The notes beneath the pieces are model-generated. The model did no database searches, was not told where the DNA came from, and saw nothing but the letters and a program-made list of their open reading frames with translations. A DNA stretch of 64,000 bases. Source: Nitrososphaerota archaeon (GTDB taxonomy: Archaea; Thermoproteota; Nitrososphaeria; Nitrososphaerales; Nitrosopumilaceae). The stretch is from the NCBI GenBank assembly GCA_016201435.1, contig JACQCT010000007.1:1-64000 (forward strand), written 5' to 3'. A program made the translations under genes and the position numbers. Positions 1-64,000 of the stretch are shown one piece after another (position 1 is the stretch's first letter; each line of letters begins with the position of its first letter).

Positions 1-1
1 A

Positions 2-304
2 GACTATATTTCAGCAAAACAAGAACTAAAAGAGATCTATGGGATTGGAAACAAAGTTGCAGATTGCATACTCTTATTCTCGCTTGAAAAATTAGAGGCG
101 TTTCCAATAGACAGGTGGACACAAAGAATTCTCCAGAAATATTATTCAAAAAAATTTTCTGGTTTAGTAGAAAAATCCCTCACGGAAAAAAATTATGAAG
201 GTATTCATGAAAAAATTATAGAGTATTTTGGTCCATATGCTGGATACTCGCAACAGTTTCTTTTCAAAATGGAAAGAGATCTAAACAAAAAAAATTGGCT
301 GTGA
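2..304 (+). CDS. OGG1-type 8-oxoguanine DNA glycosylase, C-terminal part (truncated by window edge)
   Basis: Frame 2 open to TGA at 304: ...KELKEIYGIGNKVADCILLFSLEKLEAFPIDRWTQRIL..., HhH-GPD signature with catalytic-type D. Confidence 0.8.
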   Translation, partial: DYISAKQELKEIYGIGNKVADCILLFSLEKLEAFPIDRWTQRILQKYYSKKFSGLVEKSLTEKNYEGIHEKIIEYFGPYAGYSQQFLFKMERDLNKKNWL

Positions 305-340
305 AAAACCCTTAATATGGTATCCCAGTGCCCAATCCTT

Positions 341-415
341 GGGCCCGTAGCTCAGCTTGGACAGAGCACCGGACTTCTAATCCGGTGGTCAAGGGATCGA
401 AGCCCTTCGGGCCCG
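341..415 (+). tRNA. tRNA-Arg (anticodon TCT)
   Basis: GGGCCCG/CGGGCCC acceptor stem, anticodon stem CCGGA-CTTCTAA-TCCGG, T arm AAGGG-ATCGAAG-CCCTT. Confidence 0.93.
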
Positions 416-504
416 TGTCATTTTTAATTTAAAAATGTAATATAATTTTCAAATTAATTCTTTTTCTCACAAGTTATTTATCTTCATTATTTTACGCATA
501 TACT

Positions 505-855
505 ATGAAAGATGTAGAAATAAAGATGGAAAATTTGAACATAAAGCCTCATACTGAGATTAAAGGTAAAATTCAAGTGAATTATTCTGGTCGATATGAT
601 GGGGTAGTTGTGAATACACAGATATTAAATTCAAATCAACTCATAGTTTACAAATCATATAACGGTAAAGTCATTTCTCAAAATCTATCACGACTATTCA
701 TTAACAAAAATGACATGCCGCAAAACATGGTAGAATTTACAGCTATGATAGAATTTGAACCAAATCAAACTCATGATGTAAAGTTTCGTGTATCCATAAT
801 ACAAGAACATAAAGAGATTGAAAGTGACATTGTATTTGCTAAGTTAATGCCCTAA
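505..855 (+). CDS. conserved hypothetical protein, 116 aa
   Basis: ORF track; coherent non-overlapped ORF. Confidence 0.65.
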   Translation: MKDVEIKMENLNIKPHTEIKGKIQVNYSGRYDGVVVNTQILNSNQLIVYKSYNGKVISQNLSRLFINKNDMPQNMVEFTAMIEFEPNQTHDVKFRVSIIQEHKEIESDIVFAKLMP

Positions 856-900
856 AGACACATTGATAATTCAAATTGTTTTATAAAATTAGAATGAGTA

Positions 901-1467
901 TTAAGAAGTCGTAGCACCATGTACAATGTTAACAGTTGCCTTCATCCATGGGTGTGGATCACAATGATATTTTACAATAGCCTCTTGAGTAAATAAGAAC
1001 TGGTAGGTTTCACCAGGTTTTATTATTCCAGGTGAACTAAATTTACCGCTATATTTGTCTACAAAATTGACATCAGTATCAAGTGTTACAGTATGACCAA
1101 TATCTCCAGTATTTTTCCAAATGACTAAATTATTAATTCCAAGTTGAACATCAATCGTTTTTGGTACAAAGTTCTGTTCTTGTTGTTGGTTTTCAGCTCC
1201 AGGTACAATAACTATGTTGGTAGTCTCACCTGGATGCAATACCTTTTCAGGAATTATTGGTTTTGCATTTAATTCTGGAATGAAATATAATTGATAATAC
1301 GAAACTCCAACCGCAGCCCCAATTATCACTGCTATCAATCCTATTCCATAAGCATGACTTGAACTTGGAAGGCTCAACTGATAATAATTTTTTTGTTTGT
1401 CATATAAAGTTATTCGATCGTATAAATTAGAAAATAATTTATGGCTTTTTAAGATCAGATGTTCCAA
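901..1467 (-). CDS. membrane-anchored cupredoxin (plastocyanin-like), 188 aa
   Basis: N-terminal TM; type-1 Cu motif GHTVT...YHCDPHPWM; overlaps the cytochrome b gene. Confidence 0.85.
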   Translation of the reverse strand: MEHLILKSHKLFSNLYDRITLYDKQKNYYQLSLPSSSHAYGIGLIAVIIGAAVGVSYYQLYFIPELNAKPIIPEKVLHPGETTNIVIVPGAENQQQEQNFVPKTIDVQLGINNLVIWKNTGDIGHTVTLDTDVNFVDKYSGKFSSPGIIKPGETYQFLFTQEAIVKYHCDPHPWMKATVNIVHGATTS

Positions 1468-3001
1468 TCGTTGGTTCTTTAATATTTTCTAGATTTGCAG
1501 TTTTTATTTCAGGTGCTGGTGCAGTATTTGCGGTTGTTACCGATGGTGGATTTTCTTTTCCAGGAAGTGTTGCAGCAGAATCTGGTGAAGTACCTATTGG
1601 TTTTGGAATTTCAGTAGCTGCTTGTGGCGGGGGAGTTGGAATCTTCTTTGCTTCACTTAGTCCATGTCTGTAAAGATGGAACATGCCAGCAAATACCATT
1701 AAAATCAATCCTACTAGAAAGAGTGAGAAGTTTTTCATTCCAGATAGTGCTGCATTGTATGCTGCAATGTTAAGATACACTTGGAATGCTAAAAGTGCAA
1801 CAATAAGCCAATTGATCCATTTTCCTGACAAGTTTATTTGAGCTACTTTATGTGGTCCTTTTGACGCTGCAAGCTTTGCTTTTCTTTCAGCTTCTTTGGC
1901 AAGCTTAATCATCATATATGAGAAACCAAATCCAATTGGAACCAACAATAACATTACTGCATAAAAGAATACAGGATCTATGACAAGTCTAGCTACAAGC
2001 GCCTTTGTTGCATCTGGTGTAATATAGAATCCCCAATAGGTGGTCACCATAACCTGAGCTATTCCAGTTATTCCAAATGCAGTAATTATAGGCCTGTCTT
2101 TCCAAGAAAATTTCTTGTACCTATCAATGAATGGAGTTAAAGCGAGAGCTATGATAAACATCGCAGGCCAAGCTACTCCAGTTACAAATTTGTCATACTG
2201 AGTTCTAAGAAATGCGTAAATTCCTGTAAGATACCATTCGGGTACAGTAATACCAGGAGGCACAGTGGGTTCAAATTTGGAACCAAGATCAACTGGAAAG
2301 ACACCACCTGTGATAAATATTGCACCAGAAATTGCCATGACCATTGGAATATCGAAGACCAAAAATCTTGGCATATGAACTGCCATTAACCCAAGCATTA
2401 CTATCGGTAAAACAAAGACATGTTGAGTATAGAATCGTAGGACAAAATCTGCAAATCCTGAACCAAACATAGCATCACGTATAGTTGGCCCTGCAATAGG
2501 TATGGAATTTGTGAGTGATGCCGCTATACTTATTGCTAGCTCAGCTCGTTCGCTGAATATTATATCATAACCTGTAAAGGCTTCAAGGATTGTTACTGTA
2601 CCAAGAATGACCCCAGTAAACCATATGAGTTCGTTTCTTATTTTGTATCTTCCGCTAAAGTATTGATAATACATGTGTAATACTGCTAAGAGAACCATTG
2701 CATTAGATGCATGATAATGAATATTTCTTATCATAAAACCAAACGGAACGGTATTGTTTATTTTTGCAACACTGTCCCACGCTCTATCTAGTATTGGTTC
2801 ATAATAAAACATCAAAAGTGCTCCAGAAATTCCTAAGATTATAAAAGTCACAAATGTGAGCATTCCAAGAAATCCAAATGGACTTACAAATCTTGCTGGA
2901 AATGAAAATTTAGTACCAATAAATACTGTTCTTTCAAATCCATCCCAAATCCAGTAGAAGAAATCTACTAGACCGTTTCTACGTTTTAAGGATGCGACCA
3001 T
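1439..3001 (-). CDS. cytochrome b of bc1-like complex III, 520 aa
   Basis: Multiple TM segments, heme-ligand histidines (HYHASNAM, HVFVLP), Qo-site PEWY (VPEWYLTGIYAFLRT), Pro/Ala-rich C-terminal extension. Confidence 0.92.
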   Translation of the reverse strand: MVASLKRRNGLVDFFYWIWDGFERTVFIGTKFSFPARFVSPFGFLGMLTFVTFIILGISGALLMFYYEPILDRAWDSVAKINNTVPFGFMIRNIHYHASNAMVLLAVLHMYYQYFSGRYKIRNELIWFTGVILGTVTILEAFTGYDIIFSERAELAISIAASLTNSIPIAGPTIRDAMFGSGFADFVLRFYTQHVFVLPIVMLGLMAVHMPRFLVFDIPMVMAISGAIFITGGVFPVDLGSKFEPTVPPGITVPEWYLTGIYAFLRTQYDKFVTGVAWPAMFIIALALTPFIDRYKKFSWKDRPIITAFGITGIAQVMVTTYWGFYITPDATKALVARLVIDPVFFYAVMLLLVPIGFGFSYMMIKLAKEAERKAKLAASKGPHKVAQINLSGKWINWLIVALLAFQVYLNIAAYNAALSGMKNFSLFLVGLILMVFAGMFHLYRHGLSEAKKIPTPPPQAATEIPKPIGTSPDSAATLPGKENPPSVTTANTAPAPEIKTANLENIKEPTIGTSDLKKP

Positions 3002-3590
3002 ATCCTACAATTCCATTAGCGTTTATATCCCATTTAGCTGGTTGAATCCATAAATTTCCATCATTATCTGCCTCAAGGTATAATGTTGCAAGAACATTTG
3101 ACGGCGGAGCTTGGAGTGATGCCGGTCCTGCAAAAGCTTTTCCGGTAAGCGGATTGTACATGCTTCCATGACATGGACATTCTCCTCTTTTTCTTCCTTC
3201 TTGAGGCCAGTATTTCCAAAGACACCATAAATGTAAACATACCATACTATACACACGAAAAGCACTAGCATCTTCTACGTCTCCACCAAGCTCTGATGGG
3301 AGTCTGATAAATTGCCATTTTTTGAATGCTTCTTGATCAAGAACGGAATCTCCGGATAACGGATAAGTAATTACTACCGAGGTATTTTTTGGAAAAGTTC
3401 TAACGTTTGCTTGGGTACCATCAGGAAGTATAACTTTAGCTTTTGCAGGTGCAACATTTGATGGGTTTGGCATGAATTTTCCCCAAGGAACAAAAGGGGT
3501 AAAAGTAAGAGCGGTTCCTGCAGCAGCCAATAACTTTAAAAAATCACGCCTAGACAGAACGTTCCTAGCACTAGAATCCTGCTCAGACAT
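2979..3590 (-). CDS. Rieske iron-sulfur protein with TAT-type signal, 203 aa
   Basis: SRRDFLKLLAAAGTALTF N-terminus; cluster-binding CLHLWC...CPCHGS. Confidence 0.92.
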   Translation of the reverse strand: MSEQDSSARNVLSRRDFLKLLAAAGTALTFTPFVPWGKFMPNPSNVAPAKAKVILPDGTQANVRTFPKNTSVVITYPLSGDSVLDQEAFKKWQFIRLPSELGGDVEDASAFRVYSMVCLHLWCLWKYWPQEGRKRGECPCHGSMYNPLTGKAFAGPASLQAPPSNVLATLYLEADNDGNLWIQPAKWDINANGIVGYGRILKT

Positions 3591-3628
3591 CTAAGCTTCG
3601 TTTTTGAAAAATTGCATATAAACCTTGT

Positions 3629-6600
3629 CTAACTTTGCTTTGAAATTTTCAATTTTTTGAAAGTAATTATAATTATGACAGTTGCTACGGCAATTCCAAT
3701 TATTATTTCTGTTAATGTATAGTAAATTTCATTAGTCGATTCTTTTCTTTCGGGAGAAAATATTTTACTTATGGGATTATTGTCAATGTTTACTACGATT
3801 GTCTGTGATGCTTTGTTTCCTGCCTTGTCTATTGCCAAAACCGTGATGTCATATTTTCCATTTTCTAATGTTTTTGTATCAAATTGTACAGATTTCTTAT
3901 CCAATATTTTTTGATGTGGTAGAATAACTGTTATCCCTCCATGATCTAAAAGATTTTGTTCGTTTATTTGAAGATCTATTGTGACAGCATTTGATATGGT
4001 TGAACCATTTGTTGGAGAATTGAAGATGATTTCAGGTACAGTGTTATCAATAGTAAATACAGATTCCTTTGATATGGTGTGTCCAACCGTATCTGTTACA
4101 ACTAATCGAATAGTATGTGCACTTTCAGTTAGTTGTTGAGGTAAGGTGGATAACATAGTTTCATTAAATTGTTGTGGCCCAATTCCATCAAGATAATATT
4201 TTATGCTGTCAATATCTTCTCCAATTATTTTTGGTTCAATTTTGAATGTACTATTAATAAATTCAGGTATACCAAATTGTATTTTTGGACCATTTTCATC
4301 AGGTAGAATAGTAGAGAATTTTGCAGTTATTGTTGTTGGTTCAGCTATAGATTGTCCGCCAAACAAAGTTGAGTGCATTAAAATTGAATATGTTCCAGTC
4401 TGATTAATTGGGGCATATAACACGGTTGATGTTGCATCCTTGTTTTTTATAGGATAAAATCCTCCGCCTTCACTGAAGGGCTGACTAATACCAAGCCAAT
4501 CACCAGTTGGCCAACCTTGAAATTGTCCTAGTATTCCTGCTGGAACATTTGTTTGTACGATTCTTCCTTGAGGATCTACTACAAATACAGATAGATTTGT
4601 GTCCTTGTTTTCCCACGAAATATTTAATGAAACTGTATTTATTGTTCTGTCTTGAACATCAAAATAATATTGTCTCCAATCACCTGCATTATACCTGTTT
4701 GACATATCAAATGCACCGCCAATGTATCCATTTCCATATAATACATCACCATTTTGTGTGCCTTCAATAACTGTAGGCAAATCTTTTGGTTGAAGTTTCT
4801 TTAAGACTCCAAAAGAAACAGGGACATTAACTTCATGTAAACTGTCTTTGAATGAAAGAAATCCTTGATGAACGCCAGGCATGGAATCTAATGGTACAAC
4901 AAGTATTGCCACTATCTGAGCTGAGCTGTGTGGTGCAATCTGTATATCATTATAGTTTACCCATATATCATTCCAGTTTTGTTTTTTGTAATAACTAGCG
5001 GTGATGGCATAATCCATAGAAGTAGAATTTTTCTTTGTATCCCCTTGCCAATAAGAAAACATTGTTGGGACAGGGTATACACCAACTAGTGGAACATGTT
5101 TGATTTTTGAATTTGGATCTGAAACTTGTAGTTGCTGGACTGTTCCCCACGATCCTCCTCTGTTTACCATGGAAAGCTCTGTGTAATCAGGTTTACCGTC
5201 TTTATTTTTGTCGTTCCAATCATATAGGTAAAGAGATGAAATCTTGATATCGTCTCCATACATCTTAGATGATGCATTCAAAAAATTTGAAAATGGAAAA
5301 TTGAGATCAAGGATCATCAATGATGCATCATTTGGAATAGGTTTTGATTTTTTGAAGAAAGAAAGTAGATCAAAATGCTCTTTTACATTTTCAAGAGGTA
5401 CGTAATTTGGTCTATAGACTCCAGGTTTATTCAGTAGAGGATCTTGTAGATTTACAGTAGTGGTACCATCGTATTGTGATTTCTTGAACAATTCAAGAAT
5501 TTTTGGTGTTATTTTAATTTCAAGTGTTTTATTTGTTGGATTTTCAATAATAAAGGTGGCAGAAGTTCTATCACCAGGAAGTAGTCTACCTCCGAACCAT
5601 GAAGTTTGGGGAAAAGAATTATTGTTTAATTGAAATCTTTCTAATCCCATTGAAGATGAATTCAATGCTTTAATTGGAACGTCTAAGATCTTTTTTATGT
5701 TAGAGTATGACGCATTATTATATACAATAAATGTGTCATCTTTTCCCTTAACAAAATTTACAGCGTTTGTTACATTCACCAATCCAGATCCTTGTGTAAA
5801 TGGATCATTTTTCAGATCAGTTGCGGTCGACATCAAAATATTTTCTATTTTAAATGGATCATATTGTTCGCCCTTCTGTTTTAGACTTTCCATCAATACA
5901 GCTGCCGAACCAGCAACAAGTGGAGCAGCCAAACTTGTTCCACCAAAAAGTGCAAATGGATCAGTTGCATTTTTGTTATATTTTGTAACACTTGTAGGAG
6001 TAAAGCTGTATTCACCAATTCCCATCAAATCAGGTTTTGGATCACCTACTAAGCTAGGGCCTCTGCTCGAAAAACCTGCAATATCACCTGAGAAATAAGT
6101 ACTGTTTCCAAATCTTGGTTGATTCTTAAACGAATTAGAGCCGATGTATACATTATTTGTTACAGCCCCTATTGTTAGAGCATATGGCGCAGCATCAGGT
6201 GTCCCCAAAGTCCCATATCCATGTCCTGCATTTCCTGCACTACTCACAACAAGTATACCGGGATAGTTTTTGTCAAGAGAACCTGGTACTTCAAGTTCAC
6301 TTAACAATAGAGATTGTATGTCAAGTCCTGGTACTGATTGTAAAATTGGAAATGTGGAAATTCCCCAGCTATTTGACAGTATGTCAACTCTAGGTTTTCC
6401 ATCAAAAACCCACGCATTTTTTTCTTGATTAAATCCAGCAGCCCATAGCCAACCATATACTGCATCACCAAACCACAGTGCTTTGATTGGAACAATTTTC
6501 GCTCCAGGTGCTACACCTCTCAGAGAATATTTTGTAGTGTTACCGTAAATATCATACTTTTCAATTCCTTTTGATGTTATGGACGCAGCGGTAGAAGTTC

Positions 6601-7912
6601 CATGACCTTGAAAATCATACATTATACCTAAGTAATTTCCTTTTGTATCAATTGGAGCTAGTAGAGTCCCATTGGTTGCTCCAATTTTTTTATCAATCAT
6701 TGGTGATTTTCCTATCACCCCATAAACATCAAGTACTCGAGCACCAACAGTACCAGCACTATAATCCAATTTTCCATCATTGTTTGAATCATATACAAGA
6801 GATTCTTTTCCATTTCCTAAGGTAATAGTGGTTTCATCTGTAAAATCGTAATCAAATTCTGGAAAACTTTCTAGAGATAGATCAAAACGAGTAAAATCTT
6901 TCCAAGAATCAGACATATCAGGTATTATTGTATCATACAAACCTGCTATTTTGGAATCAACTACAAGCACTGGAACTAGTTGCAAACGTGAAGATTGCCC
7001 CTGTAAAACATTTTCATAAATTACACCAAAGTGGTATATACCACTTTTTGAAATTATGAAATTTTTACTATTCTTTCCAATTTTATAGTCGTTTGATGTA
7101 GTACCAGTAAGAACAGGACCACTACCACCTTTGGGATACATTGAGTTAAAAACTTGAATATTAGTACTATTCCCATTTTTGTTTATGTTCAGAAATACTC
7201 CTTTAGAATTCACATAAACATTGGAGGTAATGTTTTTTGGAATTGTTGTAGTGTAGTTTTTTATTATTCCTTTATCGTTTATGTTTGCAATAAAAGTTGC
7301 ATTTGTTAAAACTAGTCCTTGACCGTCAGCATCAATCATAACTGGGATGTTGTTTTTGTCACGCGAAACAGAATCTCGAATATCAGGGTTTGAAAAATCT
7401 GTTCCCGTGTCTACGATTCCAATTGTTATTCCTTTTCCAGTATAGCCATATTTTTGATAAACATCTTCAGTACCAAGAATCTTTCCTATTCTAGAACCTT
7501 CTTGAACAATCACATTTGTATTAACTTGATTTAAAGAATCAAATTCTAAAGGAAAATCTTCAATTACTGTATATCCTTTTGATTTAAGATTCAAGATATC
7601 ATTTTGAGAAAAAACACCCACCGAAAAAAAACCATTTTTTGAGCTTGTGTCATAGATCAAATTGTGTGCAATTGATCTTACATCAGAGATAGAACCAGAG
7701 CCAAAAACCACATATCTTTTTACAGGATTTTCGTATGTCTGTGGCAAGAATGTAATAATACCAGATTTTTCTGCAAAATCAACAGTCTGATTTTGATGGA
7801 TGAGATCAACATCATAAAAAGCAGAGGCTGGTTTTGCAACTGTAGAAAAGAGTAATATAAAAATTAAAAAAATTGTTAATTCCTGAATGACAAAAAAGCC
7901 TTTCTTTGCCAT
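3629..7912 (-). CDS. S8 family (subtilisin-like) secreted serine protease, 1427 aa, C-terminal TM
   Basis: Catalytic motifs GIVDTGTDFS (D), GHGTSTAASI (H), GGTSLAAPLVAG (S); signal peptide; Ig-like C-terminal repeats; TM before KKLKISKQS. Confidence 0.9.
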   Translation of the reverse strand: MAKKGFFVIQELTIFLIFILLFSTVAKPASAFYDVDLIHQNQTVDFAEKSGIITFLPQTYENPVKRYVVFGSGSISDVRSIAHNLIYDTSSKNGFFSVGVFSQNDILNLKSKGYTVIEDFPLEFDSLNQVNTNVIVQEGSRIGKILGTEDVYQKYGYTGKGITIGIVDTGTDFSNPDIRDSVSRDKNNIPVMIDADGQGLVLTNATFIANINDKGIIKNYTTTIPKNITSNVYVNSKGVFLNINKNGNSTNIQVFNSMYPKGGSGPVLTGTTSNDYKIGKNSKNFIISKSGIYHFGVIYENVLQGQSSRLQLVPVLVVDSKIAGLYDTIIPDMSDSWKDFTRFDLSLESFPEFDYDFTDETTITLGNGKESLVYDSNNDGKLDYSAGTVGARVLDVYGVIGKSPMIDKKIGATNGTLLAPIDTKGNYLGIMYDFQGHGTSTAASITSKGIEKYDIYGNTTKYSLRGVAPGAKIVPIKALWFGDAVYGWLWAAGFNQEKNAWVFDGKPRVDILSNSWGISTFPILQSVPGLDIQSLLLSELEVPGSLDKNYPGILVVSSAGNAGHGYGTLGTPDAAPYALTIGAVTNNVYIGSNSFKNQPRFGNSTYFSGDIAGFSSRGPSLVGDPKPDLMGIGEYSFTPTSVTKYNKNATDPFALFGGTSLAAPLVAGSAAVLMESLKQKGEQYDPFKIENILMSTATDLKNDPFTQGSGLVNVTNAVNFVKGKDDTFIVYNNASYSNIKKILDVPIKALNSSSMGLERFQLNNNSFPQTSWFGGRLLPGDRTSATFIIENPTNKTLEIKITPKILELFKKSQYDGTTTVNLQDPLLNKPGVYRPNYVPLENVKEHFDLLSFFKKSKPIPNDASLMILDLNFPFSNFLNASSKMYGDDIKISSLYLYDWNDKNKDGKPDYTELSMVNRGGSWGTVQQLQVSDPNSKIKHVPLVGVYPVPTMFSYWQGDTKKNSTSMDYAITASYYKKQNWNDIWVNYNDIQIAPHSSAQIVAILVVPLDSMPGVHQGFLSFKDSLHEVNVPVSFGVLKKLQPKDLPTVIEGTQNGDVLYGNGYIGGAFDMSNRYNAGDWRQYYFDVQDRTINTVSLNISWENKDTNLSVFVVDPQGRIVQTNVPAGILGQFQGWPTGDWLGISQPFSEGGGFYPIKNKDATSTVLYAPINQTGTYSILMHSTLFGGQSIAEPTTITAKFSTILPDENGPKIQFGIPEFINSTFKIEPKIIGEDIDSIKYYLDGIGPQQFNETMLSTLPQQLTESAHTIRLVVTDTVGHTISKESVFTIDNTVPEIIFNSPTNGSTISNAVTIDLQINEQNLLDHGGITVILPHQKILDKKSVQFDTKTLENGKYDITVLAIDKAGNKASQTIVVNIDNNPISKIFSPERKESTNEIYYTLTEIIIGIAVATVIIIITFKKLKISKQS

Positions 7913-7917
7913 TATTG

Positions 7918-8922
7918 TTATCTTCGCCTAGCAAGAATTGTTATTTGCAATGCAATAATTATTGCTATCAATGCAACAACAGGAAGGAACAGCGAATTAA
8001 ATTGTCCCGACGCTGCTTCTAGATTGTTAACGGATACTGACATGGAGGTCACGCTTTGGTTTATGTGTTGGTTTGCTTGAGTTACTGATTGTTGACTACT
8101 GTTTAATACTTGACCAAAAGTTCCAATTTCTAATTTTAACTTATCTAGTTCTTGTGATGTAGAATCCAAAACTGAGTTTAGTTTTATTATTTGATTTGAT
8201 ATTCCCTCAATATTCTGTTTGAGTACAACTGTTGCTGCAGAAGCATGAGATATACTTCCTTGATCAAAAGATATCATGTGGAATACATAAGTTCCTTCCT
8301 CAGGTGGTGTATAATCAAAATAATAGATCCCTTGATGAAGTGTTTGGAATGAATTGGCCAAGCTTACTACAGTACCATCAGGTAAATGTACATGTGAAGT
8401 ACCTAGAAGTTTTGAGGGAGAACCTGCAACCAAAAGCCCGTCGCTTGTTACTTGGACAAATACTCTAATGGGTTGATTTACTGCCGCTGTTTGCGGTGCA
8501 AAGACTAGTGTGTATAGAGTTCTTTGTATTGGTACTGATATGGTAGAGGATGATTGAGCAAATTTGACATCGATCTTTTGTGATGCACCTTTTTCTGCAC
8601 TTGCTATTGCTTCTACAGAATATGTACCATATGCAAAATTTGTGGTGGCATTAGGCCATCGTATTAGAATGTGATCAAAGCCACCGTTGTTATCTGCAGT
8701 TATTTGATCAAATTTTGCAATTGTACCATCTGGAGCAAAAAGTCTTATAATTAATGGTTCATTTGGCAATGCCGTTCCATACACCAAAAGAGGTTGACCA
8801 TCTGAATACACCTGTTTGTCAGTAGACATTTGTAATGCAAAGGCTTGTACCATAGATAAATTGGTGACCAATATCAAAAAGAAGAAAAGTATAGTTGCTG
8901 TTTTCAACCTATTCATGATCAT
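7918..8922 (-). CDS. secreted/membrane-anchored hypothetical protein, 334 aa
   Basis: Signal peptide, beta-rich ectodomain, coiled-coil-like region, C-terminal TM; 5 bp upstream of the S8 protease. Confidence 0.7.
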   Translation of the reverse strand: MIMNRLKTATILFFFLILVTNLSMVQAFALQMSTDKQVYSDGQPLLVYGTALPNEPLIIRLFAPDGTIAKFDQITADNNGGFDHILIRWPNATTNFAYGTYSVEAIASAEKGASQKIDVKFAQSSSTISVPIQRTLYTLVFAPQTAAVNQPIRVFVQVTSDGLLVAGSPSKLLGTSHVHLPDGTVVSLANSFQTLHQGIYYFDYTPPEEGTYVFHMISFDQGSISHASAATVVLKQNIEGISNQIIKLNSVLDSTSQELDKLKLEIGTFGQVLNSSQQSVTQANQHINQSVTSMSVSVNNLEAASGQFNSLFLPVVALIAIIIALQITILARRR

Positions 8923-9018
8923 TACATCCCATAGATATTAGTTCTGTTAAATATGAACAATTCATTCATCTAAATTATAATCAATAAAAGATTTGATCTT
9001 TACTGCAAAATCATTCTT

Positions 9019-9639
9019 TTAATCAATGTGATATCTATCAGAGCTCATTGAATTTATAGCAACCATGGAAAAATTGGATTTTTCATTTTTCACTATTGTG
9101 GCAGATGCATTTCTAATAATTAATTCGTATAAAGACTCTGGTTTTAGCTGCAAAACTGTTGAGATCATTGCTTTGATTGGATCCATGTGAGTTACAAGTA
9201 AAATATTTTCGTTGCTATGTTTTTGGGAACAATAGTTAACCATATCAAGAATTCTTTTTTTTACACTAGAGAAGGGTTCAACACCATTTTGTTCTATTAC
9301 AGGATTATCTTGATAAAATTTTAAAAAAATATTACCATGTTTAGCAAACATTTCTTCATATAACATTCCTGAGAAGCTTCCCATTTCAATCTCTGTTAAT
9401 CGTGAATCTATCTCATACTGAAGATTTAGTTTATCAGACACTATTTTTGTTGTATGTGTAGCACGTTCTATTGGACTAGAATAAATTGCAGAAATTTTAA
9501 GCGGTTGTAGAAAGGTCGCTATTTTTTCTGCTTGTTGTAATCCAAGTTCTGTTAATGGAATTCCTTCAGATCGTCCAGCAAGAACTCTTTCGACATTATT
9601 TGTAGCTTGCGCATGGCGTAAAAAAATAATCAAGGACAA
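9019..9639 (-). CDS. histidine phosphatase family protein (phosphoglycerate mutase-like)
   Basis: LRHAQATNN (RHG-like motif), SSPIERATHT, VTHMDP. Confidence 0.85.
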   Translation of the reverse strand: MSLIIFLRHAQATNNVERVLAGRSEGIPLTELGLQQAEKIATFLQPLKISAIYSSPIERATHTTKIVSDKLNLQYEIDSRLTEIEMGSFSGMLYEEMFAKHGNIFLKFYQDNPVIEQNGVEPFSSVKKRILDMVNYCSQKHSNENILLVTHMDPIKAMISTVLQLKPESLYELIIRNASATIVKNEKSNFSMVAINSMSSDRYHID

Positions 9640-9693
9640 TATTACAAACGATATTGAATAGAGATAATAATAACATTACCAGAGCATGATTTT

Positions 9694-10365
9694 ATGAAGA
9701 TTGGAATTATAGGCGGAACAGGAGGAATGGGAAAAGGTTTCGCTATTCGATGGTGCAAAAATCATAATGTTTTAATTGGCTCAAGAGATGCCACAAAAGC
9801 TTCAGAATCAGCTCTTGAATATTCTAAAAATGCTTCTGAACAATATGGAACAATTAAAGGTACTATAACAGGAAAAGACAATCTTTCTGTTACAAAAGAA
9901 AGCGATGTATTAGTTTTATCAATTCCATACGAGAACATTGATTCAATTTGTTCTCAGTTGCTTCCAAATGTGAAAGATGATTGTGTTGTTATATCACCTA
10001 TTGTTCCATTAACAAAGACTGATGCAGGATTTGAATTCATCTCTTTTATAGAAAAAAAACCATCTGCGTTTGAACTTGTACAAAAACATATGAAAAATAA
10101 ATCAAAGCTTGTTGCCGCATTTCATACCATATCAGAAAAAAAACTAATAGATTCAAAACTAATCTTGGATTCTGATATTTTCGTATGTGGTGATGACCAA
10201 AATTCCATAGATGTAGTCAATGAATTGATCAAAGAAATAAGAACTCTAAGACCAATATTACTTGGTCCTGGCTCCCTTTCTTATCTTGCTGAAATAGCAA
10301 CACCGATACTTTTGAATGCGATGATTAAAAACAAATTGAGAAATCCTGGAATAAAGATAATTTAA
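9694..10365 (+). CDS. npdG: NADPH-dependent F420 reductase (NpdG-like)
   Basis: GIIGGTGGMGKGFAIRW...LIGSRD Rossmann; VLSIPYENIDS; 223 aa. Confidence 0.82.
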   Translation: MKIGIIGGTGGMGKGFAIRWCKNHNVLIGSRDATKASESALEYSKNASEQYGTIKGTITGKDNLSVTKESDVLVLSIPYENIDSICSQLLPNVKDDCVVISPIVPLTKTDAGFEFISFIEKKPSAFELVQKHMKNKSKLVAAFHTISEKKLIDSKLILDSDIFVCGDDQNSIDVVNELIKEIRTLRPILLGPGSLSYLAEIATPILLNAMIKNKLRNPGIKII

Positions 10366-10383
10366 GTAAGAAAGATTCAATCA

Positions 10384-10620
10384 ATGTTAGATTTGCATTA
10401 TAGGCGTAACAGAAATTGGTTTACTGCGATGGGAGTTTTATTTCTAGTAATGGCTGGCATTATTCTTATTAGAAATTTGCTTATTTGGGGTCCAGAGTTT
10501 GTTGCTGATTTTTTCACATCCCCAGAGATCACTAATGAAAAAATATCGGTAGGCATGATTGGAGTTGGATGTTTTTTGATCTTTTTGGGTACAAGGAAGG
10601 AAGTAAATGAAAACATATGA
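10384..10620 (+). CDS. small membrane protein, 78 aa
   Basis: ORF with two hydrophobic segments, overlaps start of the next gene. Confidence 0.6.
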   Translation: MLDLHYRRNRNWFTAMGVLFLVMAGIILIRNLLIWGPEFVADFFTSPEITNEKISVGMIGVGCFLIFLGTRKEVNENI

Positions 10621-11005
10621 ATTTTTAAAGTCTCAGAAAATTTTGAGGCTTGCTACAATTAATGGTAAAAATAATCCACACATTGTTCCTGTGTGGTATG
10701 AATTTAGAGATAAGAAATTCTATGTTGGAACCAATACAAGAACAAGAAAGGCAAAAAACATCAAAGTTAATCCAAAAGTAAGCTTTTGTGTCGATATAGG
10801 AATAAAATCTCCAGACATTTTTGGTGTTATGGGCATTGGTAAAGCAAGACTGATTTTAGAAAGAAATCAAGTATCATTTATTGCAAAAAGAATTCTGAAA
10901 AGATATTTTAAAAGTTTGAAGGCAAAATCTGCTCAGGAATTATTAGATGACACAAATTGCATTATAGAAATATCTCCAAGAAAAACAATCACTTGGAAAT
11001 TTTAA
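10607..11005 (+). CDS. pyridoxamine 5'-phosphate oxidase-like / F420-dependent flavin-fold protein
   Basis: LRLATINGKNNPHIVPVWYEFRDKKFYVGT split-barrel signature. Confidence 0.8.
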   Translation: MKTYEFLKSQKILRLATINGKNNPHIVPVWYEFRDKKFYVGTNTRTRKAKNIKVNPKVSFCVDIGIKSPDIFGVMGIGKARLILERNQVSFIAKRILKRYFKSLKAKSAQELLDDTNCIIEISPRKTITWKF

Positions 11006-12174
11006 GTTACAAACTCTTCTATTTTGTCAAGAGCTTTTTCCAGCACATTAATTTCAGGTAAAAATACCATCCTAAAGTGACCGCTGCCATATTTTGTGCC
11101 AAATCCTGAACCGTGAACCGTAAGAACTCCTTTTGATTTTAAAAGTTCAAGAACAAATTCTTTATCTGATTTGTATTTATTATTCTCTATTTTTGGAAAA
11201 GCGTAGAAGGCTCCTTTAGGAGTTGGACAGCTAAGACCATGCATTCCATTTATTCGTTTGATGACATAGTCTCTTCGTTTTTTTAGCTCTGAAACAAATT
11301 TGGGAATATAGTCTTGTGGACCTCGAAGTGATTCTAATGCAGCATGTTGAACAGGTAGGTTAGATGCAATTCTGACTCTAGCAAGCTTTGGAACGTTTTC
11401 ACGAAGAAGATCAAGTTTCTTGGAATCATTAAATGCAATATAACCAATTCTCCAACCAGACATTAGATGTACTTTGGAAAATCCATTTAGTAGTATTATA
11501 GGTGAATCACCACCAACCTTTCCAATACCCACAAACTTTTCATCAAAAACAATCTGATCGTATATTTCATCACAGATTATGTACAAATCATTCTTAATTG
11601 CAATATCGATCAAATCTTTGAGAGATTTTTCATTAAAAACTGCTCCAGTAGGATTGTTTGGACTGATAAAACATATTGCTACAGTTTTTGATGTAATCTT
11701 TGACTTTACATCATCAAGATCGGGCGTGGAATTGTTAAGATCTACTGCAAATTCTACTGGAATTCCACCAAACAATCTAACATACGAAGCATATGGGGGA
11801 TAATATGGACCAGGTATCAAAACTTCATCTCCTGTTTCAACAATAGATGCCATTAGCATCTCTAATCCTTCTGAAACACCATTTGTTACAATAATGTCAT
11901 CTTCAGTTGTCAAAAGTCCTTTTCTTTTTTCTTTTTCAGCAATGGCTTGTCTTAGCTCTAATAATCCTTCTGATGGAGCATAATAATTTTGGTTGTTTTT
12001 AATCGCCTTGATTAAAGCGTCTTTTACATTTTCTGGTGGTTGAAATCCATATGCCACAGGATCTCCTATGTTAAGATAGGTTATCTTTTGCCCTTGCTTT
12101 TCCAATTTTTTTGCAGAAAGTGTGATATCGCGTATAGCATATTCAACACCAGCTACTCTTTGTGATATTTTCAA
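11002..12174 (-). CDS. class I/II PLP-dependent aminotransferase (AlaT/AspC-like)
   Basis: NPTGAVF, ICDEIYDQIVF, LNGFSKVHLMSGWRIGY (PLP Lys). Confidence 0.88.
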   Translation of the reverse strand: MKISQRVAGVEYAIRDITLSAKKLEKQGQKITYLNIGDPVAYGFQPPENVKDALIKAIKNNQNYYAPSEGLLELRQAIAEKEKRKGLLTTEDDIIVTNGVSEGLEMLMASIVETGDEVLIPGPYYPPYASYVRLFGGIPVEFAVDLNNSTPDLDDVKSKITSKTVAICFISPNNPTGAVFNEKSLKDLIDIAIKNDLYIICDEIYDQIVFDEKFVGIGKVGGDSPIILLNGFSKVHLMSGWRIGYIAFNDSKKLDLLRENVPKLARVRIASNLPVQHAALESLRGPQDYIPKFVSELKKRRDYVIKRINGMHGLSCPTPKGAFYAFPKIENNKYKSDKEFVLELLKSKGVLTVHGSGFGTKYGSGHFRMVFLPEINVLEKALDKIEEFVT

Positions 12175-12217
12175 TTATCTAGACAGATATTTAGCCCCGT
12201 TAAATTCTTACTTGATC

Positions 12218-12292
12218 GGACCCGTTGCATAGCCCGGATAGTGCGGGTGGCTTCGAACCACCAGGTCGAGGGTTCGAATCCCTCCGGGCCCT
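12218..12292 (+). tRNA. tRNA-Arg (anticodon TCG)
   Basis: Cloverleaf: GGACCCG acceptor, anticodon stem GGTGG-CTTCGAA-CCACC, T arm GAGGG-TTCGAAT-CCCTC, 3' CGGGCCC; one A3-C70 mismatch. Confidence 0.88.
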
Positions 12293-12334
12293 TTATAGAG
12301 TGAATTTTAAGACAGGAAAATAAATATCAGATGT

Positions 12335-12829
12335 ATGAAAAAGTTAACACCTTTTAGAATTGGATTGTCATTGATGATTATAGGTTCAATTTGGGTAGCA
12401 CTTGTATTTTCTACCGCAGAAAAAACATCACAAGATTTGAGTATCGGCATCAAAGAAAATGTCAATGTTGATCTAGATTTAAAAGGCAAAGGACTTGGTT
12501 TTTATAAAATTACAATTCCTAACTATTCAAAAGAAACAGTACTAGTAAAAGTATTAGGTCCTCAAGGAAATGTGATGGATCTTAAACGAATAGAAACAAA
12601 AATGTCTGTAAACTATTTTGAATTTAGTTATACTGGAAAATATGCTCTAGAAATTACTAATCTTTCTGAAAACCCTATCCAAATTAAAGCAGAATTTGGA
12701 AATACAAAATCAGTAGAATTTACATTTCCCTCTTTCATAGCACTCATTGGTGCGTGCTTTATTGTATGGTCTGGCTACAAAAGATTACGAAATTACAGTA
12801 CTGCACACCCTGAAGAGAATAAATCGTAA
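12335..12829 (+). CDS. membrane-associated hypothetical protein, 164 aa
   Basis: N- and C-terminal TM segments flanking a beta-rich domain. Confidence 0.65.
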   Translation: MKKLTPFRIGLSLMIIGSIWVALVFSTAEKTSQDLSIGIKENVNVDLDLKGKGLGFYKITIPNYSKETVLVKVLGPQGNVMDLKRIETKMSVNYFEFSYTGKYALEITNLSENPIQIKAEFGNTKSVEFTFPSFIALIGACFIVWSGYKRLRNYSTAHPEENKS

Positions 12830-13386
12830 ACAGGTATACACAATACTATTGAAGTAAAAAGTAAAATCAAGTTAAAACATATCCATGATGCAGATAAAAG
12901 TACTGTCATAATAGCAACTGTCATAACTTTTCTTGTATTTCTTTTGTCAACTTGACAAAGTGTCATAAAACTACCAAGAGCACTCAAGAAAAGACCTGTT
13001 TCTATTGTAAGATGCGATGGAGTTACCAGACCATCTACGCCGTATATTTCATGTGAAATGGAATCAGCGTAACCCCCTACAAGTTGTAAAACGGAACCTA
13101 AAAGTATAATCTTTATTCCTTTAAACAGAATTTTGTTTTTGGAGTTTAGAAACAAAATGATCATACCCAATACTGATGAGCTTACGATCATTCCAACACC
13201 AGCATAGATTGTAGCGTGTTGAATTGTCCAGAATTTTTCAGGTGCTCGTAGAGCATGTGTTGACGCATCCCATATTCCACCTAGAAGTTCTGTAACTGTA
13301 CCACAAATAGCCAAAATTGAGATTACAAAGAGTATGGTTCCGGTTTTTGAAAGAAATGAAGTATGAATTAGATTAGATAGACGCAT
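12793..13386 (-). CDS. polytopic membrane protein, 197 aa
   Basis: Hydrophobic helices; coherent ORF convergent with the previous gene. Confidence 0.65.
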   Translation of the reverse strand: MRLSNLIHTSFLSKTGTILFVISILAICGTVTELLGGIWDASTHALRAPEKFWTIQHATIYAGVGMIVSSSVLGMIILFLNSKNKILFKGIKIILLGSVLQLVGGYADSISHEIYGVDGLVTPSHLTIETGLFLSALGSFMTLCQVDKRNTRKVMTVAIMTVLLSASWICFNLILLFTSIVLCIPVYDLFSSGCAVL

Positions 13387-13438
13387 TTTGAAATAATTTT
13401 GTTTTATACGTAATATATAGAATTTTGTTTGCTAAAAT

Positions 13439-13741
13439 TTAGCTCTTACTTTCTTGAGCTCTCACATATGCTATTGCTTTTTTCATTTCAAGTGCTCGTT
13501 CAAAAATTATCTTTCGCATTTCTTCTGCTTCCATAGATGTCATACTACGCTTTTGGGATTCAAAGAATATTTCTGCAAACCCTCCAGTTACATATCCTAC
13601 AAAAATTCCAAATGCTACTTCTGTGTCATCTCTTGTAAGCGGTTTTAAATCAGATGCCATGTTTCGCATATTCTGTGGATTTACCATTAAATTATCGATT
13701 AAGGAAACAAGCGCGTCCTTTAGCGGTGCTGATAGACTCAT
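13439..13741 (-). CDS. conserved hypothetical protein, 100 aa
   Basis: Coherent ORF. Confidence 0.6.
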   Translation of the reverse strand: MSLSAPLKDALVSLIDNLMVNPQNMRNMASDLKPLTRDDTEVAFGIFVGYVTGGFAEIFFESQKRSMTSMEAEEMRKIIFERALEMKKAIAYVRAQESKS

Positions 13742-13790
13742 TTGTAATCATAATATCATGTAACACAAGAACCTTACAAGATCAGATCTT

Positions 13791-14096
13791 ATGACAAGTT
13801 TTAGATCTTTGTTGACTGATAGTAACTATTATACCTCATATCATGAGAGAGTATCAATGAGTCCAGGAATAGGGTTAATGAAAAGAAGACTTCCTACTGA
13901 AAAAGAAGCCATTCCTCTAGCAGTATCAGGAATTATAAAAAAATACAATGTTACTGAAGAACAAATCAAAACTTTGGAAACCAAATACGATAATGAAGGT
14001 GGAGACTGGTACGTTGCCTTAGGATTTAATGAAAAAAGAGCCATTGTTAAAATGGATTCTGTTCTGGGAACAATAACAGAGATTAATGAAATTTAA
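13791..14096 (+). CDS. conserved hypothetical protein, 101 aa
   Basis: Coherent ORF. Confidence 0.6.
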   Translation: MTSFRSLLTDSNYYTSYHERVSMSPGIGLMKRRLPTEKEAIPLAVSGIIKKYNVTEEQIKTLETKYDNEGGDWYVALGFNEKRAIVKMDSVLGTITEINEI

Positions 14097-14114
14097 TAGG
14101 TTTTGTAAAAAGAA

Positions 14115-14744
14115 TTATTTTTTGAATTGAACATTTGAAACTTCAGGTTCTTTTATAATTACTATTCCTCCATCCCTTAGTTGTTGTATAAGCTGGATGA
14201 CTTCTTTTTCCACCTGTCCACGTTGAAGACCAGTTATTTGTGCAAAGGCATCTACAAGTTCCGTTATTCTTCTTTGTCCATTACATAATTTCCAAAAATC
14301 AATTATTGCTTGATTTACCATAAATCCTTGTTCATGATCATTCATCAAAACTAATGCGCCATCTTCTTGCTTTACAACAGAACCTACACCTTGTGGCATT
14401 GCAGTTTCATAATCTATAGGTGTGATTGTTTTTTGTTTTCCATAGTTGATTAGCTTCTTTCCTTCTTCTGACATTTTTTCTGGTGTCCATGCAGGCTCCC
14501 ATACAATTTCCACATTAATGCCATTAACACCAGGAACTTTGTTTACATATCTTTTTACATCACTCACTAAAGTTTCATGTAAAGGACAGCCTCGCGTTGT
14601 CATGGTCATTTTGACATCTACTTTATTGTCATTGCTTACTTTAACTCCATAAATCAATCCCATGTCTACAATATTGATTGGGATTTCAGGATCCATACAT
14701 TGTTTTAGTGAATCCAGTATTTGTTGTAATGTCACTTGTTCCAT
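14115..14744 (-). CDS. DUF59/MIP18 (PaaD/SufT-like) domain fused to a PqqD-like domain
   Basis: N-term LDSLKQCMDPEIPINIVDMGLIYGV...TRGCPLHETL; C-term MNDHEQGFMVNQAIIDFWKLCNGQRRITELVDAFA resembles PqqD. Confidence 0.78.
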   Translation of the reverse strand: MEQVTLQQILDSLKQCMDPEIPINIVDMGLIYGVKVSNDNKVDVKMTMTTRGCPLHETLVSDVKRYVNKVPGVNGINVEIVWEPAWTPEKMSEEGKKLINYGKQKTITPIDYETAMPQGVGSVVKQEDGALVLMNDHEQGFMVNQAIIDFWKLCNGQRRITELVDAFAQITGLQRGQVEKEVIQLIQQLRDGGIVIIKEPEVSNVQFKK

Positions 14745-14777
14745 GGATGATTTCTTTATTTTATGAAAATAAATACC

Positions 14778-15839
14778 TTACAGCCTTGATTTGAACAATT
14801 TTTTGATAGATTCTTCAAAAGGTGGTTTAGCAACGCCTGCTTCTGTTATTATACCTGTTATGAGTTCAGGGGGAGTCATATCAAATGCAGGATTGATTAC
14901 ATTAATGTCGTCTGGAGCAGTCTTTTTACCTGCGATTCCAGTAACCTCGCTTGCTTTGCGTTGTTCTATAATAACATCCTCAGAATTACTTTTTAGGTCA
15001 AAGGTAGAAAGTGGAGCTGCTACATAAAATGGAATTTTATGTTGTTTTGCCATTGTTGCAACCTGATATGTACCAATCTTGTTATAGACATGACCTGTTC
15101 GTAGAATCCTGTCTGCTCCTACTATTACCTTGGTTACTAATCCATTAGTCATTGCATATCCTACTGCAGTATCTGGAATAAGACTGACATCAATACCATC
15201 ATGTTTTAGTTCAAATGCAGTAAGTCGTGAACCCTGCATTACTGGTCTTGTCTCTGTTGCTATAACTTTGATCATCTTTCCACTTTCTTTTGTTGCACGA
15301 ATAACTCCTAATGCCGTACCGTATCCAACTGTAGCCAACGCTCCTGCATTACAATGAGTCATTATGGTATCATTATTATTAAATAATTTTGCACCGTGTT
15401 TTCCCATAATCATGTTAGTTTGTATGTCATCTTCTGCCATTTTTTTTGCAGTTTGAATCATAGATTCTTTAATATCAGAAACATCTTTGCCTTTTTTTGC
15501 TACATTCATTATTTTGTCTAGTCCCCATATCAGATTAACAGCGGTAGGCCTTGTTTCAAAGAGAATTTTTTTAGCTTTTTCTAGATCTTTTATTATATTT
15601 TCTTTTGATTTTGCTTTACTTTGCAATGCAGCTAAGGCAAGACCAAAAGCACCAGAAACTCCAATTGCAGGAGCACCTCTTACTACAAGGGTTCGAATTG
15701 CATTTGCTACATCTTCATAATTAGTGTATTTTACATAAACAAGCTTGTTTGGAAGCTTGGTTTGATCTATCATAATTACTGTGTTATTTTTCCACTCTAT
15801 AGTTCTAAGACTGGAATGAATCTTGGTTTGTGATTTCAA
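14778..15839 (-). CDS. mtnA: S-methyl-5-thioribose-1-phosphate isomerase / ribose-1,5-bisphosphate isomerase family (aIF2B-like)
   Basis: VRGAPAIGVSGAFGLALA, MTHCNAGALATVGYGTALGVIRA, VIVGADRILRTG. Confidence 0.88.
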   Translation of the reverse strand: MKSQTKIHSSLRTIEWKNNTVIMIDQTKLPNKLVYVKYTNYEDVANAIRTLVVRGAPAIGVSGAFGLALAALQSKAKSKENIIKDLEKAKKILFETRPTAVNLIWGLDKIMNVAKKGKDVSDIKESMIQTAKKMAEDDIQTNMIMGKHGAKLFNNNDTIMTHCNAGALATVGYGTALGVIRATKESGKMIKVIATETRPVMQGSRLTAFELKHDGIDVSLIPDTAVGYAMTNGLVTKVIVGADRILRTGHVYNKIGTYQVATMAKQHKIPFYVAAPLSTFDLKSNSEDVIIEQRKASEVTGIAGKKTAPDDINVINPAFDMTPPELITGIITEAGVAKPPFEESIKKLFKSRL

Positions 15840-15933
15840 TATTCGTACTCGGTTCTTGTGTTTTTATAATCTTTACAGTACCTAGATTACCGATGATTAA
15901 ACATTATATTGGAACCATTATTCATGTCAGTAG

Positions 15934-16947
15934 TTGCTCAATCTAGCCACTTTGAATAGATATGATGTTTCAGGCATGTACAAGATTTATGACAAATGGC
16001 CAGAAATTGCCAAAGAATCTTATGAATCAGATCAGGATACGGTGGACTTCAAAGATATAGATCATGTTGTATTTGCTGGAATGGGAGGCTCTGGTGCACT
16101 GGGAGATATTTTTTCTGCCATATTATCAAAGACCAAGATTCATGTAGCAGTTATCAAGGGATATCATCTACCAAGTACAGTTGATTCCCATACCTTGGTT
16201 GTAACCACAAGCATTTCTGGAAACACAGTAGAAACTCTCTCTGTATTGGATTCTGCCTACAAATCAAAATGTAAGATAGTTGCTTTTTCCTCAGGAGATA
16301 AGATGCAAAAATATTGTACTAGGAATAAAATTGAGCATAGAAATATTCCACAATTACATTCACCTAGATCATCTTTTACCAGATTTTTATATACAATATT
16401 GAAAGTCCTAGGACCTGTGCTTCCTGTCAAAAAGTCAGACATTCTTGATTCAATAAAGGAGTTAGATAGAACTAGGAAACAAATTTCGTCTGCCAATCTA
16501 AGCCTGAAAAATCCGTCGTTAAGATTAGCAGAATGGATTTCCGGTATTCCAGTGATTTATTATCCATTTGGTTTACAGGCAGCTGCAATAAGATTCAAAA
16601 ACTCTCTACAAGAAAATGCAAAAAAACATGCAATGATCGAAGATATTATAGAAGCATGTCATAACAATATTGTTTCATGGGAAAAAAAAGACAATGTAAA
16701 ACCCATTCTACTTGAAGGTGCTGATGATTACAGCAAAACCAAAGAAAGATGGAAAATTCTCAAAGAATATTTTGAGATAAACAAAATTGACTATAGAGAA
16801 GTATGTTCAGTTAATGGTTGCATAATATCCAAACTGATTAATCTCATTTATCTTTTAGATTATTCCACTATCTACTTGGCTGTCTTATCAAGAGTGGATC
16901 CATCACCGACAAAATCAATTGAGTATATGAAAAGCAAATTAGTATAG
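15934..16947 (+). CDS. bifunctional phosphoglucose/phosphomannose isomerase family protein
   Basis: VVFAGMGGSGALGDIFSA SIS domain; TSISGNTVETLS; TTG start. Confidence 0.85.
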   Translation: MLNLATLNRYDVSGMYKIYDKWPEIAKESYESDQDTVDFKDIDHVVFAGMGGSGALGDIFSAILSKTKIHVAVIKGYHLPSTVDSHTLVVTTSISGNTVETLSVLDSAYKSKCKIVAFSSGDKMQKYCTRNKIEHRNIPQLHSPRSSFTRFLYTILKVLGPVLPVKKSDILDSIKELDRTRKQISSANLSLKNPSLRLAEWISGIPVIYYPFGLQAAAIRFKNSLQENAKKHAMIEDIIEACHNNIVSWEKKDNVKPILLEGADDYSKTKERWKILKEYFEINKIDYREVCSVNGCIISKLINLIYLLDYSTIYLAVLSRVDPSPTKSIEYMKSKLV

Positions 16948-17137
16948 TTTTTTATAAATAACAAATAGACCTGTTTTGATTAAGTTTTATTTTGTATACT
17001 TTTTGACAAATTGACTTGGCCCTTCTTTGGTTTTGTGGATTTATTCATTTGTGTTTAATTTATCCTCTATTCTAAAATTGCTGTGCTTAAAACTTGATTG
17101 AAAGTTTTTATCAGGCACGTATTTTATTATTATATGT

Positions 17138-17162
17138 GTTTCTAGTGGAAAACATTTTGAGG
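17138..17162 (+). promoter_or_regulatory. candidate origin recognition box (ORB)-like element upstream of orc1/cdc6
   Basis: GTTTCTAGTGGAAAACATTTTGAGG shares the AGTGGAAA core with archaeal ORB/mini-ORB; single copy, so tentative. Confidence 0.35.
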
Positions 17163-17169
17163 AATCGTA

Positions 17170-18501
17170 TTGAATAAAAAAGAGATAGGCAGCATCATAT
17201 CCAAAATAGAACAGGAAGGCTCCATATTTGCAAAAAAGGCATCGCTTGATTCGCTGTCTTTTCCGTCAAAGATAATCGGAAGAAAAGATCAGGCCGAGAG
17301 TCTAATACGATATCTTTTGGATTACAAGCAAGGATATGTTGTTCCGTATGTTTCAGTATATGGAAGAAGCGGTTCTGGAAAATCCGTTGTGATAAGATTT
17401 GTTTGCGATAACATTGATGGGATATCATTTAGTTTTGTAAATTTGCGTCAGGCAAAGACTGTATTTGGAGCTGCAAATCTAATACTTGCCGAGCTTGGCG
17501 TATCAAATCTGAAGAGTGCGCAGGGAATCAACCTTGCAGTTGATGTGATTGGAAAGGAGATAGAGTCTGTATTGCAAAAGGCAAAAAAGAAATTGTTCGT
17601 ATTGGTACTAGATGAGCTTGATGTCATATTCTATGACAAGAGGGGCAAGCCTTCTGATTTTATTTACAAACTTGTCGTACTAGGCGAGAACCTCAAAAAG
17701 AAGGGATTTCTGTTTTGTATAATTGGAATATCAAACAATGTCTTGTCAGAATACGAGTTAGATGACAGGGTAAAATCCAGGATAGGATCCTCTGAGATAT
17801 TTTTTGGGCCCTATTCTAAATCAGATGTGCTTGATATTCTAAAAGACAGGGCCGGGGAAGCTTTTTCAAAGAAGATAGATGCGAATGTCTTGGAGTATTG
17901 TGCAGAACTCTCATCTGCAGAACATGGCGATGCAAGAAGGGCAATTGATCTTTTGCGCATAGCTGCCGAGATTGCAAGCTCAGGTGACCTTGAAAAACAG
18001 CACGTTGACAGGGCATCTGACGAGCTCCAAAAAGACAGGATATCTCAGACTCTGGCTAGTGCATCTTATCATTTGAGGATTGTATGTGGCGCAATAGCAA
18101 GAATAACTTTTCTGACAGGAGAGTCTTGGCACTCTACATCTACTTTATACAATCAATATGCCAAGATTGTGCAGAACGGCACAAAACCGCTAAGCTACAG
18201 GCGTGTCTCTGATCTCTTGACTGATATTGAGAACACGGGACTAGTCACATCCCAGACTAGCTCCAAAGGCAGACATGGATATGGTTCTTCATACAAGCTT
18301 GTCGTATCGCCTGAGATGGTAGGTATAGCGATATCTAAAGAATGGTGGAAGGGGATTGTCAAGGCAAAACTTGAGCATGATTTTGCTGTTTCCAGTAAGA
18401 AAACACGAATTGGCAGCAGGTCAAGACCTTTGAACAACCTTCTTGCAACAATGGAACAGAACAATGAACTAACTTGGAAAAAATATGTAGGATTGGATTA
18501 G
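17170..18501 (+). CDS. cdc6: Orc1/Cdc6 family replication initiator
   Basis: VYGRSGSGKSVVIRF (Walker A), VLVLDELDVIFY (Walker B), C-terminal winged helix; TTG start. Confidence 0.92.
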   Translation: MNKKEIGSIISKIEQEGSIFAKKASLDSLSFPSKIIGRKDQAESLIRYLLDYKQGYVVPYVSVYGRSGSGKSVVIRFVCDNIDGISFSFVNLRQAKTVFGAANLILAELGVSNLKSAQGINLAVDVIGKEIESVLQKAKKKLFVLVLDELDVIFYDKRGKPSDFIYKLVVLGENLKKKGFLFCIIGISNNVLSEYELDDRVKSRIGSSEIFFGPYSKSDVLDILKDRAGEAFSKKIDANVLEYCAELSSAEHGDARRAIDLLRIAAEIASSGDLEKQHVDRASDELQKDRISQTLASASYHLRIVCGAIARITFLTGESWHSTSTLYNQYAKIVQNGTKPLSYRRVSDLLTDIENTGLVTSQTSSKGRHGYGSSYKLVVSPEMVGIAISKEWWKGIVKAKLEHDFAVSSKKTRIGSRSRPLNNLLATMEQNNELTWKKYVGLD

Positions 18502-19331
18502 GCTGTAACTTTTGATCCTTTTTTTCTTGCAATAGATTTTGCATTTTTTACCTTTTTTGCATAGGCGTCATTTAATTTTTTTATAAGATCAAGTGTCTGG
18601 TTGTGGATCAGATCCAAATTCGGTACAACGCAGTGACCTCCGATGAAACCAGGATACATCTTTGGTCTGTTTCCTAAGAATTTATGAATTTCATCTGCAA
18701 AAGTCCACATCTCGTCATAATCTACTCCATGTTCTTGTGCAATCATATTTGAGAGCTGGGCATAATTTATGAGCCATCCGTAGTATGATGTGTCTACTAC
18801 AATTTTTGCAAGCTCAAGTGTCATGGGAGTTGACATTTGTTTTGTCTTTACACCACATTTTTTCATTATCTTGGTGTAGGTAGATGAAGCCCATTCTTTG
18901 CGTGGCGCGTTTGGTTCTATTGCAAAAAACTTGACATATCTTTTCAGGTCATATAACATCCTTTTGTGTACGCCTCTTGTAGCACTATAGATTACTGGAA
19001 TGGAGAGTCTAGACTGTAGCTTGGCCGTAGTTCCTGGACTTATTGTACTGTGTATCACGATTGCTTCTGGTTTGAACTTGTTTGAGAGTGAGATTACGTT
19101 TTCAGTGAATTTATCAGTAAATGGTATACAGATATGAAGAAATGATGTCTTTAGCTTTTCATATTTTTGAAATTTGTTTTTGTTCATTAATTTTTCATTT
19201 ACGTCATAGCCTACAGCCGGTCTTTCTTTTGAGACAAGTTGTAAGATTGGGTTACCTATTTCCCCTAGTCCGGCTACTACATCTTTAGTATTCAAGACAT
19301 CACGACTTGTTTTTACTCCTAAATTAATCAA
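18498..19331 (-). CDS. nucleotide-sugar dehydrogenase-like protein (N-terminal and central domains only), 277 aa
   Basis: GLGEIGNPILQL Rossmann; IHSTISPGTT; GFIGGHCVVPN. Confidence 0.72.
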   Translation of the reverse strand: MINLGVKTSRDVLNTKDVVAGLGEIGNPILQLVSKERPAVGYDVNEKLMNKNKFQKYEKLKTSFLHICIPFTDKFTENVISLSNKFKPEAIVIHSTISPGTTAKLQSRLSIPVIYSATRGVHKRMLYDLKRYVKFFAIEPNAPRKEWASSTYTKIMKKCGVKTKQMSTPMTLELAKIVVDTSYYGWLINYAQLSNMIAQEHGVDYDEMWTFADEIHKFLGNRPKMYPGFIGGHCVVPNLDLIHNQTLDLIKKLNDAYAKKVKNAKSIARKKGSKVTA

Positions 19332-19737
19332 TAGTTTTGATTTTTGATTTGAATTTAGCGGGTATTCCTGCCCATATTTCGTTATCAGGAATACTTTTAG
19401 TTACAAATGAGTACGCCGCGACAAGAGAGTTTTCACCTATAGTAATATTTGGCATGATGGTACTATGAGTTCCTATTTTACAATTCTTCTTTAAAACAAC
19501 TCGACCTTTCTTGTTGTCTATAGTTGAATGTGAGTAGATTGAGCAGTGAGAACCTATCTGAACATAATCTGCAATCTCTACACCATATTTACAGTTTAGG
19601 TACGTAAAAGTTCCAATGTCAAAATTTTTTCCCAATTTTAGATTTTCAGGATATTGAACAATGTAATTGTATTTTGTAAGTTTACTATGTTTAATGGTAG
19701 GCTTTTTCCAATTATTTTTTTTCTTCATAATACTCAA
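19324..19737 (-). CDS. hexapeptide-repeat acyltransferase (NeuD/PglD-like)
   Basis: Left-handed beta-helix repeats: VQIGSHCSIYSHS...NCKIGTHSTIMPNITIGENSLVAAYSFVTKSIPDNEIWAGIPAK. Confidence 0.82.
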   Translation of the reverse strand: MSIMKKKNNWKKPTIKHSKLTKYNYIVQYPENLKLGKNFDIGTFTYLNCKYGVEIADYVQIGSHCSIYSHSTIDNKKGRVVLKKNCKIGTHSTIMPNITIGENSLVAAYSFVTKSIPDNEIWAGIPAKFKSKIKTID

Positions 19738-20882
19738 TAGAATATTTGTTTCTGGATTAAGTTTTTGTTAAGATTAATTTTTTCAAGACAAAGGACAATT
19801 TTTTTTGAGGCTTTTCCTCTACCATATATATATGAATTAATGAATTTTCTTTTTCTCATTTGCAAAGCCCTCAATATTGCACGATAAATTGAATCTACAT
19901 TTCCATCAGGAACATCTGTTACATTGTTACCTTTTTCTCTTCCCTTCTGTCGAATACCAATGTTTACAACTGGAGTATTGAAGTAACTTGCCTCTATTAC
20001 ACCACTACTTGAATTACCTATTAAGACACCACAATATTTTATCATTCCCAAGTAATCATTTCTTGGTACCGTAGGATATACATTGATAAATTCATACTTT
20101 TGTGAATATAATCTAAGATTTTCAAAAATTGCTCTATTTCCCGCGTCAGAATTTGGGGCAATAGCAATTGTGGGCCTTTTTATCTTCACTATAGCATCCA
20201 GTGTAGCACTTATTTGCAATTTACTCAATTCGGTTTCAGTAGTAACAGGATGTTGAAGGAGTAGAATTTCATTACCGTTGAATGCAAAAGGATATTTTTT
20301 CTCTAATAATTGTTTTGAAGTAATATCTTCATCCATTATTGCATCTATATTCGGAGAACCAGTCAGAAAGACGTTCTTAGGATTTTCACCCATTTTTATT
20401 ATTCTTTGATAGCTTTTCTTTGTTGCTGCAAAATGAATATTTGACATTTTAGTAATCGCGTGTCGATTATATTCGTCTATTCCTCCCTGTGATCTATCTC
20501 CTCCATGTATGTGAGCATTAGGTATGTTCATATGATAAGCTGCAATAGCTGATGCTAACATTTCGTCTCTATCTCCTAATATCAGATTAATATCAGGCTG
20601 TAATTTGTAAAAAATTTTAGAAAACGCAATTATTCCTTTTCCTAAAGAGGTTGCCATAAAATAATTTGAATCTATTTTGGGCATGTTATCTATTTTAGCA
20701 TATATTTTAAAACCATCTTTTTTTATTTCGTTAATAGTTAAACCATATTTTTTTGATAGATGTGTACCAGTCACGATCAAGAATAGTTCTAATTTTCTAC
20801 TTGAAGAAATAGCTTGTAAAATTGGTCTAAGAATTCCATATTCTGCTCTTGTTCCTGTAGTAACAGCGATTTTTCTTTTCAT
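19734..20882 (-). CDS. neuC: UDP-N-acetylglucosamine 2-epimerase, hydrolysing (NeuC-like)
   Basis: TGTRAEYGILRP, ILGDRDEMLASAIAA, HIHGGDRSQGGIDEYNRHAITKMSNIHF, GNSSSGVIEA. Confidence 0.9.
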   Translation of the reverse strand: MKRKIAVTTGTRAEYGILRPILQAISSSRKLELFLIVTGTHLSKKYGLTINEIKKDGFKIYAKIDNMPKIDSNYFMATSLGKGIIAFSKIFYKLQPDINLILGDRDEMLASAIAAYHMNIPNAHIHGGDRSQGGIDEYNRHAITKMSNIHFAATKKSYQRIIKMGENPKNVFLTGSPNIDAIMDEDITSKQLLEKKYPFAFNGNEILLLQHPVTTETELSKLQISATLDAIVKIKRPTIAIAPNSDAGNRAIFENLRLYSQKYEFINVYPTVPRNDYLGMIKYCGVLIGNSSSGVIEASYFNTPVVNIGIRQKGREKGNNVTDVPDGNVDSIYRAILRALQMRKRKFINSYIYGRGKASKKIVLCLEKINLNKNLIQKQIFY

Positions 20883-20927
20883 TTAATCATCTATGGAAGT
20901 GATATTTTATAATTCTGTGTATTTTGA

Positions 20928-21671
20928 GTGTTAGATTCACCTTTTTATATGAACTTTGAAAATAATGAATACATGATTTTTGTTGTTGCAGAAATAGGAG
21001 TAAATTGGGATGGTGATTTTGAGTTAGCAAAACAAATGATAGATCATGCAAAAAAAATTGGCTGCAGTGCAGTAAAGTTTCAATCATTTCTAGAAAGTAT
21101 GGTAGAAAATCATCCTGAACGATCACGCTTAATGAAATCAACAATCACTAAAGCAAATGTAGAAACCATAAACGAACTAGCAAAATCTGCTGGAATAGAA
21201 TGGTTTTGTACTCCTATGTATCCCGATGCTGTAGACATGTTAGATCCTTTTGTAAAGAGATTTAAAATTAGAATGTCTGATGGAAAACCTTTGTTGGAAA
21301 ATAAAACCACCGAATTATTTGAACGCGTATTAAAATCAAATAAGGAAATAATTATTAGCTCTCAAATATCGCCACATAATACCAAATATTTTAATCATCC
21401 ACAAATAAAATGGCTTTATGTTGTTCCTAAATATCCATGTAGTCCTGCTGATTTAGATTTTACAAATATAAAAAATTTTGATGGATATTCTAACCATTGT
21501 CCAAATATCATAGCTCCATTGACAGCAGCTATTCTAGGATCAAAAATAATAGAAGTACACATCACTTCGGATAAATCACGAAATTTTATTGATAACAATG
21601 TTAGTTTTGATTATCAGGAACTTGATAATCTCATGAAACTGATTCGCTTATCAGAACAAATTAAAACTTAA
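20928..21671 (+). CDS. NeuB-like N-acetylneuraminate/legionaminate synthase TIM barrel, without SAF domain (true start may be 20949 or 20970)
   Basis: FVVAEIGVNWDGDFELAKQMIDHAKKIGCSAVKFQ; WFCTPMYPDAVDML; ends at 247 aa. Confidence 0.8.
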   Translation: MLDSPFYMNFENNEYMIFVVAEIGVNWDGDFELAKQMIDHAKKIGCSAVKFQSFLESMVENHPERSRLMKSTITKANVETINELAKSAGIEWFCTPMYPDAVDMLDPFVKRFKIRMSDGKPLLENKTTELFERVLKSNKEIIISSQISPHNTKYFNHPQIKWLYVVPKYPCSPADLDFTNIKNFDGYSNHCPNIIAPLTAAILGSKIIEVHITSDKSRNFIDNNVSFDYQELDNLMKLIRLSEQIKT

Positions 21672-21702
21672 ACCATGTCATCTAGACCGTGGTTTATTTT
21701 TT
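21669..21702 (+). terminator. candidate hairpin plus T-tract terminator after the neuB-like gene
   Basis: TAAACCATG (21669-21677) pairs with CGTGGTTTA (21688-21696), 9 bp with one G-T pair, followed by TTTTTT. Confidence 0.45.
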
Positions 21703-21785
21703 ATTATATCTTAAATGTTAATTTAGTCATATCAAAAATGCGTAATTCTGTAATGTATGCTACTGGAATTAATTAATTTGTAATG

Positions 21786-23444
21786 TCAACGATTCAGTGG
21801 AACTTCTAGCGTTGAACCTAATTCATCTTGAGCTTTACAGACATTGCAATATTTGGCCCATTCTTCATCATGTTTCCATTGTTCTAATCCTGTTTGCTCA
21901 TATCGTTGATGAGCCATTTGCAACATTCTTCTTGTATCTTTTTTATACATAAATCGTTTTAAGGCATATAATTCTGGAATTGAAAAATACTGGCTAACAG
22001 TTGCTGTATACTGCGTAGCATCTCCACATTCTTGCATGAATTTATCTAGTGCACGTAATTTTAATTTTTTAATAATTTCATCACTGATTTTATACTTACC
22101 ACTTGCTATCATCTTTAATCTTTCATCATATTGTTGTAATAAGAAATCTTTGTAATCAAAAAACAATGGACTGCCTACATAAGGTGTGCATATGAAAGGA
22201 TCTACTTCTATATTATTTCTAATCCAGAATGTCACAGTTTCCATTAAATCATTGATGTTTTCATGTGGATTTCCAATCATGAATGTTGCTAGCGGGGTTA
22301 GTTTTGCTTTTTTAACAGTGTCGATAGTTTGTTGTTCATGAATCTGCAATTGCCCCTTCCCAATATCTTGGTTTAAGACTTTGTTTGATGCCGATTCAAA
22401 TCCAAATGAGATATACGCACAGCCTGCATCTTTCATTGTTTGTACGATACTTGGTTTTACTGCCACACTTGGAGCGTCACCTAGCGTACCCCATTTTACA
22501 GTTTTCTCTAATCCCTCCTCAACATACAATCTACAGAATTCTTTTGTCCACTTTAGATTGCTAGTCATATTCTCATCAAGAATAGAAATAAAGTCGACGT
22601 CATATTTTTCTTTTAAAAATTTTATATTTTCAACAGCATACTTTGGAGTAGGCCATCGTGCAGGTAATTGAAAGGTGTTGCTCATTTTGTCAGAGATTCT
22701 TACTAGTTTTTCCCCCTCTCTTCTGTCACCTTTTCCATAGATATTTTGTAAATCACCACGTGACATGCCATTATGAGAGCAAAACGTGCAACCTCTAGGG
22801 CATCCTCTTTCCCAAACAACAGATGCCCTTCTTTTTGAGTTGTAAGAATCAACAGATAATGGCAAAGATGAATACTTGTAATAAATTTCAGTTTCCATCA
22901 GATGATAAGCCGGATAAGGAACAGTATCAAGATCAGAAATTAGTGCTCTTGGTTCAGTAAATTTGAATTCACCTTTATTGTTTAAACATAAGCCTCTTAT
23001 TTTGTCAAAATTTCGAGTGCCACTGTTTATTTCATCACAAATTTCAGCGAATGTCTCTTCGCCTTCTCCTATGCATATCATGTCTATTTCTGGTACTAAT
23101 TGCAAAATTTCATCAGGATTATAAGTAGACCAACCACCCCCTGCTAGAAGAATAGAATCTGGTGAAGACTTACGAATTATTGGCACAAGCTGTTTAATTC
23201 TAGCATAAGTTGACGTGAGACCCCCTATACCTATTAAATCCCATTTTTCTAAAGAAATTTCCTCTGCAACTACTTCGTTTGGAACTAAGTTACCCTTGAA
23301 GTTGTCCCTTAATGCATTTAAATCCAGTATACCAACTTGCATACCATTTCTTTCTGCAACAGCTGCCAAGATCCCAGCCCAAAATGGAAAATGATATGGT
23401 TTGTTATCAAGTCTGATTTCTGGAACAATTAACAATACTTTCAA
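21786..23444 (-). CDS. B12-binding-domain radical SAM protein
   Basis: N-terminal cobalamin-like Rossmann; VWERGCPRGCTFCSHNG (CxxxCxxC). Confidence 0.88.
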   Translation of the reverse strand: MKVLLIVPEIRLDNKPYHFPFWAGILAAVAERNGMQVGILDLNALRDNFKGNLVPNEVVAEEISLEKWDLIGIGGLTSTYARIKQLVPIIRKSSPDSILLAGGGWSTYNPDEILQLVPEIDMICIGEGEETFAEICDEINSGTRNFDKIRGLCLNNKGEFKFTEPRALISDLDTVPYPAYHLMETEIYYKYSSLPLSVDSYNSKRRASVVWERGCPRGCTFCSHNGMSRGDLQNIYGKGDRREGEKLVRISDKMSNTFQLPARWPTPKYAVENIKFLKEKYDVDFISILDENMTSNLKWTKEFCRLYVEEGLEKTVKWGTLGDAPSVAVKPSIVQTMKDAGCAYISFGFESASNKVLNQDIGKGQLQIHEQQTIDTVKKAKLTPLATFMIGNPHENINDLMETVTFWIRNNIEVDPFICTPYVGSPLFFDYKDFLLQQYDERLKMIASGKYKISDEIIKKLKLRALDKFMQECGDATQYTATVSQYFSIPELYALKRFMYKKDTRRMLQMAHQRYEQTGLEQWKHDEEWAKYCNVCKAQDELGSTLEVPLNR

Positions 23445-23505
23445 TTGATCTTGTTTTTCTTTTTAGAATATTTAAAGGAATCTTAAATTTATTCGATAAT
23501 CAAGC

Positions 23506-24609
23506 TTATTTTCTATAGCTTTGTAGAAAATTTTTGAATGTCATACATTTTATCCTCTCACCAAAAATGCAACCACCTTCAGTAGCATTGATAGTCGATA
23601 CCCAAGATGGAGAGCGAGAAATGAATTCTTTGAATGCGTTGCTATAATAAAGGAAAATTGGATCTAAAATACAATTGCATTTGAATTCAGGATTGTAAAT
23701 CTTGGGAAACAATTTTTTGAAGGTTGGATTATTTTTATCTATTTCAGTTTTTACTTTACTATGTGAAGTGATTAATTCCCAAGGATCATCCTCATCCCAA
23801 CTATGATTTATCCCAATTAGCCCAACCGTAGAGCGTTTTAAAATTTGCCACGAGATAAACCAAGATGCAGTTCCTACGTTGCCTCCTGTTTGTATAGCTG
23901 GAAGCCCATGTAGATGATTCTTTGATCTTACCATTAATGCAGATATTTGATTAAATGATTTTTTGCCTTCGTTATAGTCGAATAATGCGTGTAGCCAATG
24001 TATTTTAATCCCATTTTTTCGTGCACGTTCAACAGTTAACGGATGTACTACTGTAGAAAAAACTCCATTTATTTTATTACCGTATTTTTCAACAATTTTA
24101 TCATCATAATATTTTTGTATAATTTCATCTGCATCAATAGTAACAACATAATACTCTGGAAACTTTTCAGGCGTAACTCCTGCCTTAAGAGTATCTATCA
24201 AGGCACCATCACAACATACTATAGTTCCTTTATAATCACTATCTGCTAATTGTTCTAAATGTTTATACTTTTTAATGGAAGGACCTCGCCCTATAACTAT
24301 AGCAGAATGATCTTGGATATTGTAAAGCGGATCTCTAATAGGAACTAATTCTTTAGCAGATGAATCCTTCCACACATTATTCAAATTTAGACTAAAATTC
24401 TTTACCCAATTTTCATAGAATTTATCATAATATACTTTCTCCATAATGTTTTCCAATGCGAATCCATTATCTTTTTTAATAGAAAAGTAGTCAAGCATGT
24501 GAATAAACCAGTCATCCCATCCTTTCTTGCCAAAACCCATTTCTGACTTTAGTACTAGCATTCTTTCAAGTGTGGTTTCTCTGATAGAGAATTCAAAATC
24601 ATTTGACAT
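23506..24609 (-). CDS. DUF115 / MptE-like family protein (Maf-type glycosylation-associated fold)
   Basis: SAIVIGRGPSIKKYKHLEQLADSDYKGTIVCCDGALIDTLKAGVTPEKFPEYYVVTID; TGGNVGTASWFIS. Confidence 0.8.
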   Translation of the reverse strand: MSNDFEFSIRETTLERMLVLKSEMGFGKKGWDDWFIHMLDYFSIKKDNGFALENIMEKVYYDKFYENWVKNFSLNLNNVWKDSSAKELVPIRDPLYNIQDHSAIVIGRGPSIKKYKHLEQLADSDYKGTIVCCDGALIDTLKAGVTPEKFPEYYVVTIDADEIIQKYYDDKIVEKYGNKINGVFSTVVHPLTVERARKNGIKIHWLHALFDYNEGKKSFNQISALMVRSKNHLHGLPAIQTGGNVGTASWFISWQILKRSTVGLIGINHSWDEDDPWELITSHSKVKTEIDKNNPTFKKLFPKIYNPEFKCNCILDPIFLYYSNAFKEFISRSPSWVSTINATEGGCIFGERIKCMTFKNFLQSYRK

Positions 24610-24654
24610 TTATTTACATCATTATTATTCATTGATACCTTTACATTTTAATTA

Positions 24655-24873
24655 TTATAGCTCTTCTAAACCAAGCTCGTCTTCTTTTTTATCAGATCTA
24701 AATACCATGAAGGATCCTGATGCACCAGATTTTATGATAAATTCTTCAAATTCAGATTGCGTAATATCTTTACTTGATTCTATATTGATTTTAGTATTTG
24801 TTTCTTTTGAATCAAATTTAGACGTTTTTGATATCTTAAAATTTGCCTTAATCAATATAAAACCTTGTACCAT
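24655..24873 (-). CDS. small hypothetical protein, 72 aa or longer; reading frame stays open upstream to 24948
   Basis: Charged, coherent ORF; upstream in-frame ...KIICSLCSTGIGLIIKSNFKYD-M... lacks a canonical start. Confidence 0.45.
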   Translation of the reverse strand: MVQGFILIKANFKISKTSKFDSKETNTKINIESSKDITQSEFEEFIIKSGASGSFMVFRSDKKEDELGLEEL

Positions 24874-24952
24874 ATCGTATTTAAAATTTGACTTAATGAT
24901 TAAGCCAATTCCTGTGGAACATAAAGAACAAATTATTTTAGATATAGTTCAA

Positions 24953-25117
24953 TTATACATTCAGTATTTTTTTATATTTTTTTAAAAGGCAATTTTTACA
25001 CAGACAGTCACGGTTGTCAATTTCATTTATACTAAGTTTTGGAATGTTCATACACCAACAAGTAGCTGAATTATCACATTCAAAAACCATATTGCACATT
25101 GAACAATTTTTCTTCAA
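24953..25117 (-). CDS. small Cys-rich CWC-type protein, 54 aa (absent from supplied ORF track)
   Basis: TTG start; LKKNCSMCNMVFECDNSATCWCMNIPKLSINEIDNRDCLCKNCLLKKYKKILNV. Confidence 0.7.
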   Translation of the reverse strand: MKKNCSMCNMVFECDNSATCWCMNIPKLSINEIDNRDCLCKNCLLKKYKKILNV

Positions 25118-25230
25118 TAATTTATGTTAATCAACAACTACCCTAAATTAATTTCTATCATGAGTATATTCTATAAGTTTTAAAAATAAAAATGTGAAGA
25201 AATGTATTTATCAGAATTCCTGATACAAAC

Positions 25231-26370
25231 TCATTCTTGTTCTAAGAATTCTTTTACTGATTCACAAATATAATCAAGTTCTTCTTTTTTCAATCCCGGA
25301 TACATTGGTAGGGTAAGAGTTCTTTGTGAGATAGATTCTGTAACTGGCAACTTTGAATTTTTAGCATACCCAATATTTTTGTAAAAGGTTGTCAAGTGAA
25401 CAGGATCAAAAAATACTTTAGACATTATTCCTTTTGTAGAAAGAAAAGTCATTAGCTTGTTTCTAAAATCTGAATTTGGTAAGAGTATGGAATACATCTG
25501 ATACACGTGTCTACAACCTTGCATTTCAAGTGGTACTTTTACATTCTTTAGTTTACTTAAGCGTGAATTAAGATATCTTGCGTTCTTGCGACGTAAATTA
25601 ATGAGTTTTTCAATCTTTTCTAATTGTGATATAGCCAGAGCTGCAGTAATACTTGACATTCTCCAATTATACCCAATAGTCACATAATCTGGTTTGGTGA
25701 TTGATGAGAAGTAGTTTTGTTTATCCACACGTCCATGAGATCTTAGCAATTTTAATTTATCAAATAGCGATTTGGAATTAGTTGCTACTGCTCCTCCCTC
25801 GCCAGTTGTTACAATTTTGTTTCCAGCGAAGCTAAAGATAGACATCTCACCAAAAGTACCTGTCATTTTTTTTCCTATTCGCGCTCCTAATGATTCAGCG
25901 GCATCTTCGATTAGCCATATTTTATTTTGTTTTGATACTTCAGCTATTTCTTTTATTTTGCATGGCAAACCTGCATAATGAACAGGTAGTATACAACGAG
26001 TTTTCCTATCAACATTAGAACTAACAAGATGTGGGTCTAAACCACAAGTCTCTTCCTCAATATCAACGAATTTTGGAGTAGCGCCTACCATCAAAGCGCA
26101 ATTTGCGGTTGCTATAAAAGTGAATGACGGTAAAAGAATTTTATCACCATTTCTAATTTCTGCTGCCAGTAAAGAGGCATGTAGTGCAGAAGTACCAGAA
26201 TTGAATGCAAGACAATAATCTACCCCCACATAGTTTGCTAGTAATTTCTCAAATAATTCTATTTCAGGGCCAATTGCCCAATCCATTCCTCTTGTAATTA
26301 CCTTTGAAATGGCTCTAATATCATCTTTATCAACAAAAACTTTGTAGAGAGGTATTTTCCATTTCGTCAT
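25231..26370 (-). CDS. DegT/DnrJ/EryC1/StrS sugar aminotransferase (PseC/LegC-like)
   Basis: ILPVHYAGLPC, LIEDAAESLGA, SFAGNKIVTTGEGGAV (PLP Lys). Confidence 0.9.
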   Translation of the reverse strand: MTKWKIPLYKVFVDKDDIRAISKVITRGMDWAIGPEIELFEKLLANYVGVDYCLAFNSGTSALHASLLAAEIRNGDKILLPSFTFIATANCALMVGATPKFVDIEEETCGLDPHLVSSNVDRKTRCILPVHYAGLPCKIKEIAEVSKQNKIWLIEDAAESLGARIGKKMTGTFGEMSIFSFAGNKIVTTGEGGAVATNSKSLFDKLKLLRSHGRVDKQNYFSSITKPDYVTIGYNWRMSSITAALAISQLEKIEKLINLRRKNARYLNSRLSKLKNVKVPLEMQGCRHVYQMYSILLPNSDFRNKLMTFLSTKGIMSKVFFDPVHLTTFYKNIGYAKNSKLPVTESISQRTLTLPMYPGLKKEELDYICESVKEFLEQE

Positions 26371-26472
26371 TTCTTAATTATGAAAATTGATTTTACAATA
26401 TTAACCCTTAGAAATTAAAGAAGCACTGAATGGGTAAAAAAAGTTAATTATTATTAGAAAGCTATCAGAGAA

Positions 26473-27243
26473 ATGAATTGTACCGTTTTTCTAATTGTGA
26501 GAACATCTTCAACCCGTCTTCCAAAAAAAGCATTGCTAGAGATAAATCATCAACCATTAATCAAGATCTTAATTGACAGAATAAAGACAGCTAAAAAAGC
26601 TAGAGAGATTATTGTATGTACTACCACTCATAAATCAGATGATAAATTAGTAAAATTTCTTACGAATAACAATATCAAGGTATTCAGAGGAGATAGAAAA
26701 GATATTCTAAATAGACTCTACTTAGCTGCAAAAAAATACAAAGTCAAGCAATTTGTAGTAGTAGAAGGTGATGATGTTTTTTGTGAACCGATTCTGATTG
26801 ATGAAACATGTAAAAAATTATCTCAAACAAAGTACGATTTTTTGTATTGGAAGAATTTGCCATTTGGAGTTTCTCCACTCGGTATAAAAACGTCCAAATT
26901 GGAAATTCTAGTAAAAAGCAAAGCAACAAAAAATACGGAAACAGGTTGGGGAAGATTCATAGTAGAAAGTGAAGTTTTCAAGGTTGGACAAATTAGACCT
27001 CGTTTTAAGAAATGGATTCGGCCAGACATTAGACTTTCAGTTGATTATCCAGAAGACTTTCAGTTAGTGAAAATACTTTATCGAAAGCTACCACGGAAAT
27101 TTACGCTCACGGACTTGATCAAATTACTAGATAAAAATCCAGAATTGCAAAAGATTAACGAATCTGTTAAGTACAAATATGAACAAAATTTTACAAGGAA
27201 AATGACTAAAATTGCATTCAAAAGAAAGGTAAGAAGTAAATGA
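26473..27243 (+). CDS. cytidylyltransferase domain protein (SpsF/acylneuraminate cytidylyltransferase-like)
   Basis: VFLIVRTSSTRLPKKALLEINHQPLI; GDRKDILNRLYLAAK; RLSVDYPEDF. Confidence 0.83.
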   Translation: MNCTVFLIVRTSSTRLPKKALLEINHQPLIKILIDRIKTAKKAREIIVCTTTHKSDDKLVKFLTNNNIKVFRGDRKDILNRLYLAAKKYKVKQFVVVEGDDVFCEPILIDETCKKLSQTKYDFLYWKNLPFGVSPLGIKTSKLEILVKSKATKNTETGWGRFIVESEVFKVGQIRPRFKKWIRPDIRLSVDYPEDFQLVKILYRKLPRKFTLTDLIKLLDKNPELQKINESVKYKYEQNFTRKMTKIAFKRKVRSK

Positions 27244-28241
27244 AATTTCTGATTGTTGGTTTGGGCTCAATGGGAAAAAGGAGAATAAGAAATCTTAAAC
27301 AATTAGAACAAAATGACATTATTGGATTTGATACGAGGGAGGATAGATGTAACGAAGCACACGAAAAATATCAGATTCATACATTTACCGATATTGCAGA
27401 AGCAATAAAAGATAACCCTGATGCAATGGTAATTTCTACTCCTCCAGATCTGCATATGAGATATGCCAAGATTGCAATTGAAAACAACATTCACTTCTTT
27501 ACTGAAGCTAGTGTAATACAAGATGAAATGGAAGAAGTAATTCAACTTCTTGTAAAATCAAACATAATAGGGCTTCCATCATGTACTATGAGATATCATC
27601 CTATAGTGATTCAAGTTAACAGAATTTTAAAAACCAATAATATTGGAAAACCGCTTGCGATACTATATCATTCAGGACAATACCTTCCAGATTGGCATCC
27701 CTGGGAAGACTACAGAAAATTCTACGTATCAAAAAGGAAAACAGGAGCATGTAGAGAGATAGTTCCATTTGAGCTGACGTGGCTTGTTTCTACTTTTGGT
27801 AAAATTAATAGTGTAACAGCGAACAAATCTAAGGTTTCTAAATTAGAAGCAGATATTGATGATATCTACAATGTTTTATTGGAATTTAAAAATGGAGTTC
27901 AAGGAAATTTGACTGTAGATGTTATTGCAAGGTTTCCATATAGACAATTAAAAATACTTGGCGAAAATGGCGTAATCTTTGCAGACTGGTCAGAAAAAAT
28001 TGTGAGGTATTTTACCAAGGAAACAGGATGGGTCGATAAAAAAATTGATGATGGCATAATAGAAAAAAACTACATACATGGAGAAGGAATGTATATACAT
28101 GAAATGGAAACCTTCCTCAAATCAATCAAGAAAGAAATTCCACAACCTTACACATTTGAAGAGGATCTTAAAATTTTGAAGATATTAGAATATATGGAAA
28201 AGAGCAGTGATGATGGAACTAGACAAATTATTAACAATTAA
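27240..28241 (+). CDS. Gfo/Idh/MocA family oxidoreductase
   Basis: FLIVGLGSMGKRRIRNL; DAMVISTPPDLHMRYAKIAIENNIHFFTEASV; ATGA overlap with previous gene. Confidence 0.87.
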   Translation: MKFLIVGLGSMGKRRIRNLKQLEQNDIIGFDTREDRCNEAHEKYQIHTFTDIAEAIKDNPDAMVISTPPDLHMRYAKIAIENNIHFFTEASVIQDEMEEVIQLLVKSNIIGLPSCTMRYHPIVIQVNRILKTNNIGKPLAILYHSGQYLPDWHPWEDYRKFYVSKRKTGACREIVPFELTWLVSTFGKINSVTANKSKVSKLEADIDDIYNVLLEFKNGVQGNLTVDVIARFPYRQLKILGENGVIFADWSEKIVRYFTKETGWVDKKIDDGIIEKNYIHGEGMYIHEMETFLKSIKKEIPQPYTFEEDLKILKILEYMEKSSDDGTRQIINN

Positions 28242-28256
28242 CTAGTAACACTAGTT
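28240..28256 (+). repeat. short perfect inverted repeat at the stop codon of the oxidoreductase gene
   Basis: AACTAGT-AAC-ACTAGTT. Confidence 0.5.
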
Positions 28257-28312
28257 TATGTTTTAGAAATAGTTTTATCTACTTAGAGCACTTGATGAAT
28301 GACAAATAGCAC

Positions 28313-29332
28313 ATGATTGCATTAGAAAAAAGCGTGAAAAACGAATTCAAGGACAAAACCATTCTGGTAACTGGTGGTACTGGTTCTATTGGAGTTGGTC
28401 TAATTGAGGAATTAATTAAATGTAAACCACGTTCCATTAGAATTTTTTCAAATGATGAAAATTCCATTTTTGAAACAAAAAGAATTGTGAGTAACGATCC
28501 TATATTCACTTTTATGGTGGGGGATGTACGAGACAGAGATAGATTAAATCTTGCCATAAGAAATGTAGACATTGTATTTCATGCGGCAGCTATGAAGCAT
28601 GTAGACATCTGTGAACAAAACCCCTTTGATGCAGTAAAAACAAATGTAGTTGGAACAAGCAATATTCTAGAAGCCTCGCTTTTGGAAGATGTTTCCAAGT
28701 TTATTTTCATAAGTACGGATAAAGCAACCAATCCAACAAGTACTCTTGGAGCTAGCAAGATGTTAGCAGAAAGACTTACAATTAAAGCTAGTTCCTACAG
28801 AGGGAAAGGAAAAACCATATTTGCCATTGTACGTTTTGGCAATGTAATAGGTTCTAGAGGTTCTGTATTTCAGATATTTCTTGATCAAATTAGGAAGGGA
28901 ATTCCTCTTACTGTAACTGACAAAAAAATGACTCGTTACATAATGTCAATACACGAAGCTGCATCTCTTATTTTAAAAGTAACTCATATTGCTAAAGATG
29001 GAGAGGTATTCATATTGAAAATGCCTTCTGTTAGAATAGAAGATCTTGCAAAAGGCATGATTAGTGTTTATGGCAAAAGATTTCCAATTGAAAAGAAAAA
29101 TCTTCCACCTATTAAAATTTCTACTGCAAGGGAAGGAGAAAGATTTAACGAATTTTTAATCACTCCGGATGAAATTCCATACTGTCATGACGTTGAGAGC
29201 ATGTATAAAATCTCAAAGGAGGCCATTAAGAAAAAAATTCCAATGACACAATTTAGTTCGGAAACTGCAACAAGAATTTCACAAGAAAAACTCTATCAAA
29301 TTATTAATGAACTGCTCGACGAATTTTCATGA
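28313..29332 (+). CDS. UDP-GlcNAc 4,6-dehydratase (PseB/LegB/CapD-like SDR)
   Basis: KTILVTGGTGSIGVGLIEEL; VFHAAAMKHVDICEQNPFDAVKTNVVGT; ISTDKATNPTSTLGASKMLAERL. Confidence 0.9.
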   Translation: MIALEKSVKNEFKDKTILVTGGTGSIGVGLIEELIKCKPRSIRIFSNDENSIFETKRIVSNDPIFTFMVGDVRDRDRLNLAIRNVDIVFHAAAMKHVDICEQNPFDAVKTNVVGTSNILEASLLEDVSKFIFISTDKATNPTSTLGASKMLAERLTIKASSYRGKGKTIFAIVRFGNVIGSRGSVFQIFLDQIRKGIPLTVTDKKMTRYIMSIHEAASLILKVTHIAKDGEVFILKMPSVRIEDLAKGMISVYGKRFPIEKKNLPPIKISTAREGERFNEFLITPDEIPYCHDVESMYKISKEAIKKKIPMTQFSSETATRISQEKLYQIINELLDEFS

Positions 29333-29422
29333 TATAGATATAATGACTGATCAATTAATATTGCAGATCATGTTTTATTAATTTGTAAAATCTTATTTCT
29401 AGATTAAATAATCTTTTGTTGT

Positions 29423-30742
29423 TTATTTAGTAGGATTGGCTTTTTCTGATGGCTTGATAACAGTATATACGGGTTTTATCGGATTACCCTTCAGATAGGA
29501 TTCAAAGTTATTTTCATTTATAGCTTTTTTTATAATTAAAATTGCATCGGCAAAAGAGTCAATAGTTTTCTTAATATCTTCTTGATCGTGTGAGAATGAA
29601 ATGTATTCTACTCCAGGATGCATAAAAATTCCTCTTTTTACCATCTCTTGAATAAGAAGACTTTTCATCAAAATTGAATCATTTCCATTTGTATCTTTAC
29701 AAACTAAACGCATTCTTACCGGATAGCCTGTTAACGCTATCTCCAATGCTTGTTCTTTTGCAATGTTATTGAATTCGTCAATAAGCATATTCCCATTTTC
29801 CCACATTTTCTTTATCACTGGTTTTTCTTTAAATTCAGTAATAGTAGCATGTGATGCTGCAAGTGATAGAGTCTCACCAGCATAAGTAGTAGAAAAGAAG
29901 ACGTCATCGAATATCTTCATGTATTCAGTTTTTCCTACTACTGCTGATAATGGCATTCCATTGGCCATTCCCTTACCTAAAACTGTGATATCTGGTTCAA
30001 CTCCAAAATATTCTTGTGCACCCCCATTTGCCAATCTAAATCCCGTAACAATTTCATCAAAAATTAAGATAGTATCATTCTGTTTTGTTATCTTTTTTAC
30101 TTTTTGAAGAAAAGAATTCGTTGGTTTTTCAAATATTGTCGGTTCCATGAATACACACGCAATTTCATTTGGATTCTTTTCAAAAATATATTCAAGGCCA
30201 TCTATGTCATTGTAATCAAATGTATAGATCAAATCCCTATTGAACTCAGGTACTCCTTGATTCCTACTAATTATTGCAGCATACCAATCGTGCCAAACTC
30301 CACCTGAACCACAATAAGCAATTTTATCTCTTTTTGTTATTGCTCGAGCACCCCTCACAGCTCCGGTCGCAGCACCAGACCCTGTTTTAGAGAATTTCAC
30401 CATTTCAGAACATGGAATAATCTCGCATAGTAATTCAGATAAATCAATTTCTAACTTATGTGGCAGTGAGAAAATAATACCTTTTTTCAATTGTTTCTTT
30501 ATTGCGATATCCACCTTTTCGTATGCATGCCCCAGAATGACAGGACCTAATCCGCAAAGATAGTCAATGTATTCATTTCCGTCAACATCCGTGAAATGAG
30601 AACCTTTGGCACTGGCAGCATAGACTGGAAAAGCACCTTCAACGAAAGTGTATGCAGCTCTGCTGAAGGTTTGTGTTAATGAAGGAATTAATTTTCGAGA
30701 TTTCTCAAGAAGTTCAAATGATTTTTTAAGACCTCGCGACAT
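29423..30742 (-). CDS. class III aminotransferase (glutamate-1-semialdehyde aminomutase-like)
   Basis: YIDYLCGLGPVILGHA; FSKTGSGAATGAVRGARA; LIFDEIVTGFRLANGGAQEYFGVEPDITVLGKGMANGMPLSAVVG. Confidence 0.88.
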   Translation of the reverse strand: MSRGLKKSFELLEKSRKLIPSLTQTFSRAAYTFVEGAFPVYAASAKGSHFTDVDGNEYIDYLCGLGPVILGHAYEKVDIAIKKQLKKGIIFSLPHKLEIDLSELLCEIIPCSEMVKFSKTGSGAATGAVRGARAITKRDKIAYCGSGGVWHDWYAAIISRNQGVPEFNRDLIYTFDYNDIDGLEYIFEKNPNEIACVFMEPTIFEKPTNSFLQKVKKITKQNDTILIFDEIVTGFRLANGGAQEYFGVEPDITVLGKGMANGMPLSAVVGKTEYMKIFDDVFFSTTYAGETLSLAASHATITEFKEKPVIKKMWENGNMLIDEFNNIAKEQALEIALTGYPVRMRLVCKDTNGNDSILMKSLLIQEMVKRGIFMHPGVEYISFSHDQEDIKKTIDSFADAILIIKKAINENNFESYLKGNPIKPVYTVIKPSEKANPTK

Positions 30743-30870
30743 CAGATATTGTTTTGTTACTCTGCTATAAATTCTATAATATCAACTCGTTATCCTATAA
30801 TCATAAGCGAAAATTACCTAAAGATAACATATCCTTTTAAATTGATAATAACTTCGTTTTCTAATATAAT

Positions 30871-32742
30871 ATGTCACAAACATTAATTGTCATAGAAGGT
30901 GATAATGATGTACAGACACTTAAAAGCGAATTATCGAATAAAGAAGTTAAAATAATAACTTTTGATTTTCTCTCACATAAATCCCTAAAAAACATGGGAA
31001 TTTCACATGCTCTAGTGGAAGATTATTTTAGTGCAGAAGATCAAGAAATAATGGACGGAAAAGCAGTAGAGTTAACCACCACATGGTATAAAGATAACGA
31101 GATAAGTAAATTTCTGCAATACGATAGTTTCAACATAGGAAAGCTTCTTGAAACAGAATTTATATATTATTTTTTTCAACATATCAAAAGAGTATTCGGA
31201 ATACTAAGAGTAATTGAGAAAGAACATCCTAGTAAAATAATATGCTCTTTTTTAGGCGGGTCGGTAGAAACAATGTGTAAAGATCCAAGCGTCAAGATCA
31301 TAAAATATCAAACCAAAGAATCTCTTTCATTATATTATGATAGAATAGAAATTCCAATAAATATTAGAGGTAGAATATTTGCTGTAAAAATCTCTCGAAA
31401 AAATTTTTTTGCTCTCAAAAAAATATTGGAGAAAATTATAGACATATTCTTTAATGTGAAAGCTAAACCTAGTGAACTAAAGAATAAAAAGTCTATTTTA
31501 TTATTAGAATTTAATCCTATTTCATATCATGATTTACTAATATCTCTTTCAAATGCAGAACAGAGCATGATATTGTTAAATCAACGTAGACCGGCAACAT
31601 GGAATTTCAAAAGTCTTAATATTCTTAAAAAATCAAACTGCAAAGTTATACAATTAGAAGATTTTTCAGATTCAAATATACTTAAAAAAATTTCAACCAC
31701 ACAGAATGAATTAAAAATAAGTATGAATTTTCTTTTCTTAAAGAACAATCTCTTCGAAAGGATCTTCTCTATCAACGGACAGCCTTTTTGGGAATCAATT
31801 AAAGAGAGCTTTACACAGATTATCATAGATAGATTTACAGAAGCTGTGAAACGATTCATCTTAGTTGAAACTTTATTTGAAAATGTAGATGTTAGTTGCA
31901 TTCTTGAATGGGCACATGTACCATTAGAAGAACAAACAACTATTCTGGCAGCAAATAAAAGAAAAATACCTAGTATTTTTCTGCAGCATGGATTGAATCT
32001 ACTAAATAGCAAATTTGAAAAATACATAACAATATTCCCCATCTTACCTTCAAATGATTCAAAAGAAGCAGTGTGGGGAAATATAATGCAAAAATTTATT
32101 CTAGGACACGGTATTTCACATGATAAAATAACAATAACCGGAAGTCCTAGACATGATCCCTTTTTTACTCATAAAAAGTCAAAAGATAACAAAAATAATG
32201 TATTGATTGCATCAAATTTGTTATCTGCTATTAACTATAGTGGTAATGATACCCATGCATATGAGTTATTTGATACATATCTAAGAAAAATATGTGAAAT
32301 CATAAAAAAGGATCCAAGTAAGAAAATAATAGTCAAATTACATCCTGCACGACCATATTACGATATAACACCAATTATTCATGAAATAGATCCAACCATA
32401 CCAATATACCGAGATGAAGATATCCGTATTTTAATAGAGGATTGTGATGTTGTGATCTCAATGAATTATTCGACTATCATACTGGATGCGATGATTTTGA
32501 AAAAGCCAACCATGGTGATTTTACCAGAAGATCAGAATTATGAGAAAGAAATTCCAATTATTCGTAAAGCTACCTTACCCATCTCTAAAACAGAGGAATT
32601 AGAATCATCACTTAATGATCTTTTGTACAATGAAACTGTCCGTAGAGATTTAATAAGTAAAGGTAATGAATTTGTCAACGATTACATGTCAAATCAAGGA
32701 ACATCTTCAGAACATCTTGCAAACATATTGAAGAAGTATTAA
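30871..32742 (+). CDS. large GT-B-like surface polysaccharide protein, 623 aa; candidate glycosyltransferase
   Basis: C-terminal half: IPSIFLQHGLN, ITITGSPRHDPFF, KIIVKLHPARPYYD, CDVVISMNYSTIILDAMILKKPTMVI. Confidence 0.65.
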   Translation: MSQTLIVIEGDNDVQTLKSELSNKEVKIITFDFLSHKSLKNMGISHALVEDYFSAEDQEIMDGKAVELTTTWYKDNEISKFLQYDSFNIGKLLETEFIYYFFQHIKRVFGILRVIEKEHPSKIICSFLGGSVETMCKDPSVKIIKYQTKESLSLYYDRIEIPINIRGRIFAVKISRKNFFALKKILEKIIDIFFNVKAKPSELKNKKSILLLEFNPISYHDLLISLSNAEQSMILLNQRRPATWNFKSLNILKKSNCKVIQLEDFSDSNILKKISTTQNELKISMNFLFLKNNLFERIFSINGQPFWESIKESFTQIIIDRFTEAVKRFILVETLFENVDVSCILEWAHVPLEEQTTILAANKRKIPSIFLQHGLNLLNSKFEKYITIFPILPSNDSKEAVWGNIMQKFILGHGISHDKITITGSPRHDPFFTHKKSKDNKNNVLIASNLLSAINYSGNDTHAYELFDTYLRKICEIIKKDPSKKIIVKLHPARPYYDITPIIHEIDPTIPIYRDEDIRILIEDCDVVISMNYSTIILDAMILKKPTMVILPEDQNYEKEIPIIRKATLPISKTEELESSLNDLLYNETVRRDLISKGNEFVNDYMSNQGTSSEHLANILKKY

Positions 32743-32774
32743 TTTTATAGCATGTGAATTTTTTCTTTTGCAGA

Positions 32775-33242
32775 TCAGAACACTGAGCATTTTTTCTTCC
32801 ACTTTTCCCAATCATAGTCATCAAAAGAAACATTAATCATCTCATTATCATTTGGCCTCCAAGCAATACTTGCAAGGGCTAAAACAGATGAGATTTGATT
32901 CGACAAGTTAATGTGTGCTGATGGATAGTTTTTTGGTATTTGAACCAGTACTGGATCTTCCTCACTTGATTCTATTTCATGAAATTTTCCTTCTAGATCT
33001 TTTACAACAAAAACTACCTTTCCCTTTATACAAACAAAATAGCTATCCCTTTTGGTATGCAGATGAGGGCCTTTTATTTCGCTGGGATTCACAGAGGAAA
33101 CATATACCATTTTTGGTTCATTAGCAAGTATTTTGTCCCAATCTCTCCATATTACAGTTAATGAACCGTTAATGTGATGATCTTTCACATCTTTTGTCTG
33201 GTGCATTTCTAATTTTATGGCCCTGATCTCATTGTTTCCCAT
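32775..33242 (-). CDS. cupin-fold dTDP-4-dehydrorhamnose 3,5-epimerase-like protein
   Basis: SEIKGPHLHTKRDSYFVCIKGKVVFVVKD; VLVQIPKNYPSAHINLS. Confidence 0.75.
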   Translation of the reverse strand: MGNNEIRAIKLEMHQTKDVKDHHINGSLTVIWRDWDKILANEPKMVYVSSVNPSEIKGPHLHTKRDSYFVCIKGKVVFVVKDLEGKFHEIESSEEDPVLVQIPKNYPSAHINLSNQISSVLALASIAWRPNDNEMINVSFDDYDWEKWKKKCSVF

Positions 33243-33387
33243 TTGTGTGGTTTTAAACTTGGACTTATTAAAAGAATATTGATCATATTTGATGATGTGA
33301 GAGACTTTAATTTGTCTGGAAAAATAATATTAAATACAAACATTCTCGTCATACTTATACGCCACATAAATCAAGATAGGTAAAGAA

Positions 33388-34377
33388 ATGAGACTTTTAG
33401 TGACTGGAGGATTAGGATTCATTGGGAGTAATTTCATTTTACATGTTAATGAAAAACATCCAGATTTTAGAATAACAAATATTGATGCAGAGCTACCAGG
33501 TTCCAACAAAAAAAATCTTTCAAGCTTGCAAGACAGTAATCATTACAAGTATGTAAAAGGAAACATCACTAACAAAAAATTAGTTGATAAGCTTGTTTCT
33601 GGATCCGATGTAGTCATTAATTTTGCTGCCGAATCTCATGTTGATAGGAGTATAGCAGATCCTAGACCGTTTGTGGATTCCAACATTGTTGGTGTGTATA
33701 CAGTTTTAGAAGCAGTTAGAAAATACAAGAAGAAATTCATCCAAATATCTACAGACGAGGTCTTTGGTAGTCTAAAGAAAGGCAGTGCTAGTGAAAAATA
33801 TCTATTGAATCCCTCCAGTCCATATGCCGCTTCAAAGGCTTCTGCAGAATTGTTAGTACAATCTTACATAATCACTTATGGTTGCAATGCCATCACTACT
33901 AGGTGCACCAATAATTATGGTCCCAGACAATCTCCTGAAAAACTAATTCCAAAGACCATAATTCTTGCTCAAAAGAATAAGCAAATACCAATTTACGGAA
34001 CAGGAAAAAACATAAGAGATTGGATATATGTTTTGGACCATTGTGATGCCATTTTAAAGATACTTTTCCATGGCAAAAGCGGCGCGTCATATAACATATC
34101 AGCAGCAAATGAAATTGATAATCTGACAATTGTTAGAAAAATCCTAAAGATTATGGGAAAACCTTTGGACCTAATTCACTTTACAAAAGATAGGCCCGGA
34201 CATGATTTCCGGTATAGTTTGAATTCTAGAAAAATAAGAGGGGAACTATGTTGGAAGCCCAAATATAATTTTGAAAAGGGTCTTGAACGTACAATAAATT
34301 GGTACATTGAAAACAAGAAGTGGTGGGCAGACACACCTTCTTCCATTTTGAGTGCGTATAATTGGAAAACTAGATAA
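33388..34377 (+). CDS. rfbB: dTDP-glucose 4,6-dehydratase
   Basis: RLLVTGGLGFIGSNFI; INFAAESHVDRSIADPRPFVDSNIVG; QISTDEVFGSL; SPYAASKASAELLV. Confidence 0.92.
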   Translation: MRLLVTGGLGFIGSNFILHVNEKHPDFRITNIDAELPGSNKKNLSSLQDSNHYKYVKGNITNKKLVDKLVSGSDVVINFAAESHVDRSIADPRPFVDSNIVGVYTVLEAVRKYKKKFIQISTDEVFGSLKKGSASEKYLLNPSSPYAASKASAELLVQSYIITYGCNAITTRCTNNYGPRQSPEKLIPKTIILAQKNKQIPIYGTGKNIRDWIYVLDHCDAILKILFHGKSGASYNISAANEIDNLTIVRKILKIMGKPLDLIHFTKDRPGHDFRYSLNSRKIRGELCWKPKYNFEKGLERTINWYIENKKWWADTPSSILSAYNWKTR

Positions 34378-34397
34378 ATTAACTGGTGTAAATCATC

Positions 34398-35474
34398 GTG
34401 AGTTTATTGAAGGGAATAATTCTTCATGGAGGACATGGTACAAGGTTAAGACCTCTGACACATACAGGACCAAAACAACTTTTACCTATAGCAAACAAGC
34501 CCATGTCACAGTATTGTATAGAATCATTAAAGGAAGCAGGAATTACAGACATCGCTATAATTATTGGTGGACTAGGAGCTAACAAAGTTCAAGAATACTA
34601 CGATAATGGAGAAAAATTTGGTGTAAAATTAACTTACATTGTTCAAGATAATCCAAAAGGAATAGCTCATGCAGTACGTCTTTGCAAAGATTTTGTCGGA
34701 GATGAAAAATTTGTAGTTTTTTTGGGAGACAATATTTTAAAAAGAAATATCTCAGACTATGTAAAGGATTTTCAACAATCAGATTCTGAAGCTATAATAC
34801 TTTTGTGTGAAGTAGACAATCCTACCCAGTTTGGCATAGCTGATGTAAAAGACGGAGTCATCAAAAAGATCATGGAAAAACCAAAGAGCCCCCCAACTAA
34901 TCTAGCTGTAACAGGGATCTATTTTTTGACGCCAGTAATTTTTGACATAATTGATAGATTAAAGCCATCCTTGAGGGGAGAATTGGAGATAACTGATTCT
35001 CTGCAAATGTTCCTTGACGAGGGACATAAAATCACCTATCATACCGTGACTGATTATTGGAAGGACACGGGTACACCTCATGATATCATTCATGCCAATG
35101 AGGTCATCTTGAAGGATATGAAACCGTATTTTTATGGTAAAAAGGAAGATGGTGCGATTATTGAAGGTAATGTAATGGTAGGGGAAAATACTACCATCAA
35201 GTCAGGTGCAAAAGTAGTTGGTCCTGTAATCATAGGAAAGAATTGTATGATTAGTCCAGACTCATATGTTGGACCAAATACCAGTGTAGGTGATGATTCT
35301 AATCTGGCAAAGTGCAACATTGAAGATTCAATCATAATGACGGGTTGCACAATTGACTGTGACATTAAGATAAGAAAGAGCATTATTTCATCAAATTCTG
35401 AAATCATTTACAAGAAAGAAAATGGCGATAAGAAGATATTTCTTCTTGGTGAAGGCTCTAAAATTTCACTTTAA
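34398..35474 (+). CDS. rfbA: glucose-1-phosphate thymidylyltransferase (long archaeal form)
   Basis: GIILHGGHGTRLRPLTHTGPKQLLPIANKPMSQY; C-terminal LbH; GTG start. Confidence 0.92.
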   Translation: MSLLKGIILHGGHGTRLRPLTHTGPKQLLPIANKPMSQYCIESLKEAGITDIAIIIGGLGANKVQEYYDNGEKFGVKLTYIVQDNPKGIAHAVRLCKDFVGDEKFVVFLGDNILKRNISDYVKDFQQSDSEAIILLCEVDNPTQFGIADVKDGVIKKIMEKPKSPPTNLAVTGIYFLTPVIFDIIDRLKPSLRGELEITDSLQMFLDEGHKITYHTVTDYWKDTGTPHDIIHANEVILKDMKPYFYGKKEDGAIIEGNVMVGENTTIKSGAKVVGPVIIGKNCMISPDSYVGPNTSVGDDSNLAKCNIEDSIIMTGCTIDCDIKIRKSIISSNSEIIYKKENGDKKIFLLGEGSKISL

Positions 35475-35533
35475 TATCGAAAATGATCCTTCACCCAAAT
35501 TTAAGAACAGCAAGCGTAGTATCTTAAATAGAA

Positions 35534-36586
35534 TTGTCCTCTGAAAATAAGAATCCACTCATTAGCATCATCATACTAAATTACAATGCAGGCAAATTGT
35601 TGCTAAATTGTGTAGAATCAGTATTCAAATGCAAATATGAAAACTTGGAGGTAATTGTAGTAGATAATGCTTCATCCGATAAAAGTCACATCACATGCAA
35701 AGAGAAATTTAACAAAATACATCTAATCAGTAATGAAACAAATCTAGGATATTGTGAAGGAAATAATGTAGGAATTAGAAATTCAAAGGGAGTATTTATC
35801 GTAATTCTAAATCCAGATACAGAAGTAGATCCAAGTTGCCTCAACGAATTATTGAACGCATATGTAAAGAATGGAGAGGGGCTTTATCAGCCAAAGATAC
35901 TTTCACTTTATGAAAAAGACATACTTCAGAGCACTGGGAATGTGCTTCACCTATTTGGATTTGGATTTGCAAGAGATAAGGGATTAAAAGACAGTAATCA
36001 AAGAAATCAAATCGAACAAATTGGATATGCATCTGGTACATGTTTATTCACTTCCGCTTCTGTTCTAAATAGAGTAGGCCTGCTTGATCCATTTCTATTT
36101 CTGTATCATGATGATCTTGATCTTGGTTGGAGAGCTGCCCAATTAGGAATCAAATCATATTTTGTACCATCCTCAGTAATATATCACGCAGAGAGCTACA
36201 CGCTAAAATGGGGTGCAAAAAAGTTCTTTTGGTTAGAAAGAAACAGACGCTATTGTCTTCTTACTCATTACTCAAAGGAAACGTATCGCAAGATGTTGCC
36301 TTCTCTAATAGTTGTTGATATTCTTGTTTGGTTTTTCTATTTCTATAAAGGATTTTTAGGTTCAAAAATAAGAGCAGAGTTAGACATACTTCAAAACAAA
36401 GATCACATATCAAAAAAATACAACGAGATAGAGAGTAAGAAACTTGTCTCTGATGTAGAACTAGTAAAATTATTTCCTGATGAAATTTATGTTCCTGCCA
36501 ATGTTTCAAGTGTGACTACAAATAATTTTTTTAATAAGATACTTGCTACGCTTAGCAAAAAAGCAAAGCGTTCTATCTTATCTTAG
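35534..36586 (+). CDS. glycosyltransferase family 2 (rhamnosyltransferase-like)
   Basis: ISIIILNYNAGKLLLNCVESVFKC; VVDNASSDKS; NPDTEVDPSCL; DDLDLGWRAAQLG. Confidence 0.9.
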   Translation: MSSENKNPLISIIILNYNAGKLLLNCVESVFKCKYENLEVIVVDNASSDKSHITCKEKFNKIHLISNETNLGYCEGNNVGIRNSKGVFIVILNPDTEVDPSCLNELLNAYVKNGEGLYQPKILSLYEKDILQSTGNVLHLFGFGFARDKGLKDSNQRNQIEQIGYASGTCLFTSASVLNRVGLLDPFLFLYHDDLDLGWRAAQLGIKSYFVPSSVIYHAESYTLKWGAKKFFWLERNRRYCLLTHYSKETYRKMLPSLIVVDILVWFFYFYKGFLGSKIRAELDILQNKDHISKKYNEIESKKLVSDVELVKLFPDEIYVPANVSSVTTNNFFNKILATLSKKAKRSILS

Positions 36587-36944
36587 TGTTTGCCACTTTT
36601 TCTGCTATCACAACACCTACAGCCAATTTTTTATCATGACTAATCGAAGCAATGAACACATAATTTTTCTTGTTTTCCCCCAACAGGTCTACTTTGGGTT
36701 TTGAGTTTGAGTGAGAGACTAGAATTTTTAATGGAGACATATTCTCATTCATTGATTTTTTTACTGCCTCTTTTATTGCAAATTTTCCTGCGAATCTTTC
36801 ATATGGATTTTTGTATTTCAAACAGTATTTTATTTCAGAAGGCAAGAAGATTTTCTTATAAAATCCCCGCTTAGAATAGTATGGAATCTTCTCAAAGGCA
36901 GTCACGTCAACTATATCAATTCCGATACCAAACTTTTCTATCAT
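36573..36944 (-). CDS. acpS: holo-ACP synthase (AcpS-type 4'-phosphopantetheinyl transferase)
   Basis: FGIGIDIVDVTAFEKI; YERFAGKFAIKEAVKKSM; SISHDKKLAVGVVI. Confidence 0.85.
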   Translation of the reverse strand: MIEKFGIGIDIVDVTAFEKIPYYSKRGFYKKIFLPSEIKYCLKYKNPYERFAGKFAIKEAVKKSMNENMSPLKILVSHSNSKPKVDLLGENKKNYVFIASISHDKKLAVGVVIAEKVANTKIR

Positions 36945-36972
36945 AAAATTTTCCTCTTCAAATCGTAAACTA

Positions 36973-37398
36973 TTATCTTACCATAACCTTAGCAATGCCG
37001 TCCACTAGACACTTTCCCTCCTGATTGTATATTGTAGTTTTAATGGTAAGCATCCTGCTTGCCAGACTTTTTTCAAAGACTTCTCCTTCTACAGTAACTT
37101 CATCATTTATGAAACAAGGCAATTTAAAATTCAATGTCTGTGAAAAGTATAAGGCATTTTTCCCAGGTAGATGCATTCCTACCATTTTAGAAAAAAAGGA
37201 ACCTAAAAGCATGCCATGACATACCCTCTTTCCAAACTTTGTCGATTTGGCATATTGCTCATCTACGTGTAATGGGTTATAGTCACCGGAGATCTTTGCA
37301 AACTTATTTACTAATGATTCAGTTATTTTAACGGAAAACTTTCTTTTTTGACCTACTTCTATCTCTTCTAATTTATGATCCTCACACATTTCAGTCAT
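36973..37398 (-). CDS. MaoC-like (R)-specific enoyl hydratase
   Basis: ISGDYNPLHVDEQYAKSTKFGKRVCHGMLLGSFFSKMVG hydratase-2 motif. Confidence 0.9.
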   Translation of the reverse strand: MTEMCEDHKLEEIEVGQKRKFSVKITESLVNKFAKISGDYNPLHVDEQYAKSTKFGKRVCHGMLLGSFFSKMVGMHLPGKNALYFSQTLNFKLPCFINDEVTVEGEVFEKSLASRMLTIKTTIYNQEGKCLVDGIAKVMVR

Positions 37399-37630
37399 TT
37401 AGTGTTACTCCATGATTCTGTAGGTGCCTCTTGATATCAGAGATGGTCTTTACATCAATTGCTTCTTCCATTGTAAATTTTACATTAAATTCATGTTCCA
37501 ACTCATACAATAACACATAACCATTAAACGATGTCCAGCTCTCAATAGACTCAGGACCTGAATTATCGCTTATTTGAGATACAGGCACATTCATTACTCT
37601 TCCAATAAGATCGTAGAGTCTCTTTGACAT
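37391..37630 (-). CDS. acyl carrier protein
   Basis: 79 aa; four-helix ACP-like GPESIESWTSFNGYVLLYELEHEFNVKFTMEEAIDVKTISDIKRHL; candidate phosphopantetheine Ser in W-T-S-F. Confidence 0.82.
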   Translation of the reverse strand: MSKRLYDLIGRVMNVPVSQISDNSGPESIESWTSFNGYVLLYELEHEFNVKFTMEEAIDVKTISDIKRHLQNHGVTLND

Positions 37631-39399
37631 TATTCTACACTAACTCTTAGGTAATCTGGTGCTTTGAATGTAGAATTTACAGAATAAATCCAATGATCGC
37701 CTTCTTTGTGAAAACCACAGTCTGACAGAAAACTTTCCACTGGTTTATTTTTCTTAGTTGGAATATATTGCGCTTTTATGTATTCAACTTTATTTTTTCT
37801 AGCTTGTTCTATGATATGAGATAATATACCCTTTTCTACTTCTCTTCCCATTACCCTGCAGCTTAAAAGAAAGGTATCGATTGTCCACTCTTTTTGGTTT
37901 TCTTTTTTTACAATAAACACGCCTGTTATGCCATTGTCACCAAACTTGTCTTCAACTTGGACACATCCTACCAACATGTTACTATCTTGTGAAAATTGTC
38001 GAATCTCTTCCTCTTGATATCTCCTAGTTGTAAGATTGAACTGGTTTGTTTTTAGTGTAAGCTGAGATATCCTTGAAATAGTAAACTGATCTGCTTTTTT
38101 TATTTTGAGTTTTATCTCAAGTTGTTTTAAAAAGTCTTCAATATTAGTAGTGTTCTTTTCAAAATTTTTTCTTTGTTTTTCTTGATGATACATGTCCTTA
38201 CGTTTCAAATCCTCTTCTGTAATCTTGAGAACATTAAAGTCGTTAATCCCATGTAGAACAGATGCATAGAAGGCAGGATCTGATGGCAGATCTACTGTTA
38301 GTACTTCGGGTAAATTCATAGTCATGAATTCTCTGTTTACCGGATCATCATCAAAATAGGCAATGCTATCAAGTCCTATATTCAGTTCCTCTGCAATCTC
38401 TTTCATGTTTGATACCTTATCATTCCAGTTTATCCTAATGTTCGCAAAATTTTCCTCTCTAAGTACCATATGAGGGTGTTTTCTTATCACTTCAAGAGCA
38501 TCGTCCTCATTGTTCTTGCTATTTATGGCTAAAATGATACCTCTCTGATTGAGCGCCAACAAAGAGCGTTGTAATTCCATGTAAGCATTACCTGGAGGAG
38601 TAGGACCCAATTTTATTCCGTTAAATCCATCTTCGCCAACTATACCTCCCCATAGAGTATTATCAAGATCAAGTGCAATACATTTTTTGTTTAGCCCCAT
38701 CATCGTTTTTACATATCCCATCAAGTCTTCTGCAAGAAGAGGGATGAACTCTAAACTAATTTTAATATCGCCAAAAAAATATTGGCGATAATCAAATACG
38801 TTTGATTCTCCGTATCTAGTAACAAACCCATTGAAATCATATATGTAAACAGTTTGATTCTGTCTTGTATAATCATATAATTTTGAATTAAGTTTCATTA
38901 CCATTTCTTGCAGACCTAATTCAGATTTTGTTTCACAAATTCCATATGGTGAATAAGTTGGAACACTCAAGTTTGTTACAACCAATTTTGATTTGGATTT
39001 TTTTGTAAAGACTTCGAATAGGTTTACTAGTTCTTTAGCTTTCTTTTCAACCAGTTCTTTTCTTTGATCAACAGACAATGAATAAGGTGAGTAAAAGAAA
39101 TTTCCAAGAATGCTTCTTGTATCTAATATCAAGAATACAGCATCTGGAGAAAATTTGTATAGCTCACTCTTATCATTTAAAATGTCTTGGTTGTATTGAT
39201 TATATCCAGAGACAAAAACTGAGGCATCTATTTTTTTCTCAGCACATTTTACTCGCAGTGTCTCTTCAAGACCATTTAATGTGAAGCTTCCAAGTATCCC
39301 TATACGTATTTTTTTCTCAAAGTTGCTAGTATCCAGATTACTTGCCGCATTAATATAATGAGATAATTTTTGCTCCATAGATGTCACGATATACTTCAT
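37630..39399 (-). CDS. FkbH-like HAD-IIIC phosphatase family protein, 589 aa
   Basis: KKCIALDLDNTLWGGIVGEDGFNGIKLG; LAINSKNNEDDALEVIRKHPHMVLREENFANIRINWNDK; C-terminal GNAT-like domain. Confidence 0.93.
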   Translation of the reverse strand: MKYIVTSMEQKLSHYINAASNLDTSNFEKKIRIGILGSFTLNGLEETLRVKCAEKKIDASVFVSGYNQYNQDILNDKSELYKFSPDAVFLILDTRSILGNFFYSPYSLSVDQRKELVEKKAKELVNLFEVFTKKSKSKLVVTNLSVPTYSPYGICETKSELGLQEMVMKLNSKLYDYTRQNQTVYIYDFNGFVTRYGESNVFDYRQYFFGDIKISLEFIPLLAEDLMGYVKTMMGLNKKCIALDLDNTLWGGIVGEDGFNGIKLGPTPPGNAYMELQRSLLALNQRGIILAINSKNNEDDALEVIRKHPHMVLREENFANIRINWNDKVSNMKEIAEELNIGLDSIAYFDDDPVNREFMTMNLPEVLTVDLPSDPAFYASVLHGINDFNVLKITEEDLKRKDMYHQEKQRKNFEKNTTNIEDFLKQLEIKLKIKKADQFTISRISQLTLKTNQFNLTTRRYQEEEIRQFSQDSNMLVGCVQVEDKFGDNGITGVFIVKKENQKEWTIDTFLLSCRVMGREVEKGILSHIIEQARKNKVEYIKAQYIPTKKNKPVESFLSDCGFHKEGDHWIYSVNSTFKAPDYLRVSVE

Positions 39400-39428
39400 T
39401 TTGGCAATAAATTTCTATTAGTTCATTC

Positions 39429-40025
39429 TTGTCAGTATTTTTTCTTAGAAAGGTTTTAGATAAAGACTTCATTCTTCTTCTTAGGCATATGACAGAGATA
39501 CAAGAGGATGCTTCCGCCTTAAACGAAAAGGAGATAATGGAATTTTATGGTTACAAGGGTTCAGCAGGTCGTTTCTCCCTAAAGATGAAGTTCCTAAGGA
39601 CTTGGATCTTGCATTCTCTTGCATATTCTTGTCCAAATTCAGGATTTGTAGTCAAAATACAAAGATCAAGGGGAGTAACCATTGGTAAGAATTGTCATAT
39701 CTCACCTTATGTTCTAATTGATCTAGTATACCCAAGTTTAATCAAGATAGGCGATAATGTTACAATTGGTTCAAACAGCTTAATCTTTGCTCATGCTAAT
39801 CCTACTGCCAATTTATTTTTAAAAAAAGGAAGTTACCCCCGCAAGGTGGAACAAGTCACCATAAAATCAGGCGCTGTCCTATTTCCTGGTTCAATCATAA
39901 CTGCAGGAGTTACTATTGGTGAGAATTCAATGGTAGGTGCAGGTAGTGTTGTTTTTGAAAGTGTTCCAGACTATTGCATTGTGATGGGCAATCCAGCTCG
40001 TATTATCAAGAAAATCGAACGTTGA
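39429..40025 (+). CDS. hexapeptide-repeat acyltransferase (WbbJ/LbH type)
   Basis: VTIGKNCHISPYVLIDLVYPSLIKIGDNVTIGSNSLIFAH...GAVLFPGSIITAGVTIGENSMVGAGSVVFESVPDYCIVMGNPARIIKK. Confidence 0.87.
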   Translation: MSVFFLRKVLDKDFILLLRHMTEIQEDASALNEKEIMEFYGYKGSAGRFSLKMKFLRTWILHSLAYSCPNSGFVVKIQRSRGVTIGKNCHISPYVLIDLVYPSLIKIGDNVTIGSNSLIFAHANPTANLFLKKGSYPRKVEQVTIKSGAVLFPGSIITAGVTIGENSMVGAGSVVFESVPDYCIVMGNPARIIKKIER

Positions 40026-40091
40026 TTAGGAGATGTTTTCTCAAATTGTTGCCATAACAACATATTTCAGCAAAACAGTAGGAATTAGAAA

Positions 40092-40928
40092 TTGAATCTA
40101 CTAGGAATTGATTTTGAAGATTGGTATCATCCAGAATTAATTCAACGTCACCTCAAAACTCAAAACAATAAACCAACCGTTGTAAATGGCATAGACAAGA
40201 TTCTAGATTGGTTACGAAAGAATGAGACTTTTGCAACTTTTTTTGTGGTTGGTGAGTTATTGGAACTCAAACCAGAATTACTTGACAAGATACTTGCTGG
40301 TGGCCACGAGATAGGGTTTCATAGCATGTATCACACAAGACTTGACTCTCCAAACTATAGAGAAAAATTTACTGAAGAGATAAAACGATTCGATGCTTTG
40401 ACATCTAAAAAATCAAGAGGTTTTAGGGCACCTACTTTCTCATTAAATCACAATAGTGCATGGGCAATTGATGTTCTGTCTGAGAATAATTATGTATACG
40501 ATAGTAGTGTTGTACCTGCAAAAACAAAGTTGTATGGAATTTCTGATGCCCAAACTAGACCATACAGGATAACAAGTAAGAACCTAGAACGAGATGATCC
40601 ATCTGGAAAGATAATGGAATTTCCTCTTCTTGTAACAAAAATACTTGGTAGAAAGGTTCCTGCCTGTGGGGGATTCTATCTTAGAGCATTACCATTAAAA
40701 ATTATCGAAAATGCCATTAGACACAACAATGAACAAAACATTCCTGCCAGCTTCTATATTCATTCATGGGAACTTACTCCAGAATTTATGCCCAAAGTAC
40801 CATTGTCATTTATTGAGAATTTTGTCACATATTACAACCTTGGAAATACTCTAAAAAAATTGGATAGACTAATCAAGAAATTCAAGTTTACATCTTTTAG
40901 CAGATTTTTGTCGGAAGCAAAGTTCTAA
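40092..40928 (+). CDS. polysaccharide deacetylase family protein
   Basis: LLGIDFEDWYHPEL; ATFFVVGELLE; GGHEIGFHSMYHTRLDS; GFRAPTFSLN. Confidence 0.9.
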   Translation: MNLLGIDFEDWYHPELIQRHLKTQNNKPTVVNGIDKILDWLRKNETFATFFVVGELLELKPELLDKILAGGHEIGFHSMYHTRLDSPNYREKFTEEIKRFDALTSKKSRGFRAPTFSLNHNSAWAIDVLSENNYVYDSSVVPAKTKLYGISDAQTRPYRITSKNLERDDPSGKIMEFPLLVTKILGRKVPACGGFYLRALPLKIIENAIRHNNEQNIPASFYIHSWELTPEFMPKVPLSFIENFVTYYNLGNTLKKLDRLIKKFKFTSFSRFLSEAKF

Positions 40929-40947
40929 CTTTGAGATATTCTAAACA

Positions 40948-41886
40948 CTATTGTAAAGATTTAAAATATTCAAGAGTTTTTCTTATTCCTTCCTTTACTG
41001 GAATTTTTATTTCCCACTCTAATGATTTTAATTTTGAATTATCAACTAGAAAATTTCCTACGTCAACTTTTTCTGTGTAAGAAGGAGGATTCACATACTT
41101 TATTTTACAACCGGTTAGTTCATGTAACCATTCTCCAAATTCATAAAACCATGTCTTTGTACCTGATGCAATCCAGTATAAGTTTCCTGATTTTCCATTT
41201 TGCATAATAGATTTAAGAGCCGAAATTACATCTGAGATATAAATAATATCCCTGAAAAATTTTCCTTCATGATAAATTGTTACCTCTTCACTCTTGAAGG
41301 CTTTATAAATTAGATAATTTACTGCATTTTTTTTGGGTGTTAAATATTGTTCTCTTGGACCAAAGGAATTTGTAATTCTGAAAATAACCGTATCCAGATT
41401 GTAAACATTGTTGTAAATCTTACAGTAGTGTTCACTAGCTAATCGGTTTGCACCATAAATTGTTGTAGGATTACATGTTGTTTCTTCGTTAATAGGTAAT
41501 TTTTCTGGTTTTCCTATAACGATAAATGTGCTTCCCAAAATAAACTTACATTTTAAATCAAGAATTCGTATTTTTTCTAAAATGCATAGGGTAGACTTTG
41601 AATTTGTATCTACATCATACATAGGTTTTTCAAATGACTGTTTGTGCGAGGTTTCACCAGCAAGATGAAATATGACGTCTGGTCTGTTATTTTCTATACT
41701 TTTTTCAAGAGAAGGAAAGTCAGTAGTATCTACATATTCTAATCTTATTTTGTTCAAATTTTGAATGATATTTTGCTTTTTGCTATCGTTTCTCGCTAGT
41801 ATGATTACTTCATGTCCCTCCTTTACTAGATCATCAGAGAGATGGCTACCAACAAAACCAGTTCCACCTGTAATCATGATTTTCAT
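40948..41886 (-). CDS. NAD-dependent epimerase/dehydratase (SDR)
   Basis: KIMITGGTGFVGSHLSDDLV; VIFHLAGETSHKQSFEKPMYDVDTN; YGANRLASE. Confidence 0.88.
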   Translation of the reverse strand: MKIMITGGTGFVGSHLSDDLVKEGHEVIILARNDSKKQNIIQNLNKIRLEYVDTTDFPSLEKSIENNRPDVIFHLAGETSHKQSFEKPMYDVDTNSKSTLCILEKIRILDLKCKFILGSTFIVIGKPEKLPINEETTCNPTTIYGANRLASEHYCKIYNNVYNLDTVIFRITNSFGPREQYLTPKKNAVNYLIYKAFKSEEVTIYHEGKFFRDIIYISDVISALKSIMQNGKSGNLYWIASGTKTWFYEFGEWLHELTGCKIKYVNPPSYTEKVDVGNFLVDNSKLKSLEWEIKIPVKEGIRKTLEYFKSLQ

Positions 41887-42022
41887 ATGCGTTTTAAGAA
41901 GTATCTTCCCCTTAACATTAGTTTTATCAAAGAAATTTAAGGGATTCCGTTAATTTTGATATTTCATAACATCATATTTCGATTCCTAAATATATGAACC
42001 AAATATCTACAGAGCTACAATA

Positions 42023-43054
42023 ATGCATAAAAAATCAATCCTGATGGCTGTTGCCAAATATCCAGCTACATATGGTCATACAACTGTTATCAATAATCTT
42101 TGCAAGGGTCTTAATAAAATGGGTTACAAGGCAGCAATAGGTGCTTTTTCTTTTGATGCTGAACCTCCAGACAATATAGAAAAAATAAAGCTAAGTAAAT
42201 TCAAACTACTTACTTCCGGAGTCAAATATCTTGATTTTGATATTATTCACGCACATCAATCTCGTGTAAATTATTACTTGCTTACGATCAAGCCAACAAA
42301 ACCAATTATTTTTCATTATCATGCCGCATCAAATAAGGTACAAGAACTTAATTTACAGCTAATGATGGCTTTGTATAAAAAAAGGATTTCAAAAACAATC
42401 TGTGTTTCACAAAAAGCATTAAATCATTTACAAGAACTAACAGGAAAATGCTATGCTACCGTTATCTATAACGGAGTTGATACAAGCTTCTACAATCCCA
42501 ATCTTCCAAGACCGTATAAAAAAGGGGAACCGCAATTACTTTTTGTTAGTGTTCTGCGTAGATACAAGAACACCATCATGTTAATTGATTCCATGCCACA
42601 GTTGTTAAAAAAATATCCTACGGCACATCTTCAGATAGTAGGAGCCGGAGAAGATTATGAGAGATTACAAAGTAGAATAAAAGAACAAAATTTAGAGAAA
42701 AATGTAGAGATGACAGGAAAAATTACCGATGAGGAGCTGAGGTTAAGATATTCTTCCTCTGACGTCTACATATCAGCAAGCACTAATGAGCATTGCCCAG
42801 TACCACCATTTGAGGCCATGGCGTGTGGTAAACCATTGGTTTTATCTGAATTAGAATCTCATAAAGAAATCTTAGGCGCCTCTCAGGCAGGCCTATCATT
42901 TTCTTTTTCAGGAACAACTAATATTTGTAAAAAAATTGAAGAGGTTTATGAAAATGAAAAATCTTATAGTGAACACGCTTTACACTATGCCAAAAAACAT
43001 GATTGGTCAAATATATGCCAACAAGTAGCAAGTGTTTATGATGGATTTATGTAG
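42023..43054 (+). CDS. glycosyltransferase family 4
   Basis: VIYNGVDTSFYNP; LLFVSVLRRYKN; HLQIVGAGEDYERL; SASTNEHCPVPPFEAMACGKPLVLSEL. Confidence 0.9.
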   Translation: MHKKSILMAVAKYPATYGHTTVINNLCKGLNKMGYKAAIGAFSFDAEPPDNIEKIKLSKFKLLTSGVKYLDFDIIHAHQSRVNYYLLTIKPTKPIIFHYHAASNKVQELNLQLMMALYKKRISKTICVSQKALNHLQELTGKCYATVIYNGVDTSFYNPNLPRPYKKGEPQLLFVSVLRRYKNTIMLIDSMPQLLKKYPTAHLQIVGAGEDYERLQSRIKEQNLEKNVEMTGKITDEELRLRYSSSDVYISASTNEHCPVPPFEAMACGKPLVLSELESHKEILGASQAGLSFSFSGTTNICKKIEEVYENEKSYSEHALHYAKKHDWSNICQQVASVYDGFM

Positions 43055-43189
43055 AAATTTGCGGTGACACAATTCAGGAAATAACAACATCAAATATTTC
43101 AGGTTTTAATTAATACCAGATACAGTAATAAAAATTGAATTTTAAATCTTAACGTGGGTTTTTATGCATGATACTTTATTTTTTAATAC

Positions 43190-44158
43190 ATGAAATCCTA
43201 CTCATATGGACCAACGCTTGTAACTGGAGGAGCAGGATTTATTGGAAGCCATATTGTTGACAAGTTAGTAGAACAAGAAATAGACGTATGGGCTCTTGAT
43301 AATCTTTCAACAGGCAAACTTTCAAATTTATCAAAAAGTGAAGGAAAAAAAAATTTTAATTTTATCAAAGAAGATTTGAATAATTCTGCAGGAGTAAAAA
43401 AAGCTCTTGAAGATATCAAGGTTGTTTTTCACATGGCTGCTGATCCAGAAGTAAGAACCGGATTTGAAACTCCAGAATCATCTTATAAAGAAAATGTGAG
43501 AAATACATTTTTCCTTCTCGAAGAAATCAGAAAGTCAAAAGAAGTTGAAAAAATAGTTTTTGCTTCATCTTCTGCAGTATATGGAGATGCAAAGGTATTA
43601 CCCACTCCTGAAGATTATGGCCCATTATTACCAATTTCAGCATATGGAGCGTCAAAACTTGCTTGTGAAGCCTACGTCTCTTCTTATTGTCATAACTATG
43701 GCATAGACGGGTATATCGTAAGACCTGCAAATGTAATTGGTTCAAGAGGCAGACATGGTGTAACATGGGATTTCATAAACAAGATAAAAAAAAATTCCCA
43801 ATTATTAGAAGTTCTTGGTGATGGAAAACAAACAAAATCCTACATTCATGTAAGTGACGGGGTAGAAGGATTCTTTCATTGCATGAAAAAATCAGTAAAT
43901 AAAGTTGAGATTTACAATCTAGGTAGTGAGGATAGCGTAGATGTCATGTCCATTGCCAAAATGGTGGTTAAAAACATGGATTTAGAGAATACAAAGATCA
44001 TTACAACTGGAGGAGTTGATGGTGGCAGGGGATGGGTTGGAGATATTAAACAGGCCCATCTTGACATAGCAAAACTGAAAAGTCTTGGATGGTCACCCAA
44101 GCTTTCAAGTGCAGAGTCAGTGGATCTAGCGTCAAGAGAACTTCAGAATGACTTATGA
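43190..44158 (+). CDS. NAD-dependent epimerase/dehydratase (UDP-glucose 4-epimerase-like)
   Basis: TLVTGGAGFIGSHIVDKLVEQ; VFHMAADPEVRTGFETPESSYKENV; SSSAVYGDA; YGASKLACEAYV. Confidence 0.9.
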   Translation: MKSYSYGPTLVTGGAGFIGSHIVDKLVEQEIDVWALDNLSTGKLSNLSKSEGKKNFNFIKEDLNNSAGVKKALEDIKVVFHMAADPEVRTGFETPESSYKENVRNTFFLLEEIRKSKEVEKIVFASSSAVYGDAKVLPTPEDYGPLLPISAYGASKLACEAYVSSYCHNYGIDGYIVRPANVIGSRGRHGVTWDFINKIKKNSQLLEVLGDGKQTKSYIHVSDGVEGFFHCMKKSVNKVEIYNLGSEDSVDVMSIAKMVVKNMDLENTKIITTGGVDGGRGWVGDIKQAHLDIAKLKSLGWSPKLSSAESVDLASRELQNDL

Positions 44159-44253
44159 CGATTAAACTCCATGCCGTTTGTTATTTCCCAGAATATGATT
44201 TAGGCAATTTTAGTATGAATAATAAGGGTTCATCAATGGTAGGTTGAGATATA

Positions 44254-45081
44254 ATGAGAGAAAAAATAGTTAAGGTACTAAGACCAGTATATTATAAAAT
44301 TCCCATGCTAAGACCATACATGGCTTTTGTACATAGAAAATTTTTTATCAAAACCAAATTTTCTGGATGGGGAATGAAAACTGTTCATGAACTTCCTTGG
44401 AATGACGAATATGATTGGGATGTATTCCGTAGAGCTAGTTTAGATGTAAAGAATTTAGAATTCAGCAAAAATGCTGCTCAGATTGATCGTAATAATGTAG
44501 ACAAATTACTTTGGACACATTGGATACTCTGTTATGCTGTACGTCATGCAATAAAGTTTGCAAACACAGATTATTACAATTTTGTAGAATGTGGTGTTGC
44601 AGATGGCTGTTCTGCTTTTTTTGCATTACGTGAAATAAAAGGACAAAAAATCATCAAAGATAAATTTTCAATGCATCTATACGACTCTTGGACTGCTATG
44701 AGAAAAGAAGGATTACTTGAAAGTGAATTGGGTCATGTTGGTAGATATGCTGAACTTAGTGTTGAGAAAACAAAAAAAAATCTTGCAGAGTTTAAAGACA
44801 ATGTCATTTATCATCAGGGATTTGTTCCCGAGTCATTTAATTTACTGCCCGAGTCTCCAAAATCTATCGTGTTTTTACACATAGATCTTAATTCAGCAAA
44901 ACCAACTATAGATACACTTGACTTTTTCTTGCCGCGGCTAGCCAGAGGAGGAGTTATCTTGTTTGATGATTATGCATGGGAAGGGTATGAGGATACAAAA
45001 AAGACAATTGATGCATATTTTCGGGATAAATCAGGTATGATCATGAAGCTGCCAACTGGTCAAGCAATTTACTATCATTGA
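44254..45081 (+). CDS. TylF/MycF-type SAM-dependent methyltransferase-like protein
   Basis: NFVECGVADGCSAFFALRE; YDSWTAMRKEG; ARGGVILFDDYAWEGYEDTKKTIDAYF. Confidence 0.75.
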   Translation: MREKIVKVLRPVYYKIPMLRPYMAFVHRKFFIKTKFSGWGMKTVHELPWNDEYDWDVFRRASLDVKNLEFSKNAAQIDRNNVDKLLWTHWILCYAVRHAIKFANTDYYNFVECGVADGCSAFFALREIKGQKIIKDKFSMHLYDSWTAMRKEGLLESELGHVGRYAELSVEKTKKNLAEFKDNVIYHQGFVPESFNLLPESPKSIVFLHIDLNSAKPTIDTLDFFLPRLARGGVILFDDYAWEGYEDTKKTIDAYFRDKSGMIMKLPTGQAIYYH

Positions 45082-45182
45082 TAATTTCTTATCCTGCTTG
45101 TGAGAGTTTGCATAGAAGCTAATTTTTGGGTAATGCTTAAGTAATTTAGAACCCTCATAAAAATACGAAAAATAAACAGACT

Positions 45183-45968
45183 TTGATTTTGATTATTCTA
45201 GCATTAAGTACATCAATGATTTTAGTAGGCATGAGTCAAGAAGCATCTGCTTTATCATCTTTAGTGGGAAATTGGTTATTCAATGAAGCAACGGGAACGA
45301 TTGCACATGACACTAGTGGTAATCACCATGATGGTACTATAAATGGAGCAACACATCTTCCTGCTATTGATTGTAGAGTCTTTCGTTGTCTTGGTTTTGA
45401 TGGCGTGGATGATTCTGTAAGTGTGGGTTCTCTTGGTATTAGTAGCGATACGCAGCCATTTTCAATAGCTGCATGGGTAAAACCAGATGTAAAAACAGCT
45501 ACCAACAATACTTCTGCATTTATTATTGTTGCAAATGGTGGAACTAAATGCTGTCTTAATACTGGAGATTTCTTTGCTAACCTTCGTATTGGAGAGGGGT
45601 CAACATTTGGTAATGTTGTAGCAGAAATTGGTAGTACTCAAACCTACAGTGCAGAAAAAATAACTGCAAACGGAAAATTAACTGCCGGCCATTGGAGTCA
45701 TGTTGTCCTCACGTATGATGGTAGCAGAACATTTGGTGGGATCAAAATCTACATTGACGGTGTCCTACAGCCCACAAAGAATCTTGGACCTGGATTTTCA
45801 GGTACTCCAAATCCACGTGATGATTGGATTATTGGTGCAGAAAGATATGGATCAGACAATAATGACTTCTTTGGAGGTTCAATTGATACCGTGAAGATCT
45901 ATTCTTGCGCTCTTAACAAAATAGAAGTAAAGCAAGTCTTTTATGGATTCAATATCGTACAGTGCTAA
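45183..45968 (+). CDS. secreted LamG/concanavalin A-like domain protein, 261 aa
   Basis: Signal peptide; LVGNWLFNEATGTIAHDTSGNHHDGTINGA...FDGVDDSVSVGS...SIAAWVKPD...GHWSHVVLTYDG...IKIYIDGVLQ; TTG start. Confidence 0.87.
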   Translation: MILIILALSTSMILVGMSQEASALSSLVGNWLFNEATGTIAHDTSGNHHDGTINGATHLPAIDCRVFRCLGFDGVDDSVSVGSLGISSDTQPFSIAAWVKPDVKTATNNTSAFIIVANGGTKCCLNTGDFFANLRIGEGSTFGNVVAEIGSTQTYSAEKITANGKLTAGHWSHVVLTYDGSRTFGGIKIYIDGVLQPTKNLGPGFSGTPNPRDDWIIGAERYGSDNNDFFGGSIDTVKIYSCALNKIEVKQVFYGFNIVQC

Positions 45969-46225
45969 AGAGACTTGTTATATTTCTTATTGATTTTTAG
46001 AAAGATAGTAACTCCAGTATTTCGAATTTATTACAATCACAGTTCTATTCCAAAGAGGTGCTATGTGGAAACATGGTAAGATGGATAAACCCAAACAAAA
46101 CAAGGAATTCACCCAAAAAAGTTGAGAGTGACTTATTGGTTAGAAAAGACCGGATTCAGAGAATTTCTACTTTGAAAATTTTCAATATTAAATTCGAAGT
46201 TATTATACCAACTAGAAAAGTATTA

Positions 46226-46939
46226 TTAACTAGAATTAATCCCCACTACTAATCCATTAGCTCCAGAATAGGGGGTTCCAAATTTAGCTTCTTTTACTTC
46301 ATCCCATGATGCTTCTCGCCAAGAGTTTTTCCCTGTACGCAATAGGAAATGTTGTTCCTGAAATCGTATTGTTCCATCATTCAAATGTCTGTTTAATACC
46401 TGATTATATCCTAGTGGAAGTGTTACTATCATCATACCACCTTGTGTTTTCATGAGATTTCTTAAATTTTCAAGCGCTTTAGGGATTTTCCCATCATCAC
46501 GTGGTTTTTCATCCCATCCTACGTGTTCTAGTGTTGAAATACTTACTATTAGATCATACTTACTATCTGATTTGAAATCAATGACATCTTGATTGATTAC
46601 ATTAGGGGCTTTTTCATATTTATCAACTACATCATGTGGCACTTTATAATAATTAGAAAGCACATTGCCTATCTCAAGAATTTTTTTATCTCTATTCTTG
46701 TTCACTATTTCCATAACAATAGCCACTTCAACAGATCTTTCATTCATCCAAGTGTTATTGATAATGTCATAAAAATAATGATATTTTTTACCTCTAAAAG
46801 TAAAGCCTCTTCCCTTACAAAATATCTTATAGTAAATTACGTACAGCCAAACGTAGAATCCTCTTTTTATCACATAAGATATTCCCTTTTGTTTAGAAGC
46901 TTCCCTAATAGTTGCTAATAGTTGGTGAATTCTACCCAT
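46226..46939 (-). CDS. SAM-dependent methyltransferase-like protein
   Basis: KKILEIGNVLSNYYKVPHDVVDKYE...KYDLIVSISTLEHVGWDE. Confidence 0.75.
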   Translation of the reverse strand: MGRIHQLLATIREASKQKGISYVIKRGFYVWLYVIYYKIFCKGRGFTFRGKKYHYFYDIINNTWMNERSVEVAIVMEIVNKNRDKKILEIGNVLSNYYKVPHDVVDKYEKAPNVINQDVIDFKSDSKYDLIVSISTLEHVGWDEKPRDDGKIPKALENLRNLMKTQGGMMIVTLPLGYNQVLNRHLNDGTIRFQEQHFLLRTGKNSWREASWDEVKEAKFGTPYSGANGLVVGINSS

Positions 46940-46970
46940 ATGAAGAAAACATTACGATTCTATTTGTAGT

Positions 46971-48062
46971 TTGTTAAATTTTCTAATTAATGTCAGCAAA
47001 AACTATTTCATCACCATTAGTCTCGAAGATACCATGAAGAATGTTTCGTTAATTGAAATGTTAATAGCTCATCTACATTATTGGATTAATTTTACCAAAA
47101 TGCTACAAACCATAAGTGAGACTTATGAAAACTCGTTCAGCGTTCTCATAAGAGTGTTAAAACAAGAATTTCCTGTTGATTGCGTATTAAAAAATGGTAA
47201 ACATCTTTCGCTTAGAACCTTTAATGCCATGTTTTTTATTGCTTATTCACAAGATACACCAGAAATTCAATATGATGTTGAAGATGATATTGTGATCATC
47301 CCACCCTTGGAATCAATCACAGACAAAGAAGTAAAATTGTATGGCGGAGTAAATAATGGCGATATAGTTTATGGGTTTCTAAAAGGAGATTACAGTAAGC
47401 TGCCTGTTATGGGTAAAACAGTAATAGATGTAGGTTCAAACATAGGAGATACACCAATTTACTTTTCAATTCACGGGGCAAAAAGGGTAATAGGTCTTGA
47501 ACCTTTTCCAAAAAACTACGAATTAGCAAAAAAAAATGCTTCATCAAACAATCTTTCTGATAAAATTACATTAATCCTAGCTGGTTGTGCTTCACAAATA
47601 GGTCAAATCGTCATTGACCCAGAATATGGAAGTAATATTGAAAGTCAACTTGTAAAATCAAGCAAAGGCACAACTATACCTCTACTTACACTACAAGAAA
47701 TTGTGAAAAAATATGATGTTCCAGATGATTCTATCTTAAAAATGGATTGTGAGGGATGCGAATATGAATCGATCATATCTGCTCCTGACACAACACTACA
47801 AAGATTTAGTCATATCTTGATAGAATATCACACAGGTTACAAGAATCTTAAAGAGAAATTAGAAAGATGTGGTTTTAAAGTGACAGTATCAACACCCCGA
47901 GCAACAGATGTTATAAACACATACTTGCAATCTTTGCAAACTTTAATCAAATCGTCCAAAAAAAGAAATAATATTAACAATTTGAACAGAAATGGTATTG
48001 AGTCAAATTCAAAGAAGCATCATAAAATTGGATACTCTGGATTTATCTATGGAGTAAGATAG
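46971..48062 (+). CDS. FkbM family methyltransferase
   Basis: KTVIDVGSNIGDTPIYFSIHGAKRVIGLEPFPKNYELAKKNASSNNL; ILKMDCEGCEYESI; HILIEYHTGYKNLKEKLE. Confidence 0.9.
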   Translation: MLNFLINVSKNYFITISLEDTMKNVSLIEMLIAHLHYWINFTKMLQTISETYENSFSVLIRVLKQEFPVDCVLKNGKHLSLRTFNAMFFIAYSQDTPEIQYDVEDDIVIIPPLESITDKEVKLYGGVNNGDIVYGFLKGDYSKLPVMGKTVIDVGSNIGDTPIYFSIHGAKRVIGLEPFPKNYELAKKNASSNNLSDKITLILAGCASQIGQIVIDPEYGSNIESQLVKSSKGTTIPLLTLQEIVKKYDVPDDSILKMDCEGCEYESIISAPDTTLQRFSHILIEYHTGYKNLKEKLERCGFKVTVSTPRATDVINTYLQSLQTLIKSSKKRNNINNLNRNGIESNSKKHHKIGYSGFIYGVR

Positions 48063-48205
48063 CGACAAAAGTGCGTAGCTTTTGGATTCTGGTTTTCTCT
48101 AATTTAGTAATTGTAAGGGATAATAACTATCTATTATCTCGGTTTGTGTTCAAAATATGACAAAAGTATTTTATTACTTATAAAAAGAAGAGATTCGACA
48201 ATAAG

Positions 48206-49090
48206 TTGCAAGTAACAGTTGGCATTCCAGCATATAATGAAGAGAAACACATAGCTGCCATAATTTTAAAACTACAAAAGATTGCAGACAAAATAATAGT
48301 TTGTAATGATGGTTCGTCTGATTTGACTGGACTTATCGCAGAAAAGATGGGGGCAATTGTAATCAATCAGCCTAAGAATTTAGGTTATGGCGCAGCAATT
48401 AGGAGTCTTTTTCTAAAGGCAAGTGAATTGAATTCGGATGTTCTTGTAACCTTTGATGCAGACGGACAACACAGAGTTGAGGATATTGAAAAAGTGTTGG
48501 AACCAATAAAAAAGAATGAAGCAGACATTGTAATTGGTTCTAGATTTCTAAACCAAGATACCAACATTCCAAAATACAGAGAATTCGGAATTAAAACGAT
48601 AACAAGCATTGCAAATATATCAACTGACATAAAGGTATCAGATTCGCAAAGTGGTTTTAGAGCATATAACAACAAGGTACTAAAAGAAATAGTCCCTTCA
48701 GACCATGGAATGGGAGTATCAACTGAGATCTTGATTAAGGCAAATAATAAAAAATTCAGAATATCAGAAGTCCCAATAACTATACTTTATGAAGGTGACA
48801 CTTCAACACATAATCCTGTATCTCACGGTGCATCAGTGATACTCAGTACAATGAAATTCATATCTATAGAACATCCTCTCAAGTTTTATGGCATTCCCGG
48901 AATAATTTTTCTTGTAATAGGACTGTTCTTTGTAGTTTGGACCATACAAGAATTCACTGCAACAAGACAAATTTGGACAAATATTACATTGATTGGAATA
49001 GGTTCAACACTTATTGGTACTGTATTGATTTTGACTTCAATAATGTTATTCTCACTTGTAAGCGTTGTAAGAGAACGTCGTAGTGATTGA
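48206..49090 (+). CDS. GT2 dolichyl-phosphate-mannose/glucose synthase-like with C-terminal TM segments
   Basis: VTVGIPAYNEEKHIAAIILKLQ; CNDGSSDLTGLIAEKMGA; VTFDADGQH; SQSGFRAYN; start is TTG. Confidence 0.9.
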   Translation: MQVTVGIPAYNEEKHIAAIILKLQKIADKIIVCNDGSSDLTGLIAEKMGAIVINQPKNLGYGAAIRSLFLKASELNSDVLVTFDADGQHRVEDIEKVLEPIKKNEADIVIGSRFLNQDTNIPKYREFGIKTITSIANISTDIKVSDSQSGFRAYNNKVLKEIVPSDHGMGVSTEILIKANNKKFRISEVPITILYEGDTSTHNPVSHGASVILSTMKFISIEHPLKFYGIPGIIFLVIGLFFVVWTIQEFTATRQIWTNITLIGIGSTLIGTVLILTSIMLFSLVSVVRERRSD

Positions 49091-49121
49091 TCTGTTGAAA
49101 ATATCATTCATAGTTTAAGAT

Positions 49122-51854
49122 ATGACGGATAGTTTAGGCAGAATAAGTGGAATTGTAACTAAATTCAAGGGACTTACAACAATTGGTTTTGCCAATATTG
49201 TAGCCAGTGTTATTTCTGGTCTCTTTTGGCTGTATATCGCAAGACTTTTGGGTACTACACATTATGGTGAGATAAGCTACCTAATTGCAGTTTCCGGTAT
49301 AGCTACAGTAATTGCTTTTCTTGGTTCAGGAAATATTCTCCTGGTCTATACTGCCAAGGGAATAAGAATACAACCTGCTGTTTACACTATTGCGTTAGCT
49401 GCTTCAATCATAGCTGCTGTGATTTTATTTTTTATCTTTCAAGATGTTGGAGTAAGTCTATTTGTTATAGGAAATGTGGTTTTTGGGTTAGTTACATACG
49501 AGCTTATTGGCCAAAAGTTATACAAACAATATTCTGTATACATGATAAGCCAAAAGATTCTTGGAACTGTCTTAGCTATTGCTCTTAACCACTTTATAGG
49601 TCACAGCGGAGTAATTCTCGGCTTAGCAATATCAATGTTCTTGCCTACATATAGAATCTATGAGGGATTCAAGTATAACAAAATAGATTTCTCACTTCTA
49701 AAAGCTCGTTCTGGATTTATTATAAACAGCTATATCATGGACATAGCCAGATCATTTAGTACCACACTTGATAAGTTAATAGTTGCTCCATTACTTGGTT
49801 TTGCACTACTTGGTAATTATCAGTTAGGAATTCAGTTTCTTTCATTACTTGGCATACTTCCTGGAATAATATATCAATACATTTTGCCTCATGACGCAAG
49901 CGGAAATGCGAATATAAAATTAAAGAAGGTTGCCATACTCTTCTCAGTATTACTAGCAATTCTAGGCATAGTTTTGGCACCAATATTTTTGCCATTGCTA
50001 TTTCCAAAGTTTACAGAAGCAACACAGGTAATTCAGATACTCAGTATTTCAATAATAGCGACCACTATCAACCTAACTTACATATCAAAATTTCTTGGTG
50101 GTGAGAAAAGCAGAATTGTTCTGATAGGTTCTGCGATATATCTTTCCATCCAGATCTTGTTGATTATAATTTTAGGCAAAATCATGGGGGTAAACGGTGC
50201 AGCAATTGCAGTAGTCATAGCCACATTTTCTGAAACTGCATATCTAGTAAGTGTGGACAGGTTCATTAGGAAAAAGGTGGAAATACCAATTAAAGAACCA
50301 AGTGAAAATCCCGTGATTTTACTTGAGGAAAAAAAAGTCGATAATACAGATAGGTTTCATTTCAAGTATTCAATTCCACTGTTAATATCAATAGGGATAA
50401 TTAGTCTACTTCTTCGATTATACTATTTCCCGTATAATGTTCCTTTGACATTAGATGCACTTAATGGATATTTTTTCTATGCAACTGACCTTAGCATACT
50501 TGGCCATTTTACAGCTAACACAATAGGAGCGCATGATGGCTGGCCAATATTCTTATCATTTTTTTTCACCATCTTTAGATTTGACAATTTTCTTGATTAC
50601 ATGACCATGCAAAGAAGCATTACAGTTGGCCTATCTGTGCTAACAATAATACCAGTCTATTTCTTATGTAGAAGATTTATTGGTAATTCTTATGCGATAA
50701 TTGGTGCATCAATATTTGCATTTGATCCACGCATTATTCAGAATTCACTTCTTGGAATAACTGAACCACTCTACATTCTTCTCCTGTCATCTGCATTTGC
50801 ATTGTATTTTGGTTCGAAGCGAAAATTAATCTATGTATCATTTGCGTTGGTTGGACTATCCTCCATTATCAGAGCAGAAGGACTTTTCGTATTCATACCT
50901 CTGATTGTCATGTTTTACATCCGTAATAGAAAAGAAAACAAAATTGTTCTAAAGGCAATACTAGCTGCAGCCATTTTCATTTTGTTACTTTTACCTATTG
51001 CCATGTTTAGGATTAGTACTCAGGGAAACGATGCTCTGACTGGTAGAATTTTAGAAGGAACCAATCAGGTTTTAACTACATCACAGAATACAGGAACGTT
51101 TGCATTCCTAAAAATTGCGGCAGAAAACGTGATAAAGCTTGGCGGATGGTCCCTTGTGCCTATTTTCATGATCCTTCTTCCAATTGGTCTTTACTTTTTT
51201 ATCAAAAAAAGAGATATCGACAAGATAACCATTCTTGTAATCATTATTTTGATGCTACTGCCAGTCATCTATGCACTTGCATTTAATCCAGATATTCGTT
51301 ACATGTATCCTTTATTCCCACTTTTTTCTGTAGTAGCAGCATTTACAATAAAAAAAGCCCTTGGAAAAACCAAGAGCCAGAGTCTGTTTCTCATTTTAAT
51401 TGTCGGTACCATCTTAGTTGCTTCTGCTGCTTTTCTAGAGATTAAAAAATTCGATTATGAGCATCAAAGAGAGGCATTTGGAATTGCATACAAGGTAATT
51501 GGAATTGCAGGCGGGGTTAATAGTTACTATCCAGAGGATAGCTATATCACACCTGCTGAGCTTCCTGAAAAATGGCCTGCTCTCAAGTCATCTATTGAAT
51601 TCAAAACAGTTGTAATTCCAATTGATGGATTTAATTCCCTTACCGAGTACATCAAATCTTCAGAGAAAAACGGTTTGACAGATTTGGTTTTAGATGGACA
51701 AAAGAATAGGCCTTCATTTCTAAATGATGCATATCATAATCCAGAAAAGTATCCTTATCTAGTTGAAGCATATGATTCATCAAAAGATGGATTCAAGTAT
51801 CATGTAAAAATATTCAAGATAGATTACAATTTATTTAATTCACTGGTTCATTAA
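49122..51854 (+). CDS. fusion: Wzx-like polysaccharide flippase (N-term, ~400 aa) plus GT-C/GT39-like glycosyltransferase (C-term, ~500 aa)
   Basis: N-term FANIVASVISGLFWLYIARLLGTTHYGEISYLIAVSGIATVIAFLGSGNILLVYTAKG (flippase); C-term multi-TM DALNGYFFYATDLSILG...GASIFAFDPRIIQNSLLGITEPLYILLLSSAFALYFGSKRKLIYVSFALVGLSSIIRAEGLFVFIPLI. Confidence 0.85.
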   Translation: MTDSLGRISGIVTKFKGLTTIGFANIVASVISGLFWLYIARLLGTTHYGEISYLIAVSGIATVIAFLGSGNILLVYTAKGIRIQPAVYTIALAASIIAAVILFFIFQDVGVSLFVIGNVVFGLVTYELIGQKLYKQYSVYMISQKILGTVLAIALNHFIGHSGVILGLAISMFLPTYRIYEGFKYNKIDFSLLKARSGFIINSYIMDIARSFSTTLDKLIVAPLLGFALLGNYQLGIQFLSLLGILPGIIYQYILPHDASGNANIKLKKVAILFSVLLAILGIVLAPIFLPLLFPKFTEATQVIQILSISIIATTINLTYISKFLGGEKSRIVLIGSAIYLSIQILLIIILGKIMGVNGAAIAVVIATFSETAYLVSVDRFIRKKVEIPIKEPSENPVILLEEKKVDNTDRFHFKYSIPLLISIGIISLLLRLYYFPYNVPLTLDALNGYFFYATDLSILGHFTANTIGAHDGWPIFLSFFFTIFRFDNFLDYMTMQRSITVGLSVLTIIPVYFLCRRFIGNSYAIIGASIFAFDPRIIQNSLLGITEPLYILLLSSAFALYFGSKRKLIYVSFALVGLSSIIRAEGLFVFIPLIVMFYIRNRKENKIVLKAILAAAIFILLLLPIAMFRISTQGNDALTGRILEGTNQVLTTSQNTGTFAFLKIAAENVIKLGGWSLVPIFMILLPIGLYFFIKKRDIDKITILVIIILMLLPVIYALAFNPDIRYMYPLFPLFSVVAAFTIKKALGKTKSQSLFLILIVGTILVASAAFLEIKKFDYEHQREAFGIAYKVIGIAGGVNSYYPEDSYITPAELPEKWPALKSSIEFKTVVIPIDGFNSLTEYIKSSEKNGLTDLVLDGQKNRPSFLNDAYHNPEKYPYLVEAYDSSKDGFKYHVKIFKIDYNLFNSLVH

Positions 51855-51897
51855 GTGACCATTACCTAGATATATTCAGGCATTATTTTACACATAG

Positions 51898-52587
51898 ATG
51901 AGTAAGTCTGATCAAAAGAAATCTTTGTTTGATCGAATTAGAATAAAGGTGGAGAAAAAAATTGGAAAATCTACCTATGGAAAGGTTTGGACTAAAGATA
52001 ATCAATGGTATAATGAAATACACAATGCAAATCCCTTACTACATGAGGATTTTGTCAGGTACCTTAAAGAAAAAAAAGATATGAAAACAGTATTAGAAAT
52101 AGGATGCGGAACTGGAATATATCCTATCCAGATGAAAGAACTTTTTGAAGGAAAACAGTATACTGGAATAGACATATCAGATACTGCAATAGAATATTGC
52201 AAGAAAAATTCCAAATTTGAATTCATTTGCGGTGATTTTATAAAAATGGGTATTACAAAAAGATATGATTTAGTTTATTCGCATGCCGTGGTGGATCATG
52301 TATATGATATTGATGCATTTATATCAAAAATGGTGAAAATTTCAAAAAAATACACCTACATCAACTCATACAGAGGATATTTCCCAGAAATGACCAAACA
52401 TAAAATGACATGGGACGGTCATGATGGTTGTTATTTTAATGATCTCTCAATCCAACAAACAAGAGAAAATCTTCTGAGAAATGGACTTTCAGAAGATGAG
52501 TTTGTCATTAGATCACAAGAGAGCGGGCAACAAGGAAAAAATGTTAATTTACAGACGGTAATTGAAATCAAAAAGAATCAGGATTAA
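51898..52587 (+). CDS. class I SAM-dependent methyltransferase
   Basis: KTVLEIGCGTGIYPIQMKELFEGKQYTGIDISDTAIEYCKK; YDLVYSHAVVDHVYD. Confidence 0.88.
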   Translation: MSKSDQKKSLFDRIRIKVEKKIGKSTYGKVWTKDNQWYNEIHNANPLLHEDFVRYLKEKKDMKTVLEIGCGTGIYPIQMKELFEGKQYTGIDISDTAIEYCKKNSKFEFICGDFIKMGITKRYDLVYSHAVVDHVYDIDAFISKMVKISKKYTYINSYRGYFPEMTKHKMTWDGHDGCYFNDLSIQQTRENLLRNGLSEDEFVIRSQESGQQGKNVNLQTVIEIKKNQD

Positions 52588-52591
52588 ATAG

Positions 52592-53635
52592 TTATAATTT
52601 CTTTCCTGTAACACTAATTCCACTTTCAATTTCCTTAAAATGAACTATCTTGGTTTTTGTATCTGCATACCACTTTCTAACTTCGTCAGGAGTATGTCTA
52701 AAAGCAAATTTTGGGAAATACCAATCAAAGTTTACTCCTACACTTCGTTCAAAATTTCCATCTTCTGCCCAAAAGCATTTTAGAAAATACCAATAAATGA
52801 ATCTCTGTACATCATAAGTTCCAGCTTTAATTTGTAAGACTGGAATGTCTCGTGGAATTTTTATTTTCTTTTTTAATTGAGACAAGACCTTACCCAAGTA
52901 AGTCATGTCTTTTGAAAATTCAACACATTCCTTTTCTGACATTGTAGTTGTGTGTTCTCGAATAAAATCATCAGCAAATTCTCGCATTGGGGCTTTTTTG
53001 TTATACACGTATATGGATATCATGCCATTTTTTTCCAAATATTTTGTGAGATTCTTAAATGATGTTTCTGTGTTTTTTGTGTGATGTAAAACTTGATCGG
53101 AACAAATAAAATTAAAAAATCTTTTTCTAAATGGAAGCCTGCGTATATCTGCTTGAAGAAAATGAATGTTTGGTGTTGTATGATATTTTTTGTATGCAAA
53201 GTCTATGCTTTCACTTGCATCTATTGCAAAAACCTGAGATTTTGGATTTGAGGAAAACAGTTTTGCACTGTTTCCTATTCCTGTTCCTGCATCCAAGATT
53301 TTGCTTCTGGTTTTTAGAAATTTGTTAAAATTGTTAAGGTTTTTCCAGCCAAACCTATCTAAAAACCAATTTTGTTGGTGAAGGAACCAGTTTTTTTGGT
53401 GGTAAAATTTGTTGTATTTTTTCCATTTAGAAGAAAATGCCGCTTCGGTTTTAACAAAACCTGTTGTTTCATCAACAACTAGCCTTGGAATACCTCTAAT
53501 GATTCTAAATTTATGCTCGTTATTACATACTAACAAACCGCTAACAATCTCATTTTTTTCATACTTTTCAGATTTTAGTGTAAAACTTTTGTAGCATTTG
53601 GGACATACGATATAGTTTACCAGATTGATTTTCAA
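52592..53635 (-). CDS. methyltransferase with N-terminal Trm112-like zinc domain
   Basis: YIVCPKCYKSFTL...GLLVCNNEHKFRIIRGIPRLV; KILDAGTGIGNSAKLFSSN; NFICSDQVLHHTKNTETS. Confidence 0.87.
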   Translation of the reverse strand: MKINLVNYIVCPKCYKSFTLKSEKYEKNEIVSGLLVCNNEHKFRIIRGIPRLVVDETTGFVKTEAAFSSKWKKYNKFYHQKNWFLHQQNWFLDRFGWKNLNNFNKFLKTRSKILDAGTGIGNSAKLFSSNPKSQVFAIDASESIDFAYKKYHTTPNIHFLQADIRRLPFRKRFFNFICSDQVLHHTKNTETSFKNLTKYLEKNGMISIYVYNKKAPMREFADDFIREHTTTMSEKECVEFSKDMTYLGKVLSQLKKKIKIPRDIPVLQIKAGTYDVQRFIYWYFLKCFWAEDGNFERSVGVNFDWYFPKFAFRHTPDEVRKWYADTKTKIVHFKEIESGISVTGKKL

Positions 53636-53780
53636 GATCAGTTTTCAATTTTACCTGGGTAAATAAAAAGTAATGTACTAAATTGAAAAATTTGTAAATA
53701 ATGCTAATGAACAGATTGTTGTCTATGATTTTAAACAGCATGTCTTAATATTGGTAAATGTTATTGTGGTGTAATTAAAA

Positions 53781-54842
53781 TTGAGATTACTGATTGCAGG
53801 AGCTAAAACAAAGTTTTTCCATCTTAAGGAATTTGGTGATGCATTAGAAAGATTAGGTATTGATTACAAGTTGGTACATGATGTAGATGTTTATGATGGA
53901 TTGCCAAGCAGAAACATTTCACATTGGTTTCAATCCACTGCAAAATTTGATAGTTTGATAAAAGAGTTCAAGCCTGATGCAGTTTTCGTTGATAGGCAAA
54001 GACATTTTAGTTTAGCTGTAATCAAGAAAAAAATTCCATTATTTATGCTTCTTAGAGGTGAATATTGGACAGAAATAAAATGGGCCAAAGAAACATTATA
54101 CAAATCTCCACACAGACGTTTAGCCCTATGGCAATGGCAGAGAATAGCTGAAAAATGTTTTAGTGGATCTACAGAAATCATTCCCATTTGCAAATATCTT
54201 GAAACTGTTGTAAAGGAACATTATCCAAACAAGCCCACTCATGTGTTACATGGAGGCATAGATGCTTCTCGTTGGTATCCTGTTAGTGGAATGGAGCTAA
54301 AACATCCATGTGTTGGATTATTACAAGGTGCGTGGATTTGGGGAAAAACCAAAGAAATGCTGACCTTGACAAAAGTGTTAGAAGCAATGCCTAATGTGAT
54401 GTTTTATTGGGTAGGAGATGGACCATACAGAGATAATGTTCTTGAAACACTCAAAAAATATGATAATTTCAAGTGGCTTGGGTCTTTAGAATATCCAGAT
54501 AAGGTAAGGGAATACCTTGCAGCAATAGATGTTTACGCATTAGCAAGTGGAATTGATATGTCTCCCCTTACGCTACAAGAAGCTGCATTAATGGAAAAAC
54601 CAGTAGTTGCAACAAATGTAGGAGGAATACCAGAATTAATGGACAATAACAATACAGGATTTCTAGTTGAAAAAGGAGACCATAAAGGATGGATAGAGAA
54701 ATTGTCCATTTTAATTAATGATAATAAAAAAGCAAAACAAATGGGTACAGCTGGTCGTGATTTTGTTAAAGAGAACTTTGGTTGGGATAAAATAGCAAAG
54801 AAATTCATTACAATACTTAATTCTACTCTTCAAAAATCATAA
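53781..54842 (+). CDS. glycosyltransferase family 4
   Basis: VLHGGIDASRWYP; NVMFYWVGDGPYRDNVLETLKK; ALASGIDMSPLTLQEAALMEKPVVATNVGGIPELM. Confidence 0.9.
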   Translation: MRLLIAGAKTKFFHLKEFGDALERLGIDYKLVHDVDVYDGLPSRNISHWFQSTAKFDSLIKEFKPDAVFVDRQRHFSLAVIKKKIPLFMLLRGEYWTEIKWAKETLYKSPHRRLALWQWQRIAEKCFSGSTEIIPICKYLETVVKEHYPNKPTHVLHGGIDASRWYPVSGMELKHPCVGLLQGAWIWGKTKEMLTLTKVLEAMPNVMFYWVGDGPYRDNVLETLKKYDNFKWLGSLEYPDKVREYLAAIDVYALASGIDMSPLTLQEAALMEKPVVATNVGGIPELMDNNNTGFLVEKGDHKGWIEKLSILINDNKKAKQMGTAGRDFVKENFGWDKIAKKFITILNSTLQKS

Positions 54843-54866
54843 TTTCTAGATTTGATATTCGTATAA

Positions 54867-56093
54867 TTAACCTAGAGTATCATTTGGTTTAATTTCTTTA
54901 GTAATAAATAACCTAAACCAAATTTCAAACGCTAGCAATCCGAGAAATTTGTTCACATATCTCACGTCGGGTTCCTTAACAAGTTTTTTAAGATGTTTTT
55001 TTATCCATTCTTTATTTATCCAGCCTTCTTTTACGATTCTTGCATCAGATAAATAATAATCACACAATTCACGCCCATGAGAGTTCAATAGATTAGTAGT
55101 ATTAACTGAGAAACCTTGTTTTGTTTTAGACATCATACCATCACTTACATATTTTCGAAGGATTTTTCTAAGTAAAATCTTTCCAATATCTCTGGTGCTA
55201 TCATATTTTAATTTGTAGGGCAGATGAGTTGCATGAGAAATTAATTCCTTTGACAGTATGGGAGATATAGATCGTACTCCAAAATGTTTGTGAATTTTTG
55301 TATTAAGTGGTGTCCAATTGTATAATAGTTTCCCATTAAAATCTGCCAGAAAAACTTGTGCGATGGGTGGAAGCGGGTTATCAAAGTATGGTTTTAAATT
55401 ATTATAGATTTCATTCCAGGAAAAGTGTGCTTTTTTACCAAATAGATTATCTTGGTCAGGAACCCAATCCCTTTCATGACATTTCAAATATGCCTTTACT
55501 TTCTCAGTTGGGGAAAAACCCAGTTTTATTAAAGACAGGAATTTTTTATATCTAAAAATATATCCTCCAAAAAGCTCATCGCCACCATCTCCAGATACAA
55601 GAATTTTTGAAAGGGATTTTGTCTTTTTAACAACATAATACCAATGTAAATCCCAAAAAGGGAGTTTTATTATGCTTAATGCTTTTGGTAATTCTTTAAG
55701 ATAATTTTCTATGTATATGACATGATGATCTGCTTCAAATCTTTCTGCAATTTTTGCGGCAAGTACTGATTCATCAATACTATCGGCAAATTTAACAGAA
55801 ATTGCATCAATATCAAGACGAGGGCATGTCTTTCTTAGCAAGCTAAGAATTAAAGTAGAATCTATACCACCACTAAGAGCAACTGCAACTTTTAGTTTCG
55901 AATTATTAAAATTTTTTTTAATAGTATTTCGTATGGTTTTTTCAATATGGATAGAAGGTTCGCTAACTGGTTTTTCTACAAAATCTTTCCATGTTAATTT
56001 TGGTAAAAAAGTTTTTTGTGTAGGATCATATCTAAGAGTAAGAGCATTTTTTATTGAGGATGGATTGATGTGGTTAAACTCCCCCACGTCCAA
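54867..56093 (-). CDS. asparagine synthetase-like ATP-pyrophosphatase domain protein lacking the glutaminase domain
   Basis: VAVALSGGIDSTLILSLLRK (PP-loop); ILVSGDGGDELFGGY; no Cys2 Gn-AT domain in 408 aa. Confidence 0.88.
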   Translation of the reverse strand: MDVGEFNHINPSSIKNALTLRYDPTQKTFLPKLTWKDFVEKPVSEPSIHIEKTIRNTIKKNFNNSKLKVAVALSGGIDSTLILSLLRKTCPRLDIDAISVKFADSIDESVLAAKIAERFEADHHVIYIENYLKELPKALSIIKLPFWDLHWYYVVKKTKSLSKILVSGDGGDELFGGYIFRYKKFLSLIKLGFSPTEKVKAYLKCHERDWVPDQDNLFGKKAHFSWNEIYNNLKPYFDNPLPPIAQVFLADFNGKLLYNWTPLNTKIHKHFGVRSISPILSKELISHATHLPYKLKYDSTRDIGKILLRKILRKYVSDGMMSKTKQGFSVNTTNLLNSHGRELCDYYLSDARIVKEGWINKEWIKKHLKKLVKEPDVRYVNKFLGLLAFEIWFRLFITKEIKPNDTLG

Positions 56094-57468
56094 TGCCTCT
56101 AAAAATTAAGCCGGCTTTTTTTGCGGCATGAACGTCAATTAGTCCTCTAGTATCTATCAGAACCGGAGTTTTTAGTTTGGCTACAAAGAACGCAGGTTCA
56201 ATATTACGAAATTCGTTATGTGCTGTAACAATTATTGCTGCATCTGCATTTGTTATTGCGTTTACAGAATCATCTTCAGTTTTATGTAAAAATACTTCAG
56301 TGGATTTGAAGTATGGATCGTAAATTTTTATTCTTGCACCAAGTTGGTCTAATCTTTTTATTATTGCTTCAGCTGGCGATAATTGAATATCACGTACGTT
56401 TGGTTTGTAAGATAGTCCTAATAATGCAATAGTACTATCCTTTACTGATTTGCCAGCCTCGTTTAATGCATCAACTAATAGTTCAACAACATGATATGGC
56501 ATAGATTCGTTAGTTTCTCTTGCAGCTCTGATTATCCTTAACATGCCATTATTTTCCATTCCTCGTGCCGAATTTAGAATTTGATACGAATTTACAGGTA
56601 AACATGGACCACCTACACCTGCTCCAGGGTAATGGGTCTCAAAATTGTATTTTTTATCACAAGCTTCAAGTACTTTTAGTATATCTATTCCAAGGTTTTC
56701 AAATAAAATAGCAAGCTCGTTTACAAATGCAATATTGATATCACGAAATACATTAGCCGTAAGTTTTGCGGCATTAGCTGTTTTACAGTCTGGCATTTTT
56801 ATCATTTCTACATTAAAAACATGTGTGTAAATTTCTGAGACAAGATCAGTTGTTCTTACGTTTATTCCTCCTACTAGTCGTGGCAATTTTTTAAAATCAT
56901 TCAATATTTCACCAGGATTAGCGGTTTCAGGACATGTTGCAATGCTAAAATCTTTGCCGGCTTTTAACCTTTGATCGTTGTTTTCAATAATTGAAATTAA
57001 TTCATTTTCAACAAATCCTGGTTCAATTGTACTTTCTACCACTATTAATGAGCCTGGCTTTAGTAATTTGCTGAGGTTTTTTACAACTGATATTAATGCA
57101 GAATAATCAGGTACATTGTTTTTATCCATAGGAGTAGGTAATGATAAAATTACAAGATTAGATTTTGGAATTGCTTCGCCAATGTCTGTTGTTGCATGAA
57201 ATTTTTTATTTTTAATTACATCATCAAATATTTTATCAAATCCCGGTTCATCTTTTATTGGATAATTACCGGAATTTATCATTTGAACCAATTTGGTATT
57301 GATATCAACTCCAATAGTAAGTAAACCAGAATGTGCAAATGACAGGGCTGTTGGAAGACCGATTCGTCCTATGCCTACTACAGAAACTGTGATTTGCCCT
57401 GATTTCAAGTAATTTTTAATTTCATCAACAGTCAATGAAATAATATTTTTAGAAATTCCTTGGTTCAA
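56074..57468 (-). CDS. UDP-N-acetyl-D-mannosamine dehydrogenase-type nucleotide-sugar dehydrogenase
   Basis: VSVVGIGRIGLPTALSFA; VESTIEPG; PGAGVGGPCLPVNSYQ; LLGLSYKPNVRDIQLSPA. Confidence 0.92.
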   Translation of the reverse strand: MNQGISKNIISLTVDEIKNYLKSGQITVSVVGIGRIGLPTALSFAHSGLLTIGVDINTKLVQMINSGNYPIKDEPGFDKIFDDVIKNKKFHATTDIGEAIPKSNLVILSLPTPMDKNNVPDYSALISVVKNLSKLLKPGSLIVVESTIEPGFVENELISIIENNDQRLKAGKDFSIATCPETANPGEILNDFKKLPRLVGGINVRTTDLVSEIYTHVFNVEMIKMPDCKTANAAKLTANVFRDINIAFVNELAILFENLGIDILKVLEACDKKYNFETHYPGAGVGGPCLPVNSYQILNSARGMENNGMLRIIRAARETNESMPYHVVELLVDALNEAGKSVKDSTIALLGLSYKPNVRDIQLSPAEAIIKRLDQLGARIKIYDPYFKSTEVFLHKTEDDSVNAITNADAAIIVTAHNEFRNIEPAFFVAKLKTPVLIDTRGLIDVHAAKKAGLIFRGIGRGGV

Positions 57469-57589
57469 TTTTTTAACTCAGTCCTCGTTTTATCATTAAC
57501 AGAACATGATTGACTTTTCTGAGTTTATATAAATTTGTGTCTAATTTTTCCTCTCAAAACTTAAAGATAAGACTAGAAAAGCATTCAAT

Positions 57590-58504
57590 ATGAATTTCAT
57601 AGTAACAGGAGGGGCAGGATTCATCGGAAGTCATATAGTAGAATATCTTGTAGAACAAAATCACACTGTAACAATAATTGATAATTTTCATACAAGTACG
57701 CTAGAAAATCTATCAAGATTTAGGAACAAAATAGAAATTTTGGATATGGATATTTTAGATTACGAGAAACTGAGAAATGTTGTTAAAGATACTGACGGAG
57801 TATTTCATGAGGCTGCACTTACTTTGGTACAGGAATCTTTTACAAAACAAAAAGAATATCATGATGTTAATGTTACTGGTACAGAAAACATCTTCAAGCT
57901 TGCAAAAGAATTTGGTTTCAAGGTTGTCTATGCAAGCAGTTCAAGTGTGTATGGTAACACAAAAAAAATTCCAATCAAAGAAAATGCTGAAAGAAAACCA
58001 CTTAATCCATATGGCAATACAAAATTAGAAGACGAGTATCTTGCAGAAAAATACTCAAAATTAGGAGTATCAATCGTAGGATTAAGATACTTTAACGTGT
58101 ATGGACCAAGACAAAATATTGCTTATGCTGGTGTAATTACAAAGTTTTTAGAAAATATTGCAAATAGTAAGGCTCCAGTGATTAATGGTGATGGTTTACA
58201 AGTAAGGGATTTTGTCTATGTAGGAGATGTGGCAAAAGCAAACCTAACGGCCATGGAAAGCAAAGTGAATTTTGCTTTTGTTAACATTGGTACAGGTACA
58301 GCATTATCAATTAATGATCTGGCAGATATCATCATAAAAGCATCCGGTCTTGCCATAAAACCAGTTCATGGACAACCTCTTGAAGGCGATGTTAAAGATA
58401 GTCAAGCAGATATAAGTTTAGCAAAAAAATTACTTGATTGGCAGGCTGAAACAAAACTTGAAGACTGGTTAAATGAGACAGTGCAGAAAATCATAAAAAA
58501 TTAA
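57590..58504 (+). CDS. NAD-dependent epimerase (UDP-glucose 4-epimerase-like)
   Basis: NFIVTGGAGFIGSHIVEYL; YASSSSVYGNTKKIPIKE; NPYGNTKLEDEYL; YFNVYGPRQN. Confidence 0.92.
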   Translation: MNFIVTGGAGFIGSHIVEYLVEQNHTVTIIDNFHTSTLENLSRFRNKIEILDMDILDYEKLRNVVKDTDGVFHEAALTLVQESFTKQKEYHDVNVTGTENIFKLAKEFGFKVVYASSSSVYGNTKKIPIKENAERKPLNPYGNTKLEDEYLAEKYSKLGVSIVGLRYFNVYGPRQNIAYAGVITKFLENIANSKAPVINGDGLQVRDFVYVGDVAKANLTAMESKVNFAFVNIGTGTALSINDLADIIIKASGLAIKPVHGQPLEGDVKDSQADISLAKKLLDWQAETKLEDWLNETVQKIIKN

Positions 58505-59451
58505 TTTTTGAGAAGGTTTTCATAGAAAGTAACGTATTTTGGTATCAATACATCACATGTAAAATTTTTCATCACATATTCATAACCTGCATCAGTTAGT
58601 TTTTTTGCAAATTCTTTGTTCTCTAATATTTGATTGATTGCATCAGCCAATTTTTTTGGTTCATTTGGAGGAACAAGTATGCCAGTAACATTATTTGTGA
58701 TAATTTCTGGAATGCCGCCGACATTTGTTGCAACAATTGGAATTTTAAAGTAATATGCTTCTTTAATGACTTGAGGAATACTTTCCATTCTGGACGGAAT
58801 TACAAGAAGACTAGATGCCCTTAGAGTCATCATCGCTTCCTTCCATGAAATATCAGTACAGTAAACTACTTTTCCTTTGATTTGTGATTCAATGCTTAGA
58901 AGTATGTCTATTCCTTTTTCAAAACTGTCTCTGCCAACATATGCTATTTGATTTTCAATTTTTGGAACATCTGGAATGTCTTTGAATAACGAAGTGTCAA
59001 GAGGAGCAGGTAAATATTCAAAATCAAATCCTAATTTTTCTTTGTATGCTTTCTGTACTGCTTTTGAATCAGTAGTAATTTTGTCTGGCCACTTTAGCAT
59101 GTTTGGTTCTGCAATGTCAACCATCTTTTTTATTGTAGTTGAATGAATCTTTCCTACTTGATCGGCATAGACTCCATGTACAGACAGAACTTTCTTTTTT
59201 GCCTTTGCAGCACGCATAGCAAATGTTGATGGAACATTAAATGCATGAACAATATCATATTTTTCTTTATCCATCTTTACTTTTAGTGTACTTAATATAG
59301 CAAAGCTTGGATTCTTCAGATTTTTAATCGGTATATGAGGAGCGTGCATCAATCTCACATCAAATCCTTGTTTTCTCAGTTTTCTAGCAATTCTGGCAGC
59401 ATGCCCACCAATGCCACCAGTATATCGTGGAGCAATAAACAATAATTTCAT
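58501..59451 (-). CDS. glycosyltransferase family 4
   Basis: GGIGGHAARIARKLRKQG; AYVGRDSFEKGIDILLSI; LVIPSRMESIPQVIKEAYYFKIPIVATNVGGIPEII. Confidence 0.9.
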   Translation of the reverse strand: MKLLFIAPRYTGGIGGHAARIARKLRKQGFDVRLMHAPHIPIKNLKNPSFAILSTLKVKMDKEKYDIVHAFNVPSTFAMRAAKAKKKVLSVHGVYADQVGKIHSTTIKKMVDIAEPNMLKWPDKITTDSKAVQKAYKEKLGFDFEYLPAPLDTSLFKDIPDVPKIENQIAYVGRDSFEKGIDILLSIESQIKGKVVYCTDISWKEAMMTLRASSLLVIPSRMESIPQVIKEAYYFKIPIVATNVGGIPEIITNNVTGILVPPNEPKKLADAINQILENKEFAKKLTDAGYEYVMKNFTCDVLIPKYVTFYENLLKN

Positions 59452-59570
59452 TATAGAACACCAATTTTACTTGTCAATGCAATATTACCCTACAAAGCAG
59501 TTTATAGTATTTTGGTGATCTAAAATCAGAATTAGTTATATTTTTTAATATTTTTCTAATGTTAAAGGAT

Positions 59571-61235
59571 TTACATTAAAGCTTGTGAAGCTTCATGGAA
59601 CATCTGGCTTTTTGCACAGCCTGCAGCAAGTTCGTCACCTGATCCTCTTCGCATGATTCCTCGGTATAGACCATCCTCTAGTTTTGCTCCAACTCTTTGT
59701 TCCCATTCTTCTACTGATGTAGAATATTTCTTTTGGATTCTATCTCTGTACCACTCTGGTATTACATTAAATGCACAGAATGGAATTATTCTAAGATCTG
59801 GTGTTACATAATGAATGTCACATCTTTGCAGTCTTTCAAGATCTTCGTTGTACTTGTCTTGGAAGTGCATCATGCCCAAAAAGAGTCCTTTGACATGCCA
59901 TGAACCTACAGAATCAAATGATCTTTTCATCAATATATTACTAAACATCTTTGCTAGATCAAGTCCTGCTGGTTGTTTCTTCTTGTCTACAAAGCTTGAG
60001 AGTTTTTTTACAACCTCTAGCATTGTAAAGTATTTGTTCTTACCAGAACGAATTTCGTCTGCCTTGTCTTCAAAGAGTTCTAACATTCCTTGAATATCTG
60101 CGAATTTTGTCAGTGGAACGAATTTTTTGGTTTCTTGGTCTTCAAAGATGTAAGTACCAGCACCACATGCAAAGTGAATTGATAACTCATATTTTGGTTT
60201 ACTTGAAAATGCTTCTATGACGTTTGTCAGTGGCATACAACTTGGAACTGGGAACCAGTCATCAACTGTTACCTCAGCTCCTGTTTGTTCTTCGATTCTT
60301 TGGATACAGTCTGGGATTGTGATTCTATATTTCTCACGTTCTTTCTTACCCATTCTTCCTGTCAATGAAACTGGCTGGAAGTTTACTGCGTGTACAACAT
60401 CAAGATTCTTTTGTGCATATCTAATAATGCCACCCAATTCATGATCATTAATTGATTTGATAACTGTTGGAACAAAGACAACAGTGGTTCCTGTCTTTCT
60501 TGCACTTTCTAATGCATATGGAACTTCCCAGTGATTCTTTGGATTTGTTCTTGGAGTTACGCCATCAAAACTTAGATAGAGATTATTGACACCGGCAAGT
60601 CTTACCTCTCGCATTGCTTCGGGGTCTAAAGCAAATCTAATTCCGTTTGTATTCATTTGAATGTGGTCAACGCCTTCTTCTTTCATTATTTTTATAACAT
60701 CAACAATGTCTTCTCGTAACATTGGTTCTCCACCAGTAATCTGCATAGAGTTTCCTGGAATTGGTCTTTCTGCTCTCAGAGTCTTCATCATTGCTCGCAC
60801 TTGATCTTGTGTAGGTTCATACATGTATGCACCTTCAAGTCCCTTCTTTACATAGAAAAAGCAATACCAACATGTTAAATCACATCTGTTTGTTACTATC
60901 ATGTTTGCCAATCCAGTGTGTGACAAGTGATTCGAACATAAACCACAGTTGTTTGGACATGAACATTTGTCAATCATTACGTTTGGAGCATGAGCACCTT
61001 TTCCGTCCATCCAGTAAGTACTAAATTTCTTGTACATGTCATATGAACCAAAATAGAGTTCTTCGCATTCGCCATGAGTTGGACAGGTTTTTGTCATGAA
61101 TACCTTACCATCTCTCTCAAAGACTTCTGCGTCAAGTATCATGTTGCAGTCTGGACATATGCTTTGAGTAAATCTTATCGTGGCTTTCTTTCCTAATGTA
61201 GGTACCTTCTGGTTAGAGATCTGTATCAGTTCCAT
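59571..61235 (-). CDS. radical SAM protein of the MJ0619/Tes (tetraether synthase)-like family
   Basis: QSICPDCNMILDAEVFERDGKVFMTKTCPTHGECEELYFGS; CSCPNNCGLCSNHLSHTGLANMIVTNRCDLTCWYCFFYVKKG; QITGGEPMLREDI. Confidence 0.8.
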   Translation of the reverse strand: MELIQISNQKVPTLGKKATIRFTQSICPDCNMILDAEVFERDGKVFMTKTCPTHGECEELYFGSYDMYKKFSTYWMDGKGAHAPNVMIDKCSCPNNCGLCSNHLSHTGLANMIVTNRCDLTCWYCFFYVKKGLEGAYMYEPTQDQVRAMMKTLRAERPIPGNSMQITGGEPMLREDIVDVIKIMKEEGVDHIQMNTNGIRFALDPEAMREVRLAGVNNLYLSFDGVTPRTNPKNHWEVPYALESARKTGTTVVFVPTVIKSINDHELGGIIRYAQKNLDVVHAVNFQPVSLTGRMGKKEREKYRITIPDCIQRIEEQTGAEVTVDDWFPVPSCMPLTNVIEAFSSKPKYELSIHFACGAGTYIFEDQETKKFVPLTKFADIQGMLELFEDKADEIRSGKNKYFTMLEVVKKLSSFVDKKKQPAGLDLAKMFSNILMKRSFDSVGSWHVKGLFLGMMHFQDKYNEDLERLQRCDIHYVTPDLRIIPFCAFNVIPEWYRDRIQKKYSTSVEEWEQRVGAKLEDGLYRGIMRRGSGDELAAGCAKSQMFHEASQALM

Positions 61236-61387
61236 GCTTAACTACGCATATTTTAAAAAATGAGTATTTAATCAATTTCCTACTATACACCACATGAATT
61301 GGTAGACATGGCATACCATATGTGAGAATTTAGGCACAATCAGTCATAGTTGACATATATAACAAATATACTCCAAAAGATCCTCAG

Positions 61388-62152
61388 ATGAGTCTTTCAG
61401 ATAAGACGCGTAAAGCACTTGAAAAGATCGGTCTTACAAGTTACGAGATAAAGGTATACTCTGCCTTATTGAAAACAGGCCAGATAAATGCCTCGGATCT
61501 AAGTCAGAAATCAAGCGTTCCATATTCAAAGATATACGAAGTTTTGGGTACATTAGAAGAAAAAGGATGGATTGGTTCAGATGATTCTAGGCCGACACAA
61601 TATTTTGCAAAGCCACCTACAACTGCCATAGAGACCTCACGACAAAATTTTGAATCTGATTTCAAAAACAACGAATCCATTATTTTAAAGGAACTTACGC
61701 CACTCTACGAACAAAGTGGCACAAGTGAAAGGCCTGACATTTGGGTTCTTTCAGGAGTAGTAAATATTGCTTCTAAAATTTTAGAGATGGTGGACTCATG
61801 TAGAAACGAAGTATTGATTGCCATACCAAAGGTTGCAGAAAACCTAGCAAAGGAAGCATTACCAAAACTTAGATCATTGCACGACAAAGGAGTTGAAATA
61901 ACAATACTAGTTTCCGAAGATGTTGATTCTGAAACTCTCAAATCTTTGTCAAGAGTAGCCAAGGTAAAGGTGAAAAAGGGACTTTTTGGAGGCGGAATAA
62001 TATCAGACAAGAGATATGTTGTAATATTACTTGGAGAAGATCTCGGTACTTCTGCAGAGGCAGTGGCAATATGGGCTGATCATTCCGGTTTAGCTGGTTT
62101 TGCTCGCGAATATTTTGAATATTTATTAAAAGAATCAAAAGACGTAAAGTAA
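61388..62152 (+). CDS. TrmB family transcriptional regulator
   Basis: KALEKIGLTSYEIKVYSALLKTGQINASDLSQKSSVPYSKIYEVLGTLEEKGWI. Confidence 0.9.
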   Translation: MSLSDKTRKALEKIGLTSYEIKVYSALLKTGQINASDLSQKSSVPYSKIYEVLGTLEEKGWIGSDDSRPTQYFAKPPTTAIETSRQNFESDFKNNESIILKELTPLYEQSGTSERPDIWVLSGVVNIASKILEMVDSCRNEVLIAIPKVAENLAKEALPKLRSLHDKGVEITILVSEDVDSETLKSLSRVAKVKVKKGLFGGGIISDKRYVVILLGEDLGTSAEAVAIWADHSGLAGFAREYFEYLLKESKDVK

Positions 62153-62174
62153 AGTACCACTGTGATGATATAAT

Positions 62175-62615
62175 ATGGAAAAAGACGAAGTATTATTTGT
62201 TGGCACTGCAGAAGCAGAACATGTAGAAATGTACCTAAAAGCTATATGGCATATCAAAGAAAGTGGAGATCCTGTAAAAATAAGTACCATTTCCAAGATG
62301 CTAAACGTGAGGCAGCCAAGTGTTGTACAAATGTTAAAAAAACTAAATGAGTCAAAGCTTGTAAATTATAACAAAACTGGAGTATCTCTTACCAAAAGTG
62401 GCGAACAGGTAGGTACTAACATGATGCGAAATAGTAGATTGCTTGAAGTGTTGATGGACAGTGCACTTAAGGTCGATATTGATGAAGAGATGGTTTGTGG
62501 AATTGAACATCACATGAATGAACAATTCACAGATGCTCTTTGTACTATGTTAAAACATCCAAGAAAATGTCCACATACACATGATATTCCACGCGGTAAA
62601 TGTTGTAAAAATTAA
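62175..62615 (+). CDS. DtxR/MntR-family metal-dependent transcriptional regulator
   Basis: EHVEMYLKAIWHIKESGDPVKISTISKMLNVRQPSVVQMLKKLNE; GIEHHMNEQFTDALCTMLKHPRKCPH. Confidence 0.9.
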   Translation: MEKDEVLFVGTAEAEHVEMYLKAIWHIKESGDPVKISTISKMLNVRQPSVVQMLKKLNESKLVNYNKTGVSLTKSGEQVGTNMMRNSRLLEVLMDSALKVDIDEEMVCGIEHHMNEQFTDALCTMLKHPRKCPHTHDIPRGKCCKN

Positions 62616-62655
62616 TTTTGAAATAAGTTATATCATAGTATAAGTTTGTAATATC

Positions 62656-62811
62656 ATGACCTGTTTCTGTGGATGCGAAACTTATGTCAAAGATGCTAAT
62701 GGCTTTAAGGTTGGATGTGTAAAATGCAATCATGGCCCTCAAAACCATGAAGAAAGTTTCAAGCTAAAATCAAATCTAGAAGATAGTCAAAAGCGCGGTT
62801 CTCTTTCCTAG
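62656..62811 (+). CDS. small Cys-rich, Zn-ribbon-like protein, 51 aa (absent from supplied ORF track)
   Basis: ATG...TAG: MTCFCGCETYVKDANGFKVGCVKCNHGPQNHEESFKLKSNLEDSQKRGSLS. Confidence 0.6.
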   Translation: MTCFCGCETYVKDANGFKVGCVKCNHGPQNHEESFKLKSNLEDSQKRGSLS

Positions 62812-62813
62812 TG

Positions 62814-63130
62814 TCATTCTCCAATTAATTTAACAAGTATTCTTTTTGATCTTCTTCCGTCAAACTCTCCATAAAAAATTTGTTCCCATGGTCCAAAGTC
62901 AAGTTTTCCTTTTGTTATTGCTACAACAACTTCTCTTCCCATGATCTGTCGTTTTAAATGCGCATCAGCGTTATCTTCACCAGTTCTGTTATGTTCGTAT
63001 TGATCTATTGGTTCATGTGGAGCTCCTTGACTCCACTTTTTTGAACAATCTCTTCAACTTGTGATGTTATGTTCACAAATCCTCTTCTTGAAGGCACATT
63101 GAATGTTAGATATTCTGTAACTGAATTCAT
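62814..63130 (-). pseudogene. yjbQ: YjbQ/UPF0047 family protein remnant (internal deletion plus frameshift)
   Basis: 5' part [36 protein letters not shown]..., then another frame [70 protein letters not shown]; 317 bp, not a multiple of 3. Confidence 0.72.
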
Positions 63131-63303
63131 TATAAGTCAAGATATATGTTTATGATAAATATTTAATGCAGGCTCAGAACTCAAGATCCTTCTCATCATA
63201 TCAAAGGGATTTGGTCATCAACGCCTGCAGCATCTAATTTTTACTGTTCCTAATTGAGTCTTTCAAGAAGCTTGATAAAAGGCAGAGGTCAGAATTTAGA
63301 TTA

Positions 63304-63729
63304 ATGGTCGCAATAGATGCTGCGTGCTCCCTTGAAAGTTTCAGGAAGTTTGTGATCCTTAGCACATGCAATTCTTTCGTTCCTGAAAGCTACTTTGAGG
63401 ATTACGAGGTATTTCCAGAACGTGAAGAAAGTCCAGGGCTTATTTATGTCGAAGCTGCCGACAAGGTAACTCTCAAGAAAATTCGTGACATGACTTTTGT
63501 CAATGCAAAGGATGTTTTAGGAATAATATATTCATCAAAAAGTGGAAACACCAACTTAAAGTGGCGTCAGATCAGACGAAATAGTGGAAAAGTAATTGGC
63601 GATGCTTCTACCAATACGCTCGTAAACTTGACAGAGGCAGGCGTTATTACGCAAGAGTGGGTCCAAAACTACCTAAGAAAAAAAGCTGGCGAAAAACAGC
63701 AAGCCAATACAAGCGAATTAACTAACTAA
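63304..63729 (+). CDS. conserved hypothetical protein, 141 aa
   Basis: Coherent ORF with same-frame coding-like sequence upstream interrupted by TAA. Confidence 0.6.
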   Translation: MVAIDAACSLESFRKFVILSTCNSFVPESYFEDYEVFPEREESPGLIYVEAADKVTLKKIRDMTFVNAKDVLGIIYSSKSGNTNLKWRQIRRNSGKVIGDASTNTLVNLTEAGVITQEWVQNYLRKKAGEKQQANTSELTN

Positions 63730-63769
63730 ACCTCTTTTTATTTTTGTTTTTTAATGTTAAAGTTATAAA

Positions 63770-64000
63770 ATGATTGCAAAACCAATTGATGAAAATTCAA
63801 TAGCGTTGATTCCAGAAGAATCAGACGATCTATTTACATTACGAAGAATAATAAAAAAAGGAGACAGACTTACTGGAGATACTACACGTGCAATAAAGCA
63901 AGAAAAGGAATTTGCAAGACCAGATAGGGGCGAGCGGGTTAAAATAAAAGTCGCATTAGAAGTTGGAAAAATTTCTATTGATGATGTAGTAGACAGACTA
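63770..64000 (+). CDS. pelA: pelota (Dom34) mRNA surveillance protein, N-terminal part (runs off window)
   Basis: MIAKPIDENSIALIPEESDDLFTLRRIIKKGDRLTGDTTRAIKQEKEFARPDRGERVKIKVALEVGKISIDDVVDRL. Confidence 0.87.
   Translation, partial: MIAKPIDENSIALIPEESDDLFTLRRIIKKGDRLTGDTTRAIKQEKEFARPDRGERVKIKVALEVGKISIDDVVDRL

Follow-up and report, generated by a model that had tools for sequence, protein, structure and literature searches.

How an ammonia-oxidising archaeon might employ an acyl carrier protein (ACP) of its own is the question raised by a compact gene cluster on contig JACQCT010000007.1 of a Nitrososphaerota archaeon, of which a stretch of 64,000 nucleotides, referred to here as the window, was analysed. 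Archaea mostly lack acyl carrier proteins. In this cluster an ACP is encoded together with an FkbH-type protein, a MaoC-type hydratase and a phosphopantetheinyl transferase (PPTase), next to a left-handed beta-helix acyltransferase (LbH_AT) and genes for dTDP-sugar synthesis:

32775-33242, minus strand: FdtA/WxcM-like dTDP-keto-sugar isomerase (PF05523, 64.7 bits), syntenic in most loci
33388-34377, plus strand: RmlB-like sugar dehydratase, named by eye from the sequence, syntenic with RmlA and FdtA
34398-35474, plus strand: RmlA-like glucose-1-phosphate thymidylyltransferase (TIGR01208, 421.9 bits against a cut-off of 320), syntenic
35534-36586, plus strand: GT2 glycosyltransferase (PF00535, 85.5 bits), convergent with acpS, a conserved neighbour
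36573-36944, minus strand: AcpS, AcpS-type phosphopantetheinyl transferase, 123 aa
36973-37398, minus strand: MaoC, MaoC-type (R)-hydratase/dehydratase, 141 aa
37391-37630, minus strand: ACP, acyl carrier protein, 79 aa
37630-39399, minus strand: FkbH, 589 aa, with FkbH_N, HAD-IIIC phosphatase and GNAT-like C-terminal domains
39489-40025, plus strand: LbH_AT, 178 aa when read from its conserved start codon (listed as 39429-40025 in the ORF call)
40092-40928, plus strand: polysaccharide deacetylase with DUF3473 (PF11959, 110 bits; PF01522), adjoining LbH_AT in most loci

Organization and phyletic distribution of the cassette

The FkbH-ACP-MaoC-AcpS cassette spans positions 36573-39399 of the minus strand with its catalytic motifs intact; FkbH and ACP overlap by 1 bp and ACP and MaoC by 8 bp, while 28 bp separate MaoC from AcpS. 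A preceding sequence-only reading had recognized four packed genes here, and they prove to be real, with family matches over cut-off, preserved motifs and a recurrent order. The same reading placed a divergent acyltransferase 30 bp from fkbH: the divergence stands (it recurs in 30 of 31 eligible loci), but the gap becomes 89 bp, because homologues of LbH_AT begin just before a NExExMxYYGYxG motif, which sets the start at ATG 39489. Most loci share the arrangement LbH_AT / FkbH-ACP-MaoC-AcpS / GT2-RmlA-RmlB-FdtA, with GT2 keeping its place in most of them, including those in which a ligase replaces FkbH (see below). The cassette is not a chance gene array, as its order was found again in about 30 other loci. 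Contamination of the metagenome-assembled genome (estimated at 8.9%) is excluded as its source, because the same cassette is present in single-contig genomes (G003, G025, G046, G048, G083 and G124).

Among 400 sampled Nitrososphaeria genomes 53 (about 13%) match the cassette ACP profile. FkbH is present in 41, of which 39 also have the ACP (Fisher p about 8e-40), and LbH_AT and ACP co-occur in 38/41 genomes (p about 3e-37), both p values ignoring shared ancestry. Class-wide counts of AcpS are lower bounds, because the search overlooked the AcpS carriers G000 and G034. Two genomes (G217 and G303) show LbH_AT without ACP at loci cut by contig ends, and G070 has a weak match containing stops.

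Sequence and structure analysis of the encoded proteins

In the family profile scan FkbH was recovered by TIGR01686 (329.7 bits; cut-off 146.65) and by the FkbH_N profile PF21211 (68.4 bits), and its AlphaFold model (pLDDT 83) matches 3slr (TMt 0.91), the MDP-1 phosphatase and GNAT folds. The HAD residues D244, D246, S294, K328 and D350, together with C514 in an SCR motif of the C-terminal domain, are identical in 99 of 99 homologues, which upholds its earlier assignment to the FkbH type. A partner ACP adjoins FkbH in nearly every intact locus. The FkbH homologue Tmn16 converts D-1,3-bisphosphoglycerate (1,3-BPG) to glyceryl-S-ACP in vitro (PMC3625739), and by analogy with such homologues from antibiotic pathways the cassette FkbH may catalyze the same chemistry.

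The ACP is weakly matched by PF00550, yet above the cut-off (23.4 against 20.8 bits), and a profile of its relatives retrieves bacterial ACP structures, the best being 2lml (54.4 bits). W32, S34 and E45 are invariant in an alignment of 18 sequences, with Ser34, part of a W-T-S-F motif, as the phosphopantetheine serine. AcpS is matched by PF01648 (41.9 bits; cut-off 25) and TIGR00556 (50.4 bits); it is not a certified AcpS orthologue, because it scores 49.7 bits with the equivalog profile TIGR00516, under the cut-off of 59.8. Its G8, D10, K58, E59 and K63 are invariant in 47/47 homologues, the Mg/CoA motif comprising Asp10 and the Glu59 of a KEA motif. MaoC is a hotdog-family protein (PF01575, 79 bits; cut-off 27), and the catalytic Asp...His dyad (GDYNPLH) is kept in the cassette MaoCs of both archaea and bacteria. 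Genome-wide, a single PP-binding domain over cut-off, a single ACPS domain and a single MaoC were detected; with one ACP and one AcpS in the whole genome, the system is indeed as self-contained as had been suggested.

LbH_AT contains hexapeptide repeats (Hexapep PF00132, 55.1 bits) with an invariant His102. The closest folds to its model (pLDDT 93) are galactoside/maltose O-acetyltransferases, AntD and NeuO being matched as well, and in sequence too it is nearer to maltose/galactoside O-acetyltransferases than to AntD/QdtC/FdtD. The solved structures nearest to it are those of acetyl-CoA users. Within the family, LbH_AT proteins are 57-70% identical, whether their cassettes have FkbH or the ligase.

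Exchange of loading and tailoring enzymes

Six sister genomes have an AMP-forming ligase in the place of FkbH beside ACP and AcpS, and four of the six carry the same LbH_AT (63-67% identical) in the order AcpS / ACP - AMP-ligase - LbH_AT (L105, L106, L107 and L108). The loader is thus swapped while the acyltransferase is kept, which makes LbH_AT the likely consumer of the acyl-ACP, as originally surmised, and their genomic co-occurrence points the same way. This genetic linkage suggests that the ACP serves as the acyl donor of LbH_AT.

The gene following the ACP is also exchanged. Of 102 loci, 54 have MaoC, 18 have a VOC protein and none has both (p=1.6e-7), the two sharing the operon slot between ACP and AcpS. 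The cultured carrier Nitrosotenuis chungbukensis MY2 is of the MaoC type. The VOC protein is methylmalonyl-CoA-epimerase-like, with a TIGR03081 score (70 bits) under the cut-off of 115. In 63 non-thaumarchaeal loci FabG lies within 4.5 kb in 20/26 MaoC loci versus 0/10 VOC loci (p=3e-5), with many of these MaoC and FabG genes forming one MaoC-FabG ORF. L039 and L042 each carry a FabG. Of the 28 MaoC-type loci in archaea, however, just two have FabG in the operon, and a search for a cassette-type FabG elsewhere in the window's genome returned only distant SDRs (25-28% identity), so that a lactyl product is not assured there. A minimal core of LbH_AT, FkbH, ACP and AcpS, devoid of MaoC, is found in two deep-branching genomes (L044 and L054), where it lies outside any glycan island, among housekeeping genes. 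Some archaeal relatives additionally have DltB-like MBOAT partners, the MBOAT occurring with its neighbour in L053, L063 and L105.

A proposed acyl-ACP route to surface sugars

We consider it reasonably probable that the cassette works on its own as a donor module that supplies ACP-bound acyl groups to surface-glycan synthesis, operating via glyceryl-ACP, tailoring by MaoC and transfer by LbH_AT. The steps set out here are predicted from the sequence comparisons above. AcpS would attach phosphopantetheine to Ser34 of the ACP. D-1,3-bisphosphoglycerate would then supply a glyceryl unit to FkbH, probably by way of the C-terminal Cys514 and with the HAD domain stripping off the 3-phosphate, and FkbH would load this unit on the ACP as glyceryl-S-ACP. 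MaoC, the sole tailoring enzyme of the window cassette, most likely dehydrates the 2,3-dihydroxypropionyl thioester to enolpyruvyl/pyruvyl-S-ACP, which a FabG-like reductase, in genomes having one, could convert to lactyl-S-ACP. Bryostatin offers a D-lactyl parallel to FkbH loading. C2 would probably be inverted in relatives with the VOC protein in place of MaoC, and plain glyceryl would be transferred in those with neither. Finally, LbH_AT would use the acyl-ACP to acylate a sugar on a hydroxyl or an amine, the sugar probably being dTDP-linked and a product of the neighbouring genes.

The most likely acyl group is thus of C3 size and derived from 1,3-bisphosphoglycerate. This narrows the short hydroxyacyl product of the sequence-only reading; a 3-hydroxy-fatty-acyl product is unlikely, given no FabD and no clear ketosynthase. 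The nonulosonic acceptor that it entertained finds no specific support, the conserved neighbours being GT2 and dTDP-sugar genes (RmlA, RmlB, FdtA-like) and not NeuB/NeuC. A setting in a surface-glycan island holds for most loci, with their dTDP-sugar and GT2 neighbours, but not for the two deep-branching genomes. The conserved gene neighbourhood alone is not enough to specify the acceptor. A more sweeping version, to which we would give somewhat less than an even chance, has one conserved LbH_AT served by interchangeable loaders (FkbH with glycolytic 1,3-BPG, or the AMP-ligase with a free acid) and interchangeable tailoring enzymes (either MaoC, in some cases accompanied by FabG, or VOC). Strains would then differ in the C3 acyls that their surface sugars bear (glyceryl, pyruvyl or lactyl), and in most such ammonia-oxidising archaeal cells the ACP would have no other role.

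The occurrence of MaoC and VOC in one operon slot, never together, could also mean that both are C2 epimerases of the same donor module, MaoC by dehydration/rehydration of glyceryl-ACP and VOC by direct enolisation, with L-glyceryl as the transferred group. The resemblance of VOC to methylmalonyl-CoA epimerase, sub-threshold as its score is, and the missing reductase of most archaeal MaoC loci agree with this. However, the coupling or fusion of bacterial MaoC, and not VOC, to FabG fits dehydration followed by reduction, and an enolpyruvyl intermediate would tautomerise to pyruvyl; we therefore regard this reading as unlikely. Still less probable is a lipid, protein or cytosolic metabolite as acceptor instead of a surface sugar. 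The core cassettes of L044 and L054 among housekeeping genes would suit it, as would a weak match of LbH_AT to prenylglyceryl-phosphate acetyltransferase (NF058585, 63 bits; cut-off 300), but in nearly all genomes the window-family module lies amid dTDP-sugar, glycosyltransferase and deacetylase genes, and the DltB-like MBOAT partners of some relatives also speak against it.

By family, ACP, AcpS and MaoC are type II fatty-acid synthesis (FAS)-like, and might be a remnant or stand-in of that system that helps to make short 3-hydroxyacyl groups. This is very improbable: genome-wide searches gave no match for the malonyl transacylase FabD (PF00698) and, for ketosynthases, only 17-22-bit family matches (weak PF00109 fragments in frames of 371-391 aa), with FabH/FabF neither beside the cassette nor clearly elsewhere; moreover, L044 and L054 retain FkbH without MaoC, and the ACP tracks the FkbH or AMP-ligase loader, not FAS genes. 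FkbH with a discrete ACP is a hallmark of polyketide, tetronate and methoxymalonyl pathways such as those of FK520 and abyssomicin (PMC7489565, PMC3625739), but a secreted small molecule of this kind is, if anything, an even fainter prospect. The genome lacks a significant ketosynthase and a malonyl-acyltransferase domain, the FkbG methyltransferase and FkbI/FkbK-type dehydrogenases of methoxymalonyl-ACP operons are absent among the conserved cassette neighbours, and the locus has no FabH-like gene, whereas tetronate (glycerate-utilisation) operons combine a FabH-like synthase with an Agg4/Agg5-type acyltransferase/dehydratase; the constant linkage is instead to sugar genes and LbH_AT. Fatty-acid and polyketide synthesis were both rejected, with FabD missing and no clear ketosynthase.

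The cassette is a new archaeal variant put together from known parts. As a surface-glycan donor module, it most likely represents a bacterial-style acyl-ACP route in an ammonia-oxidising archaeon, in which a C3 acid from sugar metabolism is placed on the sole ACP and then on a surface sugar. Such archaea are among the most abundant in ocean and soil. In the approximately one-eighth of sampled Nitrososphaeria that match the ACP profile, intact loci come with a PPTase of their own, and the ACP seems to serve a dedicated function; the proposal makes a testable chemical prediction for the cell surface of these carriers and would link variation of that surface to central metabolism through 1,3-BPG.

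Relationship to known systems

A literature search on FkbH or ACP in the glycan context of ammonia-oxidising archaea yielded nothing relevant. With the FkbH loading systems of antibiotic pathways (Tmn16/Tmn7a, AbyA2/AbyA3, Mad7/Mad8, FkbH/FkbJ) the window shares FkbH (HAD-IIIC) plus a discrete ACP, with catalytic residues kept; it differs in its archaeal host, in the linkage of FkbH and ACP to an acyltransferase of the sugar type as well as to AcpS and MaoC, and in having no PKS, FabH-like tetronate synthase, methoxymalonyl oxidases or methyltransferase. Bacterial, CPR and DPANN loci of the form FkbH-ACP-(MaoC+FabG or VOC)-(MBOAT) (L138-L203; L221 on Sinorhizobium meliloti pSymB) agree with the archaeal ones in their FkbH-ACP core and in the two alternative types of tailoring, their nearest FkbHs being 43-50% identical to that of the window. 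AcpS is also present in the CPR and DPANN loci; unlike the window, many of the loci in this set have MaoC-FabG fusions or MBOAT and no adjacent AcpS. The open literature searched assigned them no function, and our proposal offers a functional hypothesis for these widespread loci.

The dlt system for D-alanylation (DltA-DltC-DltB-DltD) likewise combines a loader, a small ACP and acyl transfer to an envelope polymer, but in the window the loader is FkbH and the LbH enzyme is cytosolic; DltA-type ligase and DltB MBOAT are absent at its locus, with ligase and/or MBOAT in some relatives. Glyceric-acid-derived groups on prokaryotic surface sugars have a precedent in Campylobacter jejuni, in which di-O-methyl-glyceric acid is found on flagellin pseudaminic acid (Cj1295; PMC3068675), although sugar and host differ. 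The WxcM-type dTDP-amino-sugar N-acyltransferases AntD/QdtC/FdtD resemble LbH_AT in fold and in their dTDP-sugar context with an FdtA-like ketoisomerase, but use acyl-CoA, whereas LbH_AT sits with an ACP loader. AntD, whose fold is like that of LbH_AT, acylates a dTDP-amino sugar.

Organization of the cassette and its glycan island

Gene calls and family matches bear out the sequence-only reading of five genes at 36573-40025, which encode FkbH, an acyl carrier protein (ACP), a MaoC hydratase/dehydratase, a phosphopantetheinyl transferase (AcpS) and a left-handed-beta-helix (hexapeptide) acyltransferase (LbH_AT):

Within 36573-40025, minus strand: acpS, maoC, acp and fkbH, tightly packed
Start ATG 39489, divergent to fkbH: LbH_AT gene, start placed from homologue starts

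The sole correction to that description concerns the LbH_AT/fkbH gap, previously put at 30 bp: because LbH_AT homologues start between a few and about 15 residues ahead of a conserved NExExMxYYGYxG motif, the start is ATG 39489 and the gap 89 bp, in agreement with 90-122 bp in most relatives, as taken from their predicted starts. The surrounding island encodes NeuC, NeuB, a CMP-sugar synthetase, RmlA, an FdtA-like isomerase, glycosyltransferases, a DUF3473 deacetylase and a putative secreted Laminin_G_3 (concanavalin-like) protein (45183-45968). Nonulosonic-acid genes occupy 19734-29332 (NeuC, NeuB, CTP transferase and a PseC/LegC-like aminotransferase); the NeuB is only 247 aa long and gave no other domain match. 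A 623-aa ORF without any Pfam match (30871-32742) is distantly related (26-34% identity) to proteins that recur close to FdtA in many glycan islands of thaumarchaea.

Conservation and distribution

The cassette is genuine, conserved and coherent, and it is built from parts of known kinds. The AlphaFold model of FkbH (mean pLDDT 83) matches HAD phosphatase (MDP-1) and GNAT folds, which bears out the earlier label 'HAD + GNAT-like', to be extended by an FkbH_N domain in front; a further match is to Bacteroides BF1531, in its N-terminal part (3slr, TMt 0.91). D244, D246, S294, K328, D350 and Cys514 of FkbH are kept in 99/99 archaeal and bacterial homologues, and G8, D10, K58, E59 and K63 of AcpS in 47/47. 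The W-x-S motif of the ACP is invariant in an alignment of relatives, a profile of its family finds ACP structures, and MaoC retains the Asp-His dyad. For LbH_AT the predicted fold comes closest to sugar O-acetyltransferases; AntD and NeuO were matched too.

The PP-binding domain over the cut-off, the ACPS and the MaoC of the cassette are each the sole one in the 1.84-Mb genome. No malonyl transacylase was found in this genome, and its matches to the ketosynthase family are weak and fragmentary, in frames of 371-391 aa that are probably thiolases; we therefore reject a fatty-acid or polyketide system served by the ACP.

Among 400 Nitrososphaeria genomes, FkbH and the LbH_AT subfamily each occur in 41, the ACP profile matches in 53 (a few weakly), and ACPS is present in at least 48, a lower bound since the search missed two genomes (G000 and G034). 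FkbH and ACP are common to 39 genomes (Fisher p=8e-40) and LbH_AT and ACP to 38 (p=3e-37), both values uncorrected for shared ancestry. In the three genomes having LbH_AT with no ACP detected, the explanation is a contig end (G217 and G303) or a weak match with internal stops (G070). Among the carriers with names are Ca. Nitrosotenuis chungbukensis MY2, a Nitrosarchaeum MAG and Ca. Nitrosopelagicus single cells. FkbH is absent from four sampled congeners, and the cassette is therefore patchy. At two loci (L069 and L070, in G074 and G108) fkbH carries stops and frame breaks, a decay pointing to recent loss.

Exchange of loading and tailoring enzymes

Most thaumarchaeal loci share the order SDR - DUF3473 - LbH_AT / FkbH - ACP - MaoC - AcpS / GT2 - RmlA - RmlB - FdtA, with accompanying losses and inserts. 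Three departures from this order bear on function. The deep-branching loci L044 and L054, away from any glycan island, have just LbH_AT, FkbH, ACP and AcpS, which is the minimal core. In eight loci MaoC gives way to a VOC protein akin to methylmalonyl-CoA epimerase: the 39 thaumarchaeal loci comprise 28 with MaoC, 8 with VOC and none with both, and with other phyla added (102 loci) the counts are 54, 18 and none (p=1.6e-7). Four loci (L105-L108) lack FkbH and carry in its place an AMP-forming ligase (a PF00501 match in L105), beside an LbH_AT 63-67% identical to that of the window; the L107 ACP had no ORF called but is present in the profile search (G114). The best evidence that LbH_AT would consume the acyl-ACP is its retention across this exchange of loaders. 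The open literature searched did not yield this archaeal combination of a dedicated ACP/AcpS pair with exchangeable loaders and exchangeable tailoring.

Beyond thaumarchaea (63 loci), a FabG-like domain lies within 4.5 kb in 20/26 MaoC loci versus 0/10 VOC loci (p=3e-5), and about a dozen of these MaoC loci encode MaoC-FabG as one ORF. A Sinorhizobium pSymB locus reads VOC - MBOAT - ACP - HAD/FkbH, and it is chiefly in archaeal, CPR and DPANN loci that AcpS adjoins FkbH. In an unrooted FkbH tree, 33 thaumarchaeal sequences including the window's form one clade (SH-aLRT 98); next to it, a clade combines L044/L054 with DPANN, CPR, Omnitrophota and other sequences, and the L068 sequence falls elsewhere. 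This pattern argues for an early presence of FkbH in the thaumarchaeal group and perhaps three entries into thaumarchaea, although an unrooted tree does not fix the direction.

Proposed mechanism

Glyceryl-ACP is a 3-hydroxyacyl thioester, the substrate type dehydrated by MaoC enzymes. In vitro, the FkbH homologue Tmn16 charges discrete ACPs with the glyceryl of D-1,3-bisphosphoglycerate (PMC3625739). MaoC could then remove water from glyceryl-ACP, giving enolpyruvyl- and then pyruvyl-ACP, which FabG would reduce to lactyl-ACP. Such a dehydrate-then-reduce route agrees with the MaoC-FabG fusions next to FkbH, and the same logic has been proposed for the bryostatin D-lactyl starter; the VOC form fits C2 epimerization. 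For the window, pyruvyl, lactyl via an unlinked reductase and epimerized glyceryl are all candidate products, as no FabG of the MaoC-FabG cassette kind was found in its genome.

Related ACP loci

The ligase-type cassettes (AcpS, ACP, ligase and LbH_AT; L105:8841-13949, L106, L107 and L108), relatives in the window's family, resemble the dlt operon, here in archaea; L105 also has DltD-like and DltB-like MBOAT genes. Two loci with AcpS, ACP, AMP-ligase and further genes (L114:4733-8789 and L117:8104-12245) continue with a LuxE-family protein (L114, PF04443) and a 430-450 aa protein, an arrangement resembling the Vibrio cholerae O1 tetronate genes. Second ACP loci off the FkbH cassette encode DltD-like, ACP, FabG-like SDR and MBOAT proteins (L212:8010-11732), or MaoC, FabG-like SDR, ACP, ligase, a convergent MBOAT and DltD-like (L213:7874-13421). 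Other thaumarchaeal genomes encode Pls/PosA-like, NRPS-type proteins of ~1340-1390 aa with an LbH domain (L118:3494-8370, L115:3829-8527 and L123:3260-8114), the L118 start resembling an adenylation domain; each is adjoined by a 230-270 aa protein, probably the PPTase match.
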